Source: Microvirga thermotolerans (lineage in GTDB: Bacteria > Pseudomonadota > Alphaproteobacteria > Rhizobiales > Beijerinckiaceae). From it: a DNA stretch of 64,000 bases. Below the pieces are notes generated by a model, which saw nothing but the letters and a program-made list of their open reading frames with translations, was not told the DNA's origin and did not search any database. This document shows positions 1 through 64,000 of the stretch, piece after piece; position 1 is the first letter of the stretch; every line of letters starts with the position of its first letter. Both the position numbers and the translations under genes were made by a program. The stretch is from contig NZ_CP045423.1 in NCBI RefSeq assembly GCF_009363855.1, positions 1,580,001-1,644,000 on the forward strand. The letters run 5' to 3'.

Positions 1-2
1 CG

Positions 3-2896
<2,894 letters not shown>

Positions 2897-2900
<4 letters not shown>

Positions 2901-4996
2901 TGCGGGATGTGAGGCTGGACGGCATGCGGCACGATGCGCCCGAGGTGGCATCGGGCCACGTCTCGCCTGCCCCCATTGTCGCGAAGGTGCTGGTCGTCGA
3001 TGACGATCGCCGCAATCTTCTGGCGGTCGAAGAGATACTTCGCGCAACCGGCATCGAGATCGTGACGGCCGACTCCGGCGAGGCCGCCCTGCGCCATGTG
3101 CTTCAGGACGACTTCGCGGTCATCCTTCTCGACGTGCAGATGCCCCGGATCGATGGATACGAGGTTGCCGGTTTGATCCGCAACCGCCCGCGTTCGTCGC
3201 GGGTGCCCATTTTGTTCCTGACGGCTTACAACAAGGACGATCTCCACGTCTTCAAGGGCTACTCGGCCGGCGCGGTCGATTACGTGTTCAAGCCCATCGA
3301 GCCCCTGATCCTGAAATCCAAGGTCGACATCTTCGTTGACCTTTATCGTAAGACGGAGGAAATCCGGCGCCAGGGCGAGCAGGAGCGTCTCCTGCTCATG
3401 GAGAACCTGCGGGTTCGCAGCGAGAAGCTGCGGGCCGAGCAAGCCCTGCGCCGCCGCGAAGAGCATCAAGCCATTGTGCTGCAATCCCTGCCGATCGCTC
3501 TCTACACCGCATCCCTCCAGGAGGACCATCGCCAGCTTCACTTTACGAGCGAGAGCATCGAGCGGATCACAGGATTCGAGCCGAGCGCCTTCCTTGCCAG
3601 CCCTGACTTCTGGTCGTCTCGCATTCATCCGGAGGATCGCGAGCGGGTGCTGGATCAGCTGAGCCGACTTGCCGAGGAGGGGGCGGTGACCCTGGAATAC
3701 CGCTGGCGCTGCGCGGACGGCGTGGAGCGGTTTTTTCTCGACCAGACCGTCCTCATGCGCGACGGCGAGGGGCGGCCCCGCGAATTCTTCGGGATGTGGT
3801 TCGACATCACCGAGCGAAAGCAGATGGAGCAGAACCTGCTGCACGCCAGCAAGCTGGAAGCGGTCGGGCGCCTGACAGGCGGCATCGCCCATGACTTCAA
3901 CAACATGTTGAGCGTCGTGATCGGCAATCTCGATCTGCTGCGAAAAACCGTTCAGGGGAATGAGAAGGCCATACGGCGTATCGGAATGGCCCTGGAGAGC
4001 GCGCAGCACTGCGCGGACCTGACCCACAGGTTGTTGACGTTCTCACGGCGTCAGTCGCTTCAGGTGTCGACCATCGATGTGAACGTTCTCATGCCGAACC
4101 TCCTGGAGCTGATGCGGCGCACTCTCGGCGAGCGCATCAATGCGAAGCTTCAGACGGAAAGCGGGATCTGGCCGATCCGCGTGGACCGGGCGCAGCTGGA
4201 GGCGGCCCTCCTCAATCTTGCGGTCAATGCCCGTGACGCCATGCCGGATGGCGGCGATCTGACCATCACCGTCGAGAATCAGGTCATAGGTGAGGGTGGG
4301 GCCAGGCCGGCCGGCGAGTTCGTCATGATTGCGGTCAGCGATACCGGCGTGGGAATGCCGCCGGAGGTGCTGGAGCGAGTCTTCGAGCCGTTCTTTACAA
4401 CCAAGGAGAGCGGGAAGGGAACCGGTCTCGGGCTGAGTATGGTCTACGGGTTCGTGCAGCAATGCCATGGTCATGTGGAGGTGGCGAGCGAACCGAATGC
4501 GGGAACGACAATCCGCATCTTTCTGCCCCGGTGTCGCGAGGCCGTGGAGATCTCGGCGGAGGCTCCTGCTGACGTCGCGCATCCGTTCGGCAACAGCCAG
4601 CACGTGCTTGTCGTGGAGGATAACCCGGCCGTGCGCCAGGTGGCGACCTCGACGCTCCGGTCGCTGGGTTTCAAAGTGACGGAGGCCGAAACGGGCGATA
4701 TGGCGGCCCGAATCCTGGAGTCCAGTCGAGACGTGAGCCTTGTGCTCTCCGACGTGCGCATGCCCGGCGAAATGTCAGGCATCGATCTCGCCAGGTTCAT
4801 CCAGCGCGAGATGCCTCACATTCAGGTGCTGCTGACAACAGGCTATTTTGATGGAGAGGAGAGGGTGGAGGACCTCAATCTGCTCTACAAGCCATACCGT
4901 GGGACGGACCTGGCCGAAAAGATCCAGGCCCTGATGGGTGCAGCGCAGCCCGGCACGATCCATAGCTTGCCGGCGCACAGGACCGCCACAGGCTAA
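2897..4996 (+). CDS. Receiver-PAS-histidine kinase-receiver protein
   Basis: A 699-residue soluble signalling protein with an N-terminal receiver (about 30-145, VLVVDDD and phospho-acceptor D79 in LLDVQMP), a short coiled coil, a PAS/PAC domain (about 195-310), a HisKA domain with H332 in [10 protein letters not shown], a HATPase domain with the N box [12 protein letters not shown] and DTGVGMPPE, and a C-terminal receiver with D619 in LSDVRMP. No membrane segment is present. The HDFNN type of phospho-acceptor box is typical of kinases that pass phosphate to their own C-terminal receiver. The ATG overlaps the stop of the upstream hybrid kinase (ATGA), which suggests a common phosphorelay in which the first protein's HisKA could charge this protein's N-terminal receiver; that link is inference. 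Its TAA stop lies in the left arm of a palindromic repeat. Confidence 0.93.
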
Positions 4997-5042
4997 AGTA
5001 TCGCGCGCAAAACCGGTTCCCACTTTTGCGCGCGATGCTTTA
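4994..5042. repeat. Palindromic REP-like element containing the stop codons of both convergent genes
   Basis: A near-perfect inverted repeat with arms around CGCGCGCAAAA and TTTTGCGCGCG and an internal ACCGGTTCCCAC. The TAA at 4994-4996 ends the kinase gene and the TAA read on the minus strand at 5042-5040 ends the RTX gene, so the element replaces any intergenic spacer. It can form a strong hairpin on either transcript and is likely a bidirectional terminator. The core CGCGCAA-R-ACCGGTTCCCACTT recurs at 27231-27252. Confidence 0.8.
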
Positions 5043-6626
5043 GGCGAACAGGAAGTCGCTCGCCTTCAGGCTCGCCAAGCCCTTGACTGTGATGTCATTG
5101 TCGGCATCGAAGCGGATGATGCTGTCCCCGCTAACGACATCGATGGTCAGGTCCGAGAAGCTGTGGATGCCGTCCGCCGCAAAGGCGGTCAGGTCGATCC
5201 AGTCGCGAAAGGTCTCGAAATCGCCGATCGTGTCGTGCCCGGTGGGCGGGCCGAATACGAACGCATCTGCGCCGGGGCCGCCAAACAGGTAATCGTCGCC
5301 GCTGCCGCCGGCCAGCGTGTCCCTGCCGGTCCCGCCGTCGAGGACGTTGCCGGTGCCGCCTGCGACGGTGAGCCAGTCGTTCCCGGCCCCGCCATGGAGG
5401 AAGCTCGTGCCGGCGACCGAGTCCGCCGCGACCGTGGCCGTCAACGTGTCGTGGCCGTTGCCGCCATCCAGATGGTTCTCTGCCCTGAGGCTCCCTCCAA
5501 AGGAGAACGACGTCACCGAAAGGAACGCTGCAAGAGTGTCGTCCCCACCGCCGCCGCTGAGGCGGTTCTGCGCGTCGGCGTCTCCCGCTCCGCCATGAAC
5601 CGTGAGGTCGGCTCTCAAGGTGTCGCGACCGTTACCGTGACCGCCATCGAGGAGGTTCAATGCCCTGAGGTCAAATCTTGAACTCGAGGCTGTGGTGGTC
5701 GCAGTCAGGACGTCGTCGCCGATGCCACCGTCCAGGCGATTGGTGGTATCCTTCTCGCCGTACACGACGGACGCGATCCTATCGTCGCCCTCATCGCCCC
5801 AGAGCTCGTTCGTGATGACCGTGTCCCGACTGTTGGAAGATGCCCGGCTCATCGCCGACAGGGTGTCGTCGCCGCTGCCGCCCCGGAGCTCATTCAGCAG
5901 CGGGCTGTTGTAGCGCGCAGCGGCGATGACGGTAGAATCCAGGACATCGCCCCCGTCCCCGCCAAAGATCTTGGCGGTCGCGCTGCCCAAGGCGGATCCG
6001 AATCCGACCGAACGGGTGAACGCCGTGATCTGATCGCTCCCTGACCCGCCGTCGACCATGGTTCCCATGACGTTATTGGCGTCATGCTGCCCCTCGTTAT
6101 CCGCAATGGCCTTGATGGTGTCGTTGCCGGATCCGCCGAAGACATCGACCTGATAGGCGTCGATCCTGGCGGATGTCGTCCCATTCAGCCTTGCCGTGGC
6201 ATTGATGGTATCGTTGCCGAAACCGCCATCCACCAGGATATATGCGGACAGAACCTGCTGCTGTTCAGGATTGGTATTGTCGCCCTGGAGAGCAATGGTT
6301 GCGTTCAGTGTATCGTCTCCCTTCTCGCCCAGCTGGATTGCGACCGCATTCAGCGTTTCCTGAGGCTGCGCCGTCAAAGCGAGGTTGGTGGTCAGCGTGT
6401 CGTTCTCGCCGCCGCCGATCAGGGCGGTCCGGTTGAAGGTGCTGCTCAGGACGTCGTCGCCGTCCCGGCCCTCCACGACATCGTTGTCCGCCGCCGCTGC
6501 TAGCGTGTCGTTGCCGGGCGTGCCGACGATCCTCTCATGAACGGGATCGATCAGGAAAAGCCAGTCTCTCGATGGAGCGTTGGCGCCCATGCGCGTGTCG
6601 CCGATCGCCTTGCTGAAGATTGCCAT
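5040..6626 (-). CDS. RTX-type calcium-binding repeat protein
   Basis: A 528-residue protein made almost entirely of hemolysin-type glycine/aspartate nonapeptides (GGxGxDxLx; for example GGSGNDTI, GGSGDDTL, GGIGDDVL, GGGGDDTL, GGTGRDTL). Unlike classical tandem RTX blocks, most repeats occur singly and are separated by 25-45 residue beta-strand-like inserts rich in Ala/Thr/Ser; only the last 120 residues contain closely packed repeats (VLDGGTGRDTLAGGSGDDYL). The C-terminus has the DAFVFGPPTGHDTIGDF and ASDFLFA style of type I secreted proteins, and there is no N-terminal signal peptide, both consistent with export by a type I system. No enzymatic domain is seen, so a surface or extracellular structural role is likely. 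The ATG at 6626 has GAAGGA six bases upstream. No intact type I secretion genes lie in the window. Confidence 0.88.
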   Translation of the reverse strand: MAIFSKAIGDTRMGANAPSRDWLFLIDPVHERIVGTPGNDTLAAAADNDVVEGRDGDDVLSSTFNRTALIGGGENDTLTTNLALTAQPQETLNAVAIQLGEKGDDTLNATIALQGDNTNPEQQQVLSAYILVDGGFGNDTINATARLNGTTSARIDAYQVDVFGGSGNDTIKAIADNEGQHDANNVMGTMVDGGSGSDQITAFTRSVGFGSALGSATAKIFGGDGGDVLDSTVIAAARYNSPLLNELRGGSGDDTLSAMSRASSNSRDTVITNELWGDEGDDRIASVVYGEKDTTNRLDGGIGDDVLTATTTASSSRFDLRALNLLDGGHGNGRDTLRADLTVHGGAGDADAQNRLSGGGGDDTLAAFLSVTSFSFGGSLRAENHLDGGNGHDTLTATVAADSVAGTSFLHGGAGNDWLTVAGGTGNVLDGGTGRDTLAGGSGDDYLFGGPGADAFVFGPPTGHDTIGDFETFRDWIDLTAFAADGIHSFSDLTIDVVSGDSIIRFDADNDITVKGLASLKASDFLFA

Positions 6627-6834
6627 GATTGTTCCTTCGACAATGTATGCCCCAAGAACTTCTCGTGAGGGCCCGCACCTGCCGCTGACATCAGGCTGGC
6701 CGCTTCTGAAAATGGCGGCTCGGATGCCCTTCAGGTTGTCTCAACCGGAATCCGACGCCCCGTCACATTGCCGCGGTCGGCGCCACTTGCCGAACGAGCG
6801 GCTGCTCGCGGATCACGCCACTCGAAACCGCTTT

Positions 6835-6857
6835 GGCGATGCGAACGCGGCATCGCC
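6835..6857. repeat. Inverted repeat GGCGATGC-N7-GCATCGCC
   Basis: Perfect 8-bp arms separated by seven bases, in the non-coding stretch upstream of the RTX gene. It could be a regulator site or an RNA hairpin in the RTX leader; nothing further can be said. Confidence 0.45.
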
Positions 6858-6925
6858 AATGCATTCAACCGATCCGCCTTCAGTGGTTGCTGTCGGCCGT
6901 GAGCAATAGATGTAAAACGCCATCG

Positions 6926-6961
6926 TGCTCACACGCTCTGCAATCCATGCTCACACGGTCT
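6926..6961. repeat. Direct repeat TGCTCACACGSTCT, two copies 22 bp apart
   Basis: Copies at 6926-6939 and 6948-6961 differ at one position. The 22-bp period equals two helical turns, which would place two bound proteins on the same face of the DNA. It lies about 300 bp upstream of the RTX start codon. Confidence 0.4.
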
Positions 6962-7232
6962 ATTATCGTGATTACTAGAGGCGCCGGCCGCGATTCTTTC
7001 AATCGTTCTTTCGAAGTAATACCCGACAAGAGAATTGCCGACGCGTATTTGCAAACGCGGGCATGGCGTGACTTGCCATTGGGCGGAGGCTGTTGAGGGA
7101 GATCGGCATGGCTGCGCTCCGGATCCGCCAGGACTCCTCACCCGCCGATTTGCGCGAGCGCTCCACGCGAAAGGGGACGCCCGGGCCTGCCTGCGTTTGC
7201 GGGCCATTGCCGTTGCCGTGGAGCCGCGGTTC

Positions 7233-8156
7233 TCACGGCTCCGAGCCGATGCGGATGGTCCCGGACGCCTTCGAGACGACCTCGTCCACGAACAGATCCA
7301 CGAAGGCTTCCGCGGGTTTCGACAGGGGCAGGCCGGGGAGGGAGATGATGCCGTATTCCAGCGTGCGCACGGGGCGAAAGGGGCGCATCACGATCTCGGG
7401 AGAGCGGAAGAAGCTTGCGATCAGGGCCGGAACCACCGCCACGCCGAGTCCGGCCGCCGCGCAGGCGCAGGCCGCCTCGACCGAATGGACCTCGACCCGG
7501 CAATGGTGCGGCGCCCCGGTCTCCCGCAGCTCGTATTCGAGTTCGTGCCGCGCGGTTCTCTGCCGGCCCAGCAGGATGAGATCGTTGCGGGCGAGGTCCT
7601 GCAGCTCGATGTGTTCTTTCGACGCGAGCGGGTGCCCCCGTGCCATGACGCATGTGGTTTCGCCTCGAAGGAGCGGACGCACCTTGAAGCCCTGGTCCTC
7701 GGTCGGCAGGCGTACGAATCCCAGATCGGCGCCGCGCGCCTGGATCATCTGCTCGATGGCGCCGTAGGGGCCGGACAGGGTTTCGACGACGGCCTTGGGG
7801 TAGATGCGGAAGTACCGGGAAAGGACCTGCGGCAGGAGGCTGGTGGTGATGCTGTGGGGAAACGCGACCCGCAGCAGCGTATCCCCGGCCGCCCCCGCCT
7901 TGATGTCCGCGGCTTTTCGCCTGACCCGCGCGAGGACTTCCGTGAGTTCTTCCACCTCGGGCACGAGCGCTTTCGCCTCCGGTCTCGGGATCAGGCGCCC
8001 CTTGTCCCGGATGAACAGTTCGAAGCCGATCTCGGCTTCGAGGGCGGCGAGCTGCCTGCTGATGGCCGATTGAGAGATACCCAGAGCCGCCGAGGCGCCG
8101 ACCGTCGAGCCGGTCGCCATGATGGCCTTCAGCACTTCGAGCTGCTTCAGGTTCAT
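7233..8156 (-). CDS. LysR-family transcriptional regulator
   Basis: A 307-residue protein with an N-terminal winged helix-turn-helix (MNLKQLEVLKAIM through about residue 60; ALGISQSAISRQLAALE is the recognition region) and a C-terminal LysR effector domain (about 90-300). It is transcribed away from the peptide-type ABC transporter operon beginning at 8362, with 205 bases between, so it is the obvious local regulator of that operon and probably of itself. The effector is unknown; by context it would be the imported substrate or a product of the operon's hydrolase. Confidence 0.9.
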   Translation of the reverse strand: MNLKQLEVLKAIMATGSTVGASAALGISQSAISRQLAALEAEIGFELFIRDKGRLIPRPEAKALVPEVEELTEVLARVRRKAADIKAGAAGDTLLRVAFPHSITTSLLPQVLSRYFRIYPKAVVETLSGPYGAIEQMIQARGADLGFVRLPTEDQGFKVRPLLRGETTCVMARGHPLASKEHIELQDLARNDLILLGRQRTARHELEYELRETGAPHHCRVEVHSVEAACACAAAGLGVAVVPALIASFFRSPEIVMRPFRPVRTLEYGIISLPGLPLSKPAEAFVDLFVDEVVSKASGTIRIGSEP

Positions 8157-8187
8157 GGCCCGGGGCGAACCTTAAGCGTGACCAAGG

Positions 8188-8323
8188 TTTTGCAAAATTT
8201 CATCGCCCTATCTCATTTCCTCATACTGTTGCGCCTTCCCGGGGAGCTTGGGTAATTAACATATAAAGCCACGATAAAAGTGCGTCGATGAAACATTATC
8301 TGCGGAAAGCTCCGAAATTTCAT
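8188..8323. promoter_or_regulatory. Divergent control region: TTTTGCAAAA palindrome and repeated AAATTTCAT
   Basis: The LysR/transporter intergenic DNA is AT-rich against its surroundings. It carries the perfect palindrome TTTTGCAAAA (8188-8197), and the 9-mer AAATTTCAT occurs twice, at 8195-8203 and 8315-8323. TAATTAACATATAAAG near 8252-8267 is a plausible -10 area for the rightward operon. A LysR-type activator binding here is inference. Confidence 0.4.
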
Positions 8324-8361
8324 GTGAGCCGCTGCCGGTCGCAGCTGCCGGAGCGCTTTTC

Positions 8362-9336
8362 ATGACTGTTTTCATCATCAGGCGCCTCTCCCAAAGTCTG
8401 CTGGTCCTCTTCATCACGTCGATCGTCGTCTTCGCCGGCATCTACGCCATCGGCAACCCGGTCGATATCCTGATCGCCGGAGACGCGACGCCTGCCGAGC
8501 GCGAGCAGGCGATCAGGGCGCTCGGGCTCGACCGGTCCCTCGTCGAGCAATACGGCACCTTCATCTGGAACGCTCTCCATGGCGATCTGGGCCGTTCCTT
8601 CGTGTTCAACCAACCCTCCATCGACCTCATCCTCAACAGGATGCCGGCGACGCTCGAACTCGCCTTCGTCGCGCTCGCGCTCTCGCTCGTCGTGGGAATT
8701 CCCCTGGGCCTCTGGGCCGGCCTGAGGCCCGGCACGGCGGTGGACGAAACCGTCATGACCGGATCGATCCTCGGCTTCAGCCTGCCGAATTTCTGGCAGG
8801 GCATGATGCTGATCATGATCTTCTCGGTCTGGCTGGGATGGCTGCCGTCCACCGGGCGTGGCGAGGTGGGAAGCATTCTGGGCGTAAGGACCAGTCTCGC
8901 GACCTGGTCCGGACTGACGCACCTCATCCTGCCGGCCCTCAACCTCGCTCTCTTCAAGATCTCGCTCGTCATACGCCTCACCCGCAGCGGCGTGCGCGAG
9001 ACCATGCCGCTCGACTTCGTGAAGTTCGCGAGGGCCAAGGGCCTCTCCGAGAAACGGATCGTCGCGGTGCACGTCCTCAAGAACATCCTGATCCCCATCG
9101 TCACCGTGGTCGGCGTCGAGTTCGGCAGCCTTATCGCCTTCGCCATCGTGACGGAGACGATCTTCGCCTGGCCGGGCATGGGCAAGCTCCTGATCGACTC
9201 GATCATGCGCCTCGACCGTCCGGTCGTGGTGGCCTACCTGCTCGTCGTCGTCACCCTGTTCATCGTCATCAACTTCGTGGTCGACATCCTCTATTCGCTG
9301 CTCGATCCGCGGATCCGCCTCGGGAGCGCGCCATGA
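8362..9336 (+). CDS. Dpp/Opp-type ABC transporter permease (DppB-like), system A
   Basis: A 324-residue inner-membrane permease with the N-terminal helix VFIIRRLSQSLLVLFITSIVVF typical of DppB/OppB, about six membrane helices, and the cytoplasmic EAA loop near residues 205-230 (RAKGLSEKRIVAVHVLKN). With the following DppC-like protein it forms the translocation pore for short peptides or peptide-like solutes. It is the first gene of the operon, and its ATG follows GGAGCG. The stop overlaps the next start (ATGA), indicating coupled translation of the two pore subunits. The exact substrate cannot be read from the permease. Confidence 0.92.
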   Translation: MTVFIIRRLSQSLLVLFITSIVVFAGIYAIGNPVDILIAGDATPAEREQAIRALGLDRSLVEQYGTFIWNALHGDLGRSFVFNQPSIDLILNRMPATLELAFVALALSLVVGIPLGLWAGLRPGTAVDETVMTGSILGFSLPNFWQGMMLIMIFSVWLGWLPSTGRGEVGSILGVRTSLATWSGLTHLILPALNLALFKISLVIRLTRSGVRETMPLDFVKFARAKGLSEKRIVAVHVLKNILIPIVTVVGVEFGSLIAFAIVTETIFAWPGMGKLLIDSIMRLDRPVVVAYLLVVVTLFIVINFVVDILYSLLDPRIRLGSAP

Positions 9337-10235
9337 CGGCCGCCGTCCTTCGGAAGCCGAACTCCGAGACGCTCCTCGGACGCGCTCTCAACGGCCTGCT
9401 TAAGAGCCCGAAAGCCACCGTCGCCGCCGTCGTCCTCGTGCTGCTGCTCCTCGCGGCGGCCGTCGGGCCGTGGCTCGCGCCGCAGAACCCTTACGACCTG
9501 ATGCAGATCAGCATCATGGATGCGCGGCTGCCTCCCGGCTCGGAAAGCGTTGATGGCGGCATCTACTGGCTCGGCACGGACGGGCAGGGACGGGACATGC
9601 TGTCGGCCATGATCTATGGCCTGCGCACGAGCCTTGCGGTCGGCGTCGTCAGCGGCGTCGTCGCGCTGGGGGTCGGCACCGCGCTCGGCCTGATGGCGGC
9701 CTATTTCGGCGGACGCGTCGATGCGCTGATCATGCGCCTCGTCGACCTCATGCTCGGCTTCCCGACCATCCTCGTAGCCCTGATGCTGCTGGCCACGATC
9801 GGCCAGGGCGTGGGCAAGGTCATGTTCGCCCTGGTGCTGGTCCAGTGGGCGCTCTTCGCCCGCGCCGTCCGCGGCGCAGCGCTCGTGGAGAAGGGCAAGG
9901 AATACGTAGAGGCGGCGGCCTGCCTCGATCTGAGCAAGGCCCGCATCCTCTTCGGCCACCTTTTGCCCAACTGCCTTCCGCCCCTGATCGTGATCGGCAC
10001 GCTGCAGGTCGCGAACGCCATCTCGGCGGAGGCGACCCTGAGCTTCCTCGGCATCGGACTGCCGATCACCGAACCGTCCCTGGGGCTGCTCATCGCCAAC
10101 GGTTACGAGGTTCTCATGTCGGGGCAGTACTGGATCAGCGTCTACCCGGGGCTCCTCCTGGTCCTTCTCGTCTTCAGCATCAACATCGTCGGCGACCGCC
10201 TGCGCGAGGTGCTGAACCCGCGGCTCGAGCGGTGA
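9333..10235 (+). CDS. Dpp/Opp-type ABC transporter permease (DppC-like), system A
   Basis: The ATG at 9333 overlaps the upstream stop by four bases; the frame stays open further 5' but only as a shadow of the DppB gene. The 300-residue product has a cytoplasmic N-terminus, a first membrane helix (about 28-48) followed by PWLAPQNPYDL, the LGTDGQGRDMLS motif diagnostic of DppC/OppC, and five further helices with an EAA loop (EAAACLDLSKARILFGHLLPN). It pairs with the preceding DppB-like permease and docks the two ATPases encoded next. Confidence 0.92.
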   Translation: MTAAVLRKPNSETLLGRALNGLLKSPKATVAAVVLVLLLLAAAVGPWLAPQNPYDLMQISIMDARLPPGSESVDGGIYWLGTDGQGRDMLSAMIYGLRTSLAVGVVSGVVALGVGTALGLMAAYFGGRVDALIMRLVDLMLGFPTILVALMLLATIGQGVGKVMFALVLVQWALFARAVRGAALVEKGKEYVEAAACLDLSKARILFGHLLPNCLPPLIVIGTLQVANAISAEATLSFLGIGLPITEPSLGLLIANGYEVLMSGQYWISVYPGLLLVLLVFSINIVGDRLREVLNPRLER

Positions 10236-10245
10236 GGGGAGTGCC

Positions 10246-11220
10246 ATGAGCGGTTCGACATTGATCGTCGAAAATCTCCAGACCCATTTCTTCACCGAGA
10301 AGGGCGTCGTCAAGGCGGTCGACGGCGTCAGCTTCGAGGTCGCCCGCGGCGAGGTGCTCGGGCTCGTGGGCGAGTCCGGATCGGGCAAGTCCATCACCGG
10401 CTTCTCGATCCTCGGGCTGGTCGATCCTCCCGGCCGGGTCGTGGGCGGACGGATCCTCTTCCAGGGACAGGATCTCGTCGGTCTTCCGGCCCATGAGATG
10501 AGGAAGCTGCGCGGACGGCGGATCGCGATGATCTTCCAGGATCCCATGATGACGCTGAACCCCGTGCTCAGCATCGGCACGCAGATGGTCGAGACGGTTC
10601 TCGCCCACGAAAAGGTGAGCGCGAAGGAGGCGCGGGCGAGGGCGCGCGACACGCTCGGCATGGTCGGAATTCCTTCGCCCGAGGAACGGCTCGCGGCCTA
10701 TCCGCACCAGTTTTCCGGGGGCATGCGCCAGCGGGTGGCCATCGCCATTGCGCTCCTGCATCGTCCCGAACTCATCGTCGCGGACGAGCCGACGACCGCC
10801 CTCGACGTCACCATCCAGTCGCAGATCCTCGCGCAGATTCAGACGCTTTCCAGGGAACTCGGCATGGCGCTGGTGTGGATCAGCCACGATCTCGGGGTCG
10901 TGGCCGGCCTCGCGCACCGCATTGCCGTGATGTATGCCGGGCGCATCGTCGAGGCCGGGCCTACGGACGACGTGCTCGACCGCCCCGTCCATCCCTATAC
11001 CGTCGGGCTTCTCCAGTCGGTCGCCGCGAACGTGCCGCGCGGCGCGCCGTTGAAAGCCATTCCCGGCATGGCGCCATCCCCGCTCCACCGGCCTTCCGGC
11101 TGCGCCTTCCGCACGCGCTGCGCCTTCGCGACGGAAGTCTGTGGGACCGAACCGCCTCTCGAGAGCGCCGGACCCGTTGCATGGCGCTGCTTCCATCCGC
11201 AGGTGAGGAGGGCCGCATGA
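10246..11220 (+). CDS. Dpp/Opp-type ABC transporter ATPase (DppD-like), system A
   Basis: A 324-residue ATPase with Walker [10 protein letters not shown]-loop [11 protein letters not shown], signature [11 protein letters not shown], Walker [13 protein letters not shown] and the switch His in ISHDLGVV. The C-terminal oligopeptide-transporter extension contains the Cys cluster [15 protein letters not shown], which in this family can ligate an iron-sulfur centre. It works as a heterodimer with the following DppF-like ATPase. The ATG follows GAGGGGAGTGCC, and its stop overlaps the next start. Confidence 0.92.
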
Positions 11221-12248
11221 CGCCGCTGATCGAAGCTGCCGGCATCTCCAAGCGTTTCGTCCGCGATCTGGACTATGCCGAGCGGATCGCCCGCTTCCTC
11301 GGGGCCGACCTGAAGCCCCAGGTCGTCCACGCCGTCGATCGTGTCGACCTCAAGATCATGCCGGGCGAGGTGGTCGGCCTCGTCGGCGAATCCGGCTGCG
11401 GAAAATCGACTCTCGGCCGCGTCCTGGCGGGAATCATGCCCCAGAGCGACGGAGCGGTCTTCTGGAACGGCCGTGACCGGCGGGAGCTTCCTCCCAAGGA
11501 GGCCCGCGCGGCGCGTCTTTCGGCTCAGATGATCTTTCAGGATCCGATGTCGTCGCTCAACCCGCGCAAGCGGGTGATCGACATCGTCGGCGAAGCGCCC
11601 GTGGCGCACGGCATCGTCCCCCGGCGCGAAAAGGCGGATTATGTCGCCGGCCTCATGGAGCGGGTCGGCCTCGATCCGAACTACCGCGAGCGCTTCCCGC
11701 ACCAGTTCTCGGGAGGACAGCGGCAACGGATCGGCATCGCCCGGGCGCTCGCGGTCAAGCCGCGGTTCATCGTCTGCGACGAGTCCGTCGCGGCCCTCGA
11801 CGTGTCGATCCAGGCGCAGATCATCAATCTGTTCATGGAACTGAAGCGCGATCTCGGCCTGACCTATCTCTTCATCAGCCACGACATCGGCGTCGTGAAG
11901 CATATCAGCGACCGGGTTGCGATCATGTATCTGGGCCGCATCGTCGAGAGCGCTCCGGCCGAGGCGTTCTTCGAGCGGCCGAACCATCCCTACACGGTGG
12001 CGCTCCTCGACGAGGTGCCTTCCATCGCCAACCGGCGGCGCATCTTCTCGCCGATCAAGGGCGAGATCCCGTCGCCGCTCGCCCCGCCCGGCGGTTGTCA
12101 TTTCCATCCCCGCTGTCCGCACGCTTTCGACCGTTGCCGGCGCGAGGCGCCGCCTCTGCGGGAAATCGCGCCGGGCCACATCAGCGCCTGCCATCTCAAC
12201 GAGGCCCGTACACCCGGCGAGCGGCGCGAGACCGCTGCCGCATCCTGA
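11217..12248 (+). CDS. Dpp/Opp-type ABC transporter ATPase (DppF-like), system A
   Basis: The start at 11217 overlaps the DppD-like stop (ATGA). The 343-residue product has Walker A GESGCGKS, Q-loop IFQDPMSSLNPRKR, signature SGGQRQRIGIARAL and Walker B FIVCDESVAALD. The last motif reads DES where DEP is usual, a mild substitution at the position after the catalytic Glu. The C-terminal Cys-rich tail (CHFHPRCPHAFDRC) is typical of DppF/OppF. The second ATPase of the operon, it completes the motor. Confidence 0.92.
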   Translation: MTPLIEAAGISKRFVRDLDYAERIARFLGADLKPQVVHAVDRVDLKIMPGEVVGLVGESGCGKSTLGRVLAGIMPQSDGAVFWNGRDRRELPPKEARAARLSAQMIFQDPMSSLNPRKRVIDIVGEAPVAHGIVPRREKADYVAGLMERVGLDPNYRERFPHQFSGGQRQRIGIARALAVKPRFIVCDESVAALDVSIQAQIINLFMELKRDLGLTYLFISHDIGVVKHISDRVAIMYLGRIVESAPAEAFFERPNHPYTVALLDEVPSIANRRRIFSPIKGEIPSPLAPPGGCHFHPRCPHAFDRCRREAPPLREIAPGHISACHLNEARTPGERRETAAAS

Positions 12249-12266
12249 TCCAGAAGGGAGAACAAC

Positions 12267-13853
12267 ATGAAGCCACTGTCGCGCCTGAAGAGCCTGGGCA
12301 TCACCGTTTCGCTGGTGGGGCTCCTCGGGATTTCGCCCTCCTACGCGGCCGACCTGATCATCGGCAGCTCCACCGAGCCTTCGGCGCTCGATCCTCATTT
12401 CTCGCGCACGGGCAACAACCAGAACATCGCCGCTCAGATCTTCGACCGGCTCATTTCGCCCGATCCGAACCTCCAGGTCACGCCCGCCCTGGCGGAGTCC
12501 TGGCAGAACATCGACCCGACCACGTGGCGCATCAAATTGCGGTCCGGCGTGACCTTCCAGGACGGCAGCCCGCTCAGCGCCGAGGACGTGGTGTTCTCCC
12601 TCAACCGGGTGAAGGACATCCCGAACAGTCCCGCGCCGTTCACGGGCAATGTCGGCTCCATCGCCGGCATGACCGTCGTCGATCCCCTGACGATCGAGTT
12701 CAAGACGAAGAATCCCACGCCCGATTTCATCGAGCAGGTGGGCCTCGTCTACATCGTCCAGAAGAAGCTGGCGGAGGGTAAGACCATCGAGGCCTTCAAC
12801 GACCGCTCCGCCGCGGTCGGAACGGGCCCCTACAAGGTCAAGGAATGGGTCCCGGGGGACCACGTCACGCTCGTGCGCAACGATTCCTATTGGGGCAAGA
12901 AGCCCGCCTTCGAGAACGTCACCATCAAGTTCATCGCCAACGACGCGGCGCGCGTGGCCGCCCTGCGCTCCGGCTCCGTCGATCTCATCGACGCCGTGCC
13001 GCCGGGCGACGTGAAGACCCTGTCGGGCGTGAACGGCATCAAGCTCTGGTCGATCCCCTCGGCGCGCGTCGTTTATCTCGCCCTCGATGCCAGCCGGGAC
13101 GAGAGCCCGTTCGTGGTCGGTCCGGACGGCAAGCCCCTGAACCCGAACCCGCTCAAGGACGTGCGCGTCCGCCAGGCGCTGTCCAAGCTCGTCAACCGCC
13201 AGCTCATCGTCGACCGGATCCTCGACGGCGCCGGAGAGCCGGCCGGTCAGATCGTTCCTGAAGGGATCGGCGGCGCGGATCCGTCCCTGAAGCCGCCGGC
13301 CGTCGACATGGAGGGCGCCAGGAAGCTGCTCGCCGAAGCCGGATATCCTCAGGGGTTCGGCCTGACCCTGCACACCTCCAACGACCGCTTCCCCGGGGAT
13401 GCGGAGACCGCGCAGGCGATCGGGCAGATGTTCGCCCGGGGCGGCATCAAGGTGAACGGGGTCGTGGCGCAGCCGTACAATGTCTATGCCTCCGCGGCGG
13501 GCAAGCAGCAGTTCAGCGCCTTCATCTTCTCTCTCGGAACGACGACGCCCACGTCGGCGACGAGCCTCCGCAACCTCCTGATGACTCCCGACAAGGAAGC
13601 CGGAACGGGCTCCTTCAACCGCACCCGCTACTCCAACCCGCAATTCGACGCGAAGATGAAGGAGGCCACGTCGGAGTTCGACCCGCAGAAGCGCGTCACC
13701 CTCCTGCAGGAAGCGACCCGGATCGCCATGAATGACGTGGGCGTCATCCCCCTGTTCTGGCCTAAGGTGTACTGGGCGTCGAAGGCGAACGTCACCTACA
13801 CGCCCAACCGCGGCGAGGATCTGATGGCTCCCCTCGCGGGGATCGCTCAATGA
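12267..13853 (+). CDS. Periplasmic solute-binding protein, family 5 (peptide/nickel type), system A
   Basis: A 528-residue precursor with a Sec signal peptide (about residues 1-27, ending SPSYAAD) followed by the family 5 fold: IIGSSTEPSALDPHFSRTG at the N-terminus, the LAESWQN and SAEDVVFSLNRVKD motifs, and NPLKDVRVRQALSKLVNR in the second lobe. It captures the substrate for the four preceding membrane and ATPase subunits. Unusually for Dpp loci the binding protein is the fifth gene. Its stop overlaps the start of the hydrolase gene, so substrate capture and hydrolysis are probably translated together. AGAAGGGAG precedes the ATG. Confidence 0.92.
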   Translation: MKPLSRLKSLGITVSLVGLLGISPSYAADLIIGSSTEPSALDPHFSRTGNNQNIAAQIFDRLISPDPNLQVTPALAESWQNIDPTTWRIKLRSGVTFQDGSPLSAEDVVFSLNRVKDIPNSPAPFTGNVGSIAGMTVVDPLTIEFKTKNPTPDFIEQVGLVYIVQKKLAEGKTIEAFNDRSAAVGTGPYKVKEWVPGDHVTLVRNDSYWGKKPAFENVTIKFIANDAARVAALRSGSVDLIDAVPPGDVKTLSGVNGIKLWSIPSARVVYLALDASRDESPFVVGPDGKPLNPNPLKDVRVRQALSKLVNRQLIVDRILDGAGEPAGQIVPEGIGGADPSLKPPAVDMEGARKLLAEAGYPQGFGLTLHTSNDRFPGDAETAQAIGQMFARGGIKVNGVVAQPYNVYASAAGKQQFSAFIFSLGTTTPTSATSLRNLLMTPDKEAGTGSFNRTRYSNPQFDAKMKEATSEFDPQKRVTLLQEATRIAMNDVGVIPLFWPKVYWASKANVTYTPNRGEDLMAPLAGIAQ

Positions 13854-15790
13854 GCTCCCAGGCCGTTCGACAGACCGCCGCCTCCACGGCCCGCGCCGTG
13901 GAGGTTCTCGCCGACGATGTCGTGGTGCACCGGGATGTGATGGTCCGCATGCGCGACGGGGTTCATCTCGCGACGGACGTGTATCGTCCCGCCGTCGGCG
14001 GGCAACCGGTCGAGACGCCCCTCCCGGTCATCATGGAGAGGACGCCGTACGGCAAGACGCAGCGCTCGCGTTCGGAGATCGAGCCTGGCATGGACAGGCC
14101 CATGACGCGGGCCGAGGTCGCCATGCATTTCGTGAGGGCGGGCTTCGTGGTGATCTATCAAGATTGCCGCGGGCGCTACAATTCGCAGGGCATGTTCACG
14201 AAGTACCTCTCCGAAGGGCCCGACGGCTACGACACCTGCGCCTGGATCGTCGAGCAGCCCTGGTGCGACGGAAAGATCGGCACGATGGGGCTTTCCTATG
14301 CGGCGCACACACAGGCTGCCCTGGCCTGCCTGAATCCGCCGGGGCTTGCCTGCATGGTGCTCGATTCCGGAGGCTTCTCGAGCGCCTACCGCACGGGCAT
14401 TCGCCAGGGCGGTGCGTTCGAGCTCAAGCAGCTCACCTGGGCCTACAACAATGCCAAGGAGAGCCCGGAGGCGCAGAGCGATCCGCTCATTCTGGGCGCC
14501 CTGGAGGCCGAGGACCTCAAGGCTTGGTTCCATGTCCTGCCGTGGTCCGAAGGGCGCTCGCCGATGCGGTGGGTGCCCGAATACGAGAGCTACGTGCTGG
14601 AGCAGTGGCGCCAGGGCACGTTCGGCGACTACTGGAAGAAGGTGGGGATCTATGCCGAAGGGTCCTACGACACCTTTCCGCAGGTGCCCGTCGCTCTCCT
14701 GTCGAGCTGGTACGATGCCTATGTCCGCACCACTTTCGACAATTACGAAGGCCTGACGCGCGGAGGGCGTCCGGTTTCCCTGATCATGGGGCCGTGGCTG
14801 CACGGGAACCGCAACACCACCGTTTCGGGCGACGCCTATTTCGGCGAGAGCGCCACGATTTCAGGCAACGTCACCCCGTCCTGGCTGGAGTTCCGGCGGC
14901 GCTGGTTCGCGCGCTGGCTCAAGGCGGATCGGAACGGCGTCGATGCCGAGCCGCCGGTTCGCCTGTTCCTCATGGGCGGGGGAACGGGACGCAGGACGGA
15001 GGCGGGAAAGCTCGACCATGGGGGCCGCTGGATCGAAGCGGCTTGCTGGCCGCTCCCCGAAACCGAATTCCGGCCCTTCTACATTCGCGACGACGGAGCG
15101 CTGCGCGAGACGCCCGCCGAACAGGACGCGCCGCCGCTGAGCTACGATTTCGACCCTTCCGATCCTGTTCCGACCATCGGCGGCGCGCTGACGAGCGGCC
15201 AGCCGGTCTTCGAAGGCGGGGCTTTCGACCAGCGCGAGGCGCCGCAGTTCTTCGGCTGCCGCCATCCGGGGCTTCCGCTTTCCGCCCGCCGGGACGTCCT
15301 CTCGTTCGAGACGCCGCCCCTGGAGCAGGATCTCGCCGTCGTCGGTCCCATCACGGTCGAGCTCTGGGTCTCGTCCGATGCGCCGGATACGGATTTCACC
15401 GCGAAGCTGATCGACGTCTATCCGCCGTCCCGCGACTATCCGACGGGATATGCCATGAACCTGACGGACGGCATTCTGCGCTGCCGCTACCGCAAGTCCT
15501 GGGAGCATCCGGAGCCCATCGTTCCGGGTGAGATCTTCCGGATCGTCATCGAGCCTTTCGCGACCGCGAACCTGTTCGCCAAAGGGCACCGGATCCGGCT
15601 CGACATCTCCTCGTCCAATTTCCCGAAGTTCGACGTGAACCCCAATACGGGCGAGCCCGAGGGCAGGGGGCGGACCCGCAGGATTGCCCGCAACACCGTC
15701 TATTGCAATGCGGTCCATGCCTCCCGGATCATCCTTCCCTGTGTGCCGCCGCAACAGATCAGGGCCCTGAAGGGAATTCCGAGCGGATAG
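13850..15790 (+). CDS. CocE/NonD family serine hydrolase (X-Pro dipeptidyl peptidase-like)
   Basis: A 646-residue protein of the CocE/X-prolyl dipeptidyl-peptidase S15 family: an alpha/beta hydrolase domain with the nucleophile S149 in GTMGLSYAAH, a helical cap, GPWLHGN carrying the likely catalytic His, and a C-terminal jelly-roll domain with the hallmark VELWVSSDAPDTDF and IRLDISSSNFPKFDVN. There is no signal peptide, so it acts in the cytoplasm. Family members cleave esters, amides or X-Pro peptides. Overlap with the binding-protein gene (ATGA) strongly suggests it hydrolyses what system A imports, perhaps a proline-containing or ester-linked compound; the exact substrate is unknown. Confidence 0.9.
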   Translation: MSSQAVRQTAASTARAVEVLADDVVVHRDVMVRMRDGVHLATDVYRPAVGGQPVETPLPVIMERTPYGKTQRSRSEIEPGMDRPMTRAEVAMHFVRAGFVVIYQDCRGRYNSQGMFTKYLSEGPDGYDTCAWIVEQPWCDGKIGTMGLSYAAHTQAALACLNPPGLACMVLDSGGFSSAYRTGIRQGGAFELKQLTWAYNNAKESPEAQSDPLILGALEAEDLKAWFHVLPWSEGRSPMRWVPEYESYVLEQWRQGTFGDYWKKVGIYAEGSYDTFPQVPVALLSSWYDAYVRTTFDNYEGLTRGGRPVSLIMGPWLHGNRNTTVSGDAYFGESATISGNVTPSWLEFRRRWFARWLKADRNGVDAEPPVRLFLMGGGTGRRTEAGKLDHGGRWIEAACWPLPETEFRPFYIRDDGALRETPAEQDAPPLSYDFDPSDPVPTIGGALTSGQPVFEGGAFDQREAPQFFGCRHPGLPLSARRDVLSFETPPLEQDLAVVGPITVELWVSSDAPDTDFTAKLIDVYPPSRDYPTGYAMNLTDGILRCRYRKSWEHPEPIVPGEIFRIVIEPFATANLFAKGHRIRLDISSSNFPKFDVNPNTGEPEGRGRTRRIARNTVYCNAVHASRIILPCVPPQQIRALKGIPSG

Positions 15791-15795
15791 AGCCC

Positions 15796-15831
15796 GAAGC
15801 CGGTCCGCCACAGGCCGGCCGCGCCGGCTTC
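15796..15831 (+). terminator. GC-rich hairpin just after the CocE-type gene
   Basis: GAAGCCGG (15796-15803) pairs with CCGGCTTC (15824-15831) a few bases after the operon's last stop codon. There is no clear T run, so intrinsic termination is only likely. Confidence 0.45.
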
Positions 15832-15862
15832 GCCTCCCATAAGGAATCCTGCGCAAGAGGAT

Positions 15863-15888
15863 CGGGCGGGAATTCGAATTTCCGCCCG
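15863..15888. terminator. Second hairpin with arms CGGGCGGGAA / TTTCCGCCCG
   Basis: An almost perfect stem around a TTCGAA centre, 70 bases downstream of the operon end. It may reinforce termination or be a remnant end of the mobile element to its right. Confidence 0.35.
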
Positions 15889-16143
15889 CTGCCCATGTTC
15901 CGGCTGCGAGCCTCTTTCACGCAAGACTCGTTCTCGCCTCGGTGTTCGAGGGTTCGCCACGAGTATGGGCGCGGAGACGCGCCACATGGCAGCTCGTCGA
16001 CGGCTCCCGCCCTTCGAAAGCCCTGTCCAAGAGGTCGAGAATCCCTCTTCGGAAGGTTCGCAGGCGCGCGTCCCGTCACGATATTGCCGAAGGTCCATGT
16101 TCCTCCGGCTCGACCGATCTCGGTCGCTCACGGACTGGTCCCG

Positions 16144-16343
16144 ATGAGCTATCGCTGGAACAGCCGTCTGCGGGTGATGACGGACAACGGACCGGGTTCC
16201 GTCGCGCGGCTGCTCCGGAAGCGCTGCGGCTGCTTTGGATCCGACGCATCCGCACCCGTCCTTCCACGCCCAAGACCAGCGGCCAGGCCAGGCGCTTCAT
16301 CCAGATGCCGCGTCACCTCAAGGCCGCATCCGTGGCGATGTGA
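16144..16343 (+). pseudogene. Decayed IS481-type transposase fragment
   Basis: Two frames together give the catalytic-core signature of IS481-family DDE transposases. RVMTDNG (16171-16191) carries the second Asp of the triad. After a frameshift, IRRIRTRPSTPKTSG followed by QARRFIQ (about 16239-16309) corresponds to the usual H(I/L)RTRPYTPKTNGKAERFIQ, with the triad Glu replaced. The first third of the protein and the terminal repeats are not recognisable. It is a dead remnant, not a mobile element. The rest of 15889-16539 holds nothing else I can support. Confidence 0.72.
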
Positions 16344-16539
16344 GGAGGTGAGCGAGGGCCAGCGCTCCTGCTCCAGGCTGAGGCGGGCTGGAGAAGAAGA
16401 GACGGCGATCGGATTGGGGGTAAACCTGTTTTGACGGGGGAAGCAGGAGGCTGGCCGGGCTCACGCCTCGAAGACTTGCCCCACCGGTAAGGAAGCTTTT
16501 AGGCTCTGAGCAATGCTCGCATCCGAAGGACATTCGCGA

Positions 16540-17451
16540 ATGAACCTGCGTTTCGTTGAAACGTTTCTGTGGGTCGCGAGGCTGGGGAGCTTCAGCGCAG
16601 CGGCTGAGAGACTTCACACGACGCAGGCGGCGATCTCGAACAGAATTGCTACGCTGGAGCGGGATCTCGGGGTGCGGCTCTTCGAGCGGGACGTTCGTTG
16701 TGTCCGCCTCACCGGACTGGGGCAGCAGCTTCTTCCGAAGGCCGAGGAGCTGGTGCGGGTCGCCGGCGAGTTCCGGGAGGCCGTGAGCGATCCCAGCATC
16801 CTTCGGGGGTCGATCAAAATCGGCACGATCGACTCCATCGTCCATGCCTGGCTGCCGCAGTTCATCGACCGGATCCGCGCACGCTATCCGAGCGTCGCCA
16901 TCGACCTCAACACGGACACGAGCCTCAACATCGCCCGCGAGGTCGCCGAACGGCGCATCGACCTCGCGCTCATCATGGGCCCGGTGATCGCACCCGACAT
17001 CATCAATCTCGACTTGTGCACCTTCGCGTGCACGTGGCTCGCCAGTCCGAAGCTCGGGCTGCCGGACAGGCCCCTGGCCCTGGCGGAGATCGCCGACCAT
17101 CCCATCCTGGCCTATTCCAAGGACAGCGTTCCCCATCACCGCATCCTGCGACAGCTCGCGGATGCAGGGATCGAGGATCCGACGATCTACAATTCGAACT
17201 CCCTTGCCACCATCATCCGGCTGGCGCAGGACGGGATCGGCATCACGCCGCTCCCGAGGGTGATCGTGCGGGAGCAGCTCGCGGCCGGGACGCTCGTGCC
17301 GCTCGACGTGACCCCAGCCTTTCCCCCCTTGAGCTTCCATGCGGTCTATTCCGACCATCCCGACAACCTCATTTCGGCTGTGGTGGCGCGGATGGCTCAG
17401 GAGGTCGCTCAAGGGTTCTCTCAGGCGCAGGCGGACGGGGCTTCCTGGTGA
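16540..17451 (+). CDS. LysR-family transcriptional regulator
   Basis: A 303-residue LysR protein: winged helix (MNLRFVETFLWVARLGSFSA, recognition helix TTQAAISNRIATLE) and an effector domain (about 90-295) with GSIKIGTIDSIVHAWLP. I chose the ATG at 16540 because GAAGGA lies about ten bases upstream and the LysR homology begins there; a start nine codons earlier (16513) is possible. It is transcribed in the same direction as, and 131 bases before, the nitrilase-to-sulfatase block, so it is the best candidate regulator of that block, although LysR genes are more often divergent. Confidence 0.9.
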   Translation: MNLRFVETFLWVARLGSFSAAAERLHTTQAAISNRIATLERDLGVRLFERDVRCVRLTGLGQQLLPKAEELVRVAGEFREAVSDPSILRGSIKIGTIDSIVHAWLPQFIDRIRARYPSVAIDLNTDTSLNIAREVAERRIDLALIMGPVIAPDIINLDLCTFACTWLASPKLGLPDRPLALAEIADHPILAYSKDSVPHHRILRQLADAGIEDPTIYNSNSLATIIRLAQDGIGITPLPRVIVREQLAAGTLVPLDVTPAFPPLSFHAVYSDHPDNLISAVVARMAQEVAQGFSQAQADGASW

Positions 17452-17582
17452 GCCGATGGCGACGCACCCCTCTTGTGCGACGCACCACAAGGAAAACTTG
17501 GGCTCCAGGCAAAGTATTTCGTGTTTGTCCAGGCTCGAGAGACGCGCTCACATTCGGCCACAGGTTCAATGGAGGCCGTGAC

Positions 17583-18389
17583 GTGAAAGTCAGTTTAGTT
17601 CAGATGAATTCCCAGAACAACAAGGCGGAAAACCTCAAGACCGCCGCCGCGATGATCGAGAAGGCGGTCGCCGAGGAGAAGCCCGACCTCATCGTGCTTC
17701 CGGAATATTACGCTTATCTCGGCGAGGGCCGTGACAATATCCACGACAATGGCGAGGCCTTCCCCGAGGGTGAATCCTACAAGCTGATGTCCGGCCTCGC
17801 CGCCAGGCATGGGGTGACGATTCACGCCGGCAGCGTCGTCGAGAAGCACGGCAACAATCACTACAACACGACCGTCGTGTTCGGCCCGAGCGGCGACGAG
17901 ATCGCCCGCTACCGCAAGATCCACCTGTTCGACGTCGACGTTCCCGGCGGCATGAGCTACCGCGAGTCGGACACGATCAGCCGCGGCCAGGACGTGGTGA
18001 CCTACAAGGTCGGCGACGTGACCGTCGGCTGCGCGATCTGTTACGATATCCGCTTTCCCGAGCTCTTCCGCAAGCTGCGCGATGCGGGCGCCGAGGTGAT
18101 CGTGCTGCCTGCCGCGTTCACCCTGATGACCGGCAAGGACCATTGGGAGACGCTGGCGCGCGCCCGGGCGATCGAGACCCAGACCTATTTCCTCGCGGTC
18201 GGACAGGTCCTCTCCCATGCGGACGGCAAGAAGTGGTGCTGGGGACATTCCATGGTGATCGACCCGTGGGGACATATCGTGGCCCAGTGCTCCGACAGGG
18301 TCGCGAGCACCAGCGCGCGCCTCGATCTCGACTATGTCGGCCACGTGCGTCGCAACGTGCCGGTCGCCCAGCACCACGTCCTGGCTTGA
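17583..18389 (+). CDS. Carbon-nitrogen hydrolase (nitrilase superfamily)
   Basis: The GTG at 17583 gives a 268-residue protein that begins exactly at the family N-terminus (MKVSLVQMNSQNNKAENL). The catalytic triad is complete: E41 in LIVLPEYYAYLG, K112 in YRKIHLFDVDV and C153 in GCAICYDIRFPEL. It is cytoplasmic, and the family hydrolyses amides, ureido groups or nitriles. The CYDIRFPELFR context is closest to omega-amidase/Nit-type and N-carbamoyl amidohydrolases rather than true nitrilases. It is the first gene of a co-directional block with an importer and a sulfatase, so it may trim an amide from the imported compound; that is inference. Confidence 0.88.
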   Translation: MKVSLVQMNSQNNKAENLKTAAAMIEKAVAEEKPDLIVLPEYYAYLGEGRDNIHDNGEAFPEGESYKLMSGLAARHGVTIHAGSVVEKHGNNHYNTTVVFGPSGDEIARYRKIHLFDVDVPGGMSYRESDTISRGQDVVTYKVGDVTVGCAICYDIRFPELFRKLRDAGAEVIVLPAAFTLMTGKDHWETLARARAIETQTYFLAVGQVLSHADGKKWCWGHSMVIDPWGHIVAQCSDRVASTSARLDLDYVGHVRRNVPVAQHHVLA

Positions 18390-18400
18390 GGAGAGCGACC

Positions 18401-19072
18401 ATGTTCACCGTCAACCCCATGCCGCAGCAGATCTCCCGGGAGCTGGTCGACCTGCTGGAGAAGGTCGAAACGGCGACCGTCGGTCACTTCCTGCATTCCG
18501 GCTTCGTCGATCGCGAGTTGCGCGCGGTCCTTCCCGACAAGCGCGTCGCCGGGACCGCCGTCACGGTGCGCCTGCCTCATGCCGACAGCACGATTCTGCA
18601 CTACCTGACGAAGCTCGTCCGGCCTGGGGACGTCGTGGTCGTGGACCGCTGCGGCGACGACAAGCATGCCTGCTGGGGCGGCGTGATCACCCATTCCATG
18701 AAGATGGCGGGCGTGAAGGCCGGCGTCGTCGACGGCCCTGCGACCGACTTCTCGGAGATCCGCCGGGTCGAGATGCCCATGTGGTGCCGCGGCCCGTCGC
18801 CGATCACCACCAAGATCCTCGGGCTCGAGGGTGCGATCAACGTGCCCGTCACGGTGGGCGGCCAGGTGATCGAGCCGGGCGATGCGATCCTCGCGGACGA
18901 GAGCGGCGTCCTCGTGCTCAAGCCGGAGGAGGCGAAGGCGGTCGCCGAACGGGCGATCGGCATGCAGGAGAACGAGATCAAGCTGCTGGAGCGGCTTCGC
19001 AGCGGCGAGAAGCTGCCGGACATCTCCGGCGCGACCCGCCTCGTGGAAGAGAAGGCCCGGCGCGTCGCCTGA
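18401..19072 (+). CDS. RraA-like/HMG-CHA aldolase family protein with altered active site
   Basis: The ATG at 18401, preceded by GAGGAGAG, opens a 223-residue protein of the RraA fold (dimethylmenaquinone methyltransferase-like annotation). Family landmarks are present: TATVGHFLHSGFVDREL, VRLPHADSTIL, RPGDVVVVDRCGDD, GGVITHSMKMAGVKAGVVDG and GDAILADESGVLVL. Members acting as 4-hydroxy-4-methyl-2-oxoglutarate/4-carboxy-4-hydroxy-2-oxoadipate aldolases use an Arg-Asp pair directly after VxDG. Here the sequence is DGPATD, with Thr in place of Arg, so a standard aldolase reaction is doubtful. It lies 11 bases after the nitrilase gene and ahead of the transporter, which points to a metabolic rather than an RNase-inhibitor role. 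Confidence 0.82.
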   Translation: MFTVNPMPQQISRELVDLLEKVETATVGHFLHSGFVDRELRAVLPDKRVAGTAVTVRLPHADSTILHYLTKLVRPGDVVVVDRCGDDKHACWGGVITHSMKMAGVKAGVVDGPATDFSEIRRVEMPMWCRGPSPITTKILGLEGAINVPVTVGGQVIEPGDAILADESGVLVLKPEEAKAVAERAIGMQENEIKLLERLRSGEKLPDISGATRLVEEKARRVA

Positions 19073-19122
19073 CGCGCCGGTTCGAGAAGCGCAATCAGAG
19101 ACAGACAGAGGGACCAATGACC

Positions 19123-20175
19123 ATGAAGACGTTGCGTATTCTGCTCGGCGCCTCGGCGGCCGCTTTCGTTGCCGTGTCGTCCGCCTCGGCCCAGACGAAG
19201 ACGGTGACGCTCGCCGCCTATAGCGGCATTTTCCAGGATCATTACACCAAGGCGGTGATCGAGCCGTTCATGAAGGCGCACCCGGACATCAAGGTGCAGT
19301 TCTACGCCATGCCGAACTCGGCGCAGATGCTCGGCACCCTGCGTGCCCAGAAGGCCGCACCGCAGATCGACGTCATGATCATGGACGTGTCGGTCTCCAA
19401 GGCGGCGACGGACGAAGGCCTTTTCGACAAGATCGACGAGAGCGTGTCGAAGAACGTGGCGGACCTCTATCCGGCGGCCCGGATCGAGGGCGTGGGCGGC
19501 GTCGCCGTAACCTTCGACAATCTCGTGCTGCTTTACAACAAGGACCAGGTGAAGGCAGCGCCGACCTCCTGGAACGCCCTCTGGGACAAGCAGTATGCGG
19601 GCAAGGTGGCGATTCCGGCCGTACCGGACATCCAGGGCACGACCCTCACGATCATCGCCAACAAGATGGCCGGGCAGGACGACTACAAGAAGAGCGTCGA
19701 GCCTGGCATCAAGAAGCTGGGAGAACTCGCTCCCAACGTCCAGACCTGGGATCCGAAGCCGGACGTCTATACGCCCATCGCCAACGGGCAGGCGGCGCTC
19801 GGGATCGGCTGGAACGCACGTGCCCAGGTCTACTCGGATACGTCCGGCGGAAAGCTCGGCGTCGTGCTGCCGGAGGAGGGCAGCGCGTTCCAGATCAACA
19901 CGATCAACCTGGTGAAGAACGCCCCGGCGGGCGACGCGGCCAAGACTTTCATCGACTATGCCCTCAAGCCGGAGACACAGGCGGCCTTCACCGAGGCGAT
20001 GTTCTACGCGCCGACCAACAAGAAGGCGCAGGAGAAGATCTACAAGGAGGCCCTGGCCCGCACGGCCGCCGGCGCGATGGACAGGATGATCGCCATCGAC
20101 TGGATCGCCGTGGCCGGCATTCGCGACGCGATCACCGAGCAGTGGCGCCGCCGCGTCATTCCGCTGAGCCGGTGA
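19123..20175 (+). CDS. Periplasmic solute-binding protein, spermidine/putrescine or iron type
   Basis: A precursor of about 350 residues with a Sec signal peptide (MKTLRILLGASAAAFVAV through SASAQ) and the family 1/8 binding-protein fold: KTVTLAAYSGIFQDHYTKAV, GGVAVTFDNLVLLYNKDQVK, SWNALWDKQYAGKVAIP and PEEGSAFQINTINLVKNAPA. I prefer the ATG at 19123 because AGAGGGA is nine bases upstream; the ATG at 19117 is only three bases from it. It delivers ligand to the ATPase and two permeases encoded next. The PotD/Fbp-like type covers polyamines, ferric ion, 2-aminoethylphosphonate and small organic anions, so the ligand is open; a sulfate ester or its amide is suggested by the downstream sulfatase. 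Confidence 0.9.
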   Translation: MKTLRILLGASAAAFVAVSSASAQTKTVTLAAYSGIFQDHYTKAVIEPFMKAHPDIKVQFYAMPNSAQMLGTLRAQKAAPQIDVMIMDVSVSKAATDEGLFDKIDESVSKNVADLYPAARIEGVGGVAVTFDNLVLLYNKDQVKAAPTSWNALWDKQYAGKVAIPAVPDIQGTTLTIIANKMAGQDDYKKSVEPGIKKLGELAPNVQTWDPKPDVYTPIANGQAALGIGWNARAQVYSDTSGGKLGVVLPEEGSAFQINTINLVKNAPAGDAAKTFIDYALKPETQAAFTEAMFYAPTNKKAQEKIYKEALARTAAGAMDRMIAIDWIAVAGIRDAITEQWRRRVIPLSR

Positions 20176-20212
20176 CGCGCCTGCCGCAGCCGAAGGCCCG
20201 CTGGAGAACGCC

Positions 20213-21331
20213 ATGATGCATCAGACCATCCGTACAGGGAGCCCGACCGTGTCGGGCGACCGCGCCGTGCACCTGCAGCTCGATGGGCTCACGAAACGTT
20301 ACGGCGATTCCGTCGCCGTGGCGGCGCTGGATCTGGCGGTCCCGAAAGGGGAGCTCGTGGCGCTCCTGGGGCCATCCGGCTGCGGCAAGACAACGACGCT
20401 GCGCATGGTGGCCGGTCTCATCCGGCCGTCGGCCGGGCGCATCGTCGTAGGGTCGCAGGACATCACGGCGATGCCGCCCTACCGGCGCGACATGGGGCTC
20501 GTGTTCCAGTCCTACGCGTTGTTCCCGCACATGACGGTGGCCAGGAACGTGGCCTTCGGCCTGGAGATGCGCTCCGTGCCGAGGCCCGAAATCGAACGGC
20601 GGGTGAAGGAGGCCCTCGCCATGGTGCGGCTCGAGGCGCTGGCCGAGCGCAGGCCGCGCGAGCTGTCCGGCGGCCAGCAGCAGCGGGTGGCGCTCGCCCG
20701 TGCCCTCGTGATCCGTCCTTCGATCCTGCTCCTCGACGAGCCGCTCTCCAATCTCGACGCGAAGCTGCGCGACGAGATGCGCAACGAGATCCGCGACATC
20801 CAGCAGAGCCTGGGCATCACCGCCGTCTTCGTCACGCACGATCAGGTGGAGGCGCTCAGCATGTGCGACAAGGTCGTCGTCATGCGCGGCGGCAAGCTCG
20901 AGCAGGTGGGAACGCCGGTCGATGTCTACGAGCATCCCGCGACTCCGTTCGTCGCGTCCTTCGTGGGCCGCACGAATCGGCTGGAGGGACAGGCGCAGGG
21001 CGACGGGCGCGTCGTCATCGGTGCCATGGAGGTGCGCGTGCCTGGCCGGCCCGGCGGTAGGGTCGAGGTCATGGTTCGCCCGCACCGCATGAATCTGGTC
21101 GAGGCTGTCTCCGGCGGGGAGAGGGCCGCGGAAGGGACGAACCGTCTCGAAGGGCGCCTTGTGCGCGTCACCTTCGTGGGCGACCTGCTCCAGTACCACG
21201 TGGACGTCGGAGGAGCGGAGATCGTCGTCGAGAAGGCCTCGGATCACGGCCGCGGCTTCCTGGCGGTGGGAACGCCGGTCGCGGTCCTGTGGCGCGTCGA
21301 CGACACCATGGTGTTCGGGAGGGGGGCATGA
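20213..21331 (+). CDS. ABC transporter ATPase, PotA-like
   Basis: A 372-residue ATPase with Walker A GPSGCGKTT, Q-loop VFQSYALFPHMTV, signature [15 protein letters not shown], Walker B ILLLDEPLSNLD and switch VTHDQVEALS, followed by a C-terminal TOBE/OB domain (about 250-370; VMVRPHRMNL, RVTFVGDLLQYHVDV) characteristic of polyamine- and iron-type importers. The domain order and its pairing with PotB- and PotC-like permeases define a classical four-component importer. The stop codon overlaps the next permease start (ATGA). Confidence 0.92.
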   Translation: MMHQTIRTGSPTVSGDRAVHLQLDGLTKRYGDSVAVAALDLAVPKGELVALLGPSGCGKTTTLRMVAGLIRPSAGRIVVGSQDITAMPPYRRDMGLVFQSYALFPHMTVARNVAFGLEMRSVPRPEIERRVKEALAMVRLEALAERRPRELSGGQQQRVALARALVIRPSILLLDEPLSNLDAKLRDEMRNEIRDIQQSLGITAVFVTHDQVEALSMCDKVVVMRGGKLEQVGTPVDVYEHPATPFVASFVGRTNRLEGQAQGDGRVVIGAMEVRVPGRPGGRVEVMVRPHRMNLVEAVSGGERAAEGTNRLEGRLVRVTFVGDLLQYHVDVGGAEIVVEKASDHGRGFLAVGTPVAVLWRVDDTMVFGRGA

Positions 21332-22209
21332 CGGCCGTCGCAGCCTCCGCAGGGCCCGCGATGCCGCGTCCGGTCCTCGACCGGGCGGGAACGGCGACCC
21401 TGCTTCTGCTCCCCATCGCGCTCATCAACACGGCCGGCTTCATCCTGCCGGTCCTCAACCTTTTGCGGATGTCGTTCAACGAGGCCCTTGCCGGCGGCGG
21501 CGTGCGCGAGACCGTGACCCTCGCCAACTGGATCGGCCTCTTCGGCGATTCCTTCTATGTGGAACTCATCGTCAATTCGATCGCTGTGAGCCTCGGCATC
21601 ACGCTGGCGACCCTCGTGGTGTCGTATCCGATTGCGCTCTACCTCCACCGCAGCTCGGGACGCTGGCGCACCTTCCTGACCGTGCTGGTCATCTCGCCGC
21701 TCCTCACCTCGGCCGTCGTGCGCACCTATGGCTGGATCGCGCTGCTCGCCGACCAGGGCCCCATCGTCGGAGCCCTCGCGGCGCTGGGAACTACGCCTCC
21801 GCGGCTCATGTTCAATACGACGGGCGTCGTCATCGGCCTCACCGAGATCCTGATGCCCTACATGATCCTGTCCCTTCTCGCCGGTTTCGGCCGTCTCGAC
21901 CCGCGGGTGGAGGAGGCGGCGATGACCCTCGGCGCCCCGCCCGCCAAGACCTTCTGGCGGGTGATCCTGCCGCTGACCATTCCCGGAATTGCGCTCGGAT
22001 GCCTTCTCTGCTTCGTGCTGGCGGTCTCCTCCTTCATCACGCCGAAGCTGCTCGGGGGCGGGCGGGTCTTCCTGCTCGCGACGGAGATCTACGACCAGGC
22101 GATCGTCACCCTGAATTGGCCGCTCGCCGCGACGCTCTCGATGCTCGTGCTGATCATCTTCGGAGCCGCACTCGCCGCCTATGCCCGCGTCCTTCGCGCC
22201 ATCGACTAG
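21328..22209 (+). CDS. ABC transporter permease, PotB-like
   Basis: The ATG at 21328 overlaps the ATPase stop and follows GGAGGGGGG. The 293-residue product has about six membrane helices, an N-terminal cytoplasmic segment, a first helix near 25-50 (LLLPIALINTAGFILPVLNLL) and the EAA motif EEAAMTLGAPPAKTFWRVILPL near residues 195-215, as in PotB-type subunits. It forms the pore with the PotC-like subunit nine bases downstream. Confidence 0.91.
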   Translation: MTAVAASAGPAMPRPVLDRAGTATLLLLPIALINTAGFILPVLNLLRMSFNEALAGGGVRETVTLANWIGLFGDSFYVELIVNSIAVSLGITLATLVVSYPIALYLHRSSGRWRTFLTVLVISPLLTSAVVRTYGWIALLADQGPIVGALAALGTTPPRLMFNTTGVVIGLTEILMPYMILSLLAGFGRLDPRVEEAAMTLGAPPAKTFWRVILPLTIPGIALGCLLCFVLAVSSFITPKLLGGGRVFLLATEIYDQAIVTLNWPLAATLSMLVLIIFGAALAAYARVLRAID

Positions 22210-22218
22210 GAGCCTGCC

Positions 22219-23013
22219 ATGGAATCCCATGAAACGTCCTGGCCCATGAAGCTCCTCGTGGCGCTGATGTTCCTGTTCCTTCTGGCCCCCGTGATCCTCG
22301 TGGTGCCGATCTCGTTCAGCGGGGAACAGATCCTCTCGTTCCCGCCGGCGAGCTGGTCGCTGCGCTGGTATGCGGCGCTCGCCCACAGTCCGGAGATCAT
22401 CTCCGCTTTCTGGACGAGTCTCGTGCTGGGCACGATCGTGACGGTCATATCCCTCGCCGTCGCGGTGCCGGCCGCCTACGTGATCGTCCGGATGCGCACG
22501 TTCGGCTCCGCCTTTCTCTACAACCTCTTCACGGCCCCCCTGCTGCTGCCGACCATCGTCCTGGGGCTTGCGATCCTCATCGTCTTCGCCTCGGCCGGTT
22601 TCCTCGGTACGTTTCCCGGGCTCGTCGTCGGCCATCTCGTCATCACGCTGCCCTATGCGCTGCGCGTCCTCGCCACGACCTTGGGCAATCTCAACCTCGC
22701 CTGCGAGGAGGCAGCCTCCACGCTCGGGGGGCGTCCCCTGACGGTATTCCGCCGCGTGACGCTGCCCATGATGGCGCCCGGCATCGTGGCCGCGACCGCC
22801 CTGTGTTTCCTCGTCTCCTTCGACGAGGTCGTGATCACGCTTTTCCTCACGGGGCCGCGCCTGACGACCTTGCCGGTGGAGCTTTTCCACCATGTGGAGA
22901 GCCGCGCCGACCCGCTCGTCGCCAGCGTGTCGGTGCTGCTGATCCTTCTGACCCTGGCCGTGGTGATGGTCGTCGACCGTACGGTCGGCTTGTCAAGAAC
23001 CTTCGTGAAGTGA
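22219..23013 (+). CDS. ABC transporter permease, PotC-like
   Basis: A 264-residue permease with six predicted helices, the N-terminal PMKLLVALMFLFLLAPVILV helix, SFSGEQILSFPPASWSLRWY as in PotC proteins, and the EAA loop EEAASTLGGRPLTVFRRVTLP. It is the last transporter subunit. A 215-base gap follows before the formylglycine-generating enzyme gene, with no terminator I can recognise, so readthrough into the sulfatase genes is possible. Confidence 0.91.
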   Translation: MESHETSWPMKLLVALMFLFLLAPVILVVPISFSGEQILSFPPASWSLRWYAALAHSPEIISAFWTSLVLGTIVTVISLAVAVPAAYVIVRMRTFGSAFLYNLFTAPLLLPTIVLGLAILIVFASAGFLGTFPGLVVGHLVITLPYALRVLATTLGNLNLACEEAASTLGGRPLTVFRRVTLPMMAPGIVAATALCFLVSFDEVVITLFLTGPRLTTLPVELFHHVESRADPLVASVSVLLILLTLAVVMVVDRTVGLSRTFVK

Positions 23014-23228
23014 GAGCCTTTCAGGCCTCGCCCGAACAGGCGGGATATCCTCGGCGTCGGCCGTCGCCTGCCCAGGTTCGTGCCTATGGAAGAACGAGCG
23101 GCGCATCCGCTCCGGCACGCCCGCCGTCCTGATCGGTCAACGAATTGTCCACTCCGGTCAAGCAGCTGCGCACGATCCGTGTGAGATTGCCCGATGTCAT
23201 CGCCGATGTCTTGGAGTGGAAACCGAAT

Positions 23229-24230
23229 ATGTCCGTCATGGACGGCAATCCCTTGGCCGGAACCCACAGCCGCAGCCTGCCGCGACCCGGCATGGTCTGG
23301 CTTCCCGGCGGCACGTTCCGCATGGGTTCGGACCGGCATTATCCCGAGGAGGCGCCGGTCCACCGCGTGACGGTGGACGGCTTCTGGATGGACGCCGCCC
23401 CGGTCACCAACCGCCAGTTCCGCGCCTTCGTCGCAGCGACGGGACATGTCACGGTGGCGGAGAAGAGGCCCGATCCGAAGGACTATCCCGGCGCGCTGCC
23501 GCACATGCTGAAAGCAGGATCGCTGGTGTTCAGCCCGCCGGACCATCCGGTTCCCCTGAACGACTGGAGCCGATGGTGGGCGTTCGTGTTCGGGGCGAAC
23601 TGGCGCCGCCCCTATGGCCCCGGTTCCTCGATCGAAGGTCTGGACGATCACCCGGTGGTGCACGTCGCCTATCCGGATGCCGAGGCCTATGCCCGCTGGG
23701 CCGGCAAGGAACTGCCGACCGAGGCCGAATGGGAGTTCGCGGCCCGCGGGGGGCTCGATGGAGCCGAGTTCGCCTGGGGCGACGAGCTCACGCCGGACGG
23801 CCGCCACATGGCGAACACCTGGCAGGGCCTCTTCCCGTTCCAGAACAGCCGCGAGGACGGCTACGAGCGCACCTCGCCGGTGAGAGCCTATCCGCCGAAC
23901 GGCTACGGCCTCTACGACATGATCGGCAATGTCTGGGAATGGACGGGCGATTGGTACGAGCCGAAACACCCGGCCGACGCGGCCAAGCCCTGCTGCATCC
24001 CCTCGAACCCGCGCGGCGGGCGTGAGGAGGCGAGCTACGATCCCTGCCAGCCGGAGATCCGGATTCCGCGCAAGGTGCTCAAAGGCGGCTCGCATCTGTG
24101 CGCCCCAAGCTACTGCCGGCGCTACCGCCCGGCGGCCCGCCATCCGGAACCCGTCGATACCTCCACCAGCCATGTCGGCTTCCGCTGCGTGGTTCGGGAG
24201 ACAAGGGGGATGCGGTGCCCGACCCCGTGA
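23229..24230 (+). CDS. Formylglycine-generating enzyme (sulfatase-modifying factor family)
   Basis: A 333-residue FGE/SUMF1-fold protein: PGMVWLPGGTFRMGSD at the N-terminus, APVTNRQFRAFV, LPTEAEWEFAARGG, GNVWEWTGDWY and the C-terminal core KGGSHLCAPSYCRRYRP ending HVGFRCVV. Both active-site cysteines of aerobic, copper-dependent FGEs are present (C291 and C296, spacing Cys-x4-Cys), which separates it from the larger non-catalytic SUMF-like group. There is no signal peptide, so it oxidises the sulfatase cysteine to formylglycine in the cytoplasm. ATG 23229 has GGAG about ten bases upstream; a TTG at 23145 would only add non-homologous residues. The sulfatase two genes on is the obvious client. 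Confidence 0.9.
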   Translation: MSVMDGNPLAGTHSRSLPRPGMVWLPGGTFRMGSDRHYPEEAPVHRVTVDGFWMDAAPVTNRQFRAFVAATGHVTVAEKRPDPKDYPGALPHMLKAGSLVFSPPDHPVPLNDWSRWWAFVFGANWRRPYGPGSSIEGLDDHPVVHVAYPDAEAYARWAGKELPTEAEWEFAARGGLDGAEFAWGDELTPDGRHMANTWQGLFPFQNSREDGYERTSPVRAYPPNGYGLYDMIGNVWEWTGDWYEPKHPADAAKPCCIPSNPRGGREEASYDPCQPEIRIPRKVLKGGSHLCAPSYCRRYRPAARHPEPVDTSTSHVGFRCVVRETRGMRCPTP

Positions 24231-24721
24231 CAGCCAATCAGTTGCTGCTGGCTCGCTTCGTGGTCGTCGTTGCCGCGGTCCTCGTCGGGCTCGGCCTGGT
24301 CTGGTACGGGTTCTCGACCGAGGTCCTGGGGCGGATCTGGCGCAACATCGCCGAGCGGCCCAGCGGCCCCCTGACTTTCCGCTTCGTCCTCCAGCCGACC
24401 ATGGCGGCCATCGTGGCCTTCCGCGACGGGACGACCGACGCACGCCTCAACCGCTCGCCGTACCTGTGGACCCTCCTCACGGACCGGAACGGGAGCGCCG
24501 AGCGCCTGCGCGAGGGGGTGATCGCGACCGCGCGGATCATCCTGTTGGGCTTCGTCATGGACGGGATCTACCAGGCGTTCGTACTCGACGCGTTCTTCCC
24601 GGCCGAGACGGTGCTCGTCGCGATCCTGCTCGCGTTTCTTCCCTACCTTCTCCTGCGAGGGCCGTTCTGCCGCCTTGCCGGGTGGTGGTTACGCCGCAGA
24701 TCCGCCGATGCGGCATCGTGA
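24215..24721 (+). CDS. Small multi-pass membrane protein of unknown function
   Basis: A 168-residue hydrophobic protein. The GTG at 24215 (AAGGGGGA four bases upstream) overlaps the FGE gene by 16 bases; an alternative GTG at 24227 overlaps the stop itself. Hydrophobic segments: about 10-30 (FVVVVAAVLVGLGLVWYGF), 105-125 (IILLGFVMDGIYQAFVLDAF) and 128-150 (VLVAILLAFLPYLLL); the middle region (residues 50-90) is soluble, with RDGTTDARLNRSPYLWTLL. I do not recognise a named family. Tight coupling to the FGE gene and the sulfatase 170 bases on suggest a role in the same pathway, for instance an efflux or anchoring function, but this is speculative. Confidence 0.72.
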   Translation: MPDPVTANQLLLARFVVVVAAVLVGLGLVWYGFSTEVLGRIWRNIAERPSGPLTFRFVLQPTMAAIVAFRDGTTDARLNRSPYLWTLLTDRNGSAERLREGVIATARIILLGFVMDGIYQAFVLDAFFPAETVLVAILLAFLPYLLLRGPFCRLAGWWLRRRSADAAS

Positions 24722-24891
24722 GGAGTGCATCATGCCGACCGCCCGCTCGCACACCGTCCATCGCCGCAGAGGATCCCGCGATGGGCCGCGGCACTGCCGT
24801 CTCGCGCAGGAGTAGCGGACGCGGGGAAAGACAGGCCAGCCAGTGTGTTTGCGTGTTTCGTCCAGCCAGTTCGACCTAGAGGAGGCGTGCA

Positions 24892-26400
24892 ATGGCGAAG
24901 AAACCGAACTTCCTGATCCTATGGGGCGACGATATCGGCCAATCGAACCTGAGCATCTTCACGAAAGGGCTGATGGGCTATCGCACTCCGAACATCGACC
25001 GCATCGGCGAGGAGGGTATGCTCTTCACCGATTACTACGGGGAACAGAGCTGCACGGCGGGCCGTGCGTCCTTCATCACCGGACAGTGCGGGCTGCGCAC
25101 GGGCCTGACCAAGGTAGGCCTGCCGGGCGCCGAACTCGGCATGCGCGCCGAGGACCCGAACATTCCGGAACTGCTGAAGCCGTTGGGATACGTGACCGGC
25201 CAGTTCGGCAAGAACCATTTCGGCGACCGTGACGAGCACCTGCCGACGATGCACGGCTTCGACGAGTTCTTCGGCAACCTCTATCACCTCAACGCCGAGG
25301 AGGAGCCGGAGCTTCCCGACTATCCCAACGAAAAGGATTTCCCCAACTTCAGGAAAAACTTCGGTCCGCGCGGCGTGCTGCACTGCTGGTCGGACGGCAA
25401 GGGCGGACAGAAGATCGAGAACACGGGCCCGCTGACGAGGAAGCGGATGGAGACCGTCGACACCGAGTTCCTCGACGCCGCACAGAGCTTCATCAGGAAG
25501 GCGGCCAAGGACGGTAAGCCCTTCTTCGTCTGGTTCAACACGACGCACATGCACTTCCGCACGCACATCGAGGAACGAATCCGCGGCCAGGCAGGGCGAT
25601 GGCAATCCGAGTATCACGACTGCATGATCGAGCACGACAAGCACATCGGCAGGATGCTCGACCTGCTCGACGAGCTCGGCATCGCCGACGACACGATGGT
25701 CATGTACAGCACCGACAACGGCCCGCACATGAACTCGTGGCCGGATGCCGCCATGACGCCGTTCCGCAACGAGAAGAACTCGATGTGGGAAGGCGCCTAC
25801 CGCGTGCCGTGCCTGGTGCGCTGGCCGGGCGTGGTCAAGCCTGGGACGGTCTGCAACGAGATCGTCAGCCATCTCGATTGGCTGCCGACCATCGTGGAGG
25901 CGGCCGGAGCCCCGGACATCAAGGAGAAGCTCAAGAAGGGCGGATACGAGGCGAACGGCAAGAAGTTCAAGGTTCACATCGATGGCTTCAGCCTCATGCC
26001 GTACTTCACTGGAAAGGCCAAGCAGCACGAGCGGAAGGGGTTCTTCTACTTCACCGATGACGGCGACCTCGCCTGCCTTCGCTTCGATAACTGGAAGTTC
26101 GCCTTTATGGAGCAGCGGGCCCGCGGCACGCTCCAGATCTGGGCCGAGCCGATGGTAACGCTGCGCGTTCCGAAGATCTTCAATCTGCGCACCGATCCCT
26201 ATGAGCGCGCGGACATCACCTCCAACACTTACTACGACTGGCTGCTGGACCACGCCTTCATGCTCGTCCCCGCACAGGCGGGCGTGGCGGAGTTCCTTGG
26301 GACGTTCAAGGATTTTCCGCCGCGTCAGAAGGCGGCAAGCTTCGGCATTGATCAGGTTATGGAAAAGATCATGGAGGCCGCAGGAGGGGGCCACCATTGA
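24892..26400 (+). CDS. Cytoplasmic arylsulfatase (type I, formylglycine-dependent)
   Basis: A 502-residue sulfatase of the alkaline phosphatase superfamily with metal ligands D13-D14 in NFLILWGDDIGQ, the modification site C54-T-A-G-R58 (the Ala variant of CxPxR), the following signature GYVTGQFGKNHFGD, and the second metal pair in YSTDNGPHMNSW. It lacks a signal peptide, so it should hydrolyse sulfate esters after import. This fits the upstream ABC transporter and the cytoplasmic FGE, which is needed to convert C54. A strong AGAGGAGG site lies five bases before the ATG. The physiological ester is unknown. Confidence 0.92.
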   Translation: MAKKPNFLILWGDDIGQSNLSIFTKGLMGYRTPNIDRIGEEGMLFTDYYGEQSCTAGRASFITGQCGLRTGLTKVGLPGAELGMRAEDPNIPELLKPLGYVTGQFGKNHFGDRDEHLPTMHGFDEFFGNLYHLNAEEEPELPDYPNEKDFPNFRKNFGPRGVLHCWSDGKGGQKIENTGPLTRKRMETVDTEFLDAAQSFIRKAAKDGKPFFVWFNTTHMHFRTHIEERIRGQAGRWQSEYHDCMIEHDKHIGRMLDLLDELGIADDTMVMYSTDNGPHMNSWPDAAMTPFRNEKNSMWEGAYRVPCLVRWPGVVKPGTVCNEIVSHLDWLPTIVEAAGAPDIKEKLKKGGYEANGKKFKVHIDGFSLMPYFTGKAKQHERKGFFYFTDDGDLACLRFDNWKFAFMEQRARGTLQIWAEPMVTLRVPKIFNLRTDPYERADITSNTYYDWLLDHAFMLVPAQAGVAEFLGTFKDFPPRQKAASFGIDQVMEKIMEAAGGGHH

Positions 26401-26476
26401 ACCTTCCAAGTTCTGATTGAGCGGTTTGCAGGAGGGACCCGACCAGCAACGGGCTGCGGACAACGACGGCAACAGA

Positions 26477-26502
26477 GCGGCGGGCGGGAATCCGTCCGCC
26501 GC
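26477..26502 (+). terminator. Hairpin GCGGCGGGCGG / CCGTCCGCCGC after the sulfatase gene
   Basis: An 11-bp stem with a single mismatch and a GAAT loop, 77 bases after the sulfatase stop. It is a probable end of the nitrilase-to-sulfatase transcript, although no T run follows. Confidence 0.5.
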
Positions 26503-26586
26503 TCCCGAGACGCGGCATGGTTTGTACGGCCCGTGGCGGGCGCCGTTTTCGTGCTGCGGTTCTGCCAGACGAGGATGATCCTGACG

Positions 26587-27048
26587 ATGGTTGATCCCAA
26601 ACCGAAGTACCCTGTGAGCGATGACGTCTCCGTGGAATTGTCCGCACGCCGGACAGGCATGTCGTTTCAGCGCACCCGCATGAGTGCCGACCGAACCCTG
26701 ATGGCGGTAATCCGGACGTCGCTGTCGCTCATAGGCTTCGGATTTACGATCTTCCAGTTCTTCCAGAGACTACGCGAAGCCGGCACGCTGACACAGGTCG
26801 GCTCCGCCCGGAACTTCGGCATCACCCTGGTCGCGCTCGGCATCCTGATGCTGGTCGGCGGTGTCGTCTATCACATCCAATACATGCTTGGCCTGCGCGC
26901 GCAGCGCAAGGATATGACAAACGCTCGGTTGATCCACGGCGAGAGCGGCTTTCCCGTGTCGCTGACGTTGATCACGGCCGTTCTCCTGCTCGCAACAGGC
27001 GTTGCCGCGATCATCAGCATGATCTTCCAGATCGGGCCCTTCGACTGA
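26587..27048 (+). CDS. DUF202 (YidH-like) inner-membrane protein
   Basis: A 153-residue protein with the DUF202 signature (LSARRTGMSFQRTRMSADRTLMAVIRTSLSL, split here by the usual R-rich N-terminus) and three membrane helices at about 38-58, 75-97 and 125-150. The function of the family is not established. Start ATG 26587 follows AGGATG by suitable spacing. It appears to be an independent transcription unit after the sulfatase terminator. Confidence 0.85.
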   Translation: MVDPKPKYPVSDDVSVELSARRTGMSFQRTRMSADRTLMAVIRTSLSLIGFGFTIFQFFQRLREAGTLTQVGSARNFGITLVALGILMLVGGVVYHIQYMLGLRAQRKDMTNARLIHGESGFPVSLTLITAVLLLATGVAAIISMIFQIGPFD

Positions 27049-27164
27049 GGGGACGTCGGTCCACCCAATCGCAACGCCGGGGTCCAGGATGCCGAACATG
27101 ATGCGACAATCTGGAACGGACCGTATTCCAGCGCAGATTTGGCCTCTTGGGCTTAAGAGGCGCC

Positions 27165-27275
27165 TAAAGCATCGGACGGGCATTCGAACTCATGTCCGAT
27201 GCTCCAAGCTACCGATTTCGATCATCTTTTCGCGCAAGACCGGTTCCCACTTCTCCCGAAAAGGCTCTAGAACCC
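27165..27275. repeat. Second REP-like element: hairpin plus shared ACCGGTTCCCACTT core
   Basis: Begins with a perfect 10-bp inverted repeat, AGCATCGGAC (27168-27177) and GTCCGATGCT (27194-27203), then CGCGCAA-G-ACCGGTTCCCACTT (27231-27252), matching 5004-5025 at 21 of 22 bases, and ends in GGCTCTAGA, whose CTA is the TAG stop of the small minus-strand gene. It looks like a longer mosaic version of the 4994-5042 element. Confidence 0.7.
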
Positions 27276-27488
27276 GCTCCACGGGTTCAGATTGATCGCG
27301 TGCGCCAGCGACTCGAACCGCCGGCTGCAGGCCAGGTGATAGTCGCCGGTCAGCCCCTGGGATCCATCGGGATCGCTCCGGAACTCCACCCGCTTCGTGC
27401 GGTCGTTTGGCAGGATCATGCGCTTGCAGGCTTGGCACAACGGGCCGCTCTGCCCGCCGCCATAAGGAAACTTGTCGTCGAGGAACAC
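27267..27488 (-). CDS. Small Cys/His protein, putative zinc-binding
   Basis: A 73-residue protein with GTG start at 27488 (GGAG six bases upstream; a GTG seven codons earlier is possible). It contains CQAC near the N-terminal third and HLAC near residue 52, a C-x2-C...H-x3-C arrangement suited to one zinc ion, and the segment GLTGDYHLACSRRFESLA followed by INLNPW. I recall similar short hypothetical proteins in Rhizobiales genomes, with no known function. The stop codon lies in the REP-like element. Confidence 0.6.
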   Translation of the reverse strand: MFLDDKFPYGGGQSGPLCQACKRMILPNDRTKRVEFRSDPDGSQGLTGDYHLACSRRFESLAHAINLNPWSGF

Positions 27489-27844
27489 GCAACTCTCCGA
27501 TCTTGTCACAGGCCGCCCGTGTCCCCGGCAGGGCTGCCGCAGACCGACGTTCGGTTGGTTACCAGATCCCCCTCCAACGTTGCTTCACGGCTCTTGTTCC
27601 GGCCAACGCCTTTTGGCGGCAGGCAAATGGCCAAGCACATCATACGTTTAGAGGCTGCGCAGCTTCACCCTCAAGGTTGCCCGCCGCGCCTGCGTGGATC
27701 ACGTGAGAGCCGAACCGGGCCTGTCCGAGCGACCGGTCTGCCCGGCTCCCGGCCAGCACCGTTCCACGTAGGCCGCAAGATCCCATCGCACCCGACGACG
27801 AAGCGGCTCTCCCTCCGTTTTCATCGCCAGTGCGCAATCCGTTC
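27489..27844. other. Gene-free interval
   Basis: About 350 bases between the small Cys/His gene and the decayed adaptor gene. No frame has recognisable protein character and no strong repeat is visible; it is probably eroded DNA continuous with the pseudogene region to its right. Confidence 0.4.
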
Positions 27845-28470
27845 TCAGAAGCCGCTCTCGCGCACCAGCACGGTGACGACACGACGCCAGACCGTTCGAA
27901 GAATACTCGCGGAGCGGCCGCTCAGGTGAACGGTCCCGGGCTGCGCCCGGGTCGTCCGCAGCGGTTGCGAAGTCTCCAGGATGACCCGGTAGAGGGGCAG
28001 TTCCGGAACGACGGCCTCGTCCACATAGGCCTCGATGCGCGCCTGCGAGAGATCGGCGATGGAGGCCAGCTTCTCTCCCTGCTTGACCCATTCGCCCTCC
28101 GCCATGGGATCTGCGAGCTCAACGACGGTTCCCGAGACCGGGGCTCTGATGTCGAGGCGCTCCAGCTCGACGGCGAGCGCGTCCCGCTCGGCTTTCGCTC
28201 CCTCCCATTCGTGGGCGAGAATCCGGGATCGTGCGAGGGATTCCGCGTTCTGCGACGTCGCGGCGATCTGATCCGCCAGGGCCCTTACCTTCCGCTCGGC
28301 CTGCGCGGCCTTGTAGGCGAGATCGGGAGACGTCATGCGGAAGAGGGATCTCTCCCTCGTCGACCGGCGCTTGCGCAAAGGCCGGCTCGCACCAGGCGCG
28401 AGAAGGATGAGGGTCGTAACGGCTGCGCGCTCTACGAGGCTTCGTTTCCTGACGTCTGTTCGGACATGGC
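27845..28470 (-). pseudogene. Frameshifted HlyD-family adaptor (membrane fusion protein)
   Basis: Reading leftwards, AGGAGG precedes an ATG near 28467 (MSEQTSGNEAS followed by TAG), so the original start is still visible. The homology then continues in the other frames: LVERAAVTTLILLA, EGEIPLPH, and MTSPDLAYKAAQAERKVRAL, a helical hairpin. The last frame holds a complete lipoyl/beta-barrel part (LDIRAPVSGTVVELADPMAE, GEKLASIADLSQARIEAYVD) and an apparently native C-terminus, VTVLVRESGF, before the stop at 27845. At least two frameshifts and an early stop make it non-functional. It would have been the periplasmic adaptor of an exporter. Confidence 0.7.
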
Positions 28471-28599
28471 CCTCCTGGAGCTCCGTTGCGGTCGAATGAA
28501 GGCGCCACCACAGCGGCGATGTTCTTCGGGACCGCCTCCAGGTTCGGAACCTCGATCTTGCCCGCCGACCATTCGCGCGACTTCTGCTTGATCGCCGCC

Positions 28600-28840
28600 A
28601 CGAAACTCGGGAGGTTCGCGCTGTCGACTGGGCGCGCTGGTAGCCCTTGCGCGACAGCTGATACTGCTGCGCCGCGAGGTCCGATGGAACGGACAGGGTC
28701 GGCGCGTCGGAAACCGGCGTCACCATGATGGTCACGATGCGCGTTGTTAAGAGTGCGCTCGACGTGCCGTCGGCGAATGCGAAGTCGCCCGGATCCGCCG
28801 AAGGATTGTCGGTGTCGACGAATCCCTCGCTGCCGCGCGG
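28600..28840 (-). pseudogene. Cadherin/VCBS-like repeat fragment fused to eroded sequence
   Basis: Upstream of the decayed adaptor and in the same direction, one frame reads GFVDTDNPSADPGDFAFADG and then IVTIMVTPVSDAPTLSVP, the end of a cadherin- or VCBS-type adhesin repeat (normally VTITVTPVNDAPTLSVP). It runs into QQYQLSRKGYQRAQS and, after a frameshift, into NLPSFVAAIKQKSREWSAGK and EVPNLEAVPKNIAAVV. No intact start is visible. It is probably the tail of a lost secreted repeat protein gene. Confidence 0.5.
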
Positions 28841-28961
28841 GGCTTCATGCGGTGCCCGCGCTCGGGCTGCGCAAGATGATTTGACGAGAATGTCGCAGGC
28901 ACATCGCTTGGCACGATCCCGCCTTCGCGTCCGAGGCTCAGGCGGCGCCTTTCCGCGGAGT

Positions 28962-30074
28962 TCAGGCCCACCGTGTCAGCGCGGTATCGACCGTCAGGAC
29001 GCCCCCCGCGATCCTTCGGATCGAAGACGGCGTACGGGAGAAGCGCGGGGCAGGAGCGGGCTGGACCACGTCGTCGACCTCGACGAAGGTCTGCCGCGCC
29101 GCCATGTGCGGATGCGCGGCGGCCTCCTCCAGCGTCAGAACGGGGGTGACGCAGGTGTCGATGCCGCCGAGGATCGCGCACCATTCGTCCCTGGTCTTCA
29201 GCTTGAAGCGCTGCTCCAGGAGCGCATGCAGCCGATCCCAGTTCCGAGCGTCTTCACGGTCGGGCAGTTCGCTCCGGGCAAACCCCATACGCTCGCAGAG
29301 CAGATCGTAGAACTTCGGCTCGAGAGCTCCGACCGAAAGGTGCTTGCCGTCGGAGCACTCGAAGGTGCGGTAGAAGGGAGCGCCGCCGTCGAGGAGGTTT
29401 GCCGCCCGCCTGGAGGTCCAGCGTCCCTGGCTCGACAGGTCCGAGAACATCGCCATCAGGGACGCCGCGCCGTCGCAGATGGCGCAATCGACGACCTGGC
29501 CCAGGCCGGTCTGACGGGCCGAGACGATCCCGGCCAGGATGCCCGCCACGAGATACAGGGCTCCGCCCCCGTAGTCGCCGACGAGATTCAAGGGGGGAAC
29601 CGGCCGGTCCGCCGGGCCGATGGCCGCGAGGGCGCCGGAAAGGGAGATGTAGTTGATGTCGTGGCCTGCCGTCCGGGAGAGCGGCCCCGTCTGGCCCCAG
29701 CCGGTCATCCTGCCGTAAACGAGCCTGGGGTTGCGCTTCAGGACGATATCGGGGCCGAGGCCGAGCCGTTCCATCACACCGGGCCTGAAGCCCTCAATCA
29801 GGGCGTCCGCCCGCTCGACGAGCGCCAGCACCTGCGCCACCTGCGAGGCGTCCTTCAGGTCCACATGAAGCGTCGGACGCCCCCTGCCGACGACGTTCTT
29901 CGAATAGGCATCGCCACCGCCGGGCCGGTCGATCCGCAGGACATCCGCTCCCATGTCCGCCAGAAGCATCGCAGCGAAGGGACCGGGTCCGATGCCCACG
30001 AACTCCAGGATCCGCAATCCGGAGAGAGGTCCGCTGCCGGTCTCTCCCCCGTCCCTTGCCGATGAAGGCTGCAT
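28962..30074 (-). CDS. CaiB/BaiF (class III) CoA-transferase family, alpha-methylacyl-CoA racemase type
   Basis: A 370-residue protein. LRILEFVGIGPGPFAAMLLA is the distinctive AMACR start (IGPGPF), and the catalytic acid/base pair of racemases is present as H138 in GHDINYISLSGAL and D167 in GDYGGGALYLVAGI. CoA transferases of the same fold use the equivalent Asp as a nucleophile, so the His plus the IGPGPF motif favour racemase. It would interconvert (R)- and (S)-2-methylacyl-CoA so that branched acids can enter beta-oxidation. It is the third gene of a leftward acyl-CoA cluster with an acyl-CoA synthetase and an acyl-CoA dehydrogenase. Confidence 0.88.
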   Translation of the reverse strand: MQPSSARDGGETGSGPLSGLRILEFVGIGPGPFAAMLLADMGADVLRIDRPGGGDAYSKNVVGRGRPTLHVDLKDASQVAQVLALVERADALIEGFRPGVMERLGLGPDIVLKRNPRLVYGRMTGWGQTGPLSRTAGHDINYISLSGALAAIGPADRPVPPLNLVGDYGGGALYLVAGILAGIVSARQTGLGQVVDCAICDGAASLMAMFSDLSSQGRWTSRRAANLLDGGAPFYRTFECSDGKHLSVGALEPKFYDLLCERMGFARSELPDREDARNWDRLHALLEQRFKLKTRDEWCAILGGIDTCVTPVLTLEEAAAHPHMAARQTFVEVDDVVQPAPAPRFSRTPSSIRRIAGGVLTVDTALTRWA

Positions 30075-30113
30075 GTCCGTCTCACCTGAAATCTGCGCCG
30101 GTTCCGGAGGGCG

Positions 30114-31676
30114 TCACAGGGACGAGGCGTATTCGCTTCTCAGTTCGCGCTTGAGCAGCTTGCCCGCGGTATTGCGCGGAAGCTCGTCGCGAAAGATGAT
30201 CCGCTTGGGAAGCTTGAACGGGGCCAGCCGGGTGCGCGCGTGCTCGATCAGCGCCTCGGCGGTCACGTCGTGCCCCGGCCTGAGGACGACCACGGCGGTC
30301 ACCGCCTCGATCCATTTGGGATCGGGGAGGGCGATCACCGCGACTTCCGACACGGCCGGATGGGTGAAGAGAGCCTCTTCCACCTCGCGGCTCGCGACCA
30401 TCGTGCCGCCGGTCTTGATGACATCCTTCACCCGGTCGACGATGAAGAGATAACCCTCGTCGTCCATGTAGCCGATGTCGCCGGAGTGGAACCAGCCTCC
30501 CTCGAAGGCCTCCTCCGTCTCCTGCTGCTTGTCCCAGTATCCCAGGAGGAGCTGGGGCGAGCGGTGGACGATCTCGCCATAGGTGCCGCTCGGGACATCC
30601 CGCAGCTCCGTGTCGACCACGCGGGTTTCGACCGTCATGATCGGCCGACCGGCCGAAGCGGGCCTGGCATCGTGCTCTTCCGGGCGGAGCACCGTCGCAA
30701 GCGGCGCGATCTCGCTTTGGCCATAGCAGTTGAACGGCCGGGCTCGGGGGAGCCTGCGGCGCAGCTCCTCCAGAACCGGGACCGGCATGATCGAGGCGCC
30801 GTAATAGAGATTCTTGAGCGAGGTCAGGTCGCGCCTGTCGAAGTCCGGATGCCGCAGGAGGCTGATCCACACCGTCGGCGGCGCGAAGAACGATGTGATG
30901 CGATGCTCCTCGATCAGCCGGAGGCAGACGTCCGGCGCCGGCGCCTCAATCAGGATCGTCGATGCACCGAGGAGAAGCTGGGGCATCGTGAAGACGTGCA
31001 TCTGGGCCGAGTGGTACAGCGGCAGGGCGGCGAGTGCCAGGTCCTGGCGCGTGAACTCCAGCTCAACCATGCAGGCCATGTATTCGGCCATGAGGGCCCG
31101 GTGGGTCATCATGGCGCCCTTGGGGGCCGCCGTCGTTCCGGACGTATAGAGGAGCTGAACGAGATCCGTCTCGTCCGCATCGGAATCCCGCGCGGGCCCG
31201 CGCGGCTTTCCGAGCGCGGTCGCAAGCACGTCGAAGGAGGACGAGCCGCCGGAGAAGGTCCCGCTGATCCTGAGCCTTGGAAGAAAGGCCGAAACGGCCG
31301 GCGCGAGAGCCGTGTCGAAGAACAGGGCCTGGGCGCCGGACTGCTCCACGATGTACGAAAGCTCCCGCTCCGTCAGCGCATAATTGATCGGAACGTGCAC
31401 GAGCCCCGCCTGGGCGCAGGCGAGCCAGAGAATGAGATAGGCGTCCGAGTTGCGTCCGTAGGCGCCGACCCGGTCGCCCCGCTTGAGGCCGGCGGCCAGG
31501 AGAGCCTGCGAAACGGCATCGACGGCGGAGCCGAGTTCCGCATAGGTCCAGATCCGGTCCTTGAACGTCAGCCCCGGGCGCGGCCCGTTCCGGCGCACCG
31601 ATCGGTGGAATGCATCGGAGATCGTGTTGCGCCGCGCCTTGGCGCCGATGGGGACCTCGACTCCCTGCCCGTCCAT
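30114..31676 (-). CDS. Acyl-CoA synthetase (AMP-binding, fatty acid-CoA ligase family)
   Basis: A 520-residue adenylate-forming ligase: P-loop LLYTSGTTAAPKGAMMTH, NCYGQSE in the central core, FHSGDIGYMDDEGYLFIVDR as the hinge motif, VIKTGGTMVASREVEEAL, and the catalytic Lys in LPRNTAGKLLKREL near the C-terminus. It activates a carboxylic acid to acyl-AMP and then acyl-CoA in the cytoplasm. By its neighbours the product would be handed to the acyl-CoA dehydrogenase and racemase. GGGAGG lies five bases before the ATG. Chain specificity cannot be determined from the sequence alone. Confidence 0.91.
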   Translation of the reverse strand: MDGQGVEVPIGAKARRNTISDAFHRSVRRNGPRPGLTFKDRIWTYAELGSAVDAVSQALLAAGLKRGDRVGAYGRNSDAYLILWLACAQAGLVHVPINYALTERELSYIVEQSGAQALFFDTALAPAVSAFLPRLRISGTFSGGSSSFDVLATALGKPRGPARDSDADETDLVQLLYTSGTTAAPKGAMMTHRALMAEYMACMVELEFTRQDLALAALPLYHSAQMHVFTMPQLLLGASTILIEAPAPDVCLRLIEEHRITSFFAPPTVWISLLRHPDFDRRDLTSLKNLYYGASIMPVPVLEELRRRLPRARPFNCYGQSEIAPLATVLRPEEHDARPASAGRPIMTVETRVVDTELRDVPSGTYGEIVHRSPQLLLGYWDKQQETEEAFEGGWFHSGDIGYMDDEGYLFIVDRVKDVIKTGGTMVASREVEEALFTHPAVSEVAVIALPDPKWIEAVTAVVVLRPGHDVTAEALIEHARTRLAPFKLPKRIIFRDELPRNTAGKLLKRELRSEYASSL

Positions 31677-31803
31677 TGCATCCTCCCGTTCCCCGTCATC
31701 GATTCCGCCGGCGAACCCGAGACCGAGATCGCTCGGGTCTGAGAGAATTCGCCTTCGTGCAACAGCTCTGCGGCAGGTTGCCGGCGCTTCATTCTTTTCC
31801 TGA

Positions 31804-31833
31804 AGGGTAGGAGGGCTCGTTCTTTCAAGTCAA
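31804..31833 (-). promoter_or_regulatory. Candidate sigma70-type promoter for the acyl-CoA synthetase gene
   Basis: Read on the minus strand: TTGACT (31833-31828), 18 bases, then TACCCT (31809-31804), about 130 bases before the start codon. It lies in the 274-base gap between the acyl-CoA dehydrogenase and synthetase genes, so the two may be separately transcribed. Confidence 0.35.
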
Positions 31834-31950
31834 GACGAAGGTGCGGGAAGGCAGCGCCGAGCGGCACACGCCGGCACCTCGGTCCGGCGAGCGCTTCGGG
31901 ACGTCGGGAGAGGGGAGGGCGGCCGTATCGTTCGTGTCCCGCCGGGCGGA

Positions 31951-33084
31951 TCAACGGGTCAGGGCCCTGGAGATGACAATGCGCTGGATGTCGCTCGTCC
32001 CTTCGTAGATCTGGCAGACGCGCACGTCCCGATAGATGCGCTCCACCGGGAAATCCTCGGTGTATCCATAACCGCCGAAGATCTGAATGGCATCGGAGCA
32101 GACCTTCTCGGCCATCTCCGAGGCAAAGAGCTTGGCCATGGAGGCTTCCTTGAGGGCGGGCCTGCCCGCATCCCGCAGCGAGGCTGCGTGGAGCACGAGG
32201 TGCCGCGCCGCTTCGATCCGCGTCGCCATGTCCGCAAGGCGAAACGCGACGGCCTGATGGCCGATGAGCTTGCTGCCCATGCTTTCCCGCTCGTTCGCAT
32301 AGGCAAGCGCCGCTTCCAGGGCGGCACGCGCCATCCCGACCGATTGCGCCGCGATGCCGATCCGTCCGCCTTCGAGGTTCGAGAGCGCGATGCGGTAACC
32401 CTCTCCCTCCGCGCCGAGCAGGTTCCCGGCCGGTATCTCCAGGTCATCGAAGGCGATCTGAGCCGTGTCGGACAGGTGCTGCCCCAGCTTCTTCTCGATG
32501 CTCACGACCCGGTAGCCCGGAGTCTTGGTCGGCACGATGAAGGCCGAGATGCCACGCTTGCCGGCCTCGGGGTCCTTGACGGCGAAGACGATGGCGATGT
32601 CGGCGTTCTTGCCGGAGGTGATGAACTGCTTGGTGCCGTTCAGCACCCAGCCGGAGTCGGTCCGCCGGGCGCGCGTCCGCAGGGCCGAGGCGTCGGATCC
32701 GGCATGAGGTTCGGTGAGGCAGAAGGCGCCGAGCCATTCGCCGCGGGCCATCGGACGCAGGAACTCCTCCTTCTGTGCATCGGTGCCGTAACGCAGGATC
32801 GGCACGCAGCCGACGGAGTTGTGCACGCTCATGATGGTGGAGATCGCGCCGTCTCCCGCGGCGATCTCCTCGAGAGCGACCGCATAGGCGACGGTGTCGC
32901 TCATGGCGCCGTCCCACTCTTCGGGAACGAGCATGCCCATCAGGCCGAGCTCTCCCATTTCCCTGATGACTTCCCTGGGGAAGTGGTGCGTCCGGTCCCA
33001 TTCGGCGGCGTTGGGAGCAAGCCGCTCCGCTGCGAAGCGGCGCGCCATGTCGCGCACCATCTCCTGGTTCTCGTCGAGGATCAT
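31951..33084 (-). CDS. Acyl-CoA dehydrogenase
   Basis: A 377-residue flavoprotein starting at ATG 33084 (GAAGGA nine bases upstream; the frame could begin 12 codons earlier without homology). N-terminal helical domain, FAD-contact region [34 protein letters not shown] in the beta domain, and the C-terminal helical domain with [20 protein letters not shown] and the catalytic Glu in [12 protein letters not shown]. It introduces the alpha,beta double bond in a short- or branched-chain acyl-CoA and passes electrons to ETF. It is upstream of the synthetase and racemase genes, forming a set able to activate, epimerise and oxidise a 2-methyl-branched acid. Confidence 0.92.
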
Positions 33085-33197
33085 CGGCTTCGTCCTTCGG
33101 CTCTGTCCGTTCCCGAGCAATGCGCGGCGGAACGGGTCGGGGCGCCTGGCGCCGTCGAGCCGTCCCCTTGTGCTGCCGGGATCGATGCGGCAGTTCC

Positions 33198-33224
33198 AGG
33201 CCCCGCGCCCGAGGCGCGGGGCCT
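33198..33224 (-). terminator. Strong hairpin after the amino acid-binding protein gene
   Basis: AGGCCCCGCGC (33198-33208) pairs perfectly with GCGCGGGGCCT (33214-33224) around a five-base loop, 18 bases downstream of the binding-protein stop on the minus strand. It separates the amino acid transport operon from the acyl-CoA genes. Confidence 0.65.
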
Positions 33225-33241
33225 TGTCCTTCTCAAGCCGG

Positions 33242-34075
33242 TCAGTCTTGACCCTGGTTGATCACGATGGGCGAGAGCTTGTTCGCCTGGAGGCCGTACT
33301 TCTTCAGGATCTCGTCGTAGATCCCCTTCTGCTGCAGGCGCTCGATGCCCTCCTTCACGGCATCCCGCAGCTGCGTCTCGGTCTTGAGGACCGGGATGCC
33401 GGAGAGCGACGTCGTGAAGGCCTCGCCGATCAGCACATAGGTGTTCGGCTCCTGGGACTGCAGATAGGCCAGGGTCTCATTGCCCTGGACCGCGGCATCG
33501 ATGCGCTGGGTCTTGAGCTGCGTGCGGGCATCCGCCGAGCCTTCGGTGCCGACGGCTTCGATGGGAGGCTTGCCCTTGGCGACGCAGTGCGCCTGGCTCC
33601 ATTCGGTGATCTGGCGCGGCCAGTTCGTGGAGCGGCTGGCCCCGACCTTCTTGCCGCACAGGTCCTCGGGCGTCTTGACGGTCGCCGCCGAGGCGGACGT
33701 GACGTAGAACTGCGCGCCGGATTTCATGTAGTCGACGAAGTCCACGATCTCGCGGCGGGCCGGCAGGTCGCTCATCCCGGCGAGCGCCAGGTCGACGCGG
33801 CCCGTCTGAAGCGAGGGGATCATCTGCGCGAAGGCGATCTCCTGCCACTCGATGGCGACGCCGAGCTCCTTGGCGAGGGCTTCGCCGAGATCGATGTCGA
33901 AGCCGGTGAGCTTGTTGGTGGCCGGGTCCTTGAACGTGATCGGCGCATAGTTCGGCATCGTCGCAACGACGATCTTGCCTGCCTTCTTGATCCGGTCGGG
34001 GAGCTCCGCCGCATGGGACGGAACCGCAAGGCCCAATGCGAGCGCGCTCGCGAGCAAACCTGCCATCAGTTTCAT
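33242..34075 (-). CDS. Periplasmic binding protein of a polar amino acid ABC transporter (family 3)
   Basis: A 277-residue precursor with a Sec signal peptide ([20 protein letters not shown], cut near HAA-E), then [40 protein letters not shown] and [20 protein letters not shown] of family 3 binding proteins. Residues such as the R in the PARREIVDF segment normally bind the ligand alpha-carboxylate. ATG 34075 has AGGAAAGGA upstream at good spacing. It is the last gene of a leftward operon with a GlnQ-like ATPase, a permease and an ArgH-like lyase, so the ligand is probably an amino acid-like dicarboxylate conjugate. Confidence 0.9.
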
Positions 34076-34104
34076 TGTGGTCGATCCTTTCCTGGGAACG
34101 TTCT

Positions 34105-34869
34105 TCAAGCCAGAACCGCGGCGATAAAGTCGCGGGTCCGCTGCTGCTGCGGATGCACCAGCACCTCCTGCGGCGGGCCTCGTTCCACAATGGCCCCCCG
34201 ATCCATGAAGACGACTTCGTTCGCCACCTCGCGGGCGAAGCCGAGCTCGTGCGTCACGACGATCATCGTCATGCCCGAACTGGCCAGATCTCTCATGACC
34301 GCCAGAACCTCGCCGACGAGCTCCGGGTCGAGCGCCGAGGTCGGCTCGTCGAACAGCATGAGCTTCGGCTTCATGGCGAGCGCGCGGGCGATCGCGATGC
34401 GCTGCTGCTGGCCTCCGGAGAGCTCGGACGGATAGGCGTCGCGCTTGGCGGCGAGGCCCACGCGCTCCAGGAGCGCCATGGCCTCGCCTATAGCGTCCTT
34501 GCGGCGGCGCTTCTGGACCGTCACCGGACCTTCGATGATGTTCTCGAGGGCCGTCATGTGCTGGAACAGGTTGAATCGCTGGAAGACCATGCCGCTCGTC
34601 AGGCGCTGGCGGGCGATCTCCGCATCGTTCAGCTCATACAGCTTGTCGCCGACGCGGCGATAGCCGATCAGCTCGCCATCGACCCAGATCGCCCCGGAGT
34701 CGATCCGCTCGAGCTGGTTGATGCAGCGGAGGAACGTGCTTTTGCCCGATCCCGAGGGGCCGACGATGCAGAGCACCCGGCCGGCGGCGATCTCGATGGA
34801 GACGCCGTCGAGCGCCTGAACCGAGCCGAAGGTCTTGCGCACGTCGGCTGCAACGACGATAGGCATCAT
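34105..34869 (-). CDS. Polar amino acid ABC transporter ATPase (GlnQ/HisP-like)
   Basis: A 254-residue ATPase with Walker [16 protein letters not shown], the family-typical [19 protein letters not shown], signature [15 protein letters not shown], Walker [19 protein letters not shown] and switch [19 protein letters not shown]. Short length and lack of a C-terminal domain are normal for amino acid importers. Its start is three bases from the permease stop, so the two are co-translated. Confidence 0.92.
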
Positions 34870-34872
34870 GGC

Positions 34873-35787
34873 TCAGCCCTCCATCGCCGGGCGCAGCGCC
34901 GGGCGGGCCCGGCGGCGGCGCGAGCCCTTGGCGAAATAGCGTTCCAGGAAATGCTGCCCGATGCTCAGGATCGTGACGATGATCAGATACCAGCCCGCCG
35001 CGACGATCAGGAGCTCGATGACGCGGGCGTTGGCGTAGTAGATCGTCTGGGCATTGCGCAGCACCTCGGCGAAGCCGATCACGCTCGCGATGGACGTGAG
35101 CTTCACCATGCTGATCACCTCGTTGCCGACGGGCGGGATGATGACCCGCATGGCCTGCGGAAGCACGATGCGCCGCAGGGTCGTCAGGCGCGTCATGCCG
35201 ATGGCCTTCGCCGCCTCGGTCTGGCCCACGTCGACCGAGAGGATGCCGGAGCGCACCACTTCCGCCGTATAGGCCCCCTGATTGATGCCGAGGCCGAGGA
35301 GGGTCGCCACGAACGGGGTCATCACGTCGACCATGCGGGCCTCGAAGAGGCCCGGAATTCCGATGCGCGGGAAGACGAGGGCCAGGTTGAACCAGATCAG
35401 GAGCTGGAGAAGGAGAGGGGTGCCGCGGAAGAACCAGATGTAGAAGACCGCAACTCCCTTGAGCACCGGATTGGGGGACATGACCATGACCGCGAACAGG
35501 ACGCCGAGCGCGATGCCGAGCGCCATGGCGCAGAACGTCATGATGATCGTGTTGCCCAGACCGCTCACGATGGCCTGCGCCGTGAAGAACTGGCCGACGA
35601 TGTGCCAGTCGATCTGCCCCTCCGCGAAGGCCTTCGCCAGGTAGCCGAAGGCGAGGAGGATCAGGATGCTGGCGATCCAGCGTCCGTAGTGGCGGCGCGG
35701 CACATGGGTCAGGTGAGCGATCGACGGATCGAAACGCCCGGTCCCCGTCTCCGTGTCCATCGCAGAGGATACGGTGTTGCTGCTCAT
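34873..35787 (-). CDS. Polar amino acid ABC transporter permease (HisM/GlnP type)
   Basis: A 304-residue permease starting at ATG 35787 (GGAGAG five bases upstream). The soluble N-terminus is followed by HYGRWIASILILLAFGYLAK, the HisMQ domain (ANGLGNTIIMTFCAMALGIA-like region), FFRGTPLLLQLLIWF, the EAA-type loop EAAKAIGMTRLTTLRRIVLP and GNEVISMVKLTSIASVIGFA. Only one permease is encoded, so it probably works as a homodimer. Confidence 0.91.
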   Translation of the reverse strand: MSSNTVSSAMDTETGTGRFDPSIAHLTHVPRRHYGRWIASILILLAFGYLAKAFAEGQIDWHIVGQFFTAQAIVSGLGNTIIMTFCAMALGIALGVLFAVMVMSPNPVLKGVAVFYIWFFRGTPLLLQLLIWFNLALVFPRIGIPGLFEARMVDVMTPFVATLLGLGINQGAYTAEVVRSGILSVDVGQTEAAKAIGMTRLTTLRRIVLPQAMRVIIPPVGNEVISMVKLTSIASVIGFAEVLRNAQTIYYANARVIELLIVAAGWYLIIVTILSIGQHFLERYFAKGSRRRRARPALRPAMEG

Positions 35788-35812
35788 CCCGGCTCTCCCC
35801 GTTCGTTCCCGT

Positions 35813-37237
35813 TCAGTATCGCGGGCCGTCATAGCACATTGCCCACGCGCGCTGCCCGTCGAAATCCGAACGCAGGCGCGCCAGCTGCTCGGCCACCCGG
35901 CGCGGCGCCGTGCCCCCGTAGCCGTCGCGGGCTCCGACGGCGGCCTCGGGCGTCAGGCCGGTCTTGACGGAGGCATTCAGGCGCGCATCGACGGCGGCGA
36001 GATCCTCCTCGTCCAGGTCCTCGAGGCCGATCCTCCGGTCCTCGCAATAGCGAACCAGGCGGCCGGTGATCTCGTGCGCCTCCGAGAAGGGGACGCCCCG
36101 TCGGGCAAGCCAGTCGGCCACCTCCGTGGCGAGCGTGAAGCCGTCCGTCGCCTGCCGCCGGAGCTCGTCGACATCGACGCGCATCGTGCGCACCATGCCC
36201 GCCATGGCCGGCAGCACCGCGCCGAGGGTGTCCACCGCTTCGAAGGCGGCCCGCTTGTCCTCCGCGAGGTCGCGGTTGTAGGCGAAAGGCAGCCCCTTGA
36301 GGGCCGTCAGCATCGTGCCCAGGCCGCCGACGAGGCGCGCGGCGCGGCCGCGCGTCAGCTCCGCGATGTCGGCGTTCTTCTTCTGCGGCATGATGGACGA
36401 GCCGGTCGCAAAGGCGTCGTCGAGCTCGACCCAGCGGAACTGGCGCGAGGACCAGAGAAAGATTTCCTCGGCGAGCCGGGACAGGTTCACGCCCATCATC
36501 GCGGCGACGAAGAGAAACTCCGCAACGTGGTCGCGGCTGCCGACGGCGTCGATGGAGTTCTCGCAGGGACCGTCGTAGCCGAGCTCCCGAGCGGAGAGCT
36601 CAGGCTGCTTCGCGATGGCCGAGCCCGCGAGCGCTGCCGCCCCGAGCGGGGAGCGCGCGGCGCGCCGGTCCCAGTCCTGCATCCGCGCGATGTCGCGGGC
36701 GAAACCCTGGGCATGGGCGAGGAGCTGGTGCGCAAAGCTCACCGGCTGGGCCGGCTGGAGATGCGTGAAGCCCGGCGCCACGGATTCGAGGTGCCGCTCG
36801 GCCTGAAGCGCGAGGGCCTCCTGAAGGGCCAGCAGGTCGAGGACGATGCGGCGCCCCCGGTCCCGCAGATAGAGCTTGAGATCGTTGGCCGCCTGATCGT
36901 TGCGCGAGCGCCCGGCCCGGAGCTTGCCGCCCAGGGGGCCCAGTTTCTCGGTGAGGGCACGCTCCAGAAAAGTGTGCACGTCCTCGTCCGTATCCGCCGG
37001 GAGAAGGGTTCCCGCCGCAATCTCGCTTCCGAGGGCCGCAAGCGCCGCTTCGATCGCCTCCCCCTCGGCCTGCGTGAGCAACCCGGCCCTCACGAGTTCG
37101 CGCGCATGGGAGACGGAGGCCGCAAGGTCGTAGGGAGCCAGACGGAAATGGCTTGCATCCGAGCGGGAAAGGGCCATGAGCTCGGGCGATGGGCCGGCCC
37201 GGAATCGCGATGCCCAAAGAACGTTTGCCGCCGTCAT
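35813..37237 (-). CDS. Argininosuccinate lyase-like enzyme
   Basis: A 474-residue member of the fumarase/aspartase/ArgH superfamily. All signature regions are present: GRSRNDQ (109-115), FTHLQPAQPVSF (157-168) with the catalytic His, and the mobile loop GSSIMPQKKN (279-288) with the catalytic Ser. The family eliminates an amine from a succinyl conjugate to give fumarate. It is the first gene of an operon with an amino acid importer and a divergent LysR regulator rather than with arginine genes. Such ArgH relatives include the lyase that splits ethylenediamine disuccinate in Chelativorans. A catabolic lyase for an imported N-succinyl-type amino acid is therefore more likely than arginine biosynthesis, but true ArgH cannot be excluded. 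ATG 37237 follows AGGGGGAAA. Confidence 0.85.
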   Translation of the reverse strand: MTAANVLWASRFRAGPSPELMALSRSDASHFRLAPYDLAASVSHARELVRAGLLTQAEGEAIEAALAALGSEIAAGTLLPADTDEDVHTFLERALTEKLGPLGGKLRAGRSRNDQAANDLKLYLRDRGRRIVLDLLALQEALALQAERHLESVAPGFTHLQPAQPVSFAHQLLAHAQGFARDIARMQDWDRRAARSPLGAAALAGSAIAKQPELSARELGYDGPCENSIDAVGSRDHVAEFLFVAAMMGVNLSRLAEEIFLWSSRQFRWVELDDAFATGSSIMPQKKNADIAELTRGRAARLVGGLGTMLTALKGLPFAYNRDLAEDKRAAFEAVDTLGAVLPAMAGMVRTMRVDVDELRRQATDGFTLATEVADWLARRGVPFSEAHEITGRLVRYCEDRRIGLEDLDEEDLAAVDARLNASVKTGLTPEAAVGARDGYGGTAPRRVAEQLARLRSDFDGQRAWAMCYDGPRY

Positions 37238-37263
37238 TGCCGTTTCCCCCTTGCCCCGCTGAT

Positions 37264-37276
37264 GTTCCAAGGGAAC
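37264..37276. promoter_or_regulatory. Palindrome GTTCC-AAG-GGAAC in the divergent ArgH-like/LysR region
   Basis: A perfect inverted repeat 27 bases upstream of the ArgH-like start codon. Its half-site TTCC/GGAA is the same as in the palindrome at 37310-37326, so both could be contacted by one LysR tetramer. Confidence 0.5.
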
Positions 37277-37309
37277 CTGCGACTGGCAAATGAAAATTCG
37301 TCGCCTTGG

Positions 37310-37326
37310 TATTCCTTCTTGGAATA
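37310..37326. promoter_or_regulatory. LysR-type operator TATTCC-N5-GGAATA
   Basis: A perfect 6-bp inverted repeat; the inner TTCC-N5-GGAA is exactly the T-N11-A form expected of LysR binding boxes. It sits 42 bases upstream of the LysR start codon and 73 from the lyase start, the usual place for a recognition site controlling both directions. Confidence 0.6.
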
Positions 37327-37368
37327 GAAGGGGTGATTCCTCTTCGTCAGTCCAGCCTCGGCCGTTCC

Positions 37369-38262
37369 ATGAGCATCCAGCGTCTTCCCGGTTCCATGAC
37401 AGCCCTCCGCGTCCTGCTCGCCATTGCCGAGCATGGCACGGCCTCCGCCGCGGCTGAGGCCGTCAGCCTGACCCAGAGCGCCGTCAGCAAGCACCTGCGC
37501 GGGCTGGAGGAGACCCTCGGGATCGCCCTTTTCGCCCGCGGCAGCCGCGGCCTCGTTCCGACGGAGGCCGGGCGCCTCTATGTGAAGCATGTCCGCCGCG
37601 CGCTGGCCGAACTTGAGACGGCCGGCGCGCAGATCTCGGCGCTGAAAGCGTCGCCCTGGTCGGTGAGGCTCCACGTGCTGCCGATCATCGGGGATCGCTG
37701 GCTCGTACCCCGCTTCTCCCGTTTCGCGGAGCTCCATCCCGAGGTCGACGTCCAGTTCACGACCTTCGTCACGGCCGACACCGCCGAGGCGGCCGACGGA
37801 GTGTTCCGTTTTGGAGAGGGAGACTGGCCAGGGCAGCGGGCCAGCTATCTGTTCGGCCGGGACGTCGCCCTCGTCGGCGCGGCATCTTACGTCGCCCGGC
37901 TCGGCGGCATCGAGACGGCGCAGGACGTTCGCCGTTACACCGTCCTCGACCATTTCCAGACCCCGTTGCGCTGGAGCGAGTTCGGTGCCGCGCACGGGCT
38001 CGATGACTTCAACCCCGTCCACACCATCCGGTTCGGATTCTACTCCCTGGTGATCCGGGCGGCGATTTCCGGCCAGGGCCTGGCCCTGGTCCCGCGGCGT
38101 CTCGTCCAGGAGGAGCTCGAGACCGGCCGCCTCGTCAATCCGGCCGGCCTCGGCTTCCGGAGCCGCCACGGCTACTGGTTCACCACGCCGGAGGACCGCC
38201 CGATGCGCCCCGGGCTCGAGGCGTTCCAAAAATGGCTGCTGGCTGAGGTGCAGGCGGGCTGA
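37369..38262 (+). CDS. LysR-family regulator (GcvA-like)
   Basis: A 297-residue LysR regulator, divergent from the ArgH-like/amino acid transporter operon. HTH: LPGSMTALRVLLAIAEHG, then AVSLTQSAVSKHLRGLE; the effector domain begins around residue 85, with VRLHVLPIIGDRWLVPRF and PSLA-type lobes resembling the GcvA group. I chose the ATG at 37369, where LysR homology starts; an upstream TTG (37306) would run the gene through the operator palindrome. The 131-base intergenic region contains two palindromes. Confidence 0.9.
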   Translation: MSIQRLPGSMTALRVLLAIAEHGTASAAAEAVSLTQSAVSKHLRGLEETLGIALFARGSRGLVPTEAGRLYVKHVRRALAELETAGAQISALKASPWSVRLHVLPIIGDRWLVPRFSRFAELHPEVDVQFTTFVTADTAEAADGVFRFGEGDWPGQRASYLFGRDVALVGAASYVARLGGIETAQDVRRYTVLDHFQTPLRWSEFGAAHGLDDFNPVHTIRFGFYSLVIRAAISGQGLALVPRRLVQEELETGRLVNPAGLGFRSRHGYWFTTPEDRPMRPGLEAFQKWLLAEVQAG

Positions 38263-38308
38263 CGGCGGGACAGGCGGCGTTCCGCCCGCGCGAGAGCCTG
38301 CCCGCGAG

Positions 38309-38758
38309 CTACCCGCCCGGCTGCGGGCTTCCTCGACGTCGGGGGCCGACCGTCTGACGGGTGGTGCGCCTGCGCGTCGCCGCCTTCAGGAGCTTGCGGA
38401 AGGTCGGGCATTCCAGATGCGTCGGAGCCGGGCACTCGGCGACGTGCCGCAGGGCATTGCGCAGCATCCGCAGGTCGAGGATCTGCCGCTGCAGGTCGTC
38501 CGCCCTGGCATGCAGCCGGTCGCGGGGGATGTCCGGCCGGCCGTCCTCCCGGAACATGCCTGCGATCTCCGCAAGGGAAAAGCCGGCGGTTTTCCCGAGT
38601 TCGACGAGGGAGAGCTTCAAGAGGACATCGGCATCGAACTGCCGCCGCAGGCCATGCCGACTGAGCGAGCGGATCAGGCCGATCTCCTCGTAGTAGCGCA
38701 GCGTCGAGGGTGGCACGCCCGATTGCCTGGCGACCTCCCCAATGTCCAGAATTCGCAT
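38309..38758 (-). CDS. MerR-family transcriptional regulator
   Basis: A 149-residue MerR protein: MRILDIGEVARQSGVPPSTL then RYYEEIGLIRS as the winged HTH, a dimerisation helix around residues 75-110 (ARADDLQRQILDLRMLRNAL), and a C-terminal tail with two cysteines in AECPAPTHLECPTFRKLL. The SoxR four-Cys iron-sulfur motif is absent; the C-x7-C pair could bind a metal or sense thiol chemistry. ATG at 38758 gives the natural N-terminus; longer frames upstream are antisense to the MFS gene. It is divergent from that MFS gene across a typical MerR promoter. Confidence 0.9.
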   Translation of the reverse strand: MRILDIGEVARQSGVPPSTLRYYEEIGLIRSLSRHGLRRQFDADVLLKLSLVELGKTAGFSLAEIAGMFREDGRPDIPRDRLHARADDLQRQILDLRMLRNALRHVAECPAPTHLECPTFRKLLKAATRRRTTRQTVGPRRRGSPQPGG

Positions 38759-38760
38759 GC

Positions 38761-38791
38761 TTGACCTCAAGTTGACTTGAAGTCGTACGGT
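38761..38791 (+). promoter_or_regulatory. MerR-type promoter with 19-bp spacer and embedded dyad
   Basis: TTGACC (38761-38766), 19 bases, TACGGT (38786-38791). The overlong spacer contains the dyad TCAAGTTGACTTGA, which matches the half-sites of SoxR-like MerR operators. MerR proteins activate such promoters by untwisting the spacer. The start codon of the MFS gene is 35 bases after the -10 element. Confidence 0.7.
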
Positions 38792-38825
38792 GACCCGAAT
38801 CGTCGATTTGAGCAAGAGGCACGCG

Positions 38826-40052
38826 ATGGAACGCAATCCCTTCCCGAGACCGGTCTGGCGGGACCCGCGGGCGGTCGCCCTGCTGGCGGCCGCGTCGCTC
38901 ACCACCATGGCGAATGCCACGATTAGCCCGGCGCTCCCCGGCATCGAGCGCCTGTTCGCGGACGACCCGAACGCCGCGATGCTGACGCGCCTGCTGGTGC
39001 CCGCGCCTTCGCTCAGCGTCGCCATCTTCGCGCCCTTCGCCGGCCTCGTCGCCGACCGGCACGGCCGGCGGCGGCTGCTCCTGGCCGGGGTCGTCCTCTT
39101 CGTGCTGGCCGGCTGCGCCGGGACCTTCCTCCCCGATCTTCCGACCATCTTTGCCAGCCGCCTGGCTCTCGGGGTCGCCGTCGCCCTCATCATGACGGCG
39201 CAGACCGCGCTGATCGGCGACTACTTTTCCGGCGACGACCGGAATGCGCTCTCGGGGCTCCAGATCTCGGCCCGGAACTTCGGCGGCCTCGTCTTCATCT
39301 CGCTTGCCGGATGGCTCGCGATGGTCTCGCCGCGCCTGCCGTTCGCCATCTACGGAGTCGCCGCGGCCCTCCTGCCGCTGATGTGGAAGGTCGTCGTCGA
39401 TCCGCCGCGGGCCTCGCCTCGGCCCGGTGCCCGGCAGGAAGACGACGGCCGCGGGGATTCCTCCTGGGGGCTCGTCTTCGCATCGCTCGTGCTTCTCCAG
39501 GCGGCGACGAACATGATCTTTTTCATCATGCCGACCCAGCTGTCGTTCTTCTTCGAACGGGCAGGCCATAACGGCGCCGCGATGACCGGCTCGGCGCTCG
39601 GCATCCTGACATTCTCGGGCGGCTGCTTCGCGCTGATCTATGACCGGATCCGCCGGGCGACCGGTTATGCGGGCATCTTCGCGTTGGGCTACGGTGCGAC
39701 GGCGGCCGGGTTCCTCCTGCTGTCCCTCCATGCGACGGCCCCGGCATCGCTCGTGGCGTCCGCATCCATCGGCGCGGGCTTCGCGCTGGTCTCGCCGAGC
39801 TTCGTGACCCTTGCGTTGAACCTCGCTCCGCTCCGACGGAGAGGGACGGCCGGGGGCATCCTGACTGCATCGGTCTTCGTAGGCCAGTTCTGCTCGCCGC
39901 TCCTCACCACGCCCTTCATCGCATCCTACGGTTATGAGGGGCTGTTCCGAAACGCCGCTCTGCTCCTTGCCGCGATGGCTGCCGCAGCCGGCTCGAAGAG
40001 CTGCTGGAACCGGCTTCGGGCATCGAGGGGTCGGGCCCTGTCCCTGGAATAG
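38826..40052 (+). CDS. MFS transporter, probable drug/metabolite efflux
   Basis: A 408-residue major facilitator protein with about 12 membrane helices. ATG 38826 follows AAGAGG; an ATG 12 codons earlier lies within the promoter. The loop 2-3 motif reads GLVADRHGRRRLLLAG, as expected for the family; the YceL/Bcr-like N-terminus ALLAAASLTTMANATISPAL suggests an antiporter. Control by the divergent MerR protein points to inducible export of a toxic compound. Unusually for a small exporter, loop 6-7 carries a charged stretch PRPGARQEDDGRGD. Confidence 0.88.
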   Translation: MERNPFPRPVWRDPRAVALLAAASLTTMANATISPALPGIERLFADDPNAAMLTRLLVPAPSLSVAIFAPFAGLVADRHGRRRLLLAGVVLFVLAGCAGTFLPDLPTIFASRLALGVAVALIMTAQTALIGDYFSGDDRNALSGLQISARNFGGLVFISLAGWLAMVSPRLPFAIYGVAAALLPLMWKVVVDPPRASPRPGARQEDDGRGDSSWGLVFASLVLLQAATNMIFFIMPTQLSFFFERAGHNGAAMTGSALGILTFSGGCFALIYDRIRRATGYAGIFALGYGATAAGFLLLSLHATAPASLVASASIGAGFALVSPSFVTLALNLAPLRRRGTAGGILTASVFVGQFCSPLLTTPFIASYGYEGLFRNAALLLAAMAAAAGSKSCWNRLRASRGRALSLE

Positions 40053-40338
40053 GGACCCACGCCGGTGGCTCGTTGCTGGAAACGGAGAGCGATTCGGCGC
40101 GCAAGGGAATCTCCATGCCTCCTGCGGGCTTCACGAAAGCTTCAGGACGAGGGCGACCGCTGTCGAGGCGAGCGCTTCGTGAAGGCCGACCCTCACCCGG
40201 GTGGCGCAAGCCGCGTGGGCGCGACCGGCGATGCCATGGCGGTGTAAGACGGCTTGCCAGCAACGGCTGGCTCGCCGACGATGCCGGCGGGCCGGACTCC
40301 GGTTCGGACCCTTCCGTCCTCCAGAACGTGATTTCTCC

Positions 40339-41595
40339 ATGCGGGAACGCGCCTCTCTGCTCCTGAAGATGTTCCAGGCCGCCGTCGCGGCTGCCGATCC
40401 GGCCCTGTGCGTTCCGCCTGCCTTGCCCGCGCGGCCGCGCGGGCGGACCATCGTGGTCGGCGCCGGAAAGGCCTCCGCCGCGATGGCACGGGCCGTGGAG
40501 AGGGCATGGGACGGACCGCTCGAAGGGCTGGTCGTGACGCGCTACGGTCACGCGGTTCCCTGCGAGCGGATCGAGATCGTGGAGGCGGCTCACCCCGTGC
40601 CCGATGCGGCCGGCATGAGGGCGGCCGGGCGGATTCTGCGCATGGTGTCTGGCCTTTCCGCCGACGATCTCGTGCTGTGCCTGATCTCCGGGGGCGGCTC
40701 GGCGCTGCTGAGCCTTCCGGGGCCGGGCCTCACGCTGGCGGACAAGCAGGCCGTGAACAGGGCTCTCCTGAATTCGGGCGCGAACATTGCGGAGATGAAC
40801 TGCGTCCGCAAGCATCTCTCCGCCATCAAGGGCGGGCGCCTGGCCGCGGCCGCGGCGCCCGCGCGCGTGGTGACGCTCCTGATCTCGGACGTGCCGGGAG
40901 ACGATCCGAGCGTGATCGCCTCCGGCCCGACGGTGCCGGACCCGACCACGAGGGAGGACGCCCTCGCCGTTCTCCGGCGGTACGGGGTCGAGCACGGGCC
41001 CGCATTCCGCCTGCTGCGGGATCCGTCCTGCGAGACGCCCAAGCCGGACGATTCGGCCTTCCTCCATGCGTCGACCCGGCTCGTCGCCACGCCGATGATG
41101 TCGCTGCGCGCCGCCGCCGAAGTTGCCCGCGGCGCCGGGTACAGGCCCGTCATCCTGGGCGACGCGATCGAGGGAGAGGCCCGGGAGGCGGGGATCGTGC
41201 ATGCGGGCCTGGCCCGCTCCGTCCTGGTCCACGGCGAGCCTGCCGCGGCTCCGGCGGTGCTGCTTTCCGGCGGCGAGACCACGGTGACGGTCGGCGGAAG
41301 CGGAAAGGGCGGCCGCAACACGGAGTTCCTGCTGGGCTTCGCCCTCGCCCTCGGCGGCGCCGAACGGATTGCCGCAATCGCCTGCGACACGGACGGCATC
41401 GACGGGTCGGAGGACAATGCCGGAGCGCAGTGCTTCCCCGACACGCTGGCGCGGATCCGCGCGGCAGGCCTCGACCCGTTCCAGCTGCAGCGGCAGAACG
41501 ACGCCTATACGGCCTTCGCCGCAGCCGGCGACCTCGTCGTGACGGGCCCGACCCTCACGAACGTCAACGACTTCCGCGCAGTCATCGTCGGATAG
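40339..41595 (+). CDS. Glycerate 2-kinase / hydroxypyruvate reductase (MOFRL family)
   Basis: A 418-residue protein from ATG 40339, with the DUF4147 N-terminal domain (TIVVGAGKASAAMARAVE, VVEAAHPVPDAAGM as VEAAHPVPD, CLISGGGSALLSLP, ISDVPGDDPSVIASGPTVPD) and the MOFRL C-terminal domain (LSGGETTVTV, GKGGRNTEFLLGFAL, CDTDGIDGSEDNAGA). Members phosphorylate D-glycerate to 2-phosphoglycerate; some were named TtuD hydroxypyruvate reductases. The start has a weak ribosome site. It converges on the RpiR regulator gene and precedes the second peptide-type transporter, so it may feed glycerate from degraded substrate into glycolysis; the link is circumstantial. Confidence 0.88.
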   Translation: MRERASLLLKMFQAAVAAADPALCVPPALPARPRGRTIVVGAGKASAAMARAVERAWDGPLEGLVVTRYGHAVPCERIEIVEAAHPVPDAAGMRAAGRILRMVSGLSADDLVLCLISGGGSALLSLPGPGLTLADKQAVNRALLNSGANIAEMNCVRKHLSAIKGGRLAAAAAPARVVTLLISDVPGDDPSVIASGPTVPDPTTREDALAVLRRYGVEHGPAFRLLRDPSCETPKPDDSAFLHASTRLVATPMMSLRAAAEVARGAGYRPVILGDAIEGEAREAGIVHAGLARSVLVHGEPAAAPAVLLSGGETTVTVGGSGKGGRNTEFLLGFALALGGAERIAAIACDTDGIDGSEDNAGAQCFPDTLARIRAAGLDPFQLQRQNDAYTAFAAAGDLVVTGPTLTNVNDFRAVIVG

Positions 41596-41631
41596 GCGGC
41601 GCCTGCCGAGCAGGTCGTCGTCCCGTGCATC

Positions 41632-42504
41632 TCACTGATAGAACGTCCACAGGAGGTTCTCGCTCAGTTCCTTCAGCGCTTCGACCGCATCCGGCCGCTC
41701 CCGCGCGACGGCGGTGACGATCGCGTCGGCCAGCGCGAAGGTCGCCGACGGGGAGTTGGGCAGGAGCCGGCTTCGCGCCGGGGCGAACAGGGTCATGTCC
41801 GCCAGGCGCGCGAGCGGGGAGGTCGGGGCATCCGTGAGCGCCAGGACCGTCGCGCCGCGCTCCTTGGCGAGGTTCGTCAGTTCCACCGTTCCCCGGGAGT
41901 AGCGCGGCATGGAGATCGCGATGACGAGGTCGCCCGCCCGCGTCGACATCATGTGCCGGATGGCGTGCTCCGGCCCCACCCGCGAGGACGCGAAGATCAC
42001 GCTCGCGTCGAGATAGAGCGCAAGCCCTTCCTCGAGATAGGCGGCCACATGATGGCTCGCGCCGGATCCCACGATGAAGATGCGGCGGGATTTCAGGACG
42101 GCGTCGATGGCCCGCGAGCAGACGCCTTCCTCCAGCGTGGAGATCGCCTCGGAAAGGTTGTTCTCCTGGTCCTTGAGCGCGTTGACGAGAGTCGCGAAGG
42201 TCGAACCTGCGACGGCGCGCGCGCCCGCGAGCCCGTCCACCGGCGCCATCGCGACCTTGAGGGCCGCCGAGAGGGCGGCGCGGAACTCGCCGTAGCCGTT
42301 GTAGCCGAGACTGCGCACGAAGCGCGTGACGGTGGCCGTCGAGGTGCCGCTTCGCTCCGCGAGCCCTTCGATGGTCATCGTCGCGGTGTCGAGCGGGTTC
42401 TGGAGCACGAAGTCCGCAGCCCGCCGGTGGGTGCCGCTGAGCGACGGGTAGGCGGCTGCGATCCGGTTGGCGAGATCCGTCGTCGGCTTCAGGACGGGCG
42501 ACAT
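41632..42504 (-). CDS. MurR/RpiR-family transcriptional regulator
   Basis: A 290-residue regulator with an N-terminal HTH_6 domain (GTHRRAADFVLQNPLDTATM, TIEGLAERSGTSTATVTRFV) and a C-terminal SIS sugar-phosphate-binding domain (about 130-260, IFIVGSGASHHVAAYLEEGL, SMPRYSRGTVELTNLAKERG). The SIS domain implies a phosphorylated sugar or sugar-like effector. It is divergent from the second Dpp/Opp-type operon with a 98-base AT-rich gap, and is the likely regulator of it. Confidence 0.9.
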   Translation of the reverse strand: MSPVLKPTTDLANRIAAAYPSLSGTHRRAADFVLQNPLDTATMTIEGLAERSGTSTATVTRFVRSLGYNGYGEFRAALSAALKVAMAPVDGLAGARAVAGSTFATLVNALKDQENNLSEAISTLEEGVCSRAIDAVLKSRRIFIVGSGASHHVAAYLEEGLALYLDASVIFASSRVGPEHAIRHMMSTRAGDLVIAISMPRYSRGTVELTNLAKERGATVLALTDAPTSPLARLADMTLFAPARSRLLPNSPSATFALADAIVTAVARERPDAVEALKELSENLLWTFYQ

Positions 42505-42602
42505 CGACGCTCCACGCAGATTGACGTCAGAAATTTTTCATGTTCTCTAAATTCAGAAAATAAAACTGTCAAAAACCAGATACAAGGGAACGGAGAAGTT
42601 CA
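42505..42602. promoter_or_regulatory. AT-rich divergent promoter region between RpiR gene and system B
   Basis: Unusually AT-rich for this genome. TTGACG at 42521-42526 followed 18 bases later by TCTAAA is a weak rightward promoter, and TTCT-N8-AGAA (42543-42558) is a possible half-site pair for the RpiR regulator. Identification is tentative. Confidence 0.4.
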
Positions 42603-44213
42603 ATGCGCAACCGTATGATGTTTGCGTTCGTGGCCGGCACGTGCCTGCTGAGCGCTCCCGCCTGGGCTCAGTCCCTGCGGATCGCGCTCAGCTCGGAGCC
42701 GACGGCGGTCGACCCACACTATCACGATCTGACGCCGAACAACGCCCTCGCGGCGCATATCTTCGAGGGCCTGACCAAGCAGGACGAAAAGCAGAAGCTC
42801 CATCCCGGGCTCGCGACGTCGTGGGAGAACGACGGCAAGACCAAATGGACGTTCAAGCTCCGCCAGGGCGTCACGTTCTCGAACGGCAAGCCCTTCACCG
42901 CGGACGACGTGATCTTCACCTTCTGCCGGACCCTGAAGAACGAGACTGCCATCGCCGGCTCATTTGCCGACATCACGGGCAATTTCGCATCCGTCGAGGC
43001 GCCCGATTCGCAGACCGTCGTCATCACCACGAAGACGCCGGACCCGCTGCTGCCGAACTTCCTCTCCAGCGTCGGCATTCTGAGCGCGTCCATCGTCGCG
43101 CACGACAAGCTGACCTTCGATCCCGCCAAGAACTGCGGCGTCACGGGCAACTGGCCCGTCGTCGGCGACTTCAACGACGGCAAGCTCGCCATCGGAACCG
43201 GGCCCTACAAGCTGAAGAGCTACGTGAAGGGCACGGGCATCGAGCTGGAGCGGAACGAGACCTACTGGGGTCCGGCCGAGCCCTGGGCGAGCGTGCGCTT
43301 CGTACCCGTTCCCAACGCCGGCCCGCGTCTCGCGGGGCTGCTCGCGGGCGACTACGACGTGATCGAGAATCCGGCTGCGCGGGATCTCGGCCGGATCAAG
43401 GACGACAAGCGCTTCGGCTACGTGATCACCCCCTCCACCCGCGTCATCTACTTCCAGCTCGACGTGGAGCGCGACCAGAGCCCGTTCGTGAAGTCCGAGG
43501 ACGGCAAGAACCCGCTCAAGGATCCGCGCGTCCGCAAGGCGATGTCCCTCGCCATCGACCGCGACGCCATCGTCAAGCGCATCATGGACGGTGCCGCCGA
43601 GCCGGCCAACCAGTTCCTGCCGACCGGGATGTTCGGGACGCTGCCGAACCCGCCCAAGCTGGCCTACGATCCCGCCGAGGCCAAGAAGCTCCTGAAGGAG
43701 GCGGGCTATCCCAACGGATTCCAGGTCACCCTGTCGACGACCAACGACCGTTACATCAACGACAGCCAGATCGCGCAGGCCGTGGCCCAGTATCTGACGC
43801 AGATCGGCATCCGCGCCGACGTGGACGCCATGACGCGCGCCATCTACTTCCCGCGCCGCTCCAAGAAGGAGTTCAGCGTCGCGCTGGGCGGCTGGGGCTC
43901 CACGAGCGGCGAGGCGTCCTCCTTCCTGCGCCAGTGGCCCGCGACTCCGGACGAGGCCAAGACCATCGGCGGCTCGAACTACGGCGGCTACTCGGATCCC
44001 GAGTTCGACAAGCTCATCCGCGCCGCGATCACGACCCTCGACGATGCCAAGCGCTCCGAACTCCTCCAGCAGGCCGGGGCGAGGGTGCTCGAAAGCAATG
44101 CTTTCATCCCCCTGCATTTCGAAAGCACCGTCTGGGCCTACAAGGCGAACCTGACCTATGCGGGCCGGACGGACCAGTTCACCATGGCCATGTCGGTCAA
44201 GCCGGCGAAGTGA
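42603..44213 (+). CDS. Periplasmic solute-binding protein, family 5 (peptide/nickel type), system B
   Basis: A 536-residue precursor with a Sec signal peptide (MRNRMMFAFVAGTCLLSAPA, cut after WA) and family 5 features: LRIALSSEPTAVDPHYHDLT, LATSWENDGKTKWTFKLRQG, FTADDVIFTFCRTLKN and NPLKDPRVRKAMSLAIDRDA. It shares long motif similarity with the system A binding protein but differs in gene position (first here, fifth there). It supplies the adjacent two permeases and two ATPases. Confidence 0.92.
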   Translation: MRNRMMFAFVAGTCLLSAPAWAQSLRIALSSEPTAVDPHYHDLTPNNALAAHIFEGLTKQDEKQKLHPGLATSWENDGKTKWTFKLRQGVTFSNGKPFTADDVIFTFCRTLKNETAIAGSFADITGNFASVEAPDSQTVVITTKTPDPLLPNFLSSVGILSASIVAHDKLTFDPAKNCGVTGNWPVVGDFNDGKLAIGTGPYKLKSYVKGTGIELERNETYWGPAEPWASVRFVPVPNAGPRLAGLLAGDYDVIENPAARDLGRIKDDKRFGYVITPSTRVIYFQLDVERDQSPFVKSEDGKNPLKDPRVRKAMSLAIDRDAIVKRIMDGAAEPANQFLPTGMFGTLPNPPKLAYDPAEAKKLLKEAGYPNGFQVTLSTTNDRYINDSQIAQAVAQYLTQIGIRADVDAMTRAIYFPRRSKKEFSVALGGWGSTSGEASSFLRQWPATPDEAKTIGGSNYGGYSDPEFDKLIRAAITTLDDAKRSELLQQAGARVLESNAFIPLHFESTVWAYKANLTYAGRTDQFTMAMSVKPAK

Positions 44214-44251
44214 GCCATGGGTGAGGGCGCCTATCGCCGGGAGCGCACCCG

Positions 44252-45229
44252 ATGACGGCCTACGTTCTGCAGCGCCTGATCCAAAGCGTTCTGGTCCTGC
44301 TCGCCGTTTCGATCGTGGTCTTCTTCGCCGTCTACGGCATCGGGGACCCGATCGAGCTCCTGGTGCCGCCGCAGGTGAGCGCGGCCGAGCGCGAGGCGAT
44401 GATCCGTCGCCTCGGGCTCGACCTGCCCGTCCTGCAGCAGTATCTCGCCTTCCTGGGCAATGCCCTCAAAGGCGATCTCGGGCGCTCCTTCGTGCATGGC
44501 GTGCCGGCCGTCGACCTCATCCTGGCGCGGCTGCCGGCCACCTTCGAGCTCGTCCTCCTGGCGATGAGCCTCGCGGCCCTCGTCGGCGTGCCGCTCGGCC
44601 TCCTCGCCGGCCTCAACCCCGAAAGCCGTCCGAGCCGTGCGATCATGGCGGGGACGATCCTCGGCTTCTCCCTGCCGAGTTTCTGGAAAGGCATGATGCT
44701 GATCCTGCTCTTCAGCGTCGCCCTCGGCTGGCTGCCGACGGCGGGGCGCGGCGAGACGGTCTCGTTCCTCGGCGTCCAGACGAGCCTGCTGACGCCCGAC
44801 GGGCTGAAGCACATCGCGCTGCCGGCCCTCAATCTCGCCATCCCCAACATGGCGCTGATGATCAGGCTGGTCGCAGCGGGCACGACGGAGGCGATGACGC
44901 AGGACTATGTCAGGTACGCACGCGCGAAGGGCGTCCGCCGCAAGCGCATCGTGGCCCGGCACGTGCTGCGCAACATCCTGATCCCGGTCGTGACGGTTGC
45001 GGGGATCGAGTTCGGGAGCCTCGTCGCCTTCTCGACCATCACCGAGACGGTGTTCGCATGGCCCGGCATGGGCAAGCTCCTGATCGACAGCATCTATCAC
45101 CTCGACCGTCCGGTGGTGGTCGCCTACGTGATGCTCGCGACCCTGCTGTTCGTCGCCGTGAACTTCCTCGTCGACGTCCTCTATGCCGCGCTCGACCCGC
45201 GCGTGAAGCTGACGGGAGAGATGGCATGA
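44252..45229 (+). CDS. Dpp/Opp-type ABC transporter permease (DppB-like), system B
   Basis: A 325-residue permease, nearly collinear with the system A DppB-like protein: N-terminal MTAYVLQRLIQSVLVLLAVS, about six helices, the LPSFWKGMMLILLFSVALGW segment, EAA loop RAKGVRRKRIVARHVLRNIL and AWPGMGKLLIDSIYHLDRP. Half of the translocation pore. The stop overlaps the next start by four bases. Confidence 0.92.
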   Translation: MTAYVLQRLIQSVLVLLAVSIVVFFAVYGIGDPIELLVPPQVSAAEREAMIRRLGLDLPVLQQYLAFLGNALKGDLGRSFVHGVPAVDLILARLPATFELVLLAMSLAALVGVPLGLLAGLNPESRPSRAIMAGTILGFSLPSFWKGMMLILLFSVALGWLPTAGRGETVSFLGVQTSLLTPDGLKHIALPALNLAIPNMALMIRLVAAGTTEAMTQDYVRYARAKGVRRKRIVARHVLRNILIPVVTVAGIEFGSLVAFSTITETVFAWPGMGKLLIDSIYHLDRPVVVAYVMLATLLFVAVNFLVDVLYAALDPRVKLTGEMA

Positions 45230-46140
45230 TCCCGTCCAAGGCGGGCGCGCCGGCCGTGGCGTCCCCTTTCGACACGCCGTTGCGGAAGAAGGTCCTCCGC
45301 CGGATCCGGAGCCGCCCCACCACGCGCGGCGCGGCGATCCTGCTGGGCATTCTCGTCCTGCTCGCGCTCCTTGCGCCTATCATCGCGCCCCAGAACCCCC
45401 ACGACCTCGCTTCCCTGAGCGTCATGGACAACCGTCTCGCGCCGGGATCGCAAGGCATGACGGGGATCACGTACTGGCTCGGAACTGACGCCCAGGGACG
45501 GGACATGCTCAGCGCGATCCTGTACGGCCTCCGAACCAGCCTTCTCGTCGGGTTGACCTCCACGGTCGGCGCCCTCGTCGTCGGGATCGCGGCCGGGCTG
45601 GTCGCCGCCCAGTTCGGCGGAGCCGTCGACGCGGCGATCATGCGCGTCGTGGACTTCATGCTCGGCTTCCCGTCGATCCTCGTCGCGCTCGTCCTGCTCG
45701 CCTCGATCGGCCGCGGAATCGACAAGGTGATCCTCGCGATCGTCCTCGTTCAGTGGGCGCAGTACGCGCGGCTGATGCGGGCGGCTGCGCTTGTCGAAAG
45801 ACGCAAGGAATACATCGAGGCGGCGGTGAATTTCGGTCTGCCGACCCGGCACATCATGCTCGCGCATCTTCTGCCGAACTCCATCGGCTCGGTGCTCGTC
45901 GTCTCCACCATCAGCATCGCGAACGCGATCACGCTGGAGGCGACGCTCTCCTTCCTCGGGGTCGGCGTTCCGGTGACGCAGCCCTCCCTCGGCCTCCTGA
46001 TCGCCAACGGCTTCGAGTTCCTCCTCTCCGGGGAATACTGGATCGCCGTCTTCCCCGGCATCGCTCTCGTGCTGCTGATCATGTCGCTCAACCTCGTCGG
46101 CGACCGCCTGCGCCGCAGCTTCAATGTGAGGGGGCCATGA
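45226..46140 (+). CDS. Dpp/Opp-type ABC transporter permease (DppC-like), system B
   Basis: A 304-residue permease from ATG 45226 (ATGA overlap). First helix about 38-58, then PIIAPQNPHDLASLSVMDNR and YWLGTDAQGRDMLSAILYGL, the DppC/OppC landmark; EAA loop EAAVNFGLPTRHIMLAHLLP. Its stop overlaps the ATPase start, continuing an unbroken chain of translational couplings. Confidence 0.92.
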   Translation: MIPSKAGAPAVASPFDTPLRKKVLRRIRSRPTTRGAAILLGILVLLALLAPIIAPQNPHDLASLSVMDNRLAPGSQGMTGITYWLGTDAQGRDMLSAILYGLRTSLLVGLTSTVGALVVGIAAGLVAAQFGGAVDAAIMRVVDFMLGFPSILVALVLLASIGRGIDKVILAIVLVQWAQYARLMRAAALVERRKEYIEAAVNFGLPTRHIMLAHLLPNSIGSVLVVSTISIANAITLEATLSFLGVGVPVTQPSLGLLIANGFEFLLSGEYWIAVFPGIALVLLIMSLNLVGDRLRRSFNVRGP

Positions 46141-47113
46141 CATCGCCTCTGCTCGAAGTTCGCGGCCTCAGGACCGTGTTTCACGATCTGAAGGGAGCCT
46201 GGCCGGCGGTCGACGGAGTGGATCTCGTCGTGCAGCCGGGAGAGATCGTGGGGCTCGTCGGCGAGTCCGGTTCCGGAAAGTCCGTGACCGGCTTCTCGCT
46301 GGTCCAGCTCATCGACCCTCCGGGCGAGGTCGTGGCGGGCGACGTGCTGTTCAAGGGAGAGGACCTGCGGCGGGCCTCCGAGGAGCGCCTGCGCGCGCTG
46401 CGCGGCGACCGCATCGCCATGATCTTCCAGGACCCCCTGATGACGCTCAACCCGGTCCTGAGCATCGGCGAGCAGATGTGCGAGGCGATTCTCGAGCATC
46501 GCGACTGCAGCCGACAGGAGGCCATGAGGGAAGCCGCGCAGGCCCTGGCGCGGGTCGGCATCCCATCCCCCGAAACGCGCCTGAGGCAGTTCCCGCACGA
46601 ATTCTCGGGCGGCATGCGCCAGCGCGTGGCCATCGCGACCGCGCTCCTGAACGGGCCCGACCTGATCGTCGCCGACGAGCCGACGACGGCGCTCGACGTC
46701 ACGATCCAGAGCCAGATCCTGTTCGAGGTCCAGAAGCTCAGCCGGGAGACGGGGGCCGCCGTGCTGTGGATCACGCACGATCTCGCCGTCGTGGCGGAGC
46801 TCGCCGACCGTGTCGCCGTCATGTATGCGGGACGCATCGTCGAGGAGGGGACCGTCGACGAGGTTCTGGACCGTCCCCGCCATCCCTATACGCTGGGCCT
46901 ATTGGGCTCCTCCGCCGCGATGGTCGAACCCGGCGAGCGGCTGAGGCAGATCGACGGGGCGGCGCCGAGCATCGATGCGCGTCCCAGCGGATGCCCGTTC
47001 CGGCCGCGCTGCGGGCGCGCCCTTCCTGTCTGCGCGGAGGTCGATCCGCTTCCGCAGGTCCAGGACGGGCACCGCTTCCGCTGCCACAATCCAGTGCCCG
47101 AGGGCAGTGCTCC

Positions 47114-47117
<4 letters not shown>
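46137..47117 (+). CDS. Dpp/Opp-type ABC transporter ATPase (DppD-like), system B
   Basis: A 326-residue ATPase with Walker [30 protein letters not shown], signature [15 protein letters not shown], Walker [17 protein letters not shown], switch ITHDLAVVAELADRVAVMYA and the C-terminal Cys cluster GCPFRPRCGRALPVC. It forms a heterodimer with the next gene product. Confidence 0.92.
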
Positions 47118-48114
<997 letters not shown>

Positions 48115-48118
<4 letters not shown>

Positions 48119-48987
48119 CGACGACAACGCTCAATCCCGGGATCGGCCGCAGCACGCTTCCCTTCATCGATCCGTTCCATCCCGAGCGGCCGCTCGAGGT
48201 GAATTTCTACCGACCCGCCTCGCACGGCCCGGACGATCCGGTGGTGATCGTCCAGCACGGCATGCTCCGCAACGGGGACGAGTATCGGGACTTCTGGATT
48301 CCCGCTGCGGAAAGGCACCGGATCCTGATCGCCGCGCCGACTTTCTCCGACGGGCGCTTTCCGAAGGCGGAGAGCTACAACAACGGCCTGGTCCTCGGGG
48401 AGGACGGCGCCGTGCGCCCCTTCGAGAACTGGCTCTACGCCGTGCCGGGCCGGGTTTTCGCGGCCCTGCGGAAGGGCGGCGTGACGCGCCGCTCCAAGGC
48501 GCGCCTCTTCGGTCATTCCGCGGGCGGGCAGTTCGCGCACCGCCTGCTCGCGACCCAGGATCATGAGCCGTACGAGGCGGTCATCGCCGCCAATCCCGGC
48601 TGGTACACCCTGCCGACGCTGCAGCGCGCCTTCCCCGAGGGGCTCGGCGGGGTCGGCCTCGACGAGGCGGCGCTGGCCCGCTGGTTCGCCTACCCGATGC
48701 ATATCTTCGCGGGCGACCGGGACATCAGCGTGAGCGATCCGAACCTGCCTGCGCAGGACGAGGCCCTGAGGCAGGGACCGCACCGCTACGCCCGCGCCCA
48801 TTACGTCTACGACTTCGCCCGGCAGGAGGCCGAGCGCCGCGGGCTTCCCTTCCGCTGGCAGCTGGTCCGCGTCGAGGGCGTGGGGCACGACGGCGCGGCG
48901 ATGTCGCGGGCCGCGGCGGCCTTCTGGTTCGAGGGCCGCGTTCCGCCCGCCGACGAGCTGGTGTCCGAGCAGGCCGCGGCCCTGTGA
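48115..48987 (+). CDS. Alpha/beta hydrolase (poly(3-hydroxybutyrate) depolymerase-like or esterase)
   Basis: A 290-residue cytoplasmic alpha/beta hydrolase starting at ATG 48115 (ATGA overlap with the ATPase). Nucleophile elbow GHSAGGQF, probable acid in FAGDRDISVSDPNL and catalytic His in VEGVGHDGAAM; oxyanion region VVIVQHGMLRNGDEYRDFW. It resembles hydrolases found beside peptide-type importers and probably acts on the imported molecule, as the CocE-type enzyme does in system A although the two hydrolases are unrelated in length and domain make-up. Substrate unknown. Confidence 0.85.
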
Positions 48988-49097
48988 CGCGCCGGGGCGG
49001 TTCGGGGGCGTGCGGTCTTGCCGTCGCCCGTCCCGTCGAAGACAGTTTCGCCGCGCCGGGCACCGGCGCCCGCACGGGTTGGACTTCGGAGTGAGAG

Positions 49098-50516
49098 ATG
49101 AACGTTCGGAATGAGATCTGGCAGCACGTCGACGCCGCGAAGGACCGGCTCATCGACCTGAGCGACCGGGTCTGGGGCATGCCCGAGGTCTGCTACACCG
49201 AGGTGCGCTCGGCGACGGAGCACGCTGCGGAACTGCGCCACCAGGGATTTCGCGTCACGGAGGGCGTTGCCGGCATTCCGACCGCCGTCATCGGCGAGGC
49301 GGGGGAGGGCGGTCCGGTCATCGCCTTTCTCGGCGAGTTCGACGCGCTGCCCGGCCTGAGCCAGGAGGCGGGCGTCGCCGAGCACCGGCCGGTGGAGCCC
49401 GGCGGGCACGGGCATGGCTGCGGCCACAACCTGCTCGGGGCGGGCGCCATGCTGGCGGCCGTCGCCCTGAAGAACTGGCTGGCGGAGAAGGGTATCCCCG
49501 GCCGCGTCCGCTACTACGGCTGCCCCGCGGAAGAGGGGGGAGCGGCCAAGGCCTTCATGGTGCGGGCCGGGGCCTTCGACGATGCCGACATCGCCATTTC
49601 CTGGCATCCCTACAGCTTCTGGGAGGTCGCGCCCGCCCTGTCCCTCGCCAACACGCGTGCCGACTTCACCTTCACCGGACGCGCGGCCCACGCGGCCGCC
49701 TCGCCCCATCTCGGGCGCAGCGCCCTGGATGCCGTCGAGCTCATGAATGTCGGCGTCAACTACATGCGCGAGCACATGCCCTCCGACGCCCGCGTGCACT
49801 ATGCTCTCCTCGACACCGGCGGCATCGCGCCCAACGTGGTGCAGGCCCGCGCCCGCGTCCGCTATTCCATCCGCGCGATGGATCTGCCCGGCATGCTCGA
49901 GCTGGTGGAGCGCGTGCACAGGATCGCGCAGGGCGCGGCCCTCATGACCGAGACGAGCGTCGAGATGCGCATCGTCAGCGCCGTATCGAACACCCTCGGC
50001 AACAGGCCGCTGGAGCAGGCCCTGCACAATGCCATGGAAGAGCTCGGCCCGCCGCCCTTCGACGAGGCCGACCGCGACTTCGCCCGCCGGATCCGCGCGA
50101 CCCTCTCCGAGCAGGAGATCGCATCCGTCTACCGGGCCGTCGGCCAGCCGCGGACCGATGCGCCGCTCGCGGACTTCCTCGTGCCCCTCGACGCTCCGCG
50201 CAAGCCGATGATCGGCTCCACCGACCTCGGCGACGTGAGCTGGGTGGTGCCGACGGTGCAGGCGCACGCGCCCACGGTGGCCATCGGTACGCCGTTCCAC
50301 ACCTGGCAGGTCGTCGCCCAGGGCAAGGCGCCGGCGGCGCACAAGGCCATGGTCCACGTCGCCAAGGCCATGGCCGCGACGGGCATGGCAGCGATCATCG
50401 ATCCGGGCCTCGTGGCCGCCGCGAAGGCCGACCTCGCCGGACAGACCCGCGACACGCCCTACGTGAGCCCACTGAGGAACGGCGTCGAGCCGCCGCTCGA
50501 CATGTCGATCAACTGA
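49098..50516 (+). CDS. M20-family amidohydrolase (AbgB/aminobenzoyl-glutamate hydrolase-like)
   Basis: A 472-residue M20D metallopeptidase-fold protein: FLGEFDALPGLSQEAGVAEH, metal-binding GGHGHGCGHNLLGAGAM, CPAEEGGAAKAFMVRAG, ISWHPYSFWEVAP, lid-domain GRAAHAAASPHLGRSALDAV and VPTVQAHAPTVAIGTPFHTW with a late metal-ligand His. The AbgB subgroup cleaves p-aminobenzoyl-glutamate and related N-acyl amino acids. It sits 110 bases after the alpha/beta hydrolase, in the same direction, and so probably completes breakdown of the system B substrate. No signal peptide. Confidence 0.9.
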   Translation: MNVRNEIWQHVDAAKDRLIDLSDRVWGMPEVCYTEVRSATEHAAELRHQGFRVTEGVAGIPTAVIGEAGEGGPVIAFLGEFDALPGLSQEAGVAEHRPVEPGGHGHGCGHNLLGAGAMLAAVALKNWLAEKGIPGRVRYYGCPAEEGGAAKAFMVRAGAFDDADIAISWHPYSFWEVAPALSLANTRADFTFTGRAAHAAASPHLGRSALDAVELMNVGVNYMREHMPSDARVHYALLDTGGIAPNVVQARARVRYSIRAMDLPGMLELVERVHRIAQGAALMTETSVEMRIVSAVSNTLGNRPLEQALHNAMEELGPPPFDEADRDFARRIRATLSEQEIASVYRAVGQPRTDAPLADFLVPLDAPRKPMIGSTDLGDVSWVVPTVQAHAPTVAIGTPFHTWQVVAQGKAPAAHKAMVHVAKAMAATGMAAIIDPGLVAAAKADLAGQTRDTPYVSPLRNGVEPPLDMSIN

Positions 50517-50672
50517 TCGGATGGCGAGGGACGCGGCGCATCCTCAGGGGCCGTGAGCACCGCTCCGCCGGGACGCGGGCGGGGAGACGCCCGTTCCCTT
50601 CGTTGATCTGACGCAATGAGCGCCTGCGCCGGGTGAGTATGCTGATCTCCGGATACCTGCCGGAGGTTTGTC

Positions 50673-50984
50673 ATGACATCGAAGGAAAACGGGAAAGCCG
50701 CGCGTCGTCCGCGAACGTGGCCGCTCACGGCGAGGGTGGAGCGCCAGGCCGCCCTCTTCGGAGAGATGATGGAACGGATCGGAGCGAATCCGGGAGCGGC
50801 CGCGCGGGAGCGGTTCGCGGGCGGCTTCGCGGCTGCGTGCCGGCGCTGCCTCCTCTGCCGGAACGCGACGGAATGCAGGCACTGGCTTGACGAGGGCGGT
50901 GCGGGCCATGCGCCCGACTTCTGCCCGAACGCTGCCTTCCTCGACCGCGTCAGCCGGACACAGGCGGATGTCCACCGGGCCTGA
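50673..50984 (+). CDS. DUF6455-type small cysteine protein
   Basis: A 103-residue protein: basic N-terminus, a helical segment RQAALFGEMMERIGANPGAA and a Cys cluster CRRCLLCRNATECRHWL with a final C in PDFCPNAAFLDRV, the arrangement of the DUF6455 family common in alphaproteobacteria. Four to five cysteines suggest a metal or iron-sulfur site, but function is unknown. GGAGG is six bases before the ATG. Separate transcription unit ending in the hairpin at 50992. Confidence 0.8.
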   Translation: MTSKENGKAARRPRTWPLTARVERQAALFGEMMERIGANPGAAARERFAGGFAAACRRCLLCRNATECRHWLDEGGAGHAPDFCPNAAFLDRVSRTQADVHRA

Positions 50985-50991
50985 CGACGGA

Positions 50992-51027
50992 AAGCGGCCT
51001 GCGGTTCCGCGACGGCGCAGGCCGCTT
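50992..51027. terminator. Bidirectional terminator, arms AAGCGGCCTGCG / CGCAGGCCGCTT
   Basis: A perfect 12-bp stem flanked by AA and TT, lying between the convergent DUF6455 gene and TRAP large-permease gene. It can terminate both transcripts. Confidence 0.75.
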
Positions 51028-51050
51028 CCAGAGCATCATGCGGGTGAGCC

Positions 51051-52352
51051 TCAGAACATCTTGGACGGCAGCCACAGCGTCAGGGCTGGCACGCTGACCA
51101 GGATGACGAGGCGCACGAAATCCGCCAGGATGAAGGGCAGGATGCCGCTCACCACCGTCCGCTGGGTCAGCCCCGGCATGGTCGCCTGGACCACGAACAG
51201 GTTCATGCCGACGGGCGGCGTGATCAGCCCGATCTCGGCGACGGTCACGATCAGGATGCCGAACCACACCATGTCGTAGCCGAGGGTCTGGGCCACGGGG
51301 GCGAGGAACGGCACGGTGAGCAGGATCATGGACATCGAGTCCATGAAGCAGCCGAGCACCACGTAGAAGACGAGGATCAGCACCAGCACCGCCGTCGGGC
51401 TCAGGCCGCTGCTCTGGATCAGGCCGATGAGGCCGCTCGGCAGGCCCGTCGTCTCGAGGAAGTAGTTGAACAGCGACGCGCCGATCAGGATGAAGAAGAT
51501 CATCCCCGTCAGCGATGCCGTCTCGCGGACGGCGTCCCGAAGAGCGGCGCGGTCGAGTTCGCCCGAGAGCACGGCGAGGACGAAGGCGCCGACGGCTCCG
51601 ACGGCCGCCGCCTCCGTCGGGGAGAACAGGCCGAAATAGATCCCCCCGATCACCAGTCCGAAGAGCAGGACGACGCCCCACACGCGGCCGAGCGTGGAAA
51701 AGCGCGTCGCCCAGTCGGCCCTCGGGGTCGGGGGGGCCAGTTCCGGCGACAGCTTCACCTGAACGACGATGGCGATGCAGTAGAGGATCGTTCCGACGAT
51801 GCCCGGGATGATCGCGCCGATGAAGAGCTGGCCGATCGAGGTCTGCGTGAGAATGCCGTAGATGACGAGCAGGATCGAGGGAGGGATCAGCACGCCCAGG
51901 GTGCCGCCGGCGGCGATGGCGGCCGAGGAGAGGGAGTTGCTGTAGCCGTGCCGCTTCATCTCGGGGATCGCGACCCGGCCCATGGTGGCGACCGTGGCGA
52001 GGGATGAGCCGCAGATGGCGCCGAACAGCGCGCAGGCCCCGACGGCGGTGACCGCCAGCCCGCCGCGGATGTGGCCGAAGAAGCCGTTCACGACGTTGAA
52101 GAGCGACCGCGACAGGCCGGCCCGCGCGGCGAACACGCCCATCATCACGAACAGGGGGATGACGCTGAGCGAGTAGGGGAAGACCGCTTCGAAGGGAGAC
52201 GATCCGAGGATGAAGGCCGCGCCCGTCCATCCGTTGAGGAGCCAGAAGCCCGCGACGCCGACGACCGCCATCGCGACCGCGACGGGAAAGCCGAAGGCGA
52301 TCAGAGCCAGGGCGACGACGAAACCCAGGAAGCCGATGAGTGCCGAGTTCAT
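51051..52352 (-). CDS. TRAP transporter large permease (DctM-like)
   Basis: A 433-residue protein of about 12 helices: MNSALIGFLGFVVALALIAF, GVFAARAGLSRSLFNVVNGF, GAICGSSLATVATMGRVAIP (Na+-site region of DctM), FLETTGLPSGLI and PPVGMNLFVVQATMPG. ATG 52352 overlaps the DctQ-like stop by four bases. With the small permease and binding protein encoded beside it, it imports an organic anion using the sodium gradient. Confidence 0.93.
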   Translation of the reverse strand: MNSALIGFLGFVVALALIAFGFPVAVAMAVVGVAGFWLLNGWTGAAFILGSSPFEAVFPYSLSVIPLFVMMGVFAARAGLSRSLFNVVNGFFGHIRGGLAVTAVGACALFGAICGSSLATVATMGRVAIPEMKRHGYSNSLSSAAIAAGGTLGVLIPPSILLVIYGILTQTSIGQLFIGAIIPGIVGTILYCIAIVVQVKLSPELAPPTPRADWATRFSTLGRVWGVVLLFGLVIGGIYFGLFSPTEAAAVGAVGAFVLAVLSGELDRAALRDAVRETASLTGMIFFILIGASLFNYFLETTGLPSGLIGLIQSSGLSPTAVLVLILVFYVVLGCFMDSMSMILLTVPFLAPVAQTLGYDMVWFGILIVTVAEIGLITPPVGMNLFVVQATMPGLTQRTVVSGILPFILADFVRLVILVSVPALTLWLPSKMF

Positions 52353-52834
52353 GATGCGGCCTGCGCCCGTTGAGGTGTGACGATCGTGAGAACGGCGGCG
52401 ACGATGGACAGGGCCGTGCCGACCAGGAGGGGCACCCAGTACCACATGATCGGTATGCCGAGTTGCTGGGAGCGGTCGCCGAACGTCAGCTGCTGCTGGA
52501 AGGCGTCGTAGCAATAGACGAGCATCAGCGCGAGAAGGCCGGCTGCCGTGACGCTCGCGACTGCGCGCAGGAGCCGCTCGGCCGCCTTCGGGAAGGACTC
52601 GACCAGAAGGTCGACCCCGACATGGGCGCCCGTGAGGAACGCATAGGGAATCACGAGCCAGGCTCCGGCGACGACGAACAGCTGGACGAGATCGACGACG
52701 CCGAGGATCGGCGTGCCGATCTGACGGCCGACGATGTCGGCGACCGTCACCAGCGCCGCGGCGGCATAGGCGAGAACGCCCGCCACTGCGCAGGCGGCGA
52801 TGAGCCCGCGGAGGATATGAGCCAGATTTTTCAT
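52349..52834 (-). CDS. TRAP transporter small permease (DctQ-like)
   Basis: A 161-residue protein with four hydrophobic segments and the DctQ landmarks VADIVGRQIGTPILGVVDLV, FLTGAHVGVDLLVESFPKAA and IMWYWVPLLVGTALS. It lies between the binding protein and the large permease and is co-translated with the latter. Confidence 0.92.
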   Translation of the reverse strand: MKNLAHILRGLIAACAVAGVLAYAAAALVTVADIVGRQIGTPILGVVDLVQLFVVAGAWLVIPYAFLTGAHVGVDLLVESFPKAAERLLRAVASVTAAGLLALMLVYCYDAFQQQLTFGDRSQQLGIPIMWYWVPLLVGTALSIVAAVLTIVTPQRAQAAS

Positions 52835-52859
52835 GGATGTTCCGCTATCGGGAAAGGAG

Positions 52860-52887
52860 AAGCCGCGCGGCTCTCGACGCGCGGCTT
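52860..52887 (-). terminator. Intercistronic hairpin between dctP- and dctQ-like genes
   Basis: A perfect 10-bp stem AAGCCGCGCG / CGCGCGGCTT immediately after the binding-protein stop. Hairpins here commonly attenuate or stabilise transcripts so that binding protein exceeds permease; this is inference from position. Confidence 0.6.
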
Positions 52888-52904
52888 AAGGACGGGATCG
52901 ACGA

Positions 52905-53921
52905 TCACTTCTCCTTTTGGGCGAGGCGCTTGCGCATCTCGTCGACGATCTGCTGAGCGTTCTCGACCTGGGCCGAGGTCTGCTTGATGTAGGCGTCGAT
53001 GGTGGGCTGCAGCGCCTTGCGCCAGCGCTCGCGCTCCTCGTCGCTCAGCTTGATGATGGTGTGGCCGGCCTGCTCGGCCTCCTTGCGGCCCGCCTCGTCC
53101 CACTTGTTCCACCAGGCGCCGAACTTCGCGACCAGGGCGTCGCCCGATGCCTGATCGATGCACTTGCGCACGTTCTCCGGCAGCGAGTCGTACTTGCGCT
53201 GGTTCATCACGAAGAAGAAGGGAACCGTGTAGGTGCCGGCCTCCAGGTGGTACTTCAGGACCTCGTTGAGCCCGTAGGACTTCACCGGATCCCAGGGGAA
53301 GACCGTGCCGTCGATGACGTTCTTCTGGATGTTCTCGTAGACCTCGCCGGGCGGCAGGCCCTGAGGCGTGGCGCCGAGGGCGGTCAGCATCTCGGAGACG
53401 GCGGGGCTCGGCGTGCGCAGGCGCAGGCCCTTCAGGTCCTCCATCTTCTCGACCTTCTTGTTCGAGGTATGGATGAGGCCGCCGTTGTGCGCGTGGAGCG
53501 CCAGCACCTTCAGGCCCTTGTACTCGGGGGCGAGATATTCCGGATACATCTCCCAGAGGGTCTTGCTGGCCGCGCCCGCGTCCTTCGTCATGAAGGGCAG
53601 CTCGATCAGCGACGTCCGCGGAAAGCGCCCGCGCGGCGTCCCGTGCAGGCCGTGGGCGATGTCGACCACGCCGGCGAGCACCTGCTCCTGCTGCTTGGCG
53701 ATGTTGCCGAGCTGGGTGCCGCCGGGGAAGATCTCGAACTTCACCGCCCCGCCCGTGCACTGGGTGACCTGCTCCGTCCACGGCACGATGAAGTCCGTAT
53801 GAATGCCGTGAACCGGCGGCAGGTAGTGGCTGAGCTTCAGGGTCGTCTGCGCCGCCGCCGGCATGGTGGCGGCGCACAGCGCGGTCGCGGCCAGAGCCGC
53901 CAGCTTCGTCAACGATTTCAT
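52905..53921 (-). CDS. TRAP transporter solute-binding protein (DctP family)
   Basis: A 338-residue precursor with a Sec signal peptide (MKSLTKLAALAATALCAATM, cut after AAA-Q). The mature part has LKLSHYLPPVHGIHTDFIVP, FEIFPGGTQLGNIAKQQEQV, GLRLRTPSPAVSEMLTALGA (the Arg of RTPSP normally binds the ligand carboxylate) and NVIDGTVFPWDPVKSYGL. First gene of the leftward TRAP operon. The ligand is probably a carboxylate; the P450 gene on the same strand upstream suggests an aromatic or alicyclic acid. Confidence 0.92.
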   Translation of the reverse strand: MKSLTKLAALAATALCAATMPAAAQTTLKLSHYLPPVHGIHTDFIVPWTEQVTQCTGGAVKFEIFPGGTQLGNIAKQQEQVLAGVVDIAHGLHGTPRGRFPRTSLIELPFMTKDAGAASKTLWEMYPEYLAPEYKGLKVLALHAHNGGLIHTSNKKVEKMEDLKGLRLRTPSPAVSEMLTALGATPQGLPPGEVYENIQKNVIDGTVFPWDPVKSYGLNEVLKYHLEAGTYTVPFFFVMNQRKYDSLPENVRKCIDQASGDALVAKFGAWWNKWDEAGRKEAEQAGHTIIKLSDEERERWRKALQPTIDAYIKQTSAQVENAQQIVDEMRKRLAQKEK

Positions 53922-53966
53922 TGGGTCCTCCCGGATTTGCCGCGATCTTGCGGATTCTGATTTCGG

Positions 53967-53980
53967 ATTCCAATAGGAAT
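53967..53980 (-). promoter_or_regulatory. Palindrome ATTCC-AATA-GGAAT upstream of the TRAP operon
   Basis: A perfect 5-bp inverted repeat 46 bases upstream of the binding-protein start codon, in the gap after the P450 gene; a plausible operator for the TRAP operon. Confidence 0.45.
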
Positions 53981-54012
53981 GTGGGCCATGACGTAGCGTC
54001 GCCGCCCGCGCC

Positions 54013-56412
54013 TCACAGGGCGAGGGAGAGCTTGCCGCTCCTGGCCCGCGAGCAGCAGACCATCATGCGCCGGTTCTCCGCCCGCTCGGACTGGGTGAGA
54101 ACCTTGTCGCGATGGTCGACCTCCCCCTCGATCAGGTTGACCTCGCAGGTTCCGCAAAGCCCTTCCTCGCAGTCGCTCGGCACGTCGACGCCGACCGCGC
54201 GCAGGGCCTGGAGAACCGTCTGGTCGGGCGGCACGTGGACCGTCAGGCCGGAATCCCTGAGCTCGACGTCGAAGCCGATTTCCCTGCTCGGGTCGAGCTG
54301 CGTGCCGGCCGAGCTGAAATGCTCCACATGCAGCATGCCGTCCGGCCAGCCCTCCGCGAGCCTCTCCAGATGGGTCAGGAGCCGCTCCGGGCCGCAGGCA
54401 TAGACCTGCGTCCCGGGCTTCGCGTCGCGGGTGAGCGCCTCCAGATCGAGGCGCCGGCCCTCGCACGAGGGGTAGAGATGCAGGCGCTCGCCGTGGTCGC
54501 GCCGCAGCCGCTCCACGAAGGCCATGGTCTCGAGCGCGCGGCCGGCATAGTGGATCGCATAGTCCTTGCCGAGACGCTTCAACCTGTCGGCCATGGCGAC
54601 GATGGGCGTGATGCCGATGCCGCCGGCCACGAGCAGATAGGAGGAGGCGCCCTCCTCGAGGCGGAAGTGGTTCTTGGGCCCGCCGATCCGGACGAGCATG
54701 TCCGGGCGGATCCGCTCGTGGATGAAGGCCGAGCCGCCGCGCCCCTGCGGGTCGCGGAGAACGGCGATCTGGAAGGTGTACGGGTCGTCCTGGTCGCCGC
54801 AGAGGGAGTACTTGCGCACATAGTCGCCGATCGTCACGTCGAGATGCGCGCCGGGGCTCCAGCGCGGCAGCCTGCGGCCCCTCGGATCCTCGAGCGTCAG
54901 ACGGACGATCCCATTCGCTTCGGCGTGCACCTCGCGGACGCGCAGCTGGCGCGCGGCATCGCGCTTGGCGGGCGCGCCGATGGGGAAGGCGGTGAAGCGC
55001 TCCAGAATCGCCGGGTCGCGACGCTCGGGATTGGCGGCCGGGTCCCATTGCACCCAGAGATGGTCGGGCCCGCGGAAGGAGGTGTTGGGGAGATAGGTGA
55101 AGGTCTGGTTCGGAACCAGCTCCATGTGCGGCAGGCGCCGCGTCAGCTCCTCCAGGAAGATGCGCATCTCCATCCGCGCGAGGTTCTTGCCCATGCACTG
55201 ATGGCTGCCGTAGCCGAAGGTCAGGTGGTCGGTGGTGTTGTCGCGGTAGATGTCGAGTTCGTCCGGGTTCTCGAAGTGCCGTCCGTCGTGGTTGGCGGAG
55301 GCGCTCACGATCAGGAGCTTCGAACCCTTCGGGATCTCCACGTCGCCGATGCGCGTGTCGACGGTCGCGATCCGCCGCCAGGCGACCACCGAGCCGGAAT
55401 AGCGCAGGCACTCCTCCACCGCGTTCGGGATGAGGGAGGGGTTCTCGCAGATCTCCTGCCAGATCTCACGGTTCTCCAGCAGCAGCCGGAACATGTTGGC
55501 CGAGGCGTGGGCCGTCGTCTCGTGTGCGGCGACGATGCCGGCCATCATCATGGAGTGCAGGTAGGAATCGGTGACGACCTCAGGCAGGTCCTTCTGCTTG
55601 CGGATTCCGTAAGGCATCCAGCCGTGGCGGTCCGGATCCTGGCGCATCTTCTCCAGCACCTTGCCGGCGTACTGCCAGAACTTGCCCACCGTCTCCGCGA
55701 CCGCCACCTGCTCCTCGGGCGAGGGGCGGCCCCAGGTGTTGACCGTGTGGGCGATGGAGTATGTCCGCAGCGTGTCCATGTCCTCCTCGGGCACGCCGAG
55801 GAAGTGCAGGGCCACCGTCAGAGGGATTTCCCACAGCATCTCGTCGACCAGGTCGGCTCGGCCCTTGTCGGCGATGCGGTCCACATATTCCCGCGTCAGC
55901 CGCCGCACCATCCCCTCGTGATGCGCCAGCTCCTCGGGCGTGAACGGCTCCATGAGGGCGCGCCGCCGCTCCATGTGCGCGGGCTCGTCCTCGTTCACGA
56001 GCGTACGGTTCATTCCGTAGTTGTAGCGTTTCAGGGTGTCCTGGGCGGCCTGCGAGACGGGCGTGATCTTCTCCAGGGCGATGGAGGGGGAGAACACCCG
56101 GTTGTCGCGGAAGATCGCCTTCACGTCCTCGTACCGGCTCACCACCCAGTAGCCGAGCTTGGGGCTGTAGAAGACCGGCTCCTGCTCGCGGGACCAGCGC
56201 AGCGCCTCCGCCGGGTCGACCTGGTACGGCCCCTCGAACGGATCGAAGGCGGCGGCATTGGCCGAGATGGGGCAGCCGGTGGGGGAAAGGGCGGGAGCGC
56301 TCCCGGGCGATGCGCCGCCGAACGGGCAGCGGCCGCCCTGCAGCGGGCCCGGATTCGCGGCCTCCGGCAGCGCGGTGCCGACGCGCGCGGTGTCGATACG
56401 GGGTTGCGTCAT
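54013..56412 (-). CDS. Self-sufficient cytochrome P450 fused to phthalate-dioxygenase-type reductase (CYP116B-like)
   Basis: A 799-residue three-part enzyme. P450 domain (about 55-460): I-helix AAHETT at 295-300, ExxR E334-R337, heme-ligand C406 in FGYGSHQCMGK. Reductase: flavin motif R533-K-Y-S and nucleotide-binding VAGGIGITPIVAM (about 595-607). C-terminal [2Fe-2S] ferredoxin with C748, C753, C756 and C786 (C-x4-C-x2-C-x29-C). The whole electron chain from NAD(P)H to heme is therefore in one chain, as in P450RhF and other CYP116B enzymes that hydroxylate, O-dealkylate or S-oxidise small aromatics. ATG 56412 has AGGAGG seven bases upstream; frames beyond it run into the operator. It is divergent from an IclR regulator and followed by a TRAP importer, a plausible uptake-and-oxidation module. 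Confidence 0.93.
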   Translation of the reverse strand: MTQPRIDTARVGTALPEAANPGPLQGGRCPFGGASPGSAPALSPTGCPISANAAAFDPFEGPYQVDPAEALRWSREQEPVFYSPKLGYWVVSRYEDVKAIFRDNRVFSPSIALEKITPVSQAAQDTLKRYNYGMNRTLVNEDEPAHMERRRALMEPFTPEELAHHEGMVRRLTREYVDRIADKGRADLVDEMLWEIPLTVALHFLGVPEEDMDTLRTYSIAHTVNTWGRPSPEEQVAVAETVGKFWQYAGKVLEKMRQDPDRHGWMPYGIRKQKDLPEVVTDSYLHSMMMAGIVAAHETTAHASANMFRLLLENREIWQEICENPSLIPNAVEECLRYSGSVVAWRRIATVDTRIGDVEIPKGSKLLIVSASANHDGRHFENPDELDIYRDNTTDHLTFGYGSHQCMGKNLARMEMRIFLEELTRRLPHMELVPNQTFTYLPNTSFRGPDHLWVQWDPAANPERRDPAILERFTAFPIGAPAKRDAARQLRVREVHAEANGIVRLTLEDPRGRRLPRWSPGAHLDVTIGDYVRKYSLCGDQDDPYTFQIAVLRDPQGRGGSAFIHERIRPDMLVRIGGPKNHFRLEEGASSYLLVAGGIGITPIVAMADRLKRLGKDYAIHYAGRALETMAFVERLRRDHGERLHLYPSCEGRRLDLEALTRDAKPGTQVYACGPERLLTHLERLAEGWPDGMLHVEHFSSAGTQLDPSREIGFDVELRDSGLTVHVPPDQTVLQALRAVGVDVPSDCEEGLCGTCEVNLIEGEVDHRDKVLTQSERAENRRMMVCCSRARSGKLSLAL

Positions 56413-56445
56413 CTCGAAGCCTCCTACCGTGCTGCTCGGGTCCGT

Positions 56446-56477
56446 GCTATTTACGAATAGCGCACAATTATGTGCGC
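56446..56477. promoter_or_regulatory. Two abutting palindromes in the P450/IclR divergent region
   Basis: GCTATT-TACG-AATAGC (56446-56461) and GCGCACA-ATTA-TGTGCGC (56460-56477) are both perfect inverted repeats, overlapping by two bases. The pair lies 34 bases from the P450 start codon and about 150 from the IclR start. Likely binding sites for the IclR protein and the P450 promoter region. Confidence 0.6.
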
Positions 56478-56624
56478 ACATCGAGCATACAGACAGTTTC
56501 GGCCGGGAATCAAGACAGGCGCGGGCGGGACGAGGGTCGTTCGGCACGGTTTCCGGCGCGCCGCTGCGGCCTTGCGACGGTGAGCGAAACGCTCGAGAGA
56601 GCTGTCGGTCCGGGGGAGAGGCGC

Positions 56625-57368
56625 ATGAGAGGCGGGAAGAAGACGGGGACGGAGCCGGGCGGGCACGGGCAGAAGACCGCGCCCGCCAGGACGAACCAGC
56701 TTCAGACCCTCGACCGGGGCCTTCAGGCCCTCGGCATCGTCGCGCAGAGCGCGAGCGGCATCACCATTGCCGACCTTGCGGCACGGCTCGATATCCACCG
56801 GGCCATCGTCTACCGAATCGTCTCGACGCTCGAATCCCATGCCCTGGTCTCGCGAACCCCGGAGGGGCAGATCCATCTGGGGGGCGGAATCCTGGTGCTG
56901 GCCTCCCGGTTCGAGCCGCAGTTGCGCTCCATCGCCCGGCCCATGCTGCAGAGGCTGGCCCAGGACACGCGGGCGACGGCCTTCATCTCGGTGGCCCAGG
57001 CGGAGGAATGCGTCGTCATCATGGTCGCGGAGCCGGAGGAGGGCCTGCTGCGCGTCGGGTACCGGGTCGGCAGCCGGCATCCGCTGACGCTGGGGGCCGC
57101 GGGCATCGCCATCCTGGCGGGCCGGCCGGAGGGGCCCGACGATCCGGAGGCCGTCCGACAGGCGCGAAGGGACGGCTTCAGCCTCACCAGGGGGCAGCTC
57201 CAGCGCGGCGCCGTGGGAGTGGCAAGCCCCATCCATCTGCCGGACCGGCCCCGCACGGGCTTCGAGGCCTGCATCGGCGTCGTGGCCATGGACGATCTGG
57301 ATACCGAAACGGCGATTGCCGCCGTCAGGTCGGCGGCGCGCAAGCTCGCCTCGCTCATGCAGGCCTGA
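56625..57368 (+). CDS. IclR-family transcriptional regulator
   Basis: A 247-residue IclR regulator: winged HTH (LQTLDRGLQALGIVAQSASG, ITIADLAARLDIHRAIVYRI) and an effector-binding domain (about 100-247; LARPMLQRL-like helix, FISVAQAEECVVIMVAEPEE, GYRVGSRHPLTLGAAGIAIL). ATG 56625 follows GGGGGAG; longer 5' frames overlap the P450 gene. Divergent from the P450 with palindromes between, it probably controls P450 and perhaps TRAP expression in response to an aromatic-type effector. Confidence 0.9.
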   Translation: MRGGKKTGTEPGGHGQKTAPARTNQLQTLDRGLQALGIVAQSASGITIADLAARLDIHRAIVYRIVSTLESHALVSRTPEGQIHLGGGILVLASRFEPQLRSIARPMLQRLAQDTRATAFISVAQAEECVVIMVAEPEEGLLRVGYRVGSRHPLTLGAAGIAILAGRPEGPDDPEAVRQARRDGFSLTRGQLQRGAVGVASPIHLPDRPRTGFEACIGVVAMDDLDTETAIAAVRSAARKLASLMQA

Positions 57369-57520
57369 CGGCCCGCTCCGCCCTGCGGTTGTGCGCAAAG
57401 CCCATCGGCTGCTCCGGCAGACCGCGGGCGCGCCATATCGCCTCCTTCCAAGGTCAAGCTTTGTCCGGTAGAGAGGCCGCTTTCATCGGCGGCGCCGTCC
57501 GGCGTTGCAGAATTTTGCTC

Positions 57521-58813
57521 ATGTCAACGCCACATCGTTTCATTCGGTCGTTGCTGGACCTCGGAGCCCGCTTCCTGCCGCGCGGCGGCGTCGTCCTCCT
57601 GCTCGGGACGCTGTCGGCCCGGGCGATCTCGACCTGCGGGCTGCTCGTCACGGCGGCGCTCCTGGGACCCGCGCCCTATGCCGCCCTCGGCGTATATGTC
57701 GGTGTCCTGTCGCTCCTCTCCGTAGCCGCCTGCGGGCGCTACGAGGCCGCGATTCTCGCGGTGAGGGACGAGAGGGATGCGCGCTCCGTCGTCCTGCTCT
57801 CGCAGCGGATCTGCGCCCTGTTCCTCCTTGCCGTATCCGCCTTCTGCGCGCTGGCGGTCGCGATGGGGTGGAACGTGCCGCTCGGATTGCCCGCGGCCGC
57901 GCTCGCCGTTCTGCCGCTCGGCATCTTCGCCCGCGTCAAGCTGCGCATCGAAAGCCTCGTGCTCACCCGGTCCGGCCGGCCGCGGATCCGGGCGCGGGGC
58001 GCCGTCGCGCAGAGCATCGCGCAGCCGCTGGTCACGCTCGCGATCTATGGCATGGCCGTCGACCCGGTCATGGCCCTAGTGCTCGGAGACTGCGTCGGGC
58101 ATCTGGTCGCCGCGAGCATTCTCCGGGTCGGCAACCGTGCCTGGCGCGAGGAGAACCCTCCGCGCGGCCGCCTCGTCCAACATGCGAAGGCATGGCGCCA
58201 GATGCCGCTGCCGGGTCTGCCGAACGCCTTCCTGAGCATCGCCTTCGATGCGGCGCCCGCCCTGCTCGCCGGTCTCACGCTGCCGCCCCATCTCGGCGGC
58301 CAGATGATCCTCGCCCTGCGTCTTCTGGACATTCCGGGCTTTCTGGTGAGCTTCGTCGCGGTGCCGACGCTCCAGCGCGCCATCGTCGAGGACAGGACAC
58401 CGCTCCGATACACCCTGCGGCCCGTTCTCCGGCTTGCCGTCCTGCTCGGCGGCACGTTCCTGGCGATCGCGGGCGCGGCTCATGTCCTCTCGCCGCTTCT
58501 CCTGCACACCCGGTGGCCGGAGCTGTTCCGGCTCGTTCAATGGTTCGCACCGAGCGCCGCGCTCCTGGCCTTCATCAATCCGCTGATCGAGCTCATCGCG
58601 ATCTACGGCGTGGAGGTGCAGGCCTTCCGGCTGCATCTCGCCTCGCTTTTCGTGCTTGCCCTTTGCACGGGAGGGCTTCTGGTCTTCGGGGAAAGGGTGC
58701 CCTCGCTTGCGCTGCTCATCGCGCTCGCGGCCCTGGCGCGCGTCATCCTGTTCGCGCGTCTGCTCGTCGCCCAGAGCCGGATCGAGCGGGAGAGGGTTGC
58801 CCGACGCGCCTGA
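57521..58813 (+). CDS. Multi-pass membrane protein, polysaccharide flippase-like (MOP superfamily)
   Basis: A 430-residue protein with about 12 hydrophobic segments. The N-terminal half has the Wzx-like pattern GTLSARAISTCGLLVTAALL, GPAPYAALGVYVGVLSLLSV and ACGRYEAAILAVRDERDA, in which R/K- and E-rich loops follow helices 2 and 3. This matches lipopolysaccharide biosynthesis/O-antigen flippases, though no glycosyltransferase genes are nearby. Start ATG 57521 is supported by the hydrophobicity onset rather than by a ribosome site, which is weak. The orphan location leaves the lipid-linked substrate unknown. Confidence 0.78.
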   Translation: MSTPHRFIRSLLDLGARFLPRGGVVLLLGTLSARAISTCGLLVTAALLGPAPYAALGVYVGVLSLLSVAACGRYEAAILAVRDERDARSVVLLSQRICALFLLAVSAFCALAVAMGWNVPLGLPAAALAVLPLGIFARVKLRIESLVLTRSGRPRIRARGAVAQSIAQPLVTLAIYGMAVDPVMALVLGDCVGHLVAASILRVGNRAWREENPPRGRLVQHAKAWRQMPLPGLPNAFLSIAFDAAPALLAGLTLPPHLGGQMILALRLLDIPGFLVSFVAVPTLQRAIVEDRTPLRYTLRPVLRLAVLLGGTFLAIAGAAHVLSPLLLHTRWPELFRLVQWFAPSAALLAFINPLIELIAIYGVEVQAFRLHLASLFVLALCTGGLLVFGERVPSLALLIALAALARVILFARLLVAQSRIERERVARRA

Positions 58814-58926
58814 ACGGCCGCGCGGAAACGGGCCCGTCAGGCCGGTTGCATGGCGGCGGCGATGGATAATAGCCTGTCGTTACGCCGTCGGACGGCGGAT
58901 CCTGTCCATGTCCCTGTGAGCTGCAG

Positions 58927-60468
58927 ATGAGCGACATCTCCGTGCCGAGGCGGCACTTCCTTCTCGCGTCCCTCGCGGGAACGCTCGCCCTGCGGCCGTT
59001 CGGGATTCTCGAGGCGGCGCCGCGCCTGCCGGACGATCCCTTCACCCTCGGGGTGGCTTCCGGCGCGCCGCGTCCAGACAGCGTCGTCATCTGGACGCGG
59101 CTTGCCCCGAAGCCGCTCGAGGGTGGCGGGATGCCGGAGACTCCCGTCGCCGTGGACTGGCAGGTCGCCGAGGACGAGAGCTTCCGGCGGATCGTCCGGA
59201 AGGGGCGCGCCGTGGCCGAGCCCGCCTCGGCCCACGCCGTCCATGTGACGGTCACGGGGCTCCGGCCCGCGCGATGGTACTGGTATCGCTTCCGCGTCGG
59301 CCGCGCGGCGAGCCCCGTCGGCCGCACGCGCACCGCGGCAGCGCCGGGCATGACCGGCGACCTGCGTTTCGCCTATGCCTCCTGCCAGCAGTACGAGCAG
59401 GGCTACTATGCCGCCTATGCGGAGCTCGCGCGCCGCGACCTCGACTTCGTCGTCCATCTGGGCGACTACATCTACGAATCGTCCTGGGGCTCGCGCCATG
59501 TGCGCAAGCACCAGGGCGGCATTCCGACCACGCTGCCCGAGTTCCGCGAGCGCTACGCCCTCTACAGGCTCGATCCGGACCTCCAGGCGGCGCATGCGGC
59601 GTTTCCCTGGCTCTCGATCTGGGACGATCACGAGGTTGCAAACGATTACGCAGATGACCGCTCTCCCGCCATGGCCGACCGGGACCAGTTCCTGAAGGTC
59701 CGCGCTGCCGCCTACCAGGCCTATTACGAGCACATGCCCCTGCCGCCGGCCGCGCGCCCGCGCGGCCCCTCGGCCGTCATCTACGACAGGTACCGGTTCG
59801 GCGACATGGCGAGCGTGATCCTCCTCGACGACCGGCAGTACCGCTCGCCGCACGCGTGCCTGACAGGACGCAGCGCATCGCCGCGCGCGGACTGTCCGGA
59901 CCGTCTGCGGGAGGACCGCACCATGCTCGGCGCCGAGCAGGAGGCGTGGCTCGACAGAGCCCTGGCCGGAACCCGGACCCGCTGGACCGTCATCGCGCAG
60001 CAGACCCTCATGGCGGAGCGCGACCTCGATCCGGGCGACGGCCATGGCTACTGGATGGACGGGTGGGACGGCTATGCCGCCGGGCGCCGGAGGCTCCTCG
60101 ACGGCATCTCCGCCCACCGCGTGGCCAACCCCGTCGTGATCGGAGGCGACGTGCATGCGTTCTTCGCGGCGGATCTCAAGCGCGACTTCCACGACGAGAA
60201 GGCGGAGGTGATCGCCACGGAATTCTGCGGCACCTCCATCACCTCGGAAGGGCCGAACGCCAAGGGGATTGCAACCGTGCGCGCCAAGAACCCGCACATC
60301 CGCTATGCCCGCGGCGACAAACGGGGCTTCGCCACCGTTTCCCTAAGGAGCGGCCACTGCGCGGTGGATTTCGAGGCCGTGGAGAACGAGAAGGAGCGCC
60401 GCTCCCCGGTCTCCCGCATCGCCTCCTTCGTCTGCCTCGACGGCCGTCCCGGCGTGCAGGAAGCCTGA
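58927..60468 (+). CDS. phoD: PhoD-type alkaline phosphatase/phosphodiesterase, Tat-exported
   Basis: A 513-residue precursor with a twin-arginine signal (VPRRHFLLASLAGTLAL), the PhoD N-terminal domain (FTLGVASGAPRPDSVVIWTR, VDWQVAEDESF) and the metallophosphatase core: FAYASCQQYEQGYY, VHLGDYIYESSWG, FPWLSIWDDHEVANDYADD, VILLDDRQYRS, WTVIAQQTLMAERD and VIGGDVHAFF. In characterised PhoD these bind Ca2+ and Fe3+ in the periplasm and release phosphate from mono- and diesters. No Pho box is obvious upstream. It converges on the MFS gene of the ccoIS cluster. Confidence 0.9.
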   Translation: MSDISVPRRHFLLASLAGTLALRPFGILEAAPRLPDDPFTLGVASGAPRPDSVVIWTRLAPKPLEGGGMPETPVAVDWQVAEDESFRRIVRKGRAVAEPASAHAVHVTVTGLRPARWYWYRFRVGRAASPVGRTRTAAAPGMTGDLRFAYASCQQYEQGYYAAYAELARRDLDFVVHLGDYIYESSWGSRHVRKHQGGIPTTLPEFRERYALYRLDPDLQAAHAAFPWLSIWDDHEVANDYADDRSPAMADRDQFLKVRAAAYQAYYEHMPLPPAARPRGPSAVIYDRYRFGDMASVILLDDRQYRSPHACLTGRSASPRADCPDRLREDRTMLGAEQEAWLDRALAGTRTRWTVIAQQTLMAERDLDPGDGHGYWMDGWDGYAAGRRRLLDGISAHRVANPVVIGGDVHAFFAADLKRDFHDEKAEVIATEFCGTSITSEGPNAKGIATVRAKNPHIRYARGDKRGFATVSLRSGHCAVDFEAVENEKERRSPVSRIASFVCLDGRPGVQEA

Positions 60469-60489
60469 GACGGAGGCCGGGGCCGGTCC

Positions 60490-61599
60490 TCAGATCGCGA
60501 TGCCGGTGGCGAGGGCGCCGAGCAGGGCTCCGGCCAGCACGCATCCGTCGTGGAGGCCGAGCTGCCAGCGCGAGGGCTCTCCGTCCCGATGGAGCCACAG
60601 GGTCGTGCCGAGGGCGGCCAGGGACCAGCCGATCCCCAGAAGCGCCGCCGACAGCGAGAAAAGGGGCGCGGTGGAGGAGAGGGAGAAGATCAGGGCCCCC
60701 GCCCCGAGGGCAGCGCTTCCGCCTCCCGCGATCCAGAGGGGACGGACCGAGGGCAGGCCCGCGAGCACGAGCGACGGCGCATACATGGCGACCACGTGCC
60801 ATGCGACGACGCCGGAGACCGCCCCCGTCAGGCCGCACCCGACCATGGCGATGGGGGTCGCGCCCATGAGGGCGGTCATCGTGAACCAGGCGGCGGCGCC
60901 GACCAGCGTCGGCAGGAGAACGGCCCGCCACGGCTTGCCTTGCCGGGGCGCGGTAAGCTGCGTGTGCAGCGGCCGGTAGGGCAGGGCTGCCGTGGCGGCG
61001 AGGGATCCCACATGGGCCAGGGCCGCCGCCGCGCCCATGCCGACGAAATCGCGCGGCGCGGCGAGGGCCTCCGCCGCCCGGGCGATGCCCGGCGCTGCGA
61101 CCCCCGCGATTGTCGCCGCTCCGAACACCAGCAGCAGCGCGGACGTGCCCCTGGCGCCGATCCCTGCCGCGGCATGGCGGTAGAACAGGCTGAACCCGCC
61201 TGCGACCCCGAGCCAGAACGCGCCCAGGACCAGGGCGCCGAAGTGCCACCCGGTCAGAGCCCAGACCAGCATCAGGCCGCCCGCGATCCCGATGCTCGCG
61301 CCGAGGGAGAAGGCGGCGCGCCGGCCCAGCGCGTCGAGCAGGAGGGAGGCGGGAAGCCCTGCGACCGCCGCCCCCGCGTAGAAGGCGGTGTAGGGCAGGG
61401 CGGCCGCGGCCCGGCTCGGCGCAAGGGACAGGCCGGCGAGCGGCAGGATGCCGAGGATCAGGACTTGCGACAGGACGGACAGGGAGAAGGCGGCGGCGAG
61501 CAGGGCGGTCCCGCGCCGGTCGGCCTCGCCGTCGCCGGGTACGATGGCGCAGGCGCAGTCGAGCCGACCTGCGCGCGGAAGATCCGTGGAAGCCGTCAT
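60490..61599 (-). CDS. MFS transporter with CcoA-type copper motifs
   Basis: A 369-residue major facilitator protein with about 12 helices. The second half contains M241-TAL-M245 and H268-VVA-M272, matching in type and near-identical spacing the MxxxM (TM7) and HxxxM (TM8) pairs essential for copper import by CcoA of Rhodobacter capsulatus (CalT family). A C15-A-C17 pair precedes the first helix. The start codon overlaps the ccoS stop (ATGA), and the upstream ccoI encodes the copper-exporting P-type ATPase that supplies cbb3 oxidase. A role as the copper importer for cbb3 oxidase assembly is therefore strongly suggested; generic MFS function remains possible. The longer open frame upstream is antisense or out of frame with ccoI and not part of this gene. 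Confidence 0.85.
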   Translation of the reverse strand: MTASTDLPRAGRLDCACAIVPGDGEADRRGTALLAAAFSLSVLSQVLILGILPLAGLSLAPSRAAAALPYTAFYAGAAVAGLPASLLLDALGRRAAFSLGASIGIAGGLMLVWALTGWHFGALVLGAFWLGVAGGFSLFYRHAAAGIGARGTSALLLVFGAATIAGVAAPGIARAAEALAAPRDFVGMGAAAALAHVGSLAATAALPYRPLHTQLTAPRQGKPWRAVLLPTLVGAAAWFTMTALMGATPIAMVGCGLTGAVSGVVAWHVVAMYAPSLVLAGLPSVRPLWIAGGGSAALGAGALIFSLSSTAPLFSLSAALLGIGWSLAALGTTLWLHRDGEPSRWQLGLHDGCVLAGALLGALATGIAI

Positions 61600-61745
61600 G
61601 GCGTCACGTCGTCGTCGCTGAGCACGCGCAGCGCCGCGCCCTGCACGTCGTCGTACTGTCCGTTCCTCAGCGACCACAGGAAGGCGGCGAGGCCGCAGAG
61701 GCCGAGCATCAGGGCCGTCGGGACGAGGAAGAGGAGAACGTTCAT
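61596..61745 (-). CDS. ccoS: cbb3-type cytochrome oxidase assembly protein CcoS
   Basis: A 49-residue protein starting at ATG 61745, three bases after the ccoI stop: one membrane helix MNVLLFLVPTALMLGLCGLA continuing AFLWSL, then RNGQYDDVQGAALRVL and an acidic tail DDD. The single N-terminal helix followed by W-(S/A)-x-R-x-GQYDD(L/V)xGxAxR(I/V)L is the CcoS/FixS signature. CcoS is needed to insert heme and copper into CcoN. The stop overlaps the start of the CcoA-like gene. Confidence 0.93.
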   Translation of the reverse strand: MNVLLFLVPTALMLGLCGLAAFLWSLRNGQYDDVQGAALRVLSDDDVTP

Positions 61746-61748
61746 GGT

Positions 61749-63989
61749 TCAGGCTCCCTGAAGGACGGCGGCCGCGGATCGCCGCCGCGAGGCGTTCGGC
61801 TGCTGCGCGGGTGCGCGCACGCCGCGGGCCCGGAGCGCGTTGAGCGTCACGAGGCTCGACGAGCCGGACATGGCGAGCGCCGCCACGAGGGGGGTGACAT
61901 AGCCGAGGAAGGCGAGCGGCACCGCGAAGAGGTTGTAGACGAGGGCGATGACGAGGTTCTGGCGCATGAGGGCATGGGCGCACCGGGAGATCGCCACCGC
62001 CTCGGCGACCGGCGCGAGCCTGTCGCCGAGGAAGACCGCATCCGCCTGCGCCTGCGTCAGGTCGGCCGCGGTGATCGGGGAGATGGAGACATCCGCTGCC
62101 GCCAGGGCCGGGGCGTCGTTGAGGCCGTCCCCGACCATGAGAATGCGGCGCCCTTCGCCCTTCAGGCGCTCCAGGACGGCGATCTTCTCGGCGGGCTTCG
62201 CGCCGCCCTGCCAGCTTCCGATGCCGAGCGTCCCCGCGACGGGAGCGACCGCCTCTGGCCGGTCGCCCGAGAGGATGCGGCAGTCGAGGCCGAGCGCCTG
62301 CAGCGCCCTCACGGTTCGCGCCGCATCGGGCCGCAGGGCCTGGCGGACGCGGAGAACGGCGCGCTCCCGGCCGTAGGAGAAGGCGATGAGGGAGGCCTGC
62401 GCGTCCTCGGCGGCCGCGGCGGCGGCGAGATCCTCGGCGCCGCAGAAGGCCGGGCTGCCGAGACGAAGCTCCACCCCGTCCACCACGGCGCGGACACCCT
62501 TGCCGGGCTCCTCGACCGCGCCTTCGAAGGGGCGGGCGTCCCGCGCCTCCCTGGCTGCGGCCGCGGCGAGGGGATGGTGGCTCGACAGGGCGAGGCGGGC
62601 GGCCGCTTCGAGCAGGTCGGGGCGGATCGCCGCCGTGTTGGCGATCCGCGCCTCCGGCAGGGTCAGGGTGCCGGTCTTGTCGAACACGACCGTGTCCACG
62701 GACGCGAGGCGCTCCAGGGCATCGCCGGAATTGAGCAGCACGTTCGCCCTGAACAGCGCCCCTGAGGCGACGACCTGCACGACGGGGATGGCGAGGGCGA
62801 GCGCGCAGGGGCAGGTGATGATGAGCACCGCGACGGCGGTGATGACCGCATCGTGCACCGAGGCCCCGGTGGCGATCCACACGATGGCCGTGAGGGCGGC
62901 GGCGATGTGCACCACGGGTGCGTAGGCGCGTGCCACCCTGTCTGCCAGTTGGCGGTAGCGCGACTTCGCGGCGGATGCGTTGTCGAGGAGGCGCTCGACC
63001 TCGTCCAGCAGGGTTCCCTGTCCCGCCGCGGTGACCTGCACCGTCAGCGCCCCGGCATGGTTGAGGCTCCCCGCATAGACCGCGTCGCCGCCGCCGAGGG
63101 CGCGGAGCGCGGTTTCGCCCGTCACGAGGCTCTCGTCCGCCTCGGAGGTGCCGGACAGGACGACGCCGTCGACGGGGATGCGCTCTCCGGGGCGGACCAG
63201 CACCCGGTCGCCGGGCGCGAGGGCCGCGACGGGAACGAGGGTCGCCTCGCCCTTGGCGTCGAGGCGATGGGCGACTTCCGCGCGGAGGGAGGCGAGGTTG
63301 CCGGCGACCGCCCGCGTCCGGCGGCGCATGGCCTGGTCGAGGTAGCGTCCGCAGAGGAGGAAGAACAGGAGCATCACCACGGAGTCGAAATAGGTATGCT
63401 CCGCGTGGTTGACGGTCTCGATCACCGACATGACGAGCGCCAGCAGAATGCCGATGGTGATCGGCACGTCCATGTTGGTGCGCCCCTTCCTCAGGGCGCC
63501 GAGGGCGCTGCGGAAGAAGGGCTGCCCCGCATAGGCGACCGCCGGCAGCGAGATGAGCGCCGCGAGCCAGTGGAAGAAGTCGCGCGTCTCCGGCGAGATG
63601 TCCGTGACGTTGCCCGACCACACGGAAACCGCGAGCAGCATGATGTTCATGGACGCGAAGCCCGCCACCGCAAGGCACTTGAGGAGCCACTGCGCCCTGC
63701 GTGTCTCCTCCTCCTCTGCGGCACGGGCCTTGAAGGGATGCGCGCGATAGCCGAGCCGCCTCAGCTCCTCGACGGCGCGCGCCGGATCGAGACCGCCGGT
63801 CCATTGCAGGGACAGGCGGTGGGTCGTGTAGTTGAGCCGCGCGGAGAGAAGGCCGGGAAGGTGGGAGAGGCCGCCCTCGATCTCGCCGATGCAGGCCGCG
63901 CAGTCGATTCCCTCGACGGCGAGATCCAGATGGGACGTGCCGTCGTCCTGGCGCTTCACGTAGACGGAGAGGTCGAGGGTCTCGGCCAT
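61749..63989 (-). CDS. ccoI: Copper-translocating P1B-type ATPase CcoI (FixI)
   Basis: A 746-residue heavy-metal ATPase: N-terminal heavy-metal-associated domain with GIDCAACIGEIE, eight membrane helices, the actuator motif SLVTGETALR, transmembrane copper-site CPC in ITCPCALALA, phosphorylation site VFDKTGTLTLPEA, HP motif SSHHPLAAAA and hinge MVGDGLNDAPALAAADVSI. FixI/CcoI exports cytosolic Cu(I) to the CcoN assembly pathway rather than for detoxification; the adjoining ccoS confirms this branch. The ATG at 63989 is preceded by GGAGTGG at the window edge, where ccoH and the oxidase genes are expected further right. Confidence 0.94.
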   Translation of the reverse strand: MAETLDLSVYVKRQDDGTSHLDLAVEGIDCAACIGEIEGGLSHLPGLLSARLNYTTHRLSLQWTGGLDPARAVEELRRLGYRAHPFKARAAEEEETRRAQWLLKCLAVAGFASMNIMLLAVSVWSGNVTDISPETRDFFHWLAALISLPAVAYAGQPFFRSALGALRKGRTNMDVPITIGILLALVMSVIETVNHAEHTYFDSVVMLLFFLLCGRYLDQAMRRRTRAVAGNLASLRAEVAHRLDAKGEATLVPVAALAPGDRVLVRPGERIPVDGVVLSGTSEADESLVTGETALRALGGGDAVYAGSLNHAGALTVQVTAAGQGTLLDEVERLLDNASAAKSRYRQLADRVARAYAPVVHIAAALTAIVWIATGASVHDAVITAVAVLIITCPCALALAIPVVQVVASGALFRANVLLNSGDALERLASVDTVVFDKTGTLTLPEARIANTAAIRPDLLEAAARLALSSHHPLAAAAAREARDARPFEGAVEEPGKGVRAVVDGVELRLGSPAFCGAEDLAAAAAAEDAQASLIAFSYGRERAVLRVRQALRPDAARTVRALQALGLDCRILSGDRPEAVAPVAGTLGIGSWQGGAKPAEKIAVLERLKGEGRRILMVGDGLNDAPALAAADVSISPITAADLTQAQADAVFLGDRLAPVAEAVAISRCAHALMRQNLVIALVYNLFAVPLAFLGYVTPLVAALAMSGSSSLVTLNALRARGVRAPAQQPNASRRRSAAAVLQGA

Positions 63990-64000
63990 GAGGCCACTCC

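What the first reader, a model, noticed from the sequence alone, without database searches (positions are those of the whole stretch)
17583..26400. Candidate sulfate-ester assimilation module: nitrilase, RraA-like protein, PotABCD-type importer, FGE, unknown membrane protein and cytoplasmic sulfatase
Nine co-directional genes combine an importer with a matched pair of cytoplasmic maturase (C291/C296) and sulfatase (C54-T-A-G-R58), neither having a signal peptide. Known formylglycine sulfatases in Gram-negative bacteria are often periplasmic; here the ester must be imported intact. Inclusion of an amidase and an RraA-fold protein with a changed active site suggests the substrate is a sulfated amide or an aminoalkyl sulfate that is desulfated and further cut. 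I know of no described pathway with this exact set.
Basis: partly seen in the sequence, partly recalled or inferred. Interest (0 to 1): 0.72.

Follow-up and report, generated by a model that had tools for sequence, protein, structure and literature searches.

The report
Two neighbouring modules, not one pathway
The nine genes are two unrelated gene sets that sit side by side in this soil bacterium, and the sulfatase half belongs to a little-known module in which two membrane proteins accompany a sulfatase that stays inside the cell.

Summary
All nine genes are real, but they do not form one pathway. Genes 1-6 (nitrilase, RraA-like, PotDABC-type importer) plus an upstream LysR gene are a self-contained operon, found whole in Microvirga, Aminobacter and Shinella without sulfatase or maturase. 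Genes 7-9 (FGE, membrane protein, sulfatase) plus a DUF202 gene just downstream are a second module, found without importer, amidase or RraA. DNA homology to congeners ends at 23,014 for the first and begins at 23,280 for the second. None of 40 sulfatase loci or 36 membrane-protein loci held amidase, RraA, binding protein or permeases; none of 20 loci of the first module held sulfatase-module genes. New here: in this sulfatase subfamily, lack of a signal peptide goes with the two membrane proteins, present at 33 of 34 signal-less sulfatases and at 0 of 35 with a signal, over at least seven switches on the tree. I propose, unproven, that they give a cytoplasmic sulfatase access to its substrate, perhaps as an arginine-lined anion channel like the DUF202 pore of yeast VTC.

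The parts
16513..17451 (+). Module A: LysR-type regulator
   Evidence: Pfam HTH_1 and LysR_substrate; LysR next to nitrilase-RraA also in G122, G058, G059, G060, G020, Aminobacter and Shinella
17583..18389 (+). Module A: nitrilase-superfamily amidase; triad E41, K112, C153
   Evidence: Pfam CN_hydrolase; the three residues invariant in 8 of 8 aligned sequences; numbering; that they are the triad is recalled
18401..19072 (+). Module A: RraA-like protein with G94-X20-T115-D116-X2-E119 (Thr where characterised aldolases have Arg)
   Evidence: Pfam RraA-like; Thr aligned to Arg of 3noj and 3k4i; T115 invariant in 15 of 15
19117..20175 (+). Module A: periplasmic solute-binding protein, PotD-like
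   Evidence: Pfam SBP_bac_8; NCBIfam PotD 68.9 bits, far under its cut-off of 582
20213..21331 (+). Module A: ABC transporter ATPase, PotA subfamily
   Evidence: Pfam ABC_tran and TOBE_2; TIGR01187 potA 358.8 over cut-off 355.6
21328..22209 (+). Module A: permease, PotB-like
   Evidence: BPD_transp_1; the ATG at 21328 overlaps the ATPase stop
22219..23013 (+). Module A: permease, PotC-like; last gene of the module
   Evidence: BPD_transp_1; DNA homology to two Microvirga loci ends at 23013 and 23014
23014..23228 (.). Junction between the two modules
   Evidence: No DNA homology to the four loci compared (L110, L085, L104, L065); module A homology ends at 23013/23014, module B homology with L110 starts at 23280; no terminator-like site in it
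23229..24230 (+). Module B: formylglycine-generating enzyme, C291/C296, no signal peptide
   Evidence: Pfam PF03781 288 bits; aligns with human FGE
24227..24721 (+). Module B: uncharacterised membrane protein ('mem'); GTG start overlaps the FGE stop
   Evidence: No Pfam or NCBIfam family at E 0.001; 36 homologous loci; all-helical AlphaFold2 model, mean pLDDT 88
24892..26400 (+). Module B: cytoplasmic type I sulfatase, C54-T-A-G-R58
   Evidence: Pfam Sulfatase; active-site motifs align with arylsulfatase A
26533..27048 (+). Module B: DUF202 membrane protein with Arg ladder R47, R54, R61 (exact start uncertain)
   Evidence: Pfam DUF202 52.7 bits, cut-off 23.4; three Arg invariant in 29 of 29; DUF202 in 32 of 36 mem loci

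Best explanation
The stretch holds two separately inherited modules that happen to be neighbours. Module A (16513-23013) is a catabolic operon: a PotABCD-type ABC importer, an amidase and an RraA-fold enzyme under a LysR regulator, most likely taking up and cleaving a small nitrogen-containing organic acid or amide; nothing found links it to sulfate esters. Module B (23229-27048) is a sulfatase module: FGE converts Cys54 of the sulfatase to formylglycine in the cytoplasm, the sulfatase stays there, and two small membrane proteins ('mem' and DUF202) accompany it in place of secretion. Shown here: the split into two modules, the matched FGE and sulfatase genes, and the statistical tie between the two membrane proteins and signal-less sulfatases. 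Inferred: the maturation step (from the families), and that the membrane proteins let the cytoplasmic sulfatase reach a substrate. A DUF202 anion channel is the version I favour, at about 0.3, over membrane anchoring at about 0.25.
For: Split: 0 of 40, 0 of 36 and 0 of 20 co-occurrences. DNA homology 16474-23014 with a Microvirga lotononidis plasmid (83%), 16540-23013 with congener G122 (78%), 23280-27050 with M. flocculans (85%). The seven-gene module A stands without FGE or sulfatase in Aminobacter and Shinella plasmids. Module B: DUF202 in 32 of 36, sulfatase in 28 of 36, FGE in 22 of 36 mem loci. Signal peptides: of 69 sulfatases, 34 lack one and 33 of those lie at mem or DUF202 loci; 35 have one and 0 of those do. 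At least 7 switches on the tree; 7 independent pairs, mean 6.9 concordant and 0.0 contrary, median sign-test p 0.0156. DUF202 R47/R54/R61 invariant in 29 of 29 at 7-residue spacing, like K24/R31 of Vtc1 in the VTC pore (PMC9911596, passages).
Against: One signal-less sulfatase (L048) has neither membrane gene detected nearby. 8 of 36 mem loci have no sulfatase at the set threshold; two of these are under 10 kb, but six are of full length, and three of those (L139, L141, L143) have no DUF202 or FGE either. DUF202 in general is not a sulfatase partner: of 30 DUF202 loci across the phylum only 2, one of them the window itself, had a sulfatase within about 1.5 kb. No significant fold match for either membrane protein, and the DUF202 model is of middling confidence (pLDDT 77). 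Co-transcription of A and B in this strain is not excluded; no terminator-like site lies in the gap.
Confidence: 0.85

Rival explanations
1. One reading: one nine-gene module in which the PotABCD importer brings in a sulfated amide or aminoalkyl sulfate, FGE and the sulfatase desulfate it, and the amidase and RraA protein finish it.
For: Same strand, a gap of about 215 bp, cytoplasmic sulfatase. Import-first sulfate-ester clusters exist: atsACBR-sftR-atsK-sftP in Pseudomonas sp. UW4 (PMC3596284, passages).
Against: No co-occurrence in 40, 36 and 20 loci; homology break at the gap in congeners; module A complete elsewhere without FGE or sulfatase.
Confidence: 0.04
2. mem and DUF202 anchor the sulfatase at the inner face of the membrane, where it desulfates membrane-bound or amphiphilic sulfate esters; no transport is involved.
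For: Two membrane proteins kept with signal-less sulfatases over at least seven switches; mem has invariant polar residues R52, Q56, D112, Y115, Q116, R144 in 35 of 35 that could form a docking face.
Against: The heptad-spaced invariant arginines along the first DUF202 helix suit an anion path better than an anchor; docking was not tested.
Confidence: 0.25
3. mem and DUF202 export the product (sulfate or desulfated compound) or protect the membrane, and the ester enters by an importer encoded elsewhere.
For: E. coli keeps the signal-less putative sulfatase YidJ with DUF202 protein YidH and a separate putative transporter YidK. A gene annotated 'transporter' in Neorhizobium (L109) has weak homologues (30-36%) at a few signal-less loci: L041, L128, L131, L145.
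Against: The same 'transporter' is found beside many secreted members too. I did not search the mem-first loci for recurring neighbours beyond my query genes, so a linked importer could have been missed.
Confidence: 0.2
4. In this strain alone, the PotABCD importer has been recruited to module B by read-through after chance juxtaposition.
For: Same direction; no terminator-like site seen in the gap.
Against: In M. flocculans module B (85% DNA identity over 23280-27050) has no module A genes within the 14 kb held, so module B does not need them.
Confidence: 0.08

Closest known systems
ats sulfate-ester cluster of Pseudomonas (atsACBR-sftR-atsK-sftP; PMC3596284, passages seen)
   Same: Arylsulfatase and sulfate-ester ABC importer genes in one cluster: a precedent for import before desulfation. 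That the Pseudomonas AtsA is cytosolic is recalled.
   Different: There the importer is annotated as a sulfate-ester/aliphatic-sulfonate ABC system; here it is PotD-like and not linked to the sulfatase in the relatives examined.
E. coli yidFGHIJ (NC_000913)
   Same: Putative sulfatase YidJ, which by reading its N-terminus has no signal peptide, close to DUF202 protein YidH and the (by eye) similar inner-membrane protein YidG.
   Different: No gene annotated as FGE in the stretch shown (YidF is uncharacterised there); YidJ has a CTPAR motif; YidI does not look like mem (by eye).
Yeast VTC polyphosphate polymerase-channel (PMC9911596, passages)
   Same: Cytoplasmic catalytic domain coupled to a membrane channel of five TM1 helices lined by basic residues, some spaced seven apart (K24/R31, K622/R629). 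Diatom Vtc1-3 are listed as DUF202 proteins (PMC7283521, passages).
   Different: VTC makes polyphosphate and moves it into the vacuole; the fold match of the module B DUF202 to a Vtc chain is not significant (E 1.4).
4-carboxy-4-hydroxy-2-oxoadipate aldolase of the RraA fold (3noj)
   Same: Fold, and the D116 and E119 region around the metal site (the motif and its role are recalled).
   Different: Arg replaced by Thr in 15 of 15 sequences, so the same aldolase reaction is doubtful.
LysR-nitrilase-RraA-PotDABC operon on Aminobacter and Shinella plasmids
   Same: Same seven genes, same order (in Aminobacter the LysR is annotated as two pieces).
   Different: None seen; module A is one more copy of this operon, for which I found no described function (one paper search).

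Membership tests
Type I (S1) formylglycine sulfatase | C-x-[P/A]-x-R modification motif | tested here: met
   C54-T-A-G-R58; the motif definition is recalled
Type I (S1) formylglycine sulfatase | Metal and sulfate ligands (DD near the N-terminus, GKxH, DNG) | tested here: met
   DD13-14, GKNHFG from 106, DNGPH from 275; these align with the same motifs of arylsulfatase A and 7aj0; ligand roles recalled
Formylglycine-generating enzyme | Two catalytic cysteines | tested here: met
   C291 and C296 align with the human FGE pair
Import-first sulfate-ester system (AtsRBC type) | Importer genes linked to the sulfatase | tested here: not met
   SBP and permeases in 0 of 40 sulfatase loci and 0 of 36 mem loci
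PotABCD polyamine importer | Equivalog-level match of the binding protein | tested here: not met
   PotD 68.9 bits against cut-off 582; only the ATPase passes a subfamily cut-off
Deaminated glutathione amidase | Equivalog-level match | tested here: not met
   186.1 bits against cut-off 500; the nitrilase triad itself is present
HMG/CHA aldolase | Catalytic Arg of the RD motif | tested here: not met
   Thr115 in 15 of 15, aligned to Arg of 3noj; catalytic role of the Arg is recalled
DUF202 / VTC1-type membrane domain | Pfam PF02656 above cut-off | tested here: met
   52.7 bits, cut-off 23.4
DUF202 / VTC1-type channel | Basic residues spaced seven apart on the first membrane helix | tested here: met
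   R47, R54, R61 in 29 of 29, on predicted helix 30-82; compare PMC9911596
DUF202 / VTC1-type channel | Same fold as a solved Vtc chain | tested here: inconclusive
   Best Vtc match E 1.4, probability 0.57
DUF202 / VTC1-type channel | Oligomeric anion-conducting pore | not testable with these tools
   Needs purified protein
LysR-nitrilase-RraA-PotDABC operon (Aminobacter/Shinella type) | Seven genes, same order and strand | tested here: met
   and G122

The most novel reading that the evidence does not exclude
Module B is a channel-coupled cytoplasmic sulfatase: DUF202 oligomers with a three-arginine ladder, with mem, form an anion pore that passes sulfate esters across the inner membrane to the sulfatase. 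It would be the hydrolytic counterpart of the VTC polymerase-channel, and an evolutionary alternative to secretion to which sulfatases of one subfamily have switched repeatedly.
Probability: 0.2. Interest if true: 0.75.

Novelty: new variant of a known kind. Interest (0 to 1): 0.5.

Why it matters
The proposed nine-gene pathway should not be carried forward as such. The sulfatase half shows a natural experiment: within one subfamily the enzyme is either secreted, or kept in the cytoplasm beside two conserved membrane proteins, with at least seven switches between the states. This gives an uncharacterised membrane family and the DUF202 family a testable role, and could explain how some bacteria use a cytoplasmic sulfatase. 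In the held library no paper that names DUF202 as a whole word (5 papers) also came up in the search for DUF202 with sulfatase (2 papers: in the one I searched through, the terms were other DUFs; the other I did not open); yidJ with yidH gave one genome announcement (listing only).

Tried and rejected
Rejected: one nine-gene pathway. Rejected: DUF202 as a general sulfatase marker (2 of 30 loci; the 30 loci were 30 of 34 match rows from 23 of 150 genomes). Inconclusive: fold searches for mem and DUF202 (no match with E under 0.001); profile search of DUF202 against solved structures (0 matches to E 1; one unrelated match, E 1.6); promoter and terminator scan (no promoter-like site; 3 terminator-like sites against 6.4 in shuffles, none in the gap); Rfam on 15000-28000 (0 matches); papers naming carbon-nitrogen hydrolase with RraA family and operon (0). 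For mem, no Pfam family matched more than 2 of 35 members and the best E-value was 0.0022.

Papers: passages seen of PMC10434189, PMC11345546 (its reference list only), PMC12581299, PMC3596284, PMC9911596 and PMC7283521; all others were seen as listings with the start of the abstract.

Row choices. Of 75 sulfatase match rows outside the window's genome, 46 have 55% identity or more; I fetched the surroundings of 40 of these 46. Of 11 SBP rows outside the own genome the fetched stretches cover 10, of 16 RraA rows 14. Of 73 plasmid records with the RraA protein I opened 5, of 5 with mem 1. Several loci are shortened by contig ends (for example L039 and L044). In the sulfatase tree 7 repeated loci and one identical row were left out; matches under 250 bits were not taken; no row fell under my length limit. 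L110, L129 and L056 were put into their signal-peptide class by reading their N-termini. The class of the others is a hydropathy threshold of my own, not SignalP, and 'near mem or DUF202' was set by locus.
Full report
OBSERVATION. The nine co-directional genes exist where stated with the named families. FGE C291/C296 match the human FGE pair. The sulfatase carries C54-T-A-G-R58 and its active-site motifs align with arylsulfatase A. It starts four residues before its first core strand, behind an AGGAGG, so it has no signal peptide. The RraA-like protein keeps G94-X20-x-D116-X2-E119 but has Thr115 where 3noj and 3k4i have Arg; the Thr is invariant in 15 of 15 sequences. The nitrilase residues E41, K112, C153 are invariant in 8 of 8. 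A LysR gene upstream and a DUF202 gene downstream, on the same strand, were not in the finding.

TWO MODULES. Of 149 genomes of the same family (the window's own included), 49 have the sulfatase at E 1e-60 and 10 the binding protein at E 1e-50. I fetched up to about 19.7 kb around 40 sulfatase matches and looked for every gene: nitrilase, RraA, SBP and both permeases in 0 of 40; an ABC ATPase homologue alone in 9 of 40. In 20 RraA or SBP loci, FGE, mem, sulfatase and DUF202 were found in 0 of 20. In 36 mem loci from public genomes, SBP, permeases, nitrilase and RraA were found in 0 of 36. Some loci are shortened by contig ends. Congener DNA locates the joint: module A matches a Microvirga lotononidis plasmid over 16474-23014 and genome G122 over 16540-23013; module B matches Microvirga flocculans over 23280-27050. 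The stretch between has no match in the four loci compared there.

MODULE A. LysR-nitrilase-RraA-SBP-ATPase-permease-permease occurs in this order in G122, G058 and G059 and in Aminobacter and Shinella plasmids. The nitrilase-RraA pair also sits with a TRAP transporter in Roseinatronobacter and an MFS transporter in Paraburkholderia caffeinilytica, and in G109 with both Opp-type and Pot-type genes. An enzyme pair that keeps company with different importers suggests a catabolic route for a small organic amide or acid (inference, about 0.6). The binding protein is PotD-like but far below equivalog level. Its substrate is unknown, and I found nothing that ties it to sulfate esters.

MODULE B. Among 36 mem loci, DUF202 is present in 32, sulfatase in 28, FGE in 22 and DUF1622 in 13; without the 9 loci that repeat earlier ones, 25, 21, 18 and 11 of 27. 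Of the 8 loci without sulfatase, six are of full length and three of these (L139, L141, L143) lack DUF202 and FGE as well, so distant mem homologues also occur alone. The commonest order is FGE-mem-DUF202-sulfatase; the window and M. flocculans have FGE-mem-sulfatase-DUF202. M. flocculans keeps a fragment of a second sulfatase (about residues 87-215) behind DUF202, which suggests that one sulfatase replaced another inside the module.

SIGNAL PEPTIDES. In the sulfatase-first sample of 40 loci, 8 of 8 main sulfatases beside mem or DUF202 lack a signal peptide, while 31 of the other 32 have one; L048 is the exception. With the mem-first loci, the Neorhizobium plasmid and second copies added, 69 sulfatases were put on a tree: 34 without and 35 with a signal. 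33 of the 34 and 0 of the 35 lie at a mem or DUF202 locus. The tree needs at least 7 switches on well-supported branches. Seven independent pairs give a mean of 6.9 concordant and 0.0 contrary, median p 0.0156, range 0.0156-0.0312. Much of the signal-less set was found through mem, so its share among all sulfatases is not estimated; the 40-locus sample is free of that bias.

MECHANISM. mem has no Pfam family, a confident all-helical model (pLDDT 88) and no fold match. The module's DUF202 proteins have R47, R54 and R61 in 29 of 29, each seven residues apart, on one long predicted helix. In yeast VTC, five TM1 helices form the channel and its wall is lined by, among others, K24/R31 of Vtc1 and K622/R629 of Vtc4, also seven apart (PMC9911596, passages); diatom Vtc subunits are listed as DUF202 proteins (PMC7283521, passages). 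The fold comparison with Vtc is not significant (E 1.4). I therefore favour, at about 0.3, an anion channel that brings sulfate esters to a cytoplasmic sulfatase, over anchoring (0.25) or product export (0.2). Against generalising: of 30 DUF202 loci across the phylum only 2, the window included, have a sulfatase within about 1.5 kb. For it: E. coli YidJ, a putative sulfatase whose N-terminus shows no signal peptide, is encoded near DUF202 protein YidH.

KNOWN SYSTEMS. Import-first sulfate-ester use is not new: Pseudomonas sp. UW4 has an ats cluster with arylsulfatase and ABC importer genes (PMC3596284, passages). The individual enzymes here are ordinary. What I did not find in the held papers is the mem-DUF202-sulfatase tie.

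VERDICT. Observation confirmed; the single-pathway reading is refuted as a conserved pathway; the sulfatase half is a new variant of a known kind with a good open question.

Noticed in passing
window 8362-15790: Opp-type importer genes (oppB, C, D, F, A) followed by an S15/CocE-type hydrolase directly upstream of module A. In G060 (locus L096) opp genes, four of them 57-61% identical, lie near LysR-nitrilase-RraA, so a link to module A is possible; the M. lotononidis homology starts only at 16474.
   Followed up: partly
L110:9823-10227: Fragment of a second, apparently displaced sulfatase behind DUF202 in Microvirga flocculans.
   Followed up: partly
L048:8992-10488: The one signal-less sulfatase of the 69 without mem or DUF202 nearby; by eye a different membrane protein is encoded next to it on the other strand.
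   Followed up: no
13 of 36 mem loci, e.g. L123:9742-10119: A third small gene, DUF1622, recurs near the signal-less sulfatase; no match in window 26001-30000.
   Followed up: partly
L057, L070, L109, L132, L142: DUF3300 and/or DUF2950 genes recur near members of the sulfatase subfamily, secreted (L057, L070) and signal-less (L109, L132), and in a mem-DUF202 locus without sulfatase (L142).
   Followed up: no
G000:C1:3739763-3740425 and G000:C1:277002-277184: A second FGE-domain protein and a second DUF202 protein elsewhere in the window's own genome.
   Followed up: no
window 28962-37270, minus strand: CoA-transferase III, AMP-ligase, acyl-CoA dehydrogenase, SBP_bac_3, ABC ATPase and permease, argininosuccinate-lyase-like protein: looks like an uptake and acyl-CoA catabolic cluster.
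   Followed up: no
window 57-6626: Two large sensor kinases with several receiver domains, then an RTX-repeat protein on the minus strand.
   Followed up: no
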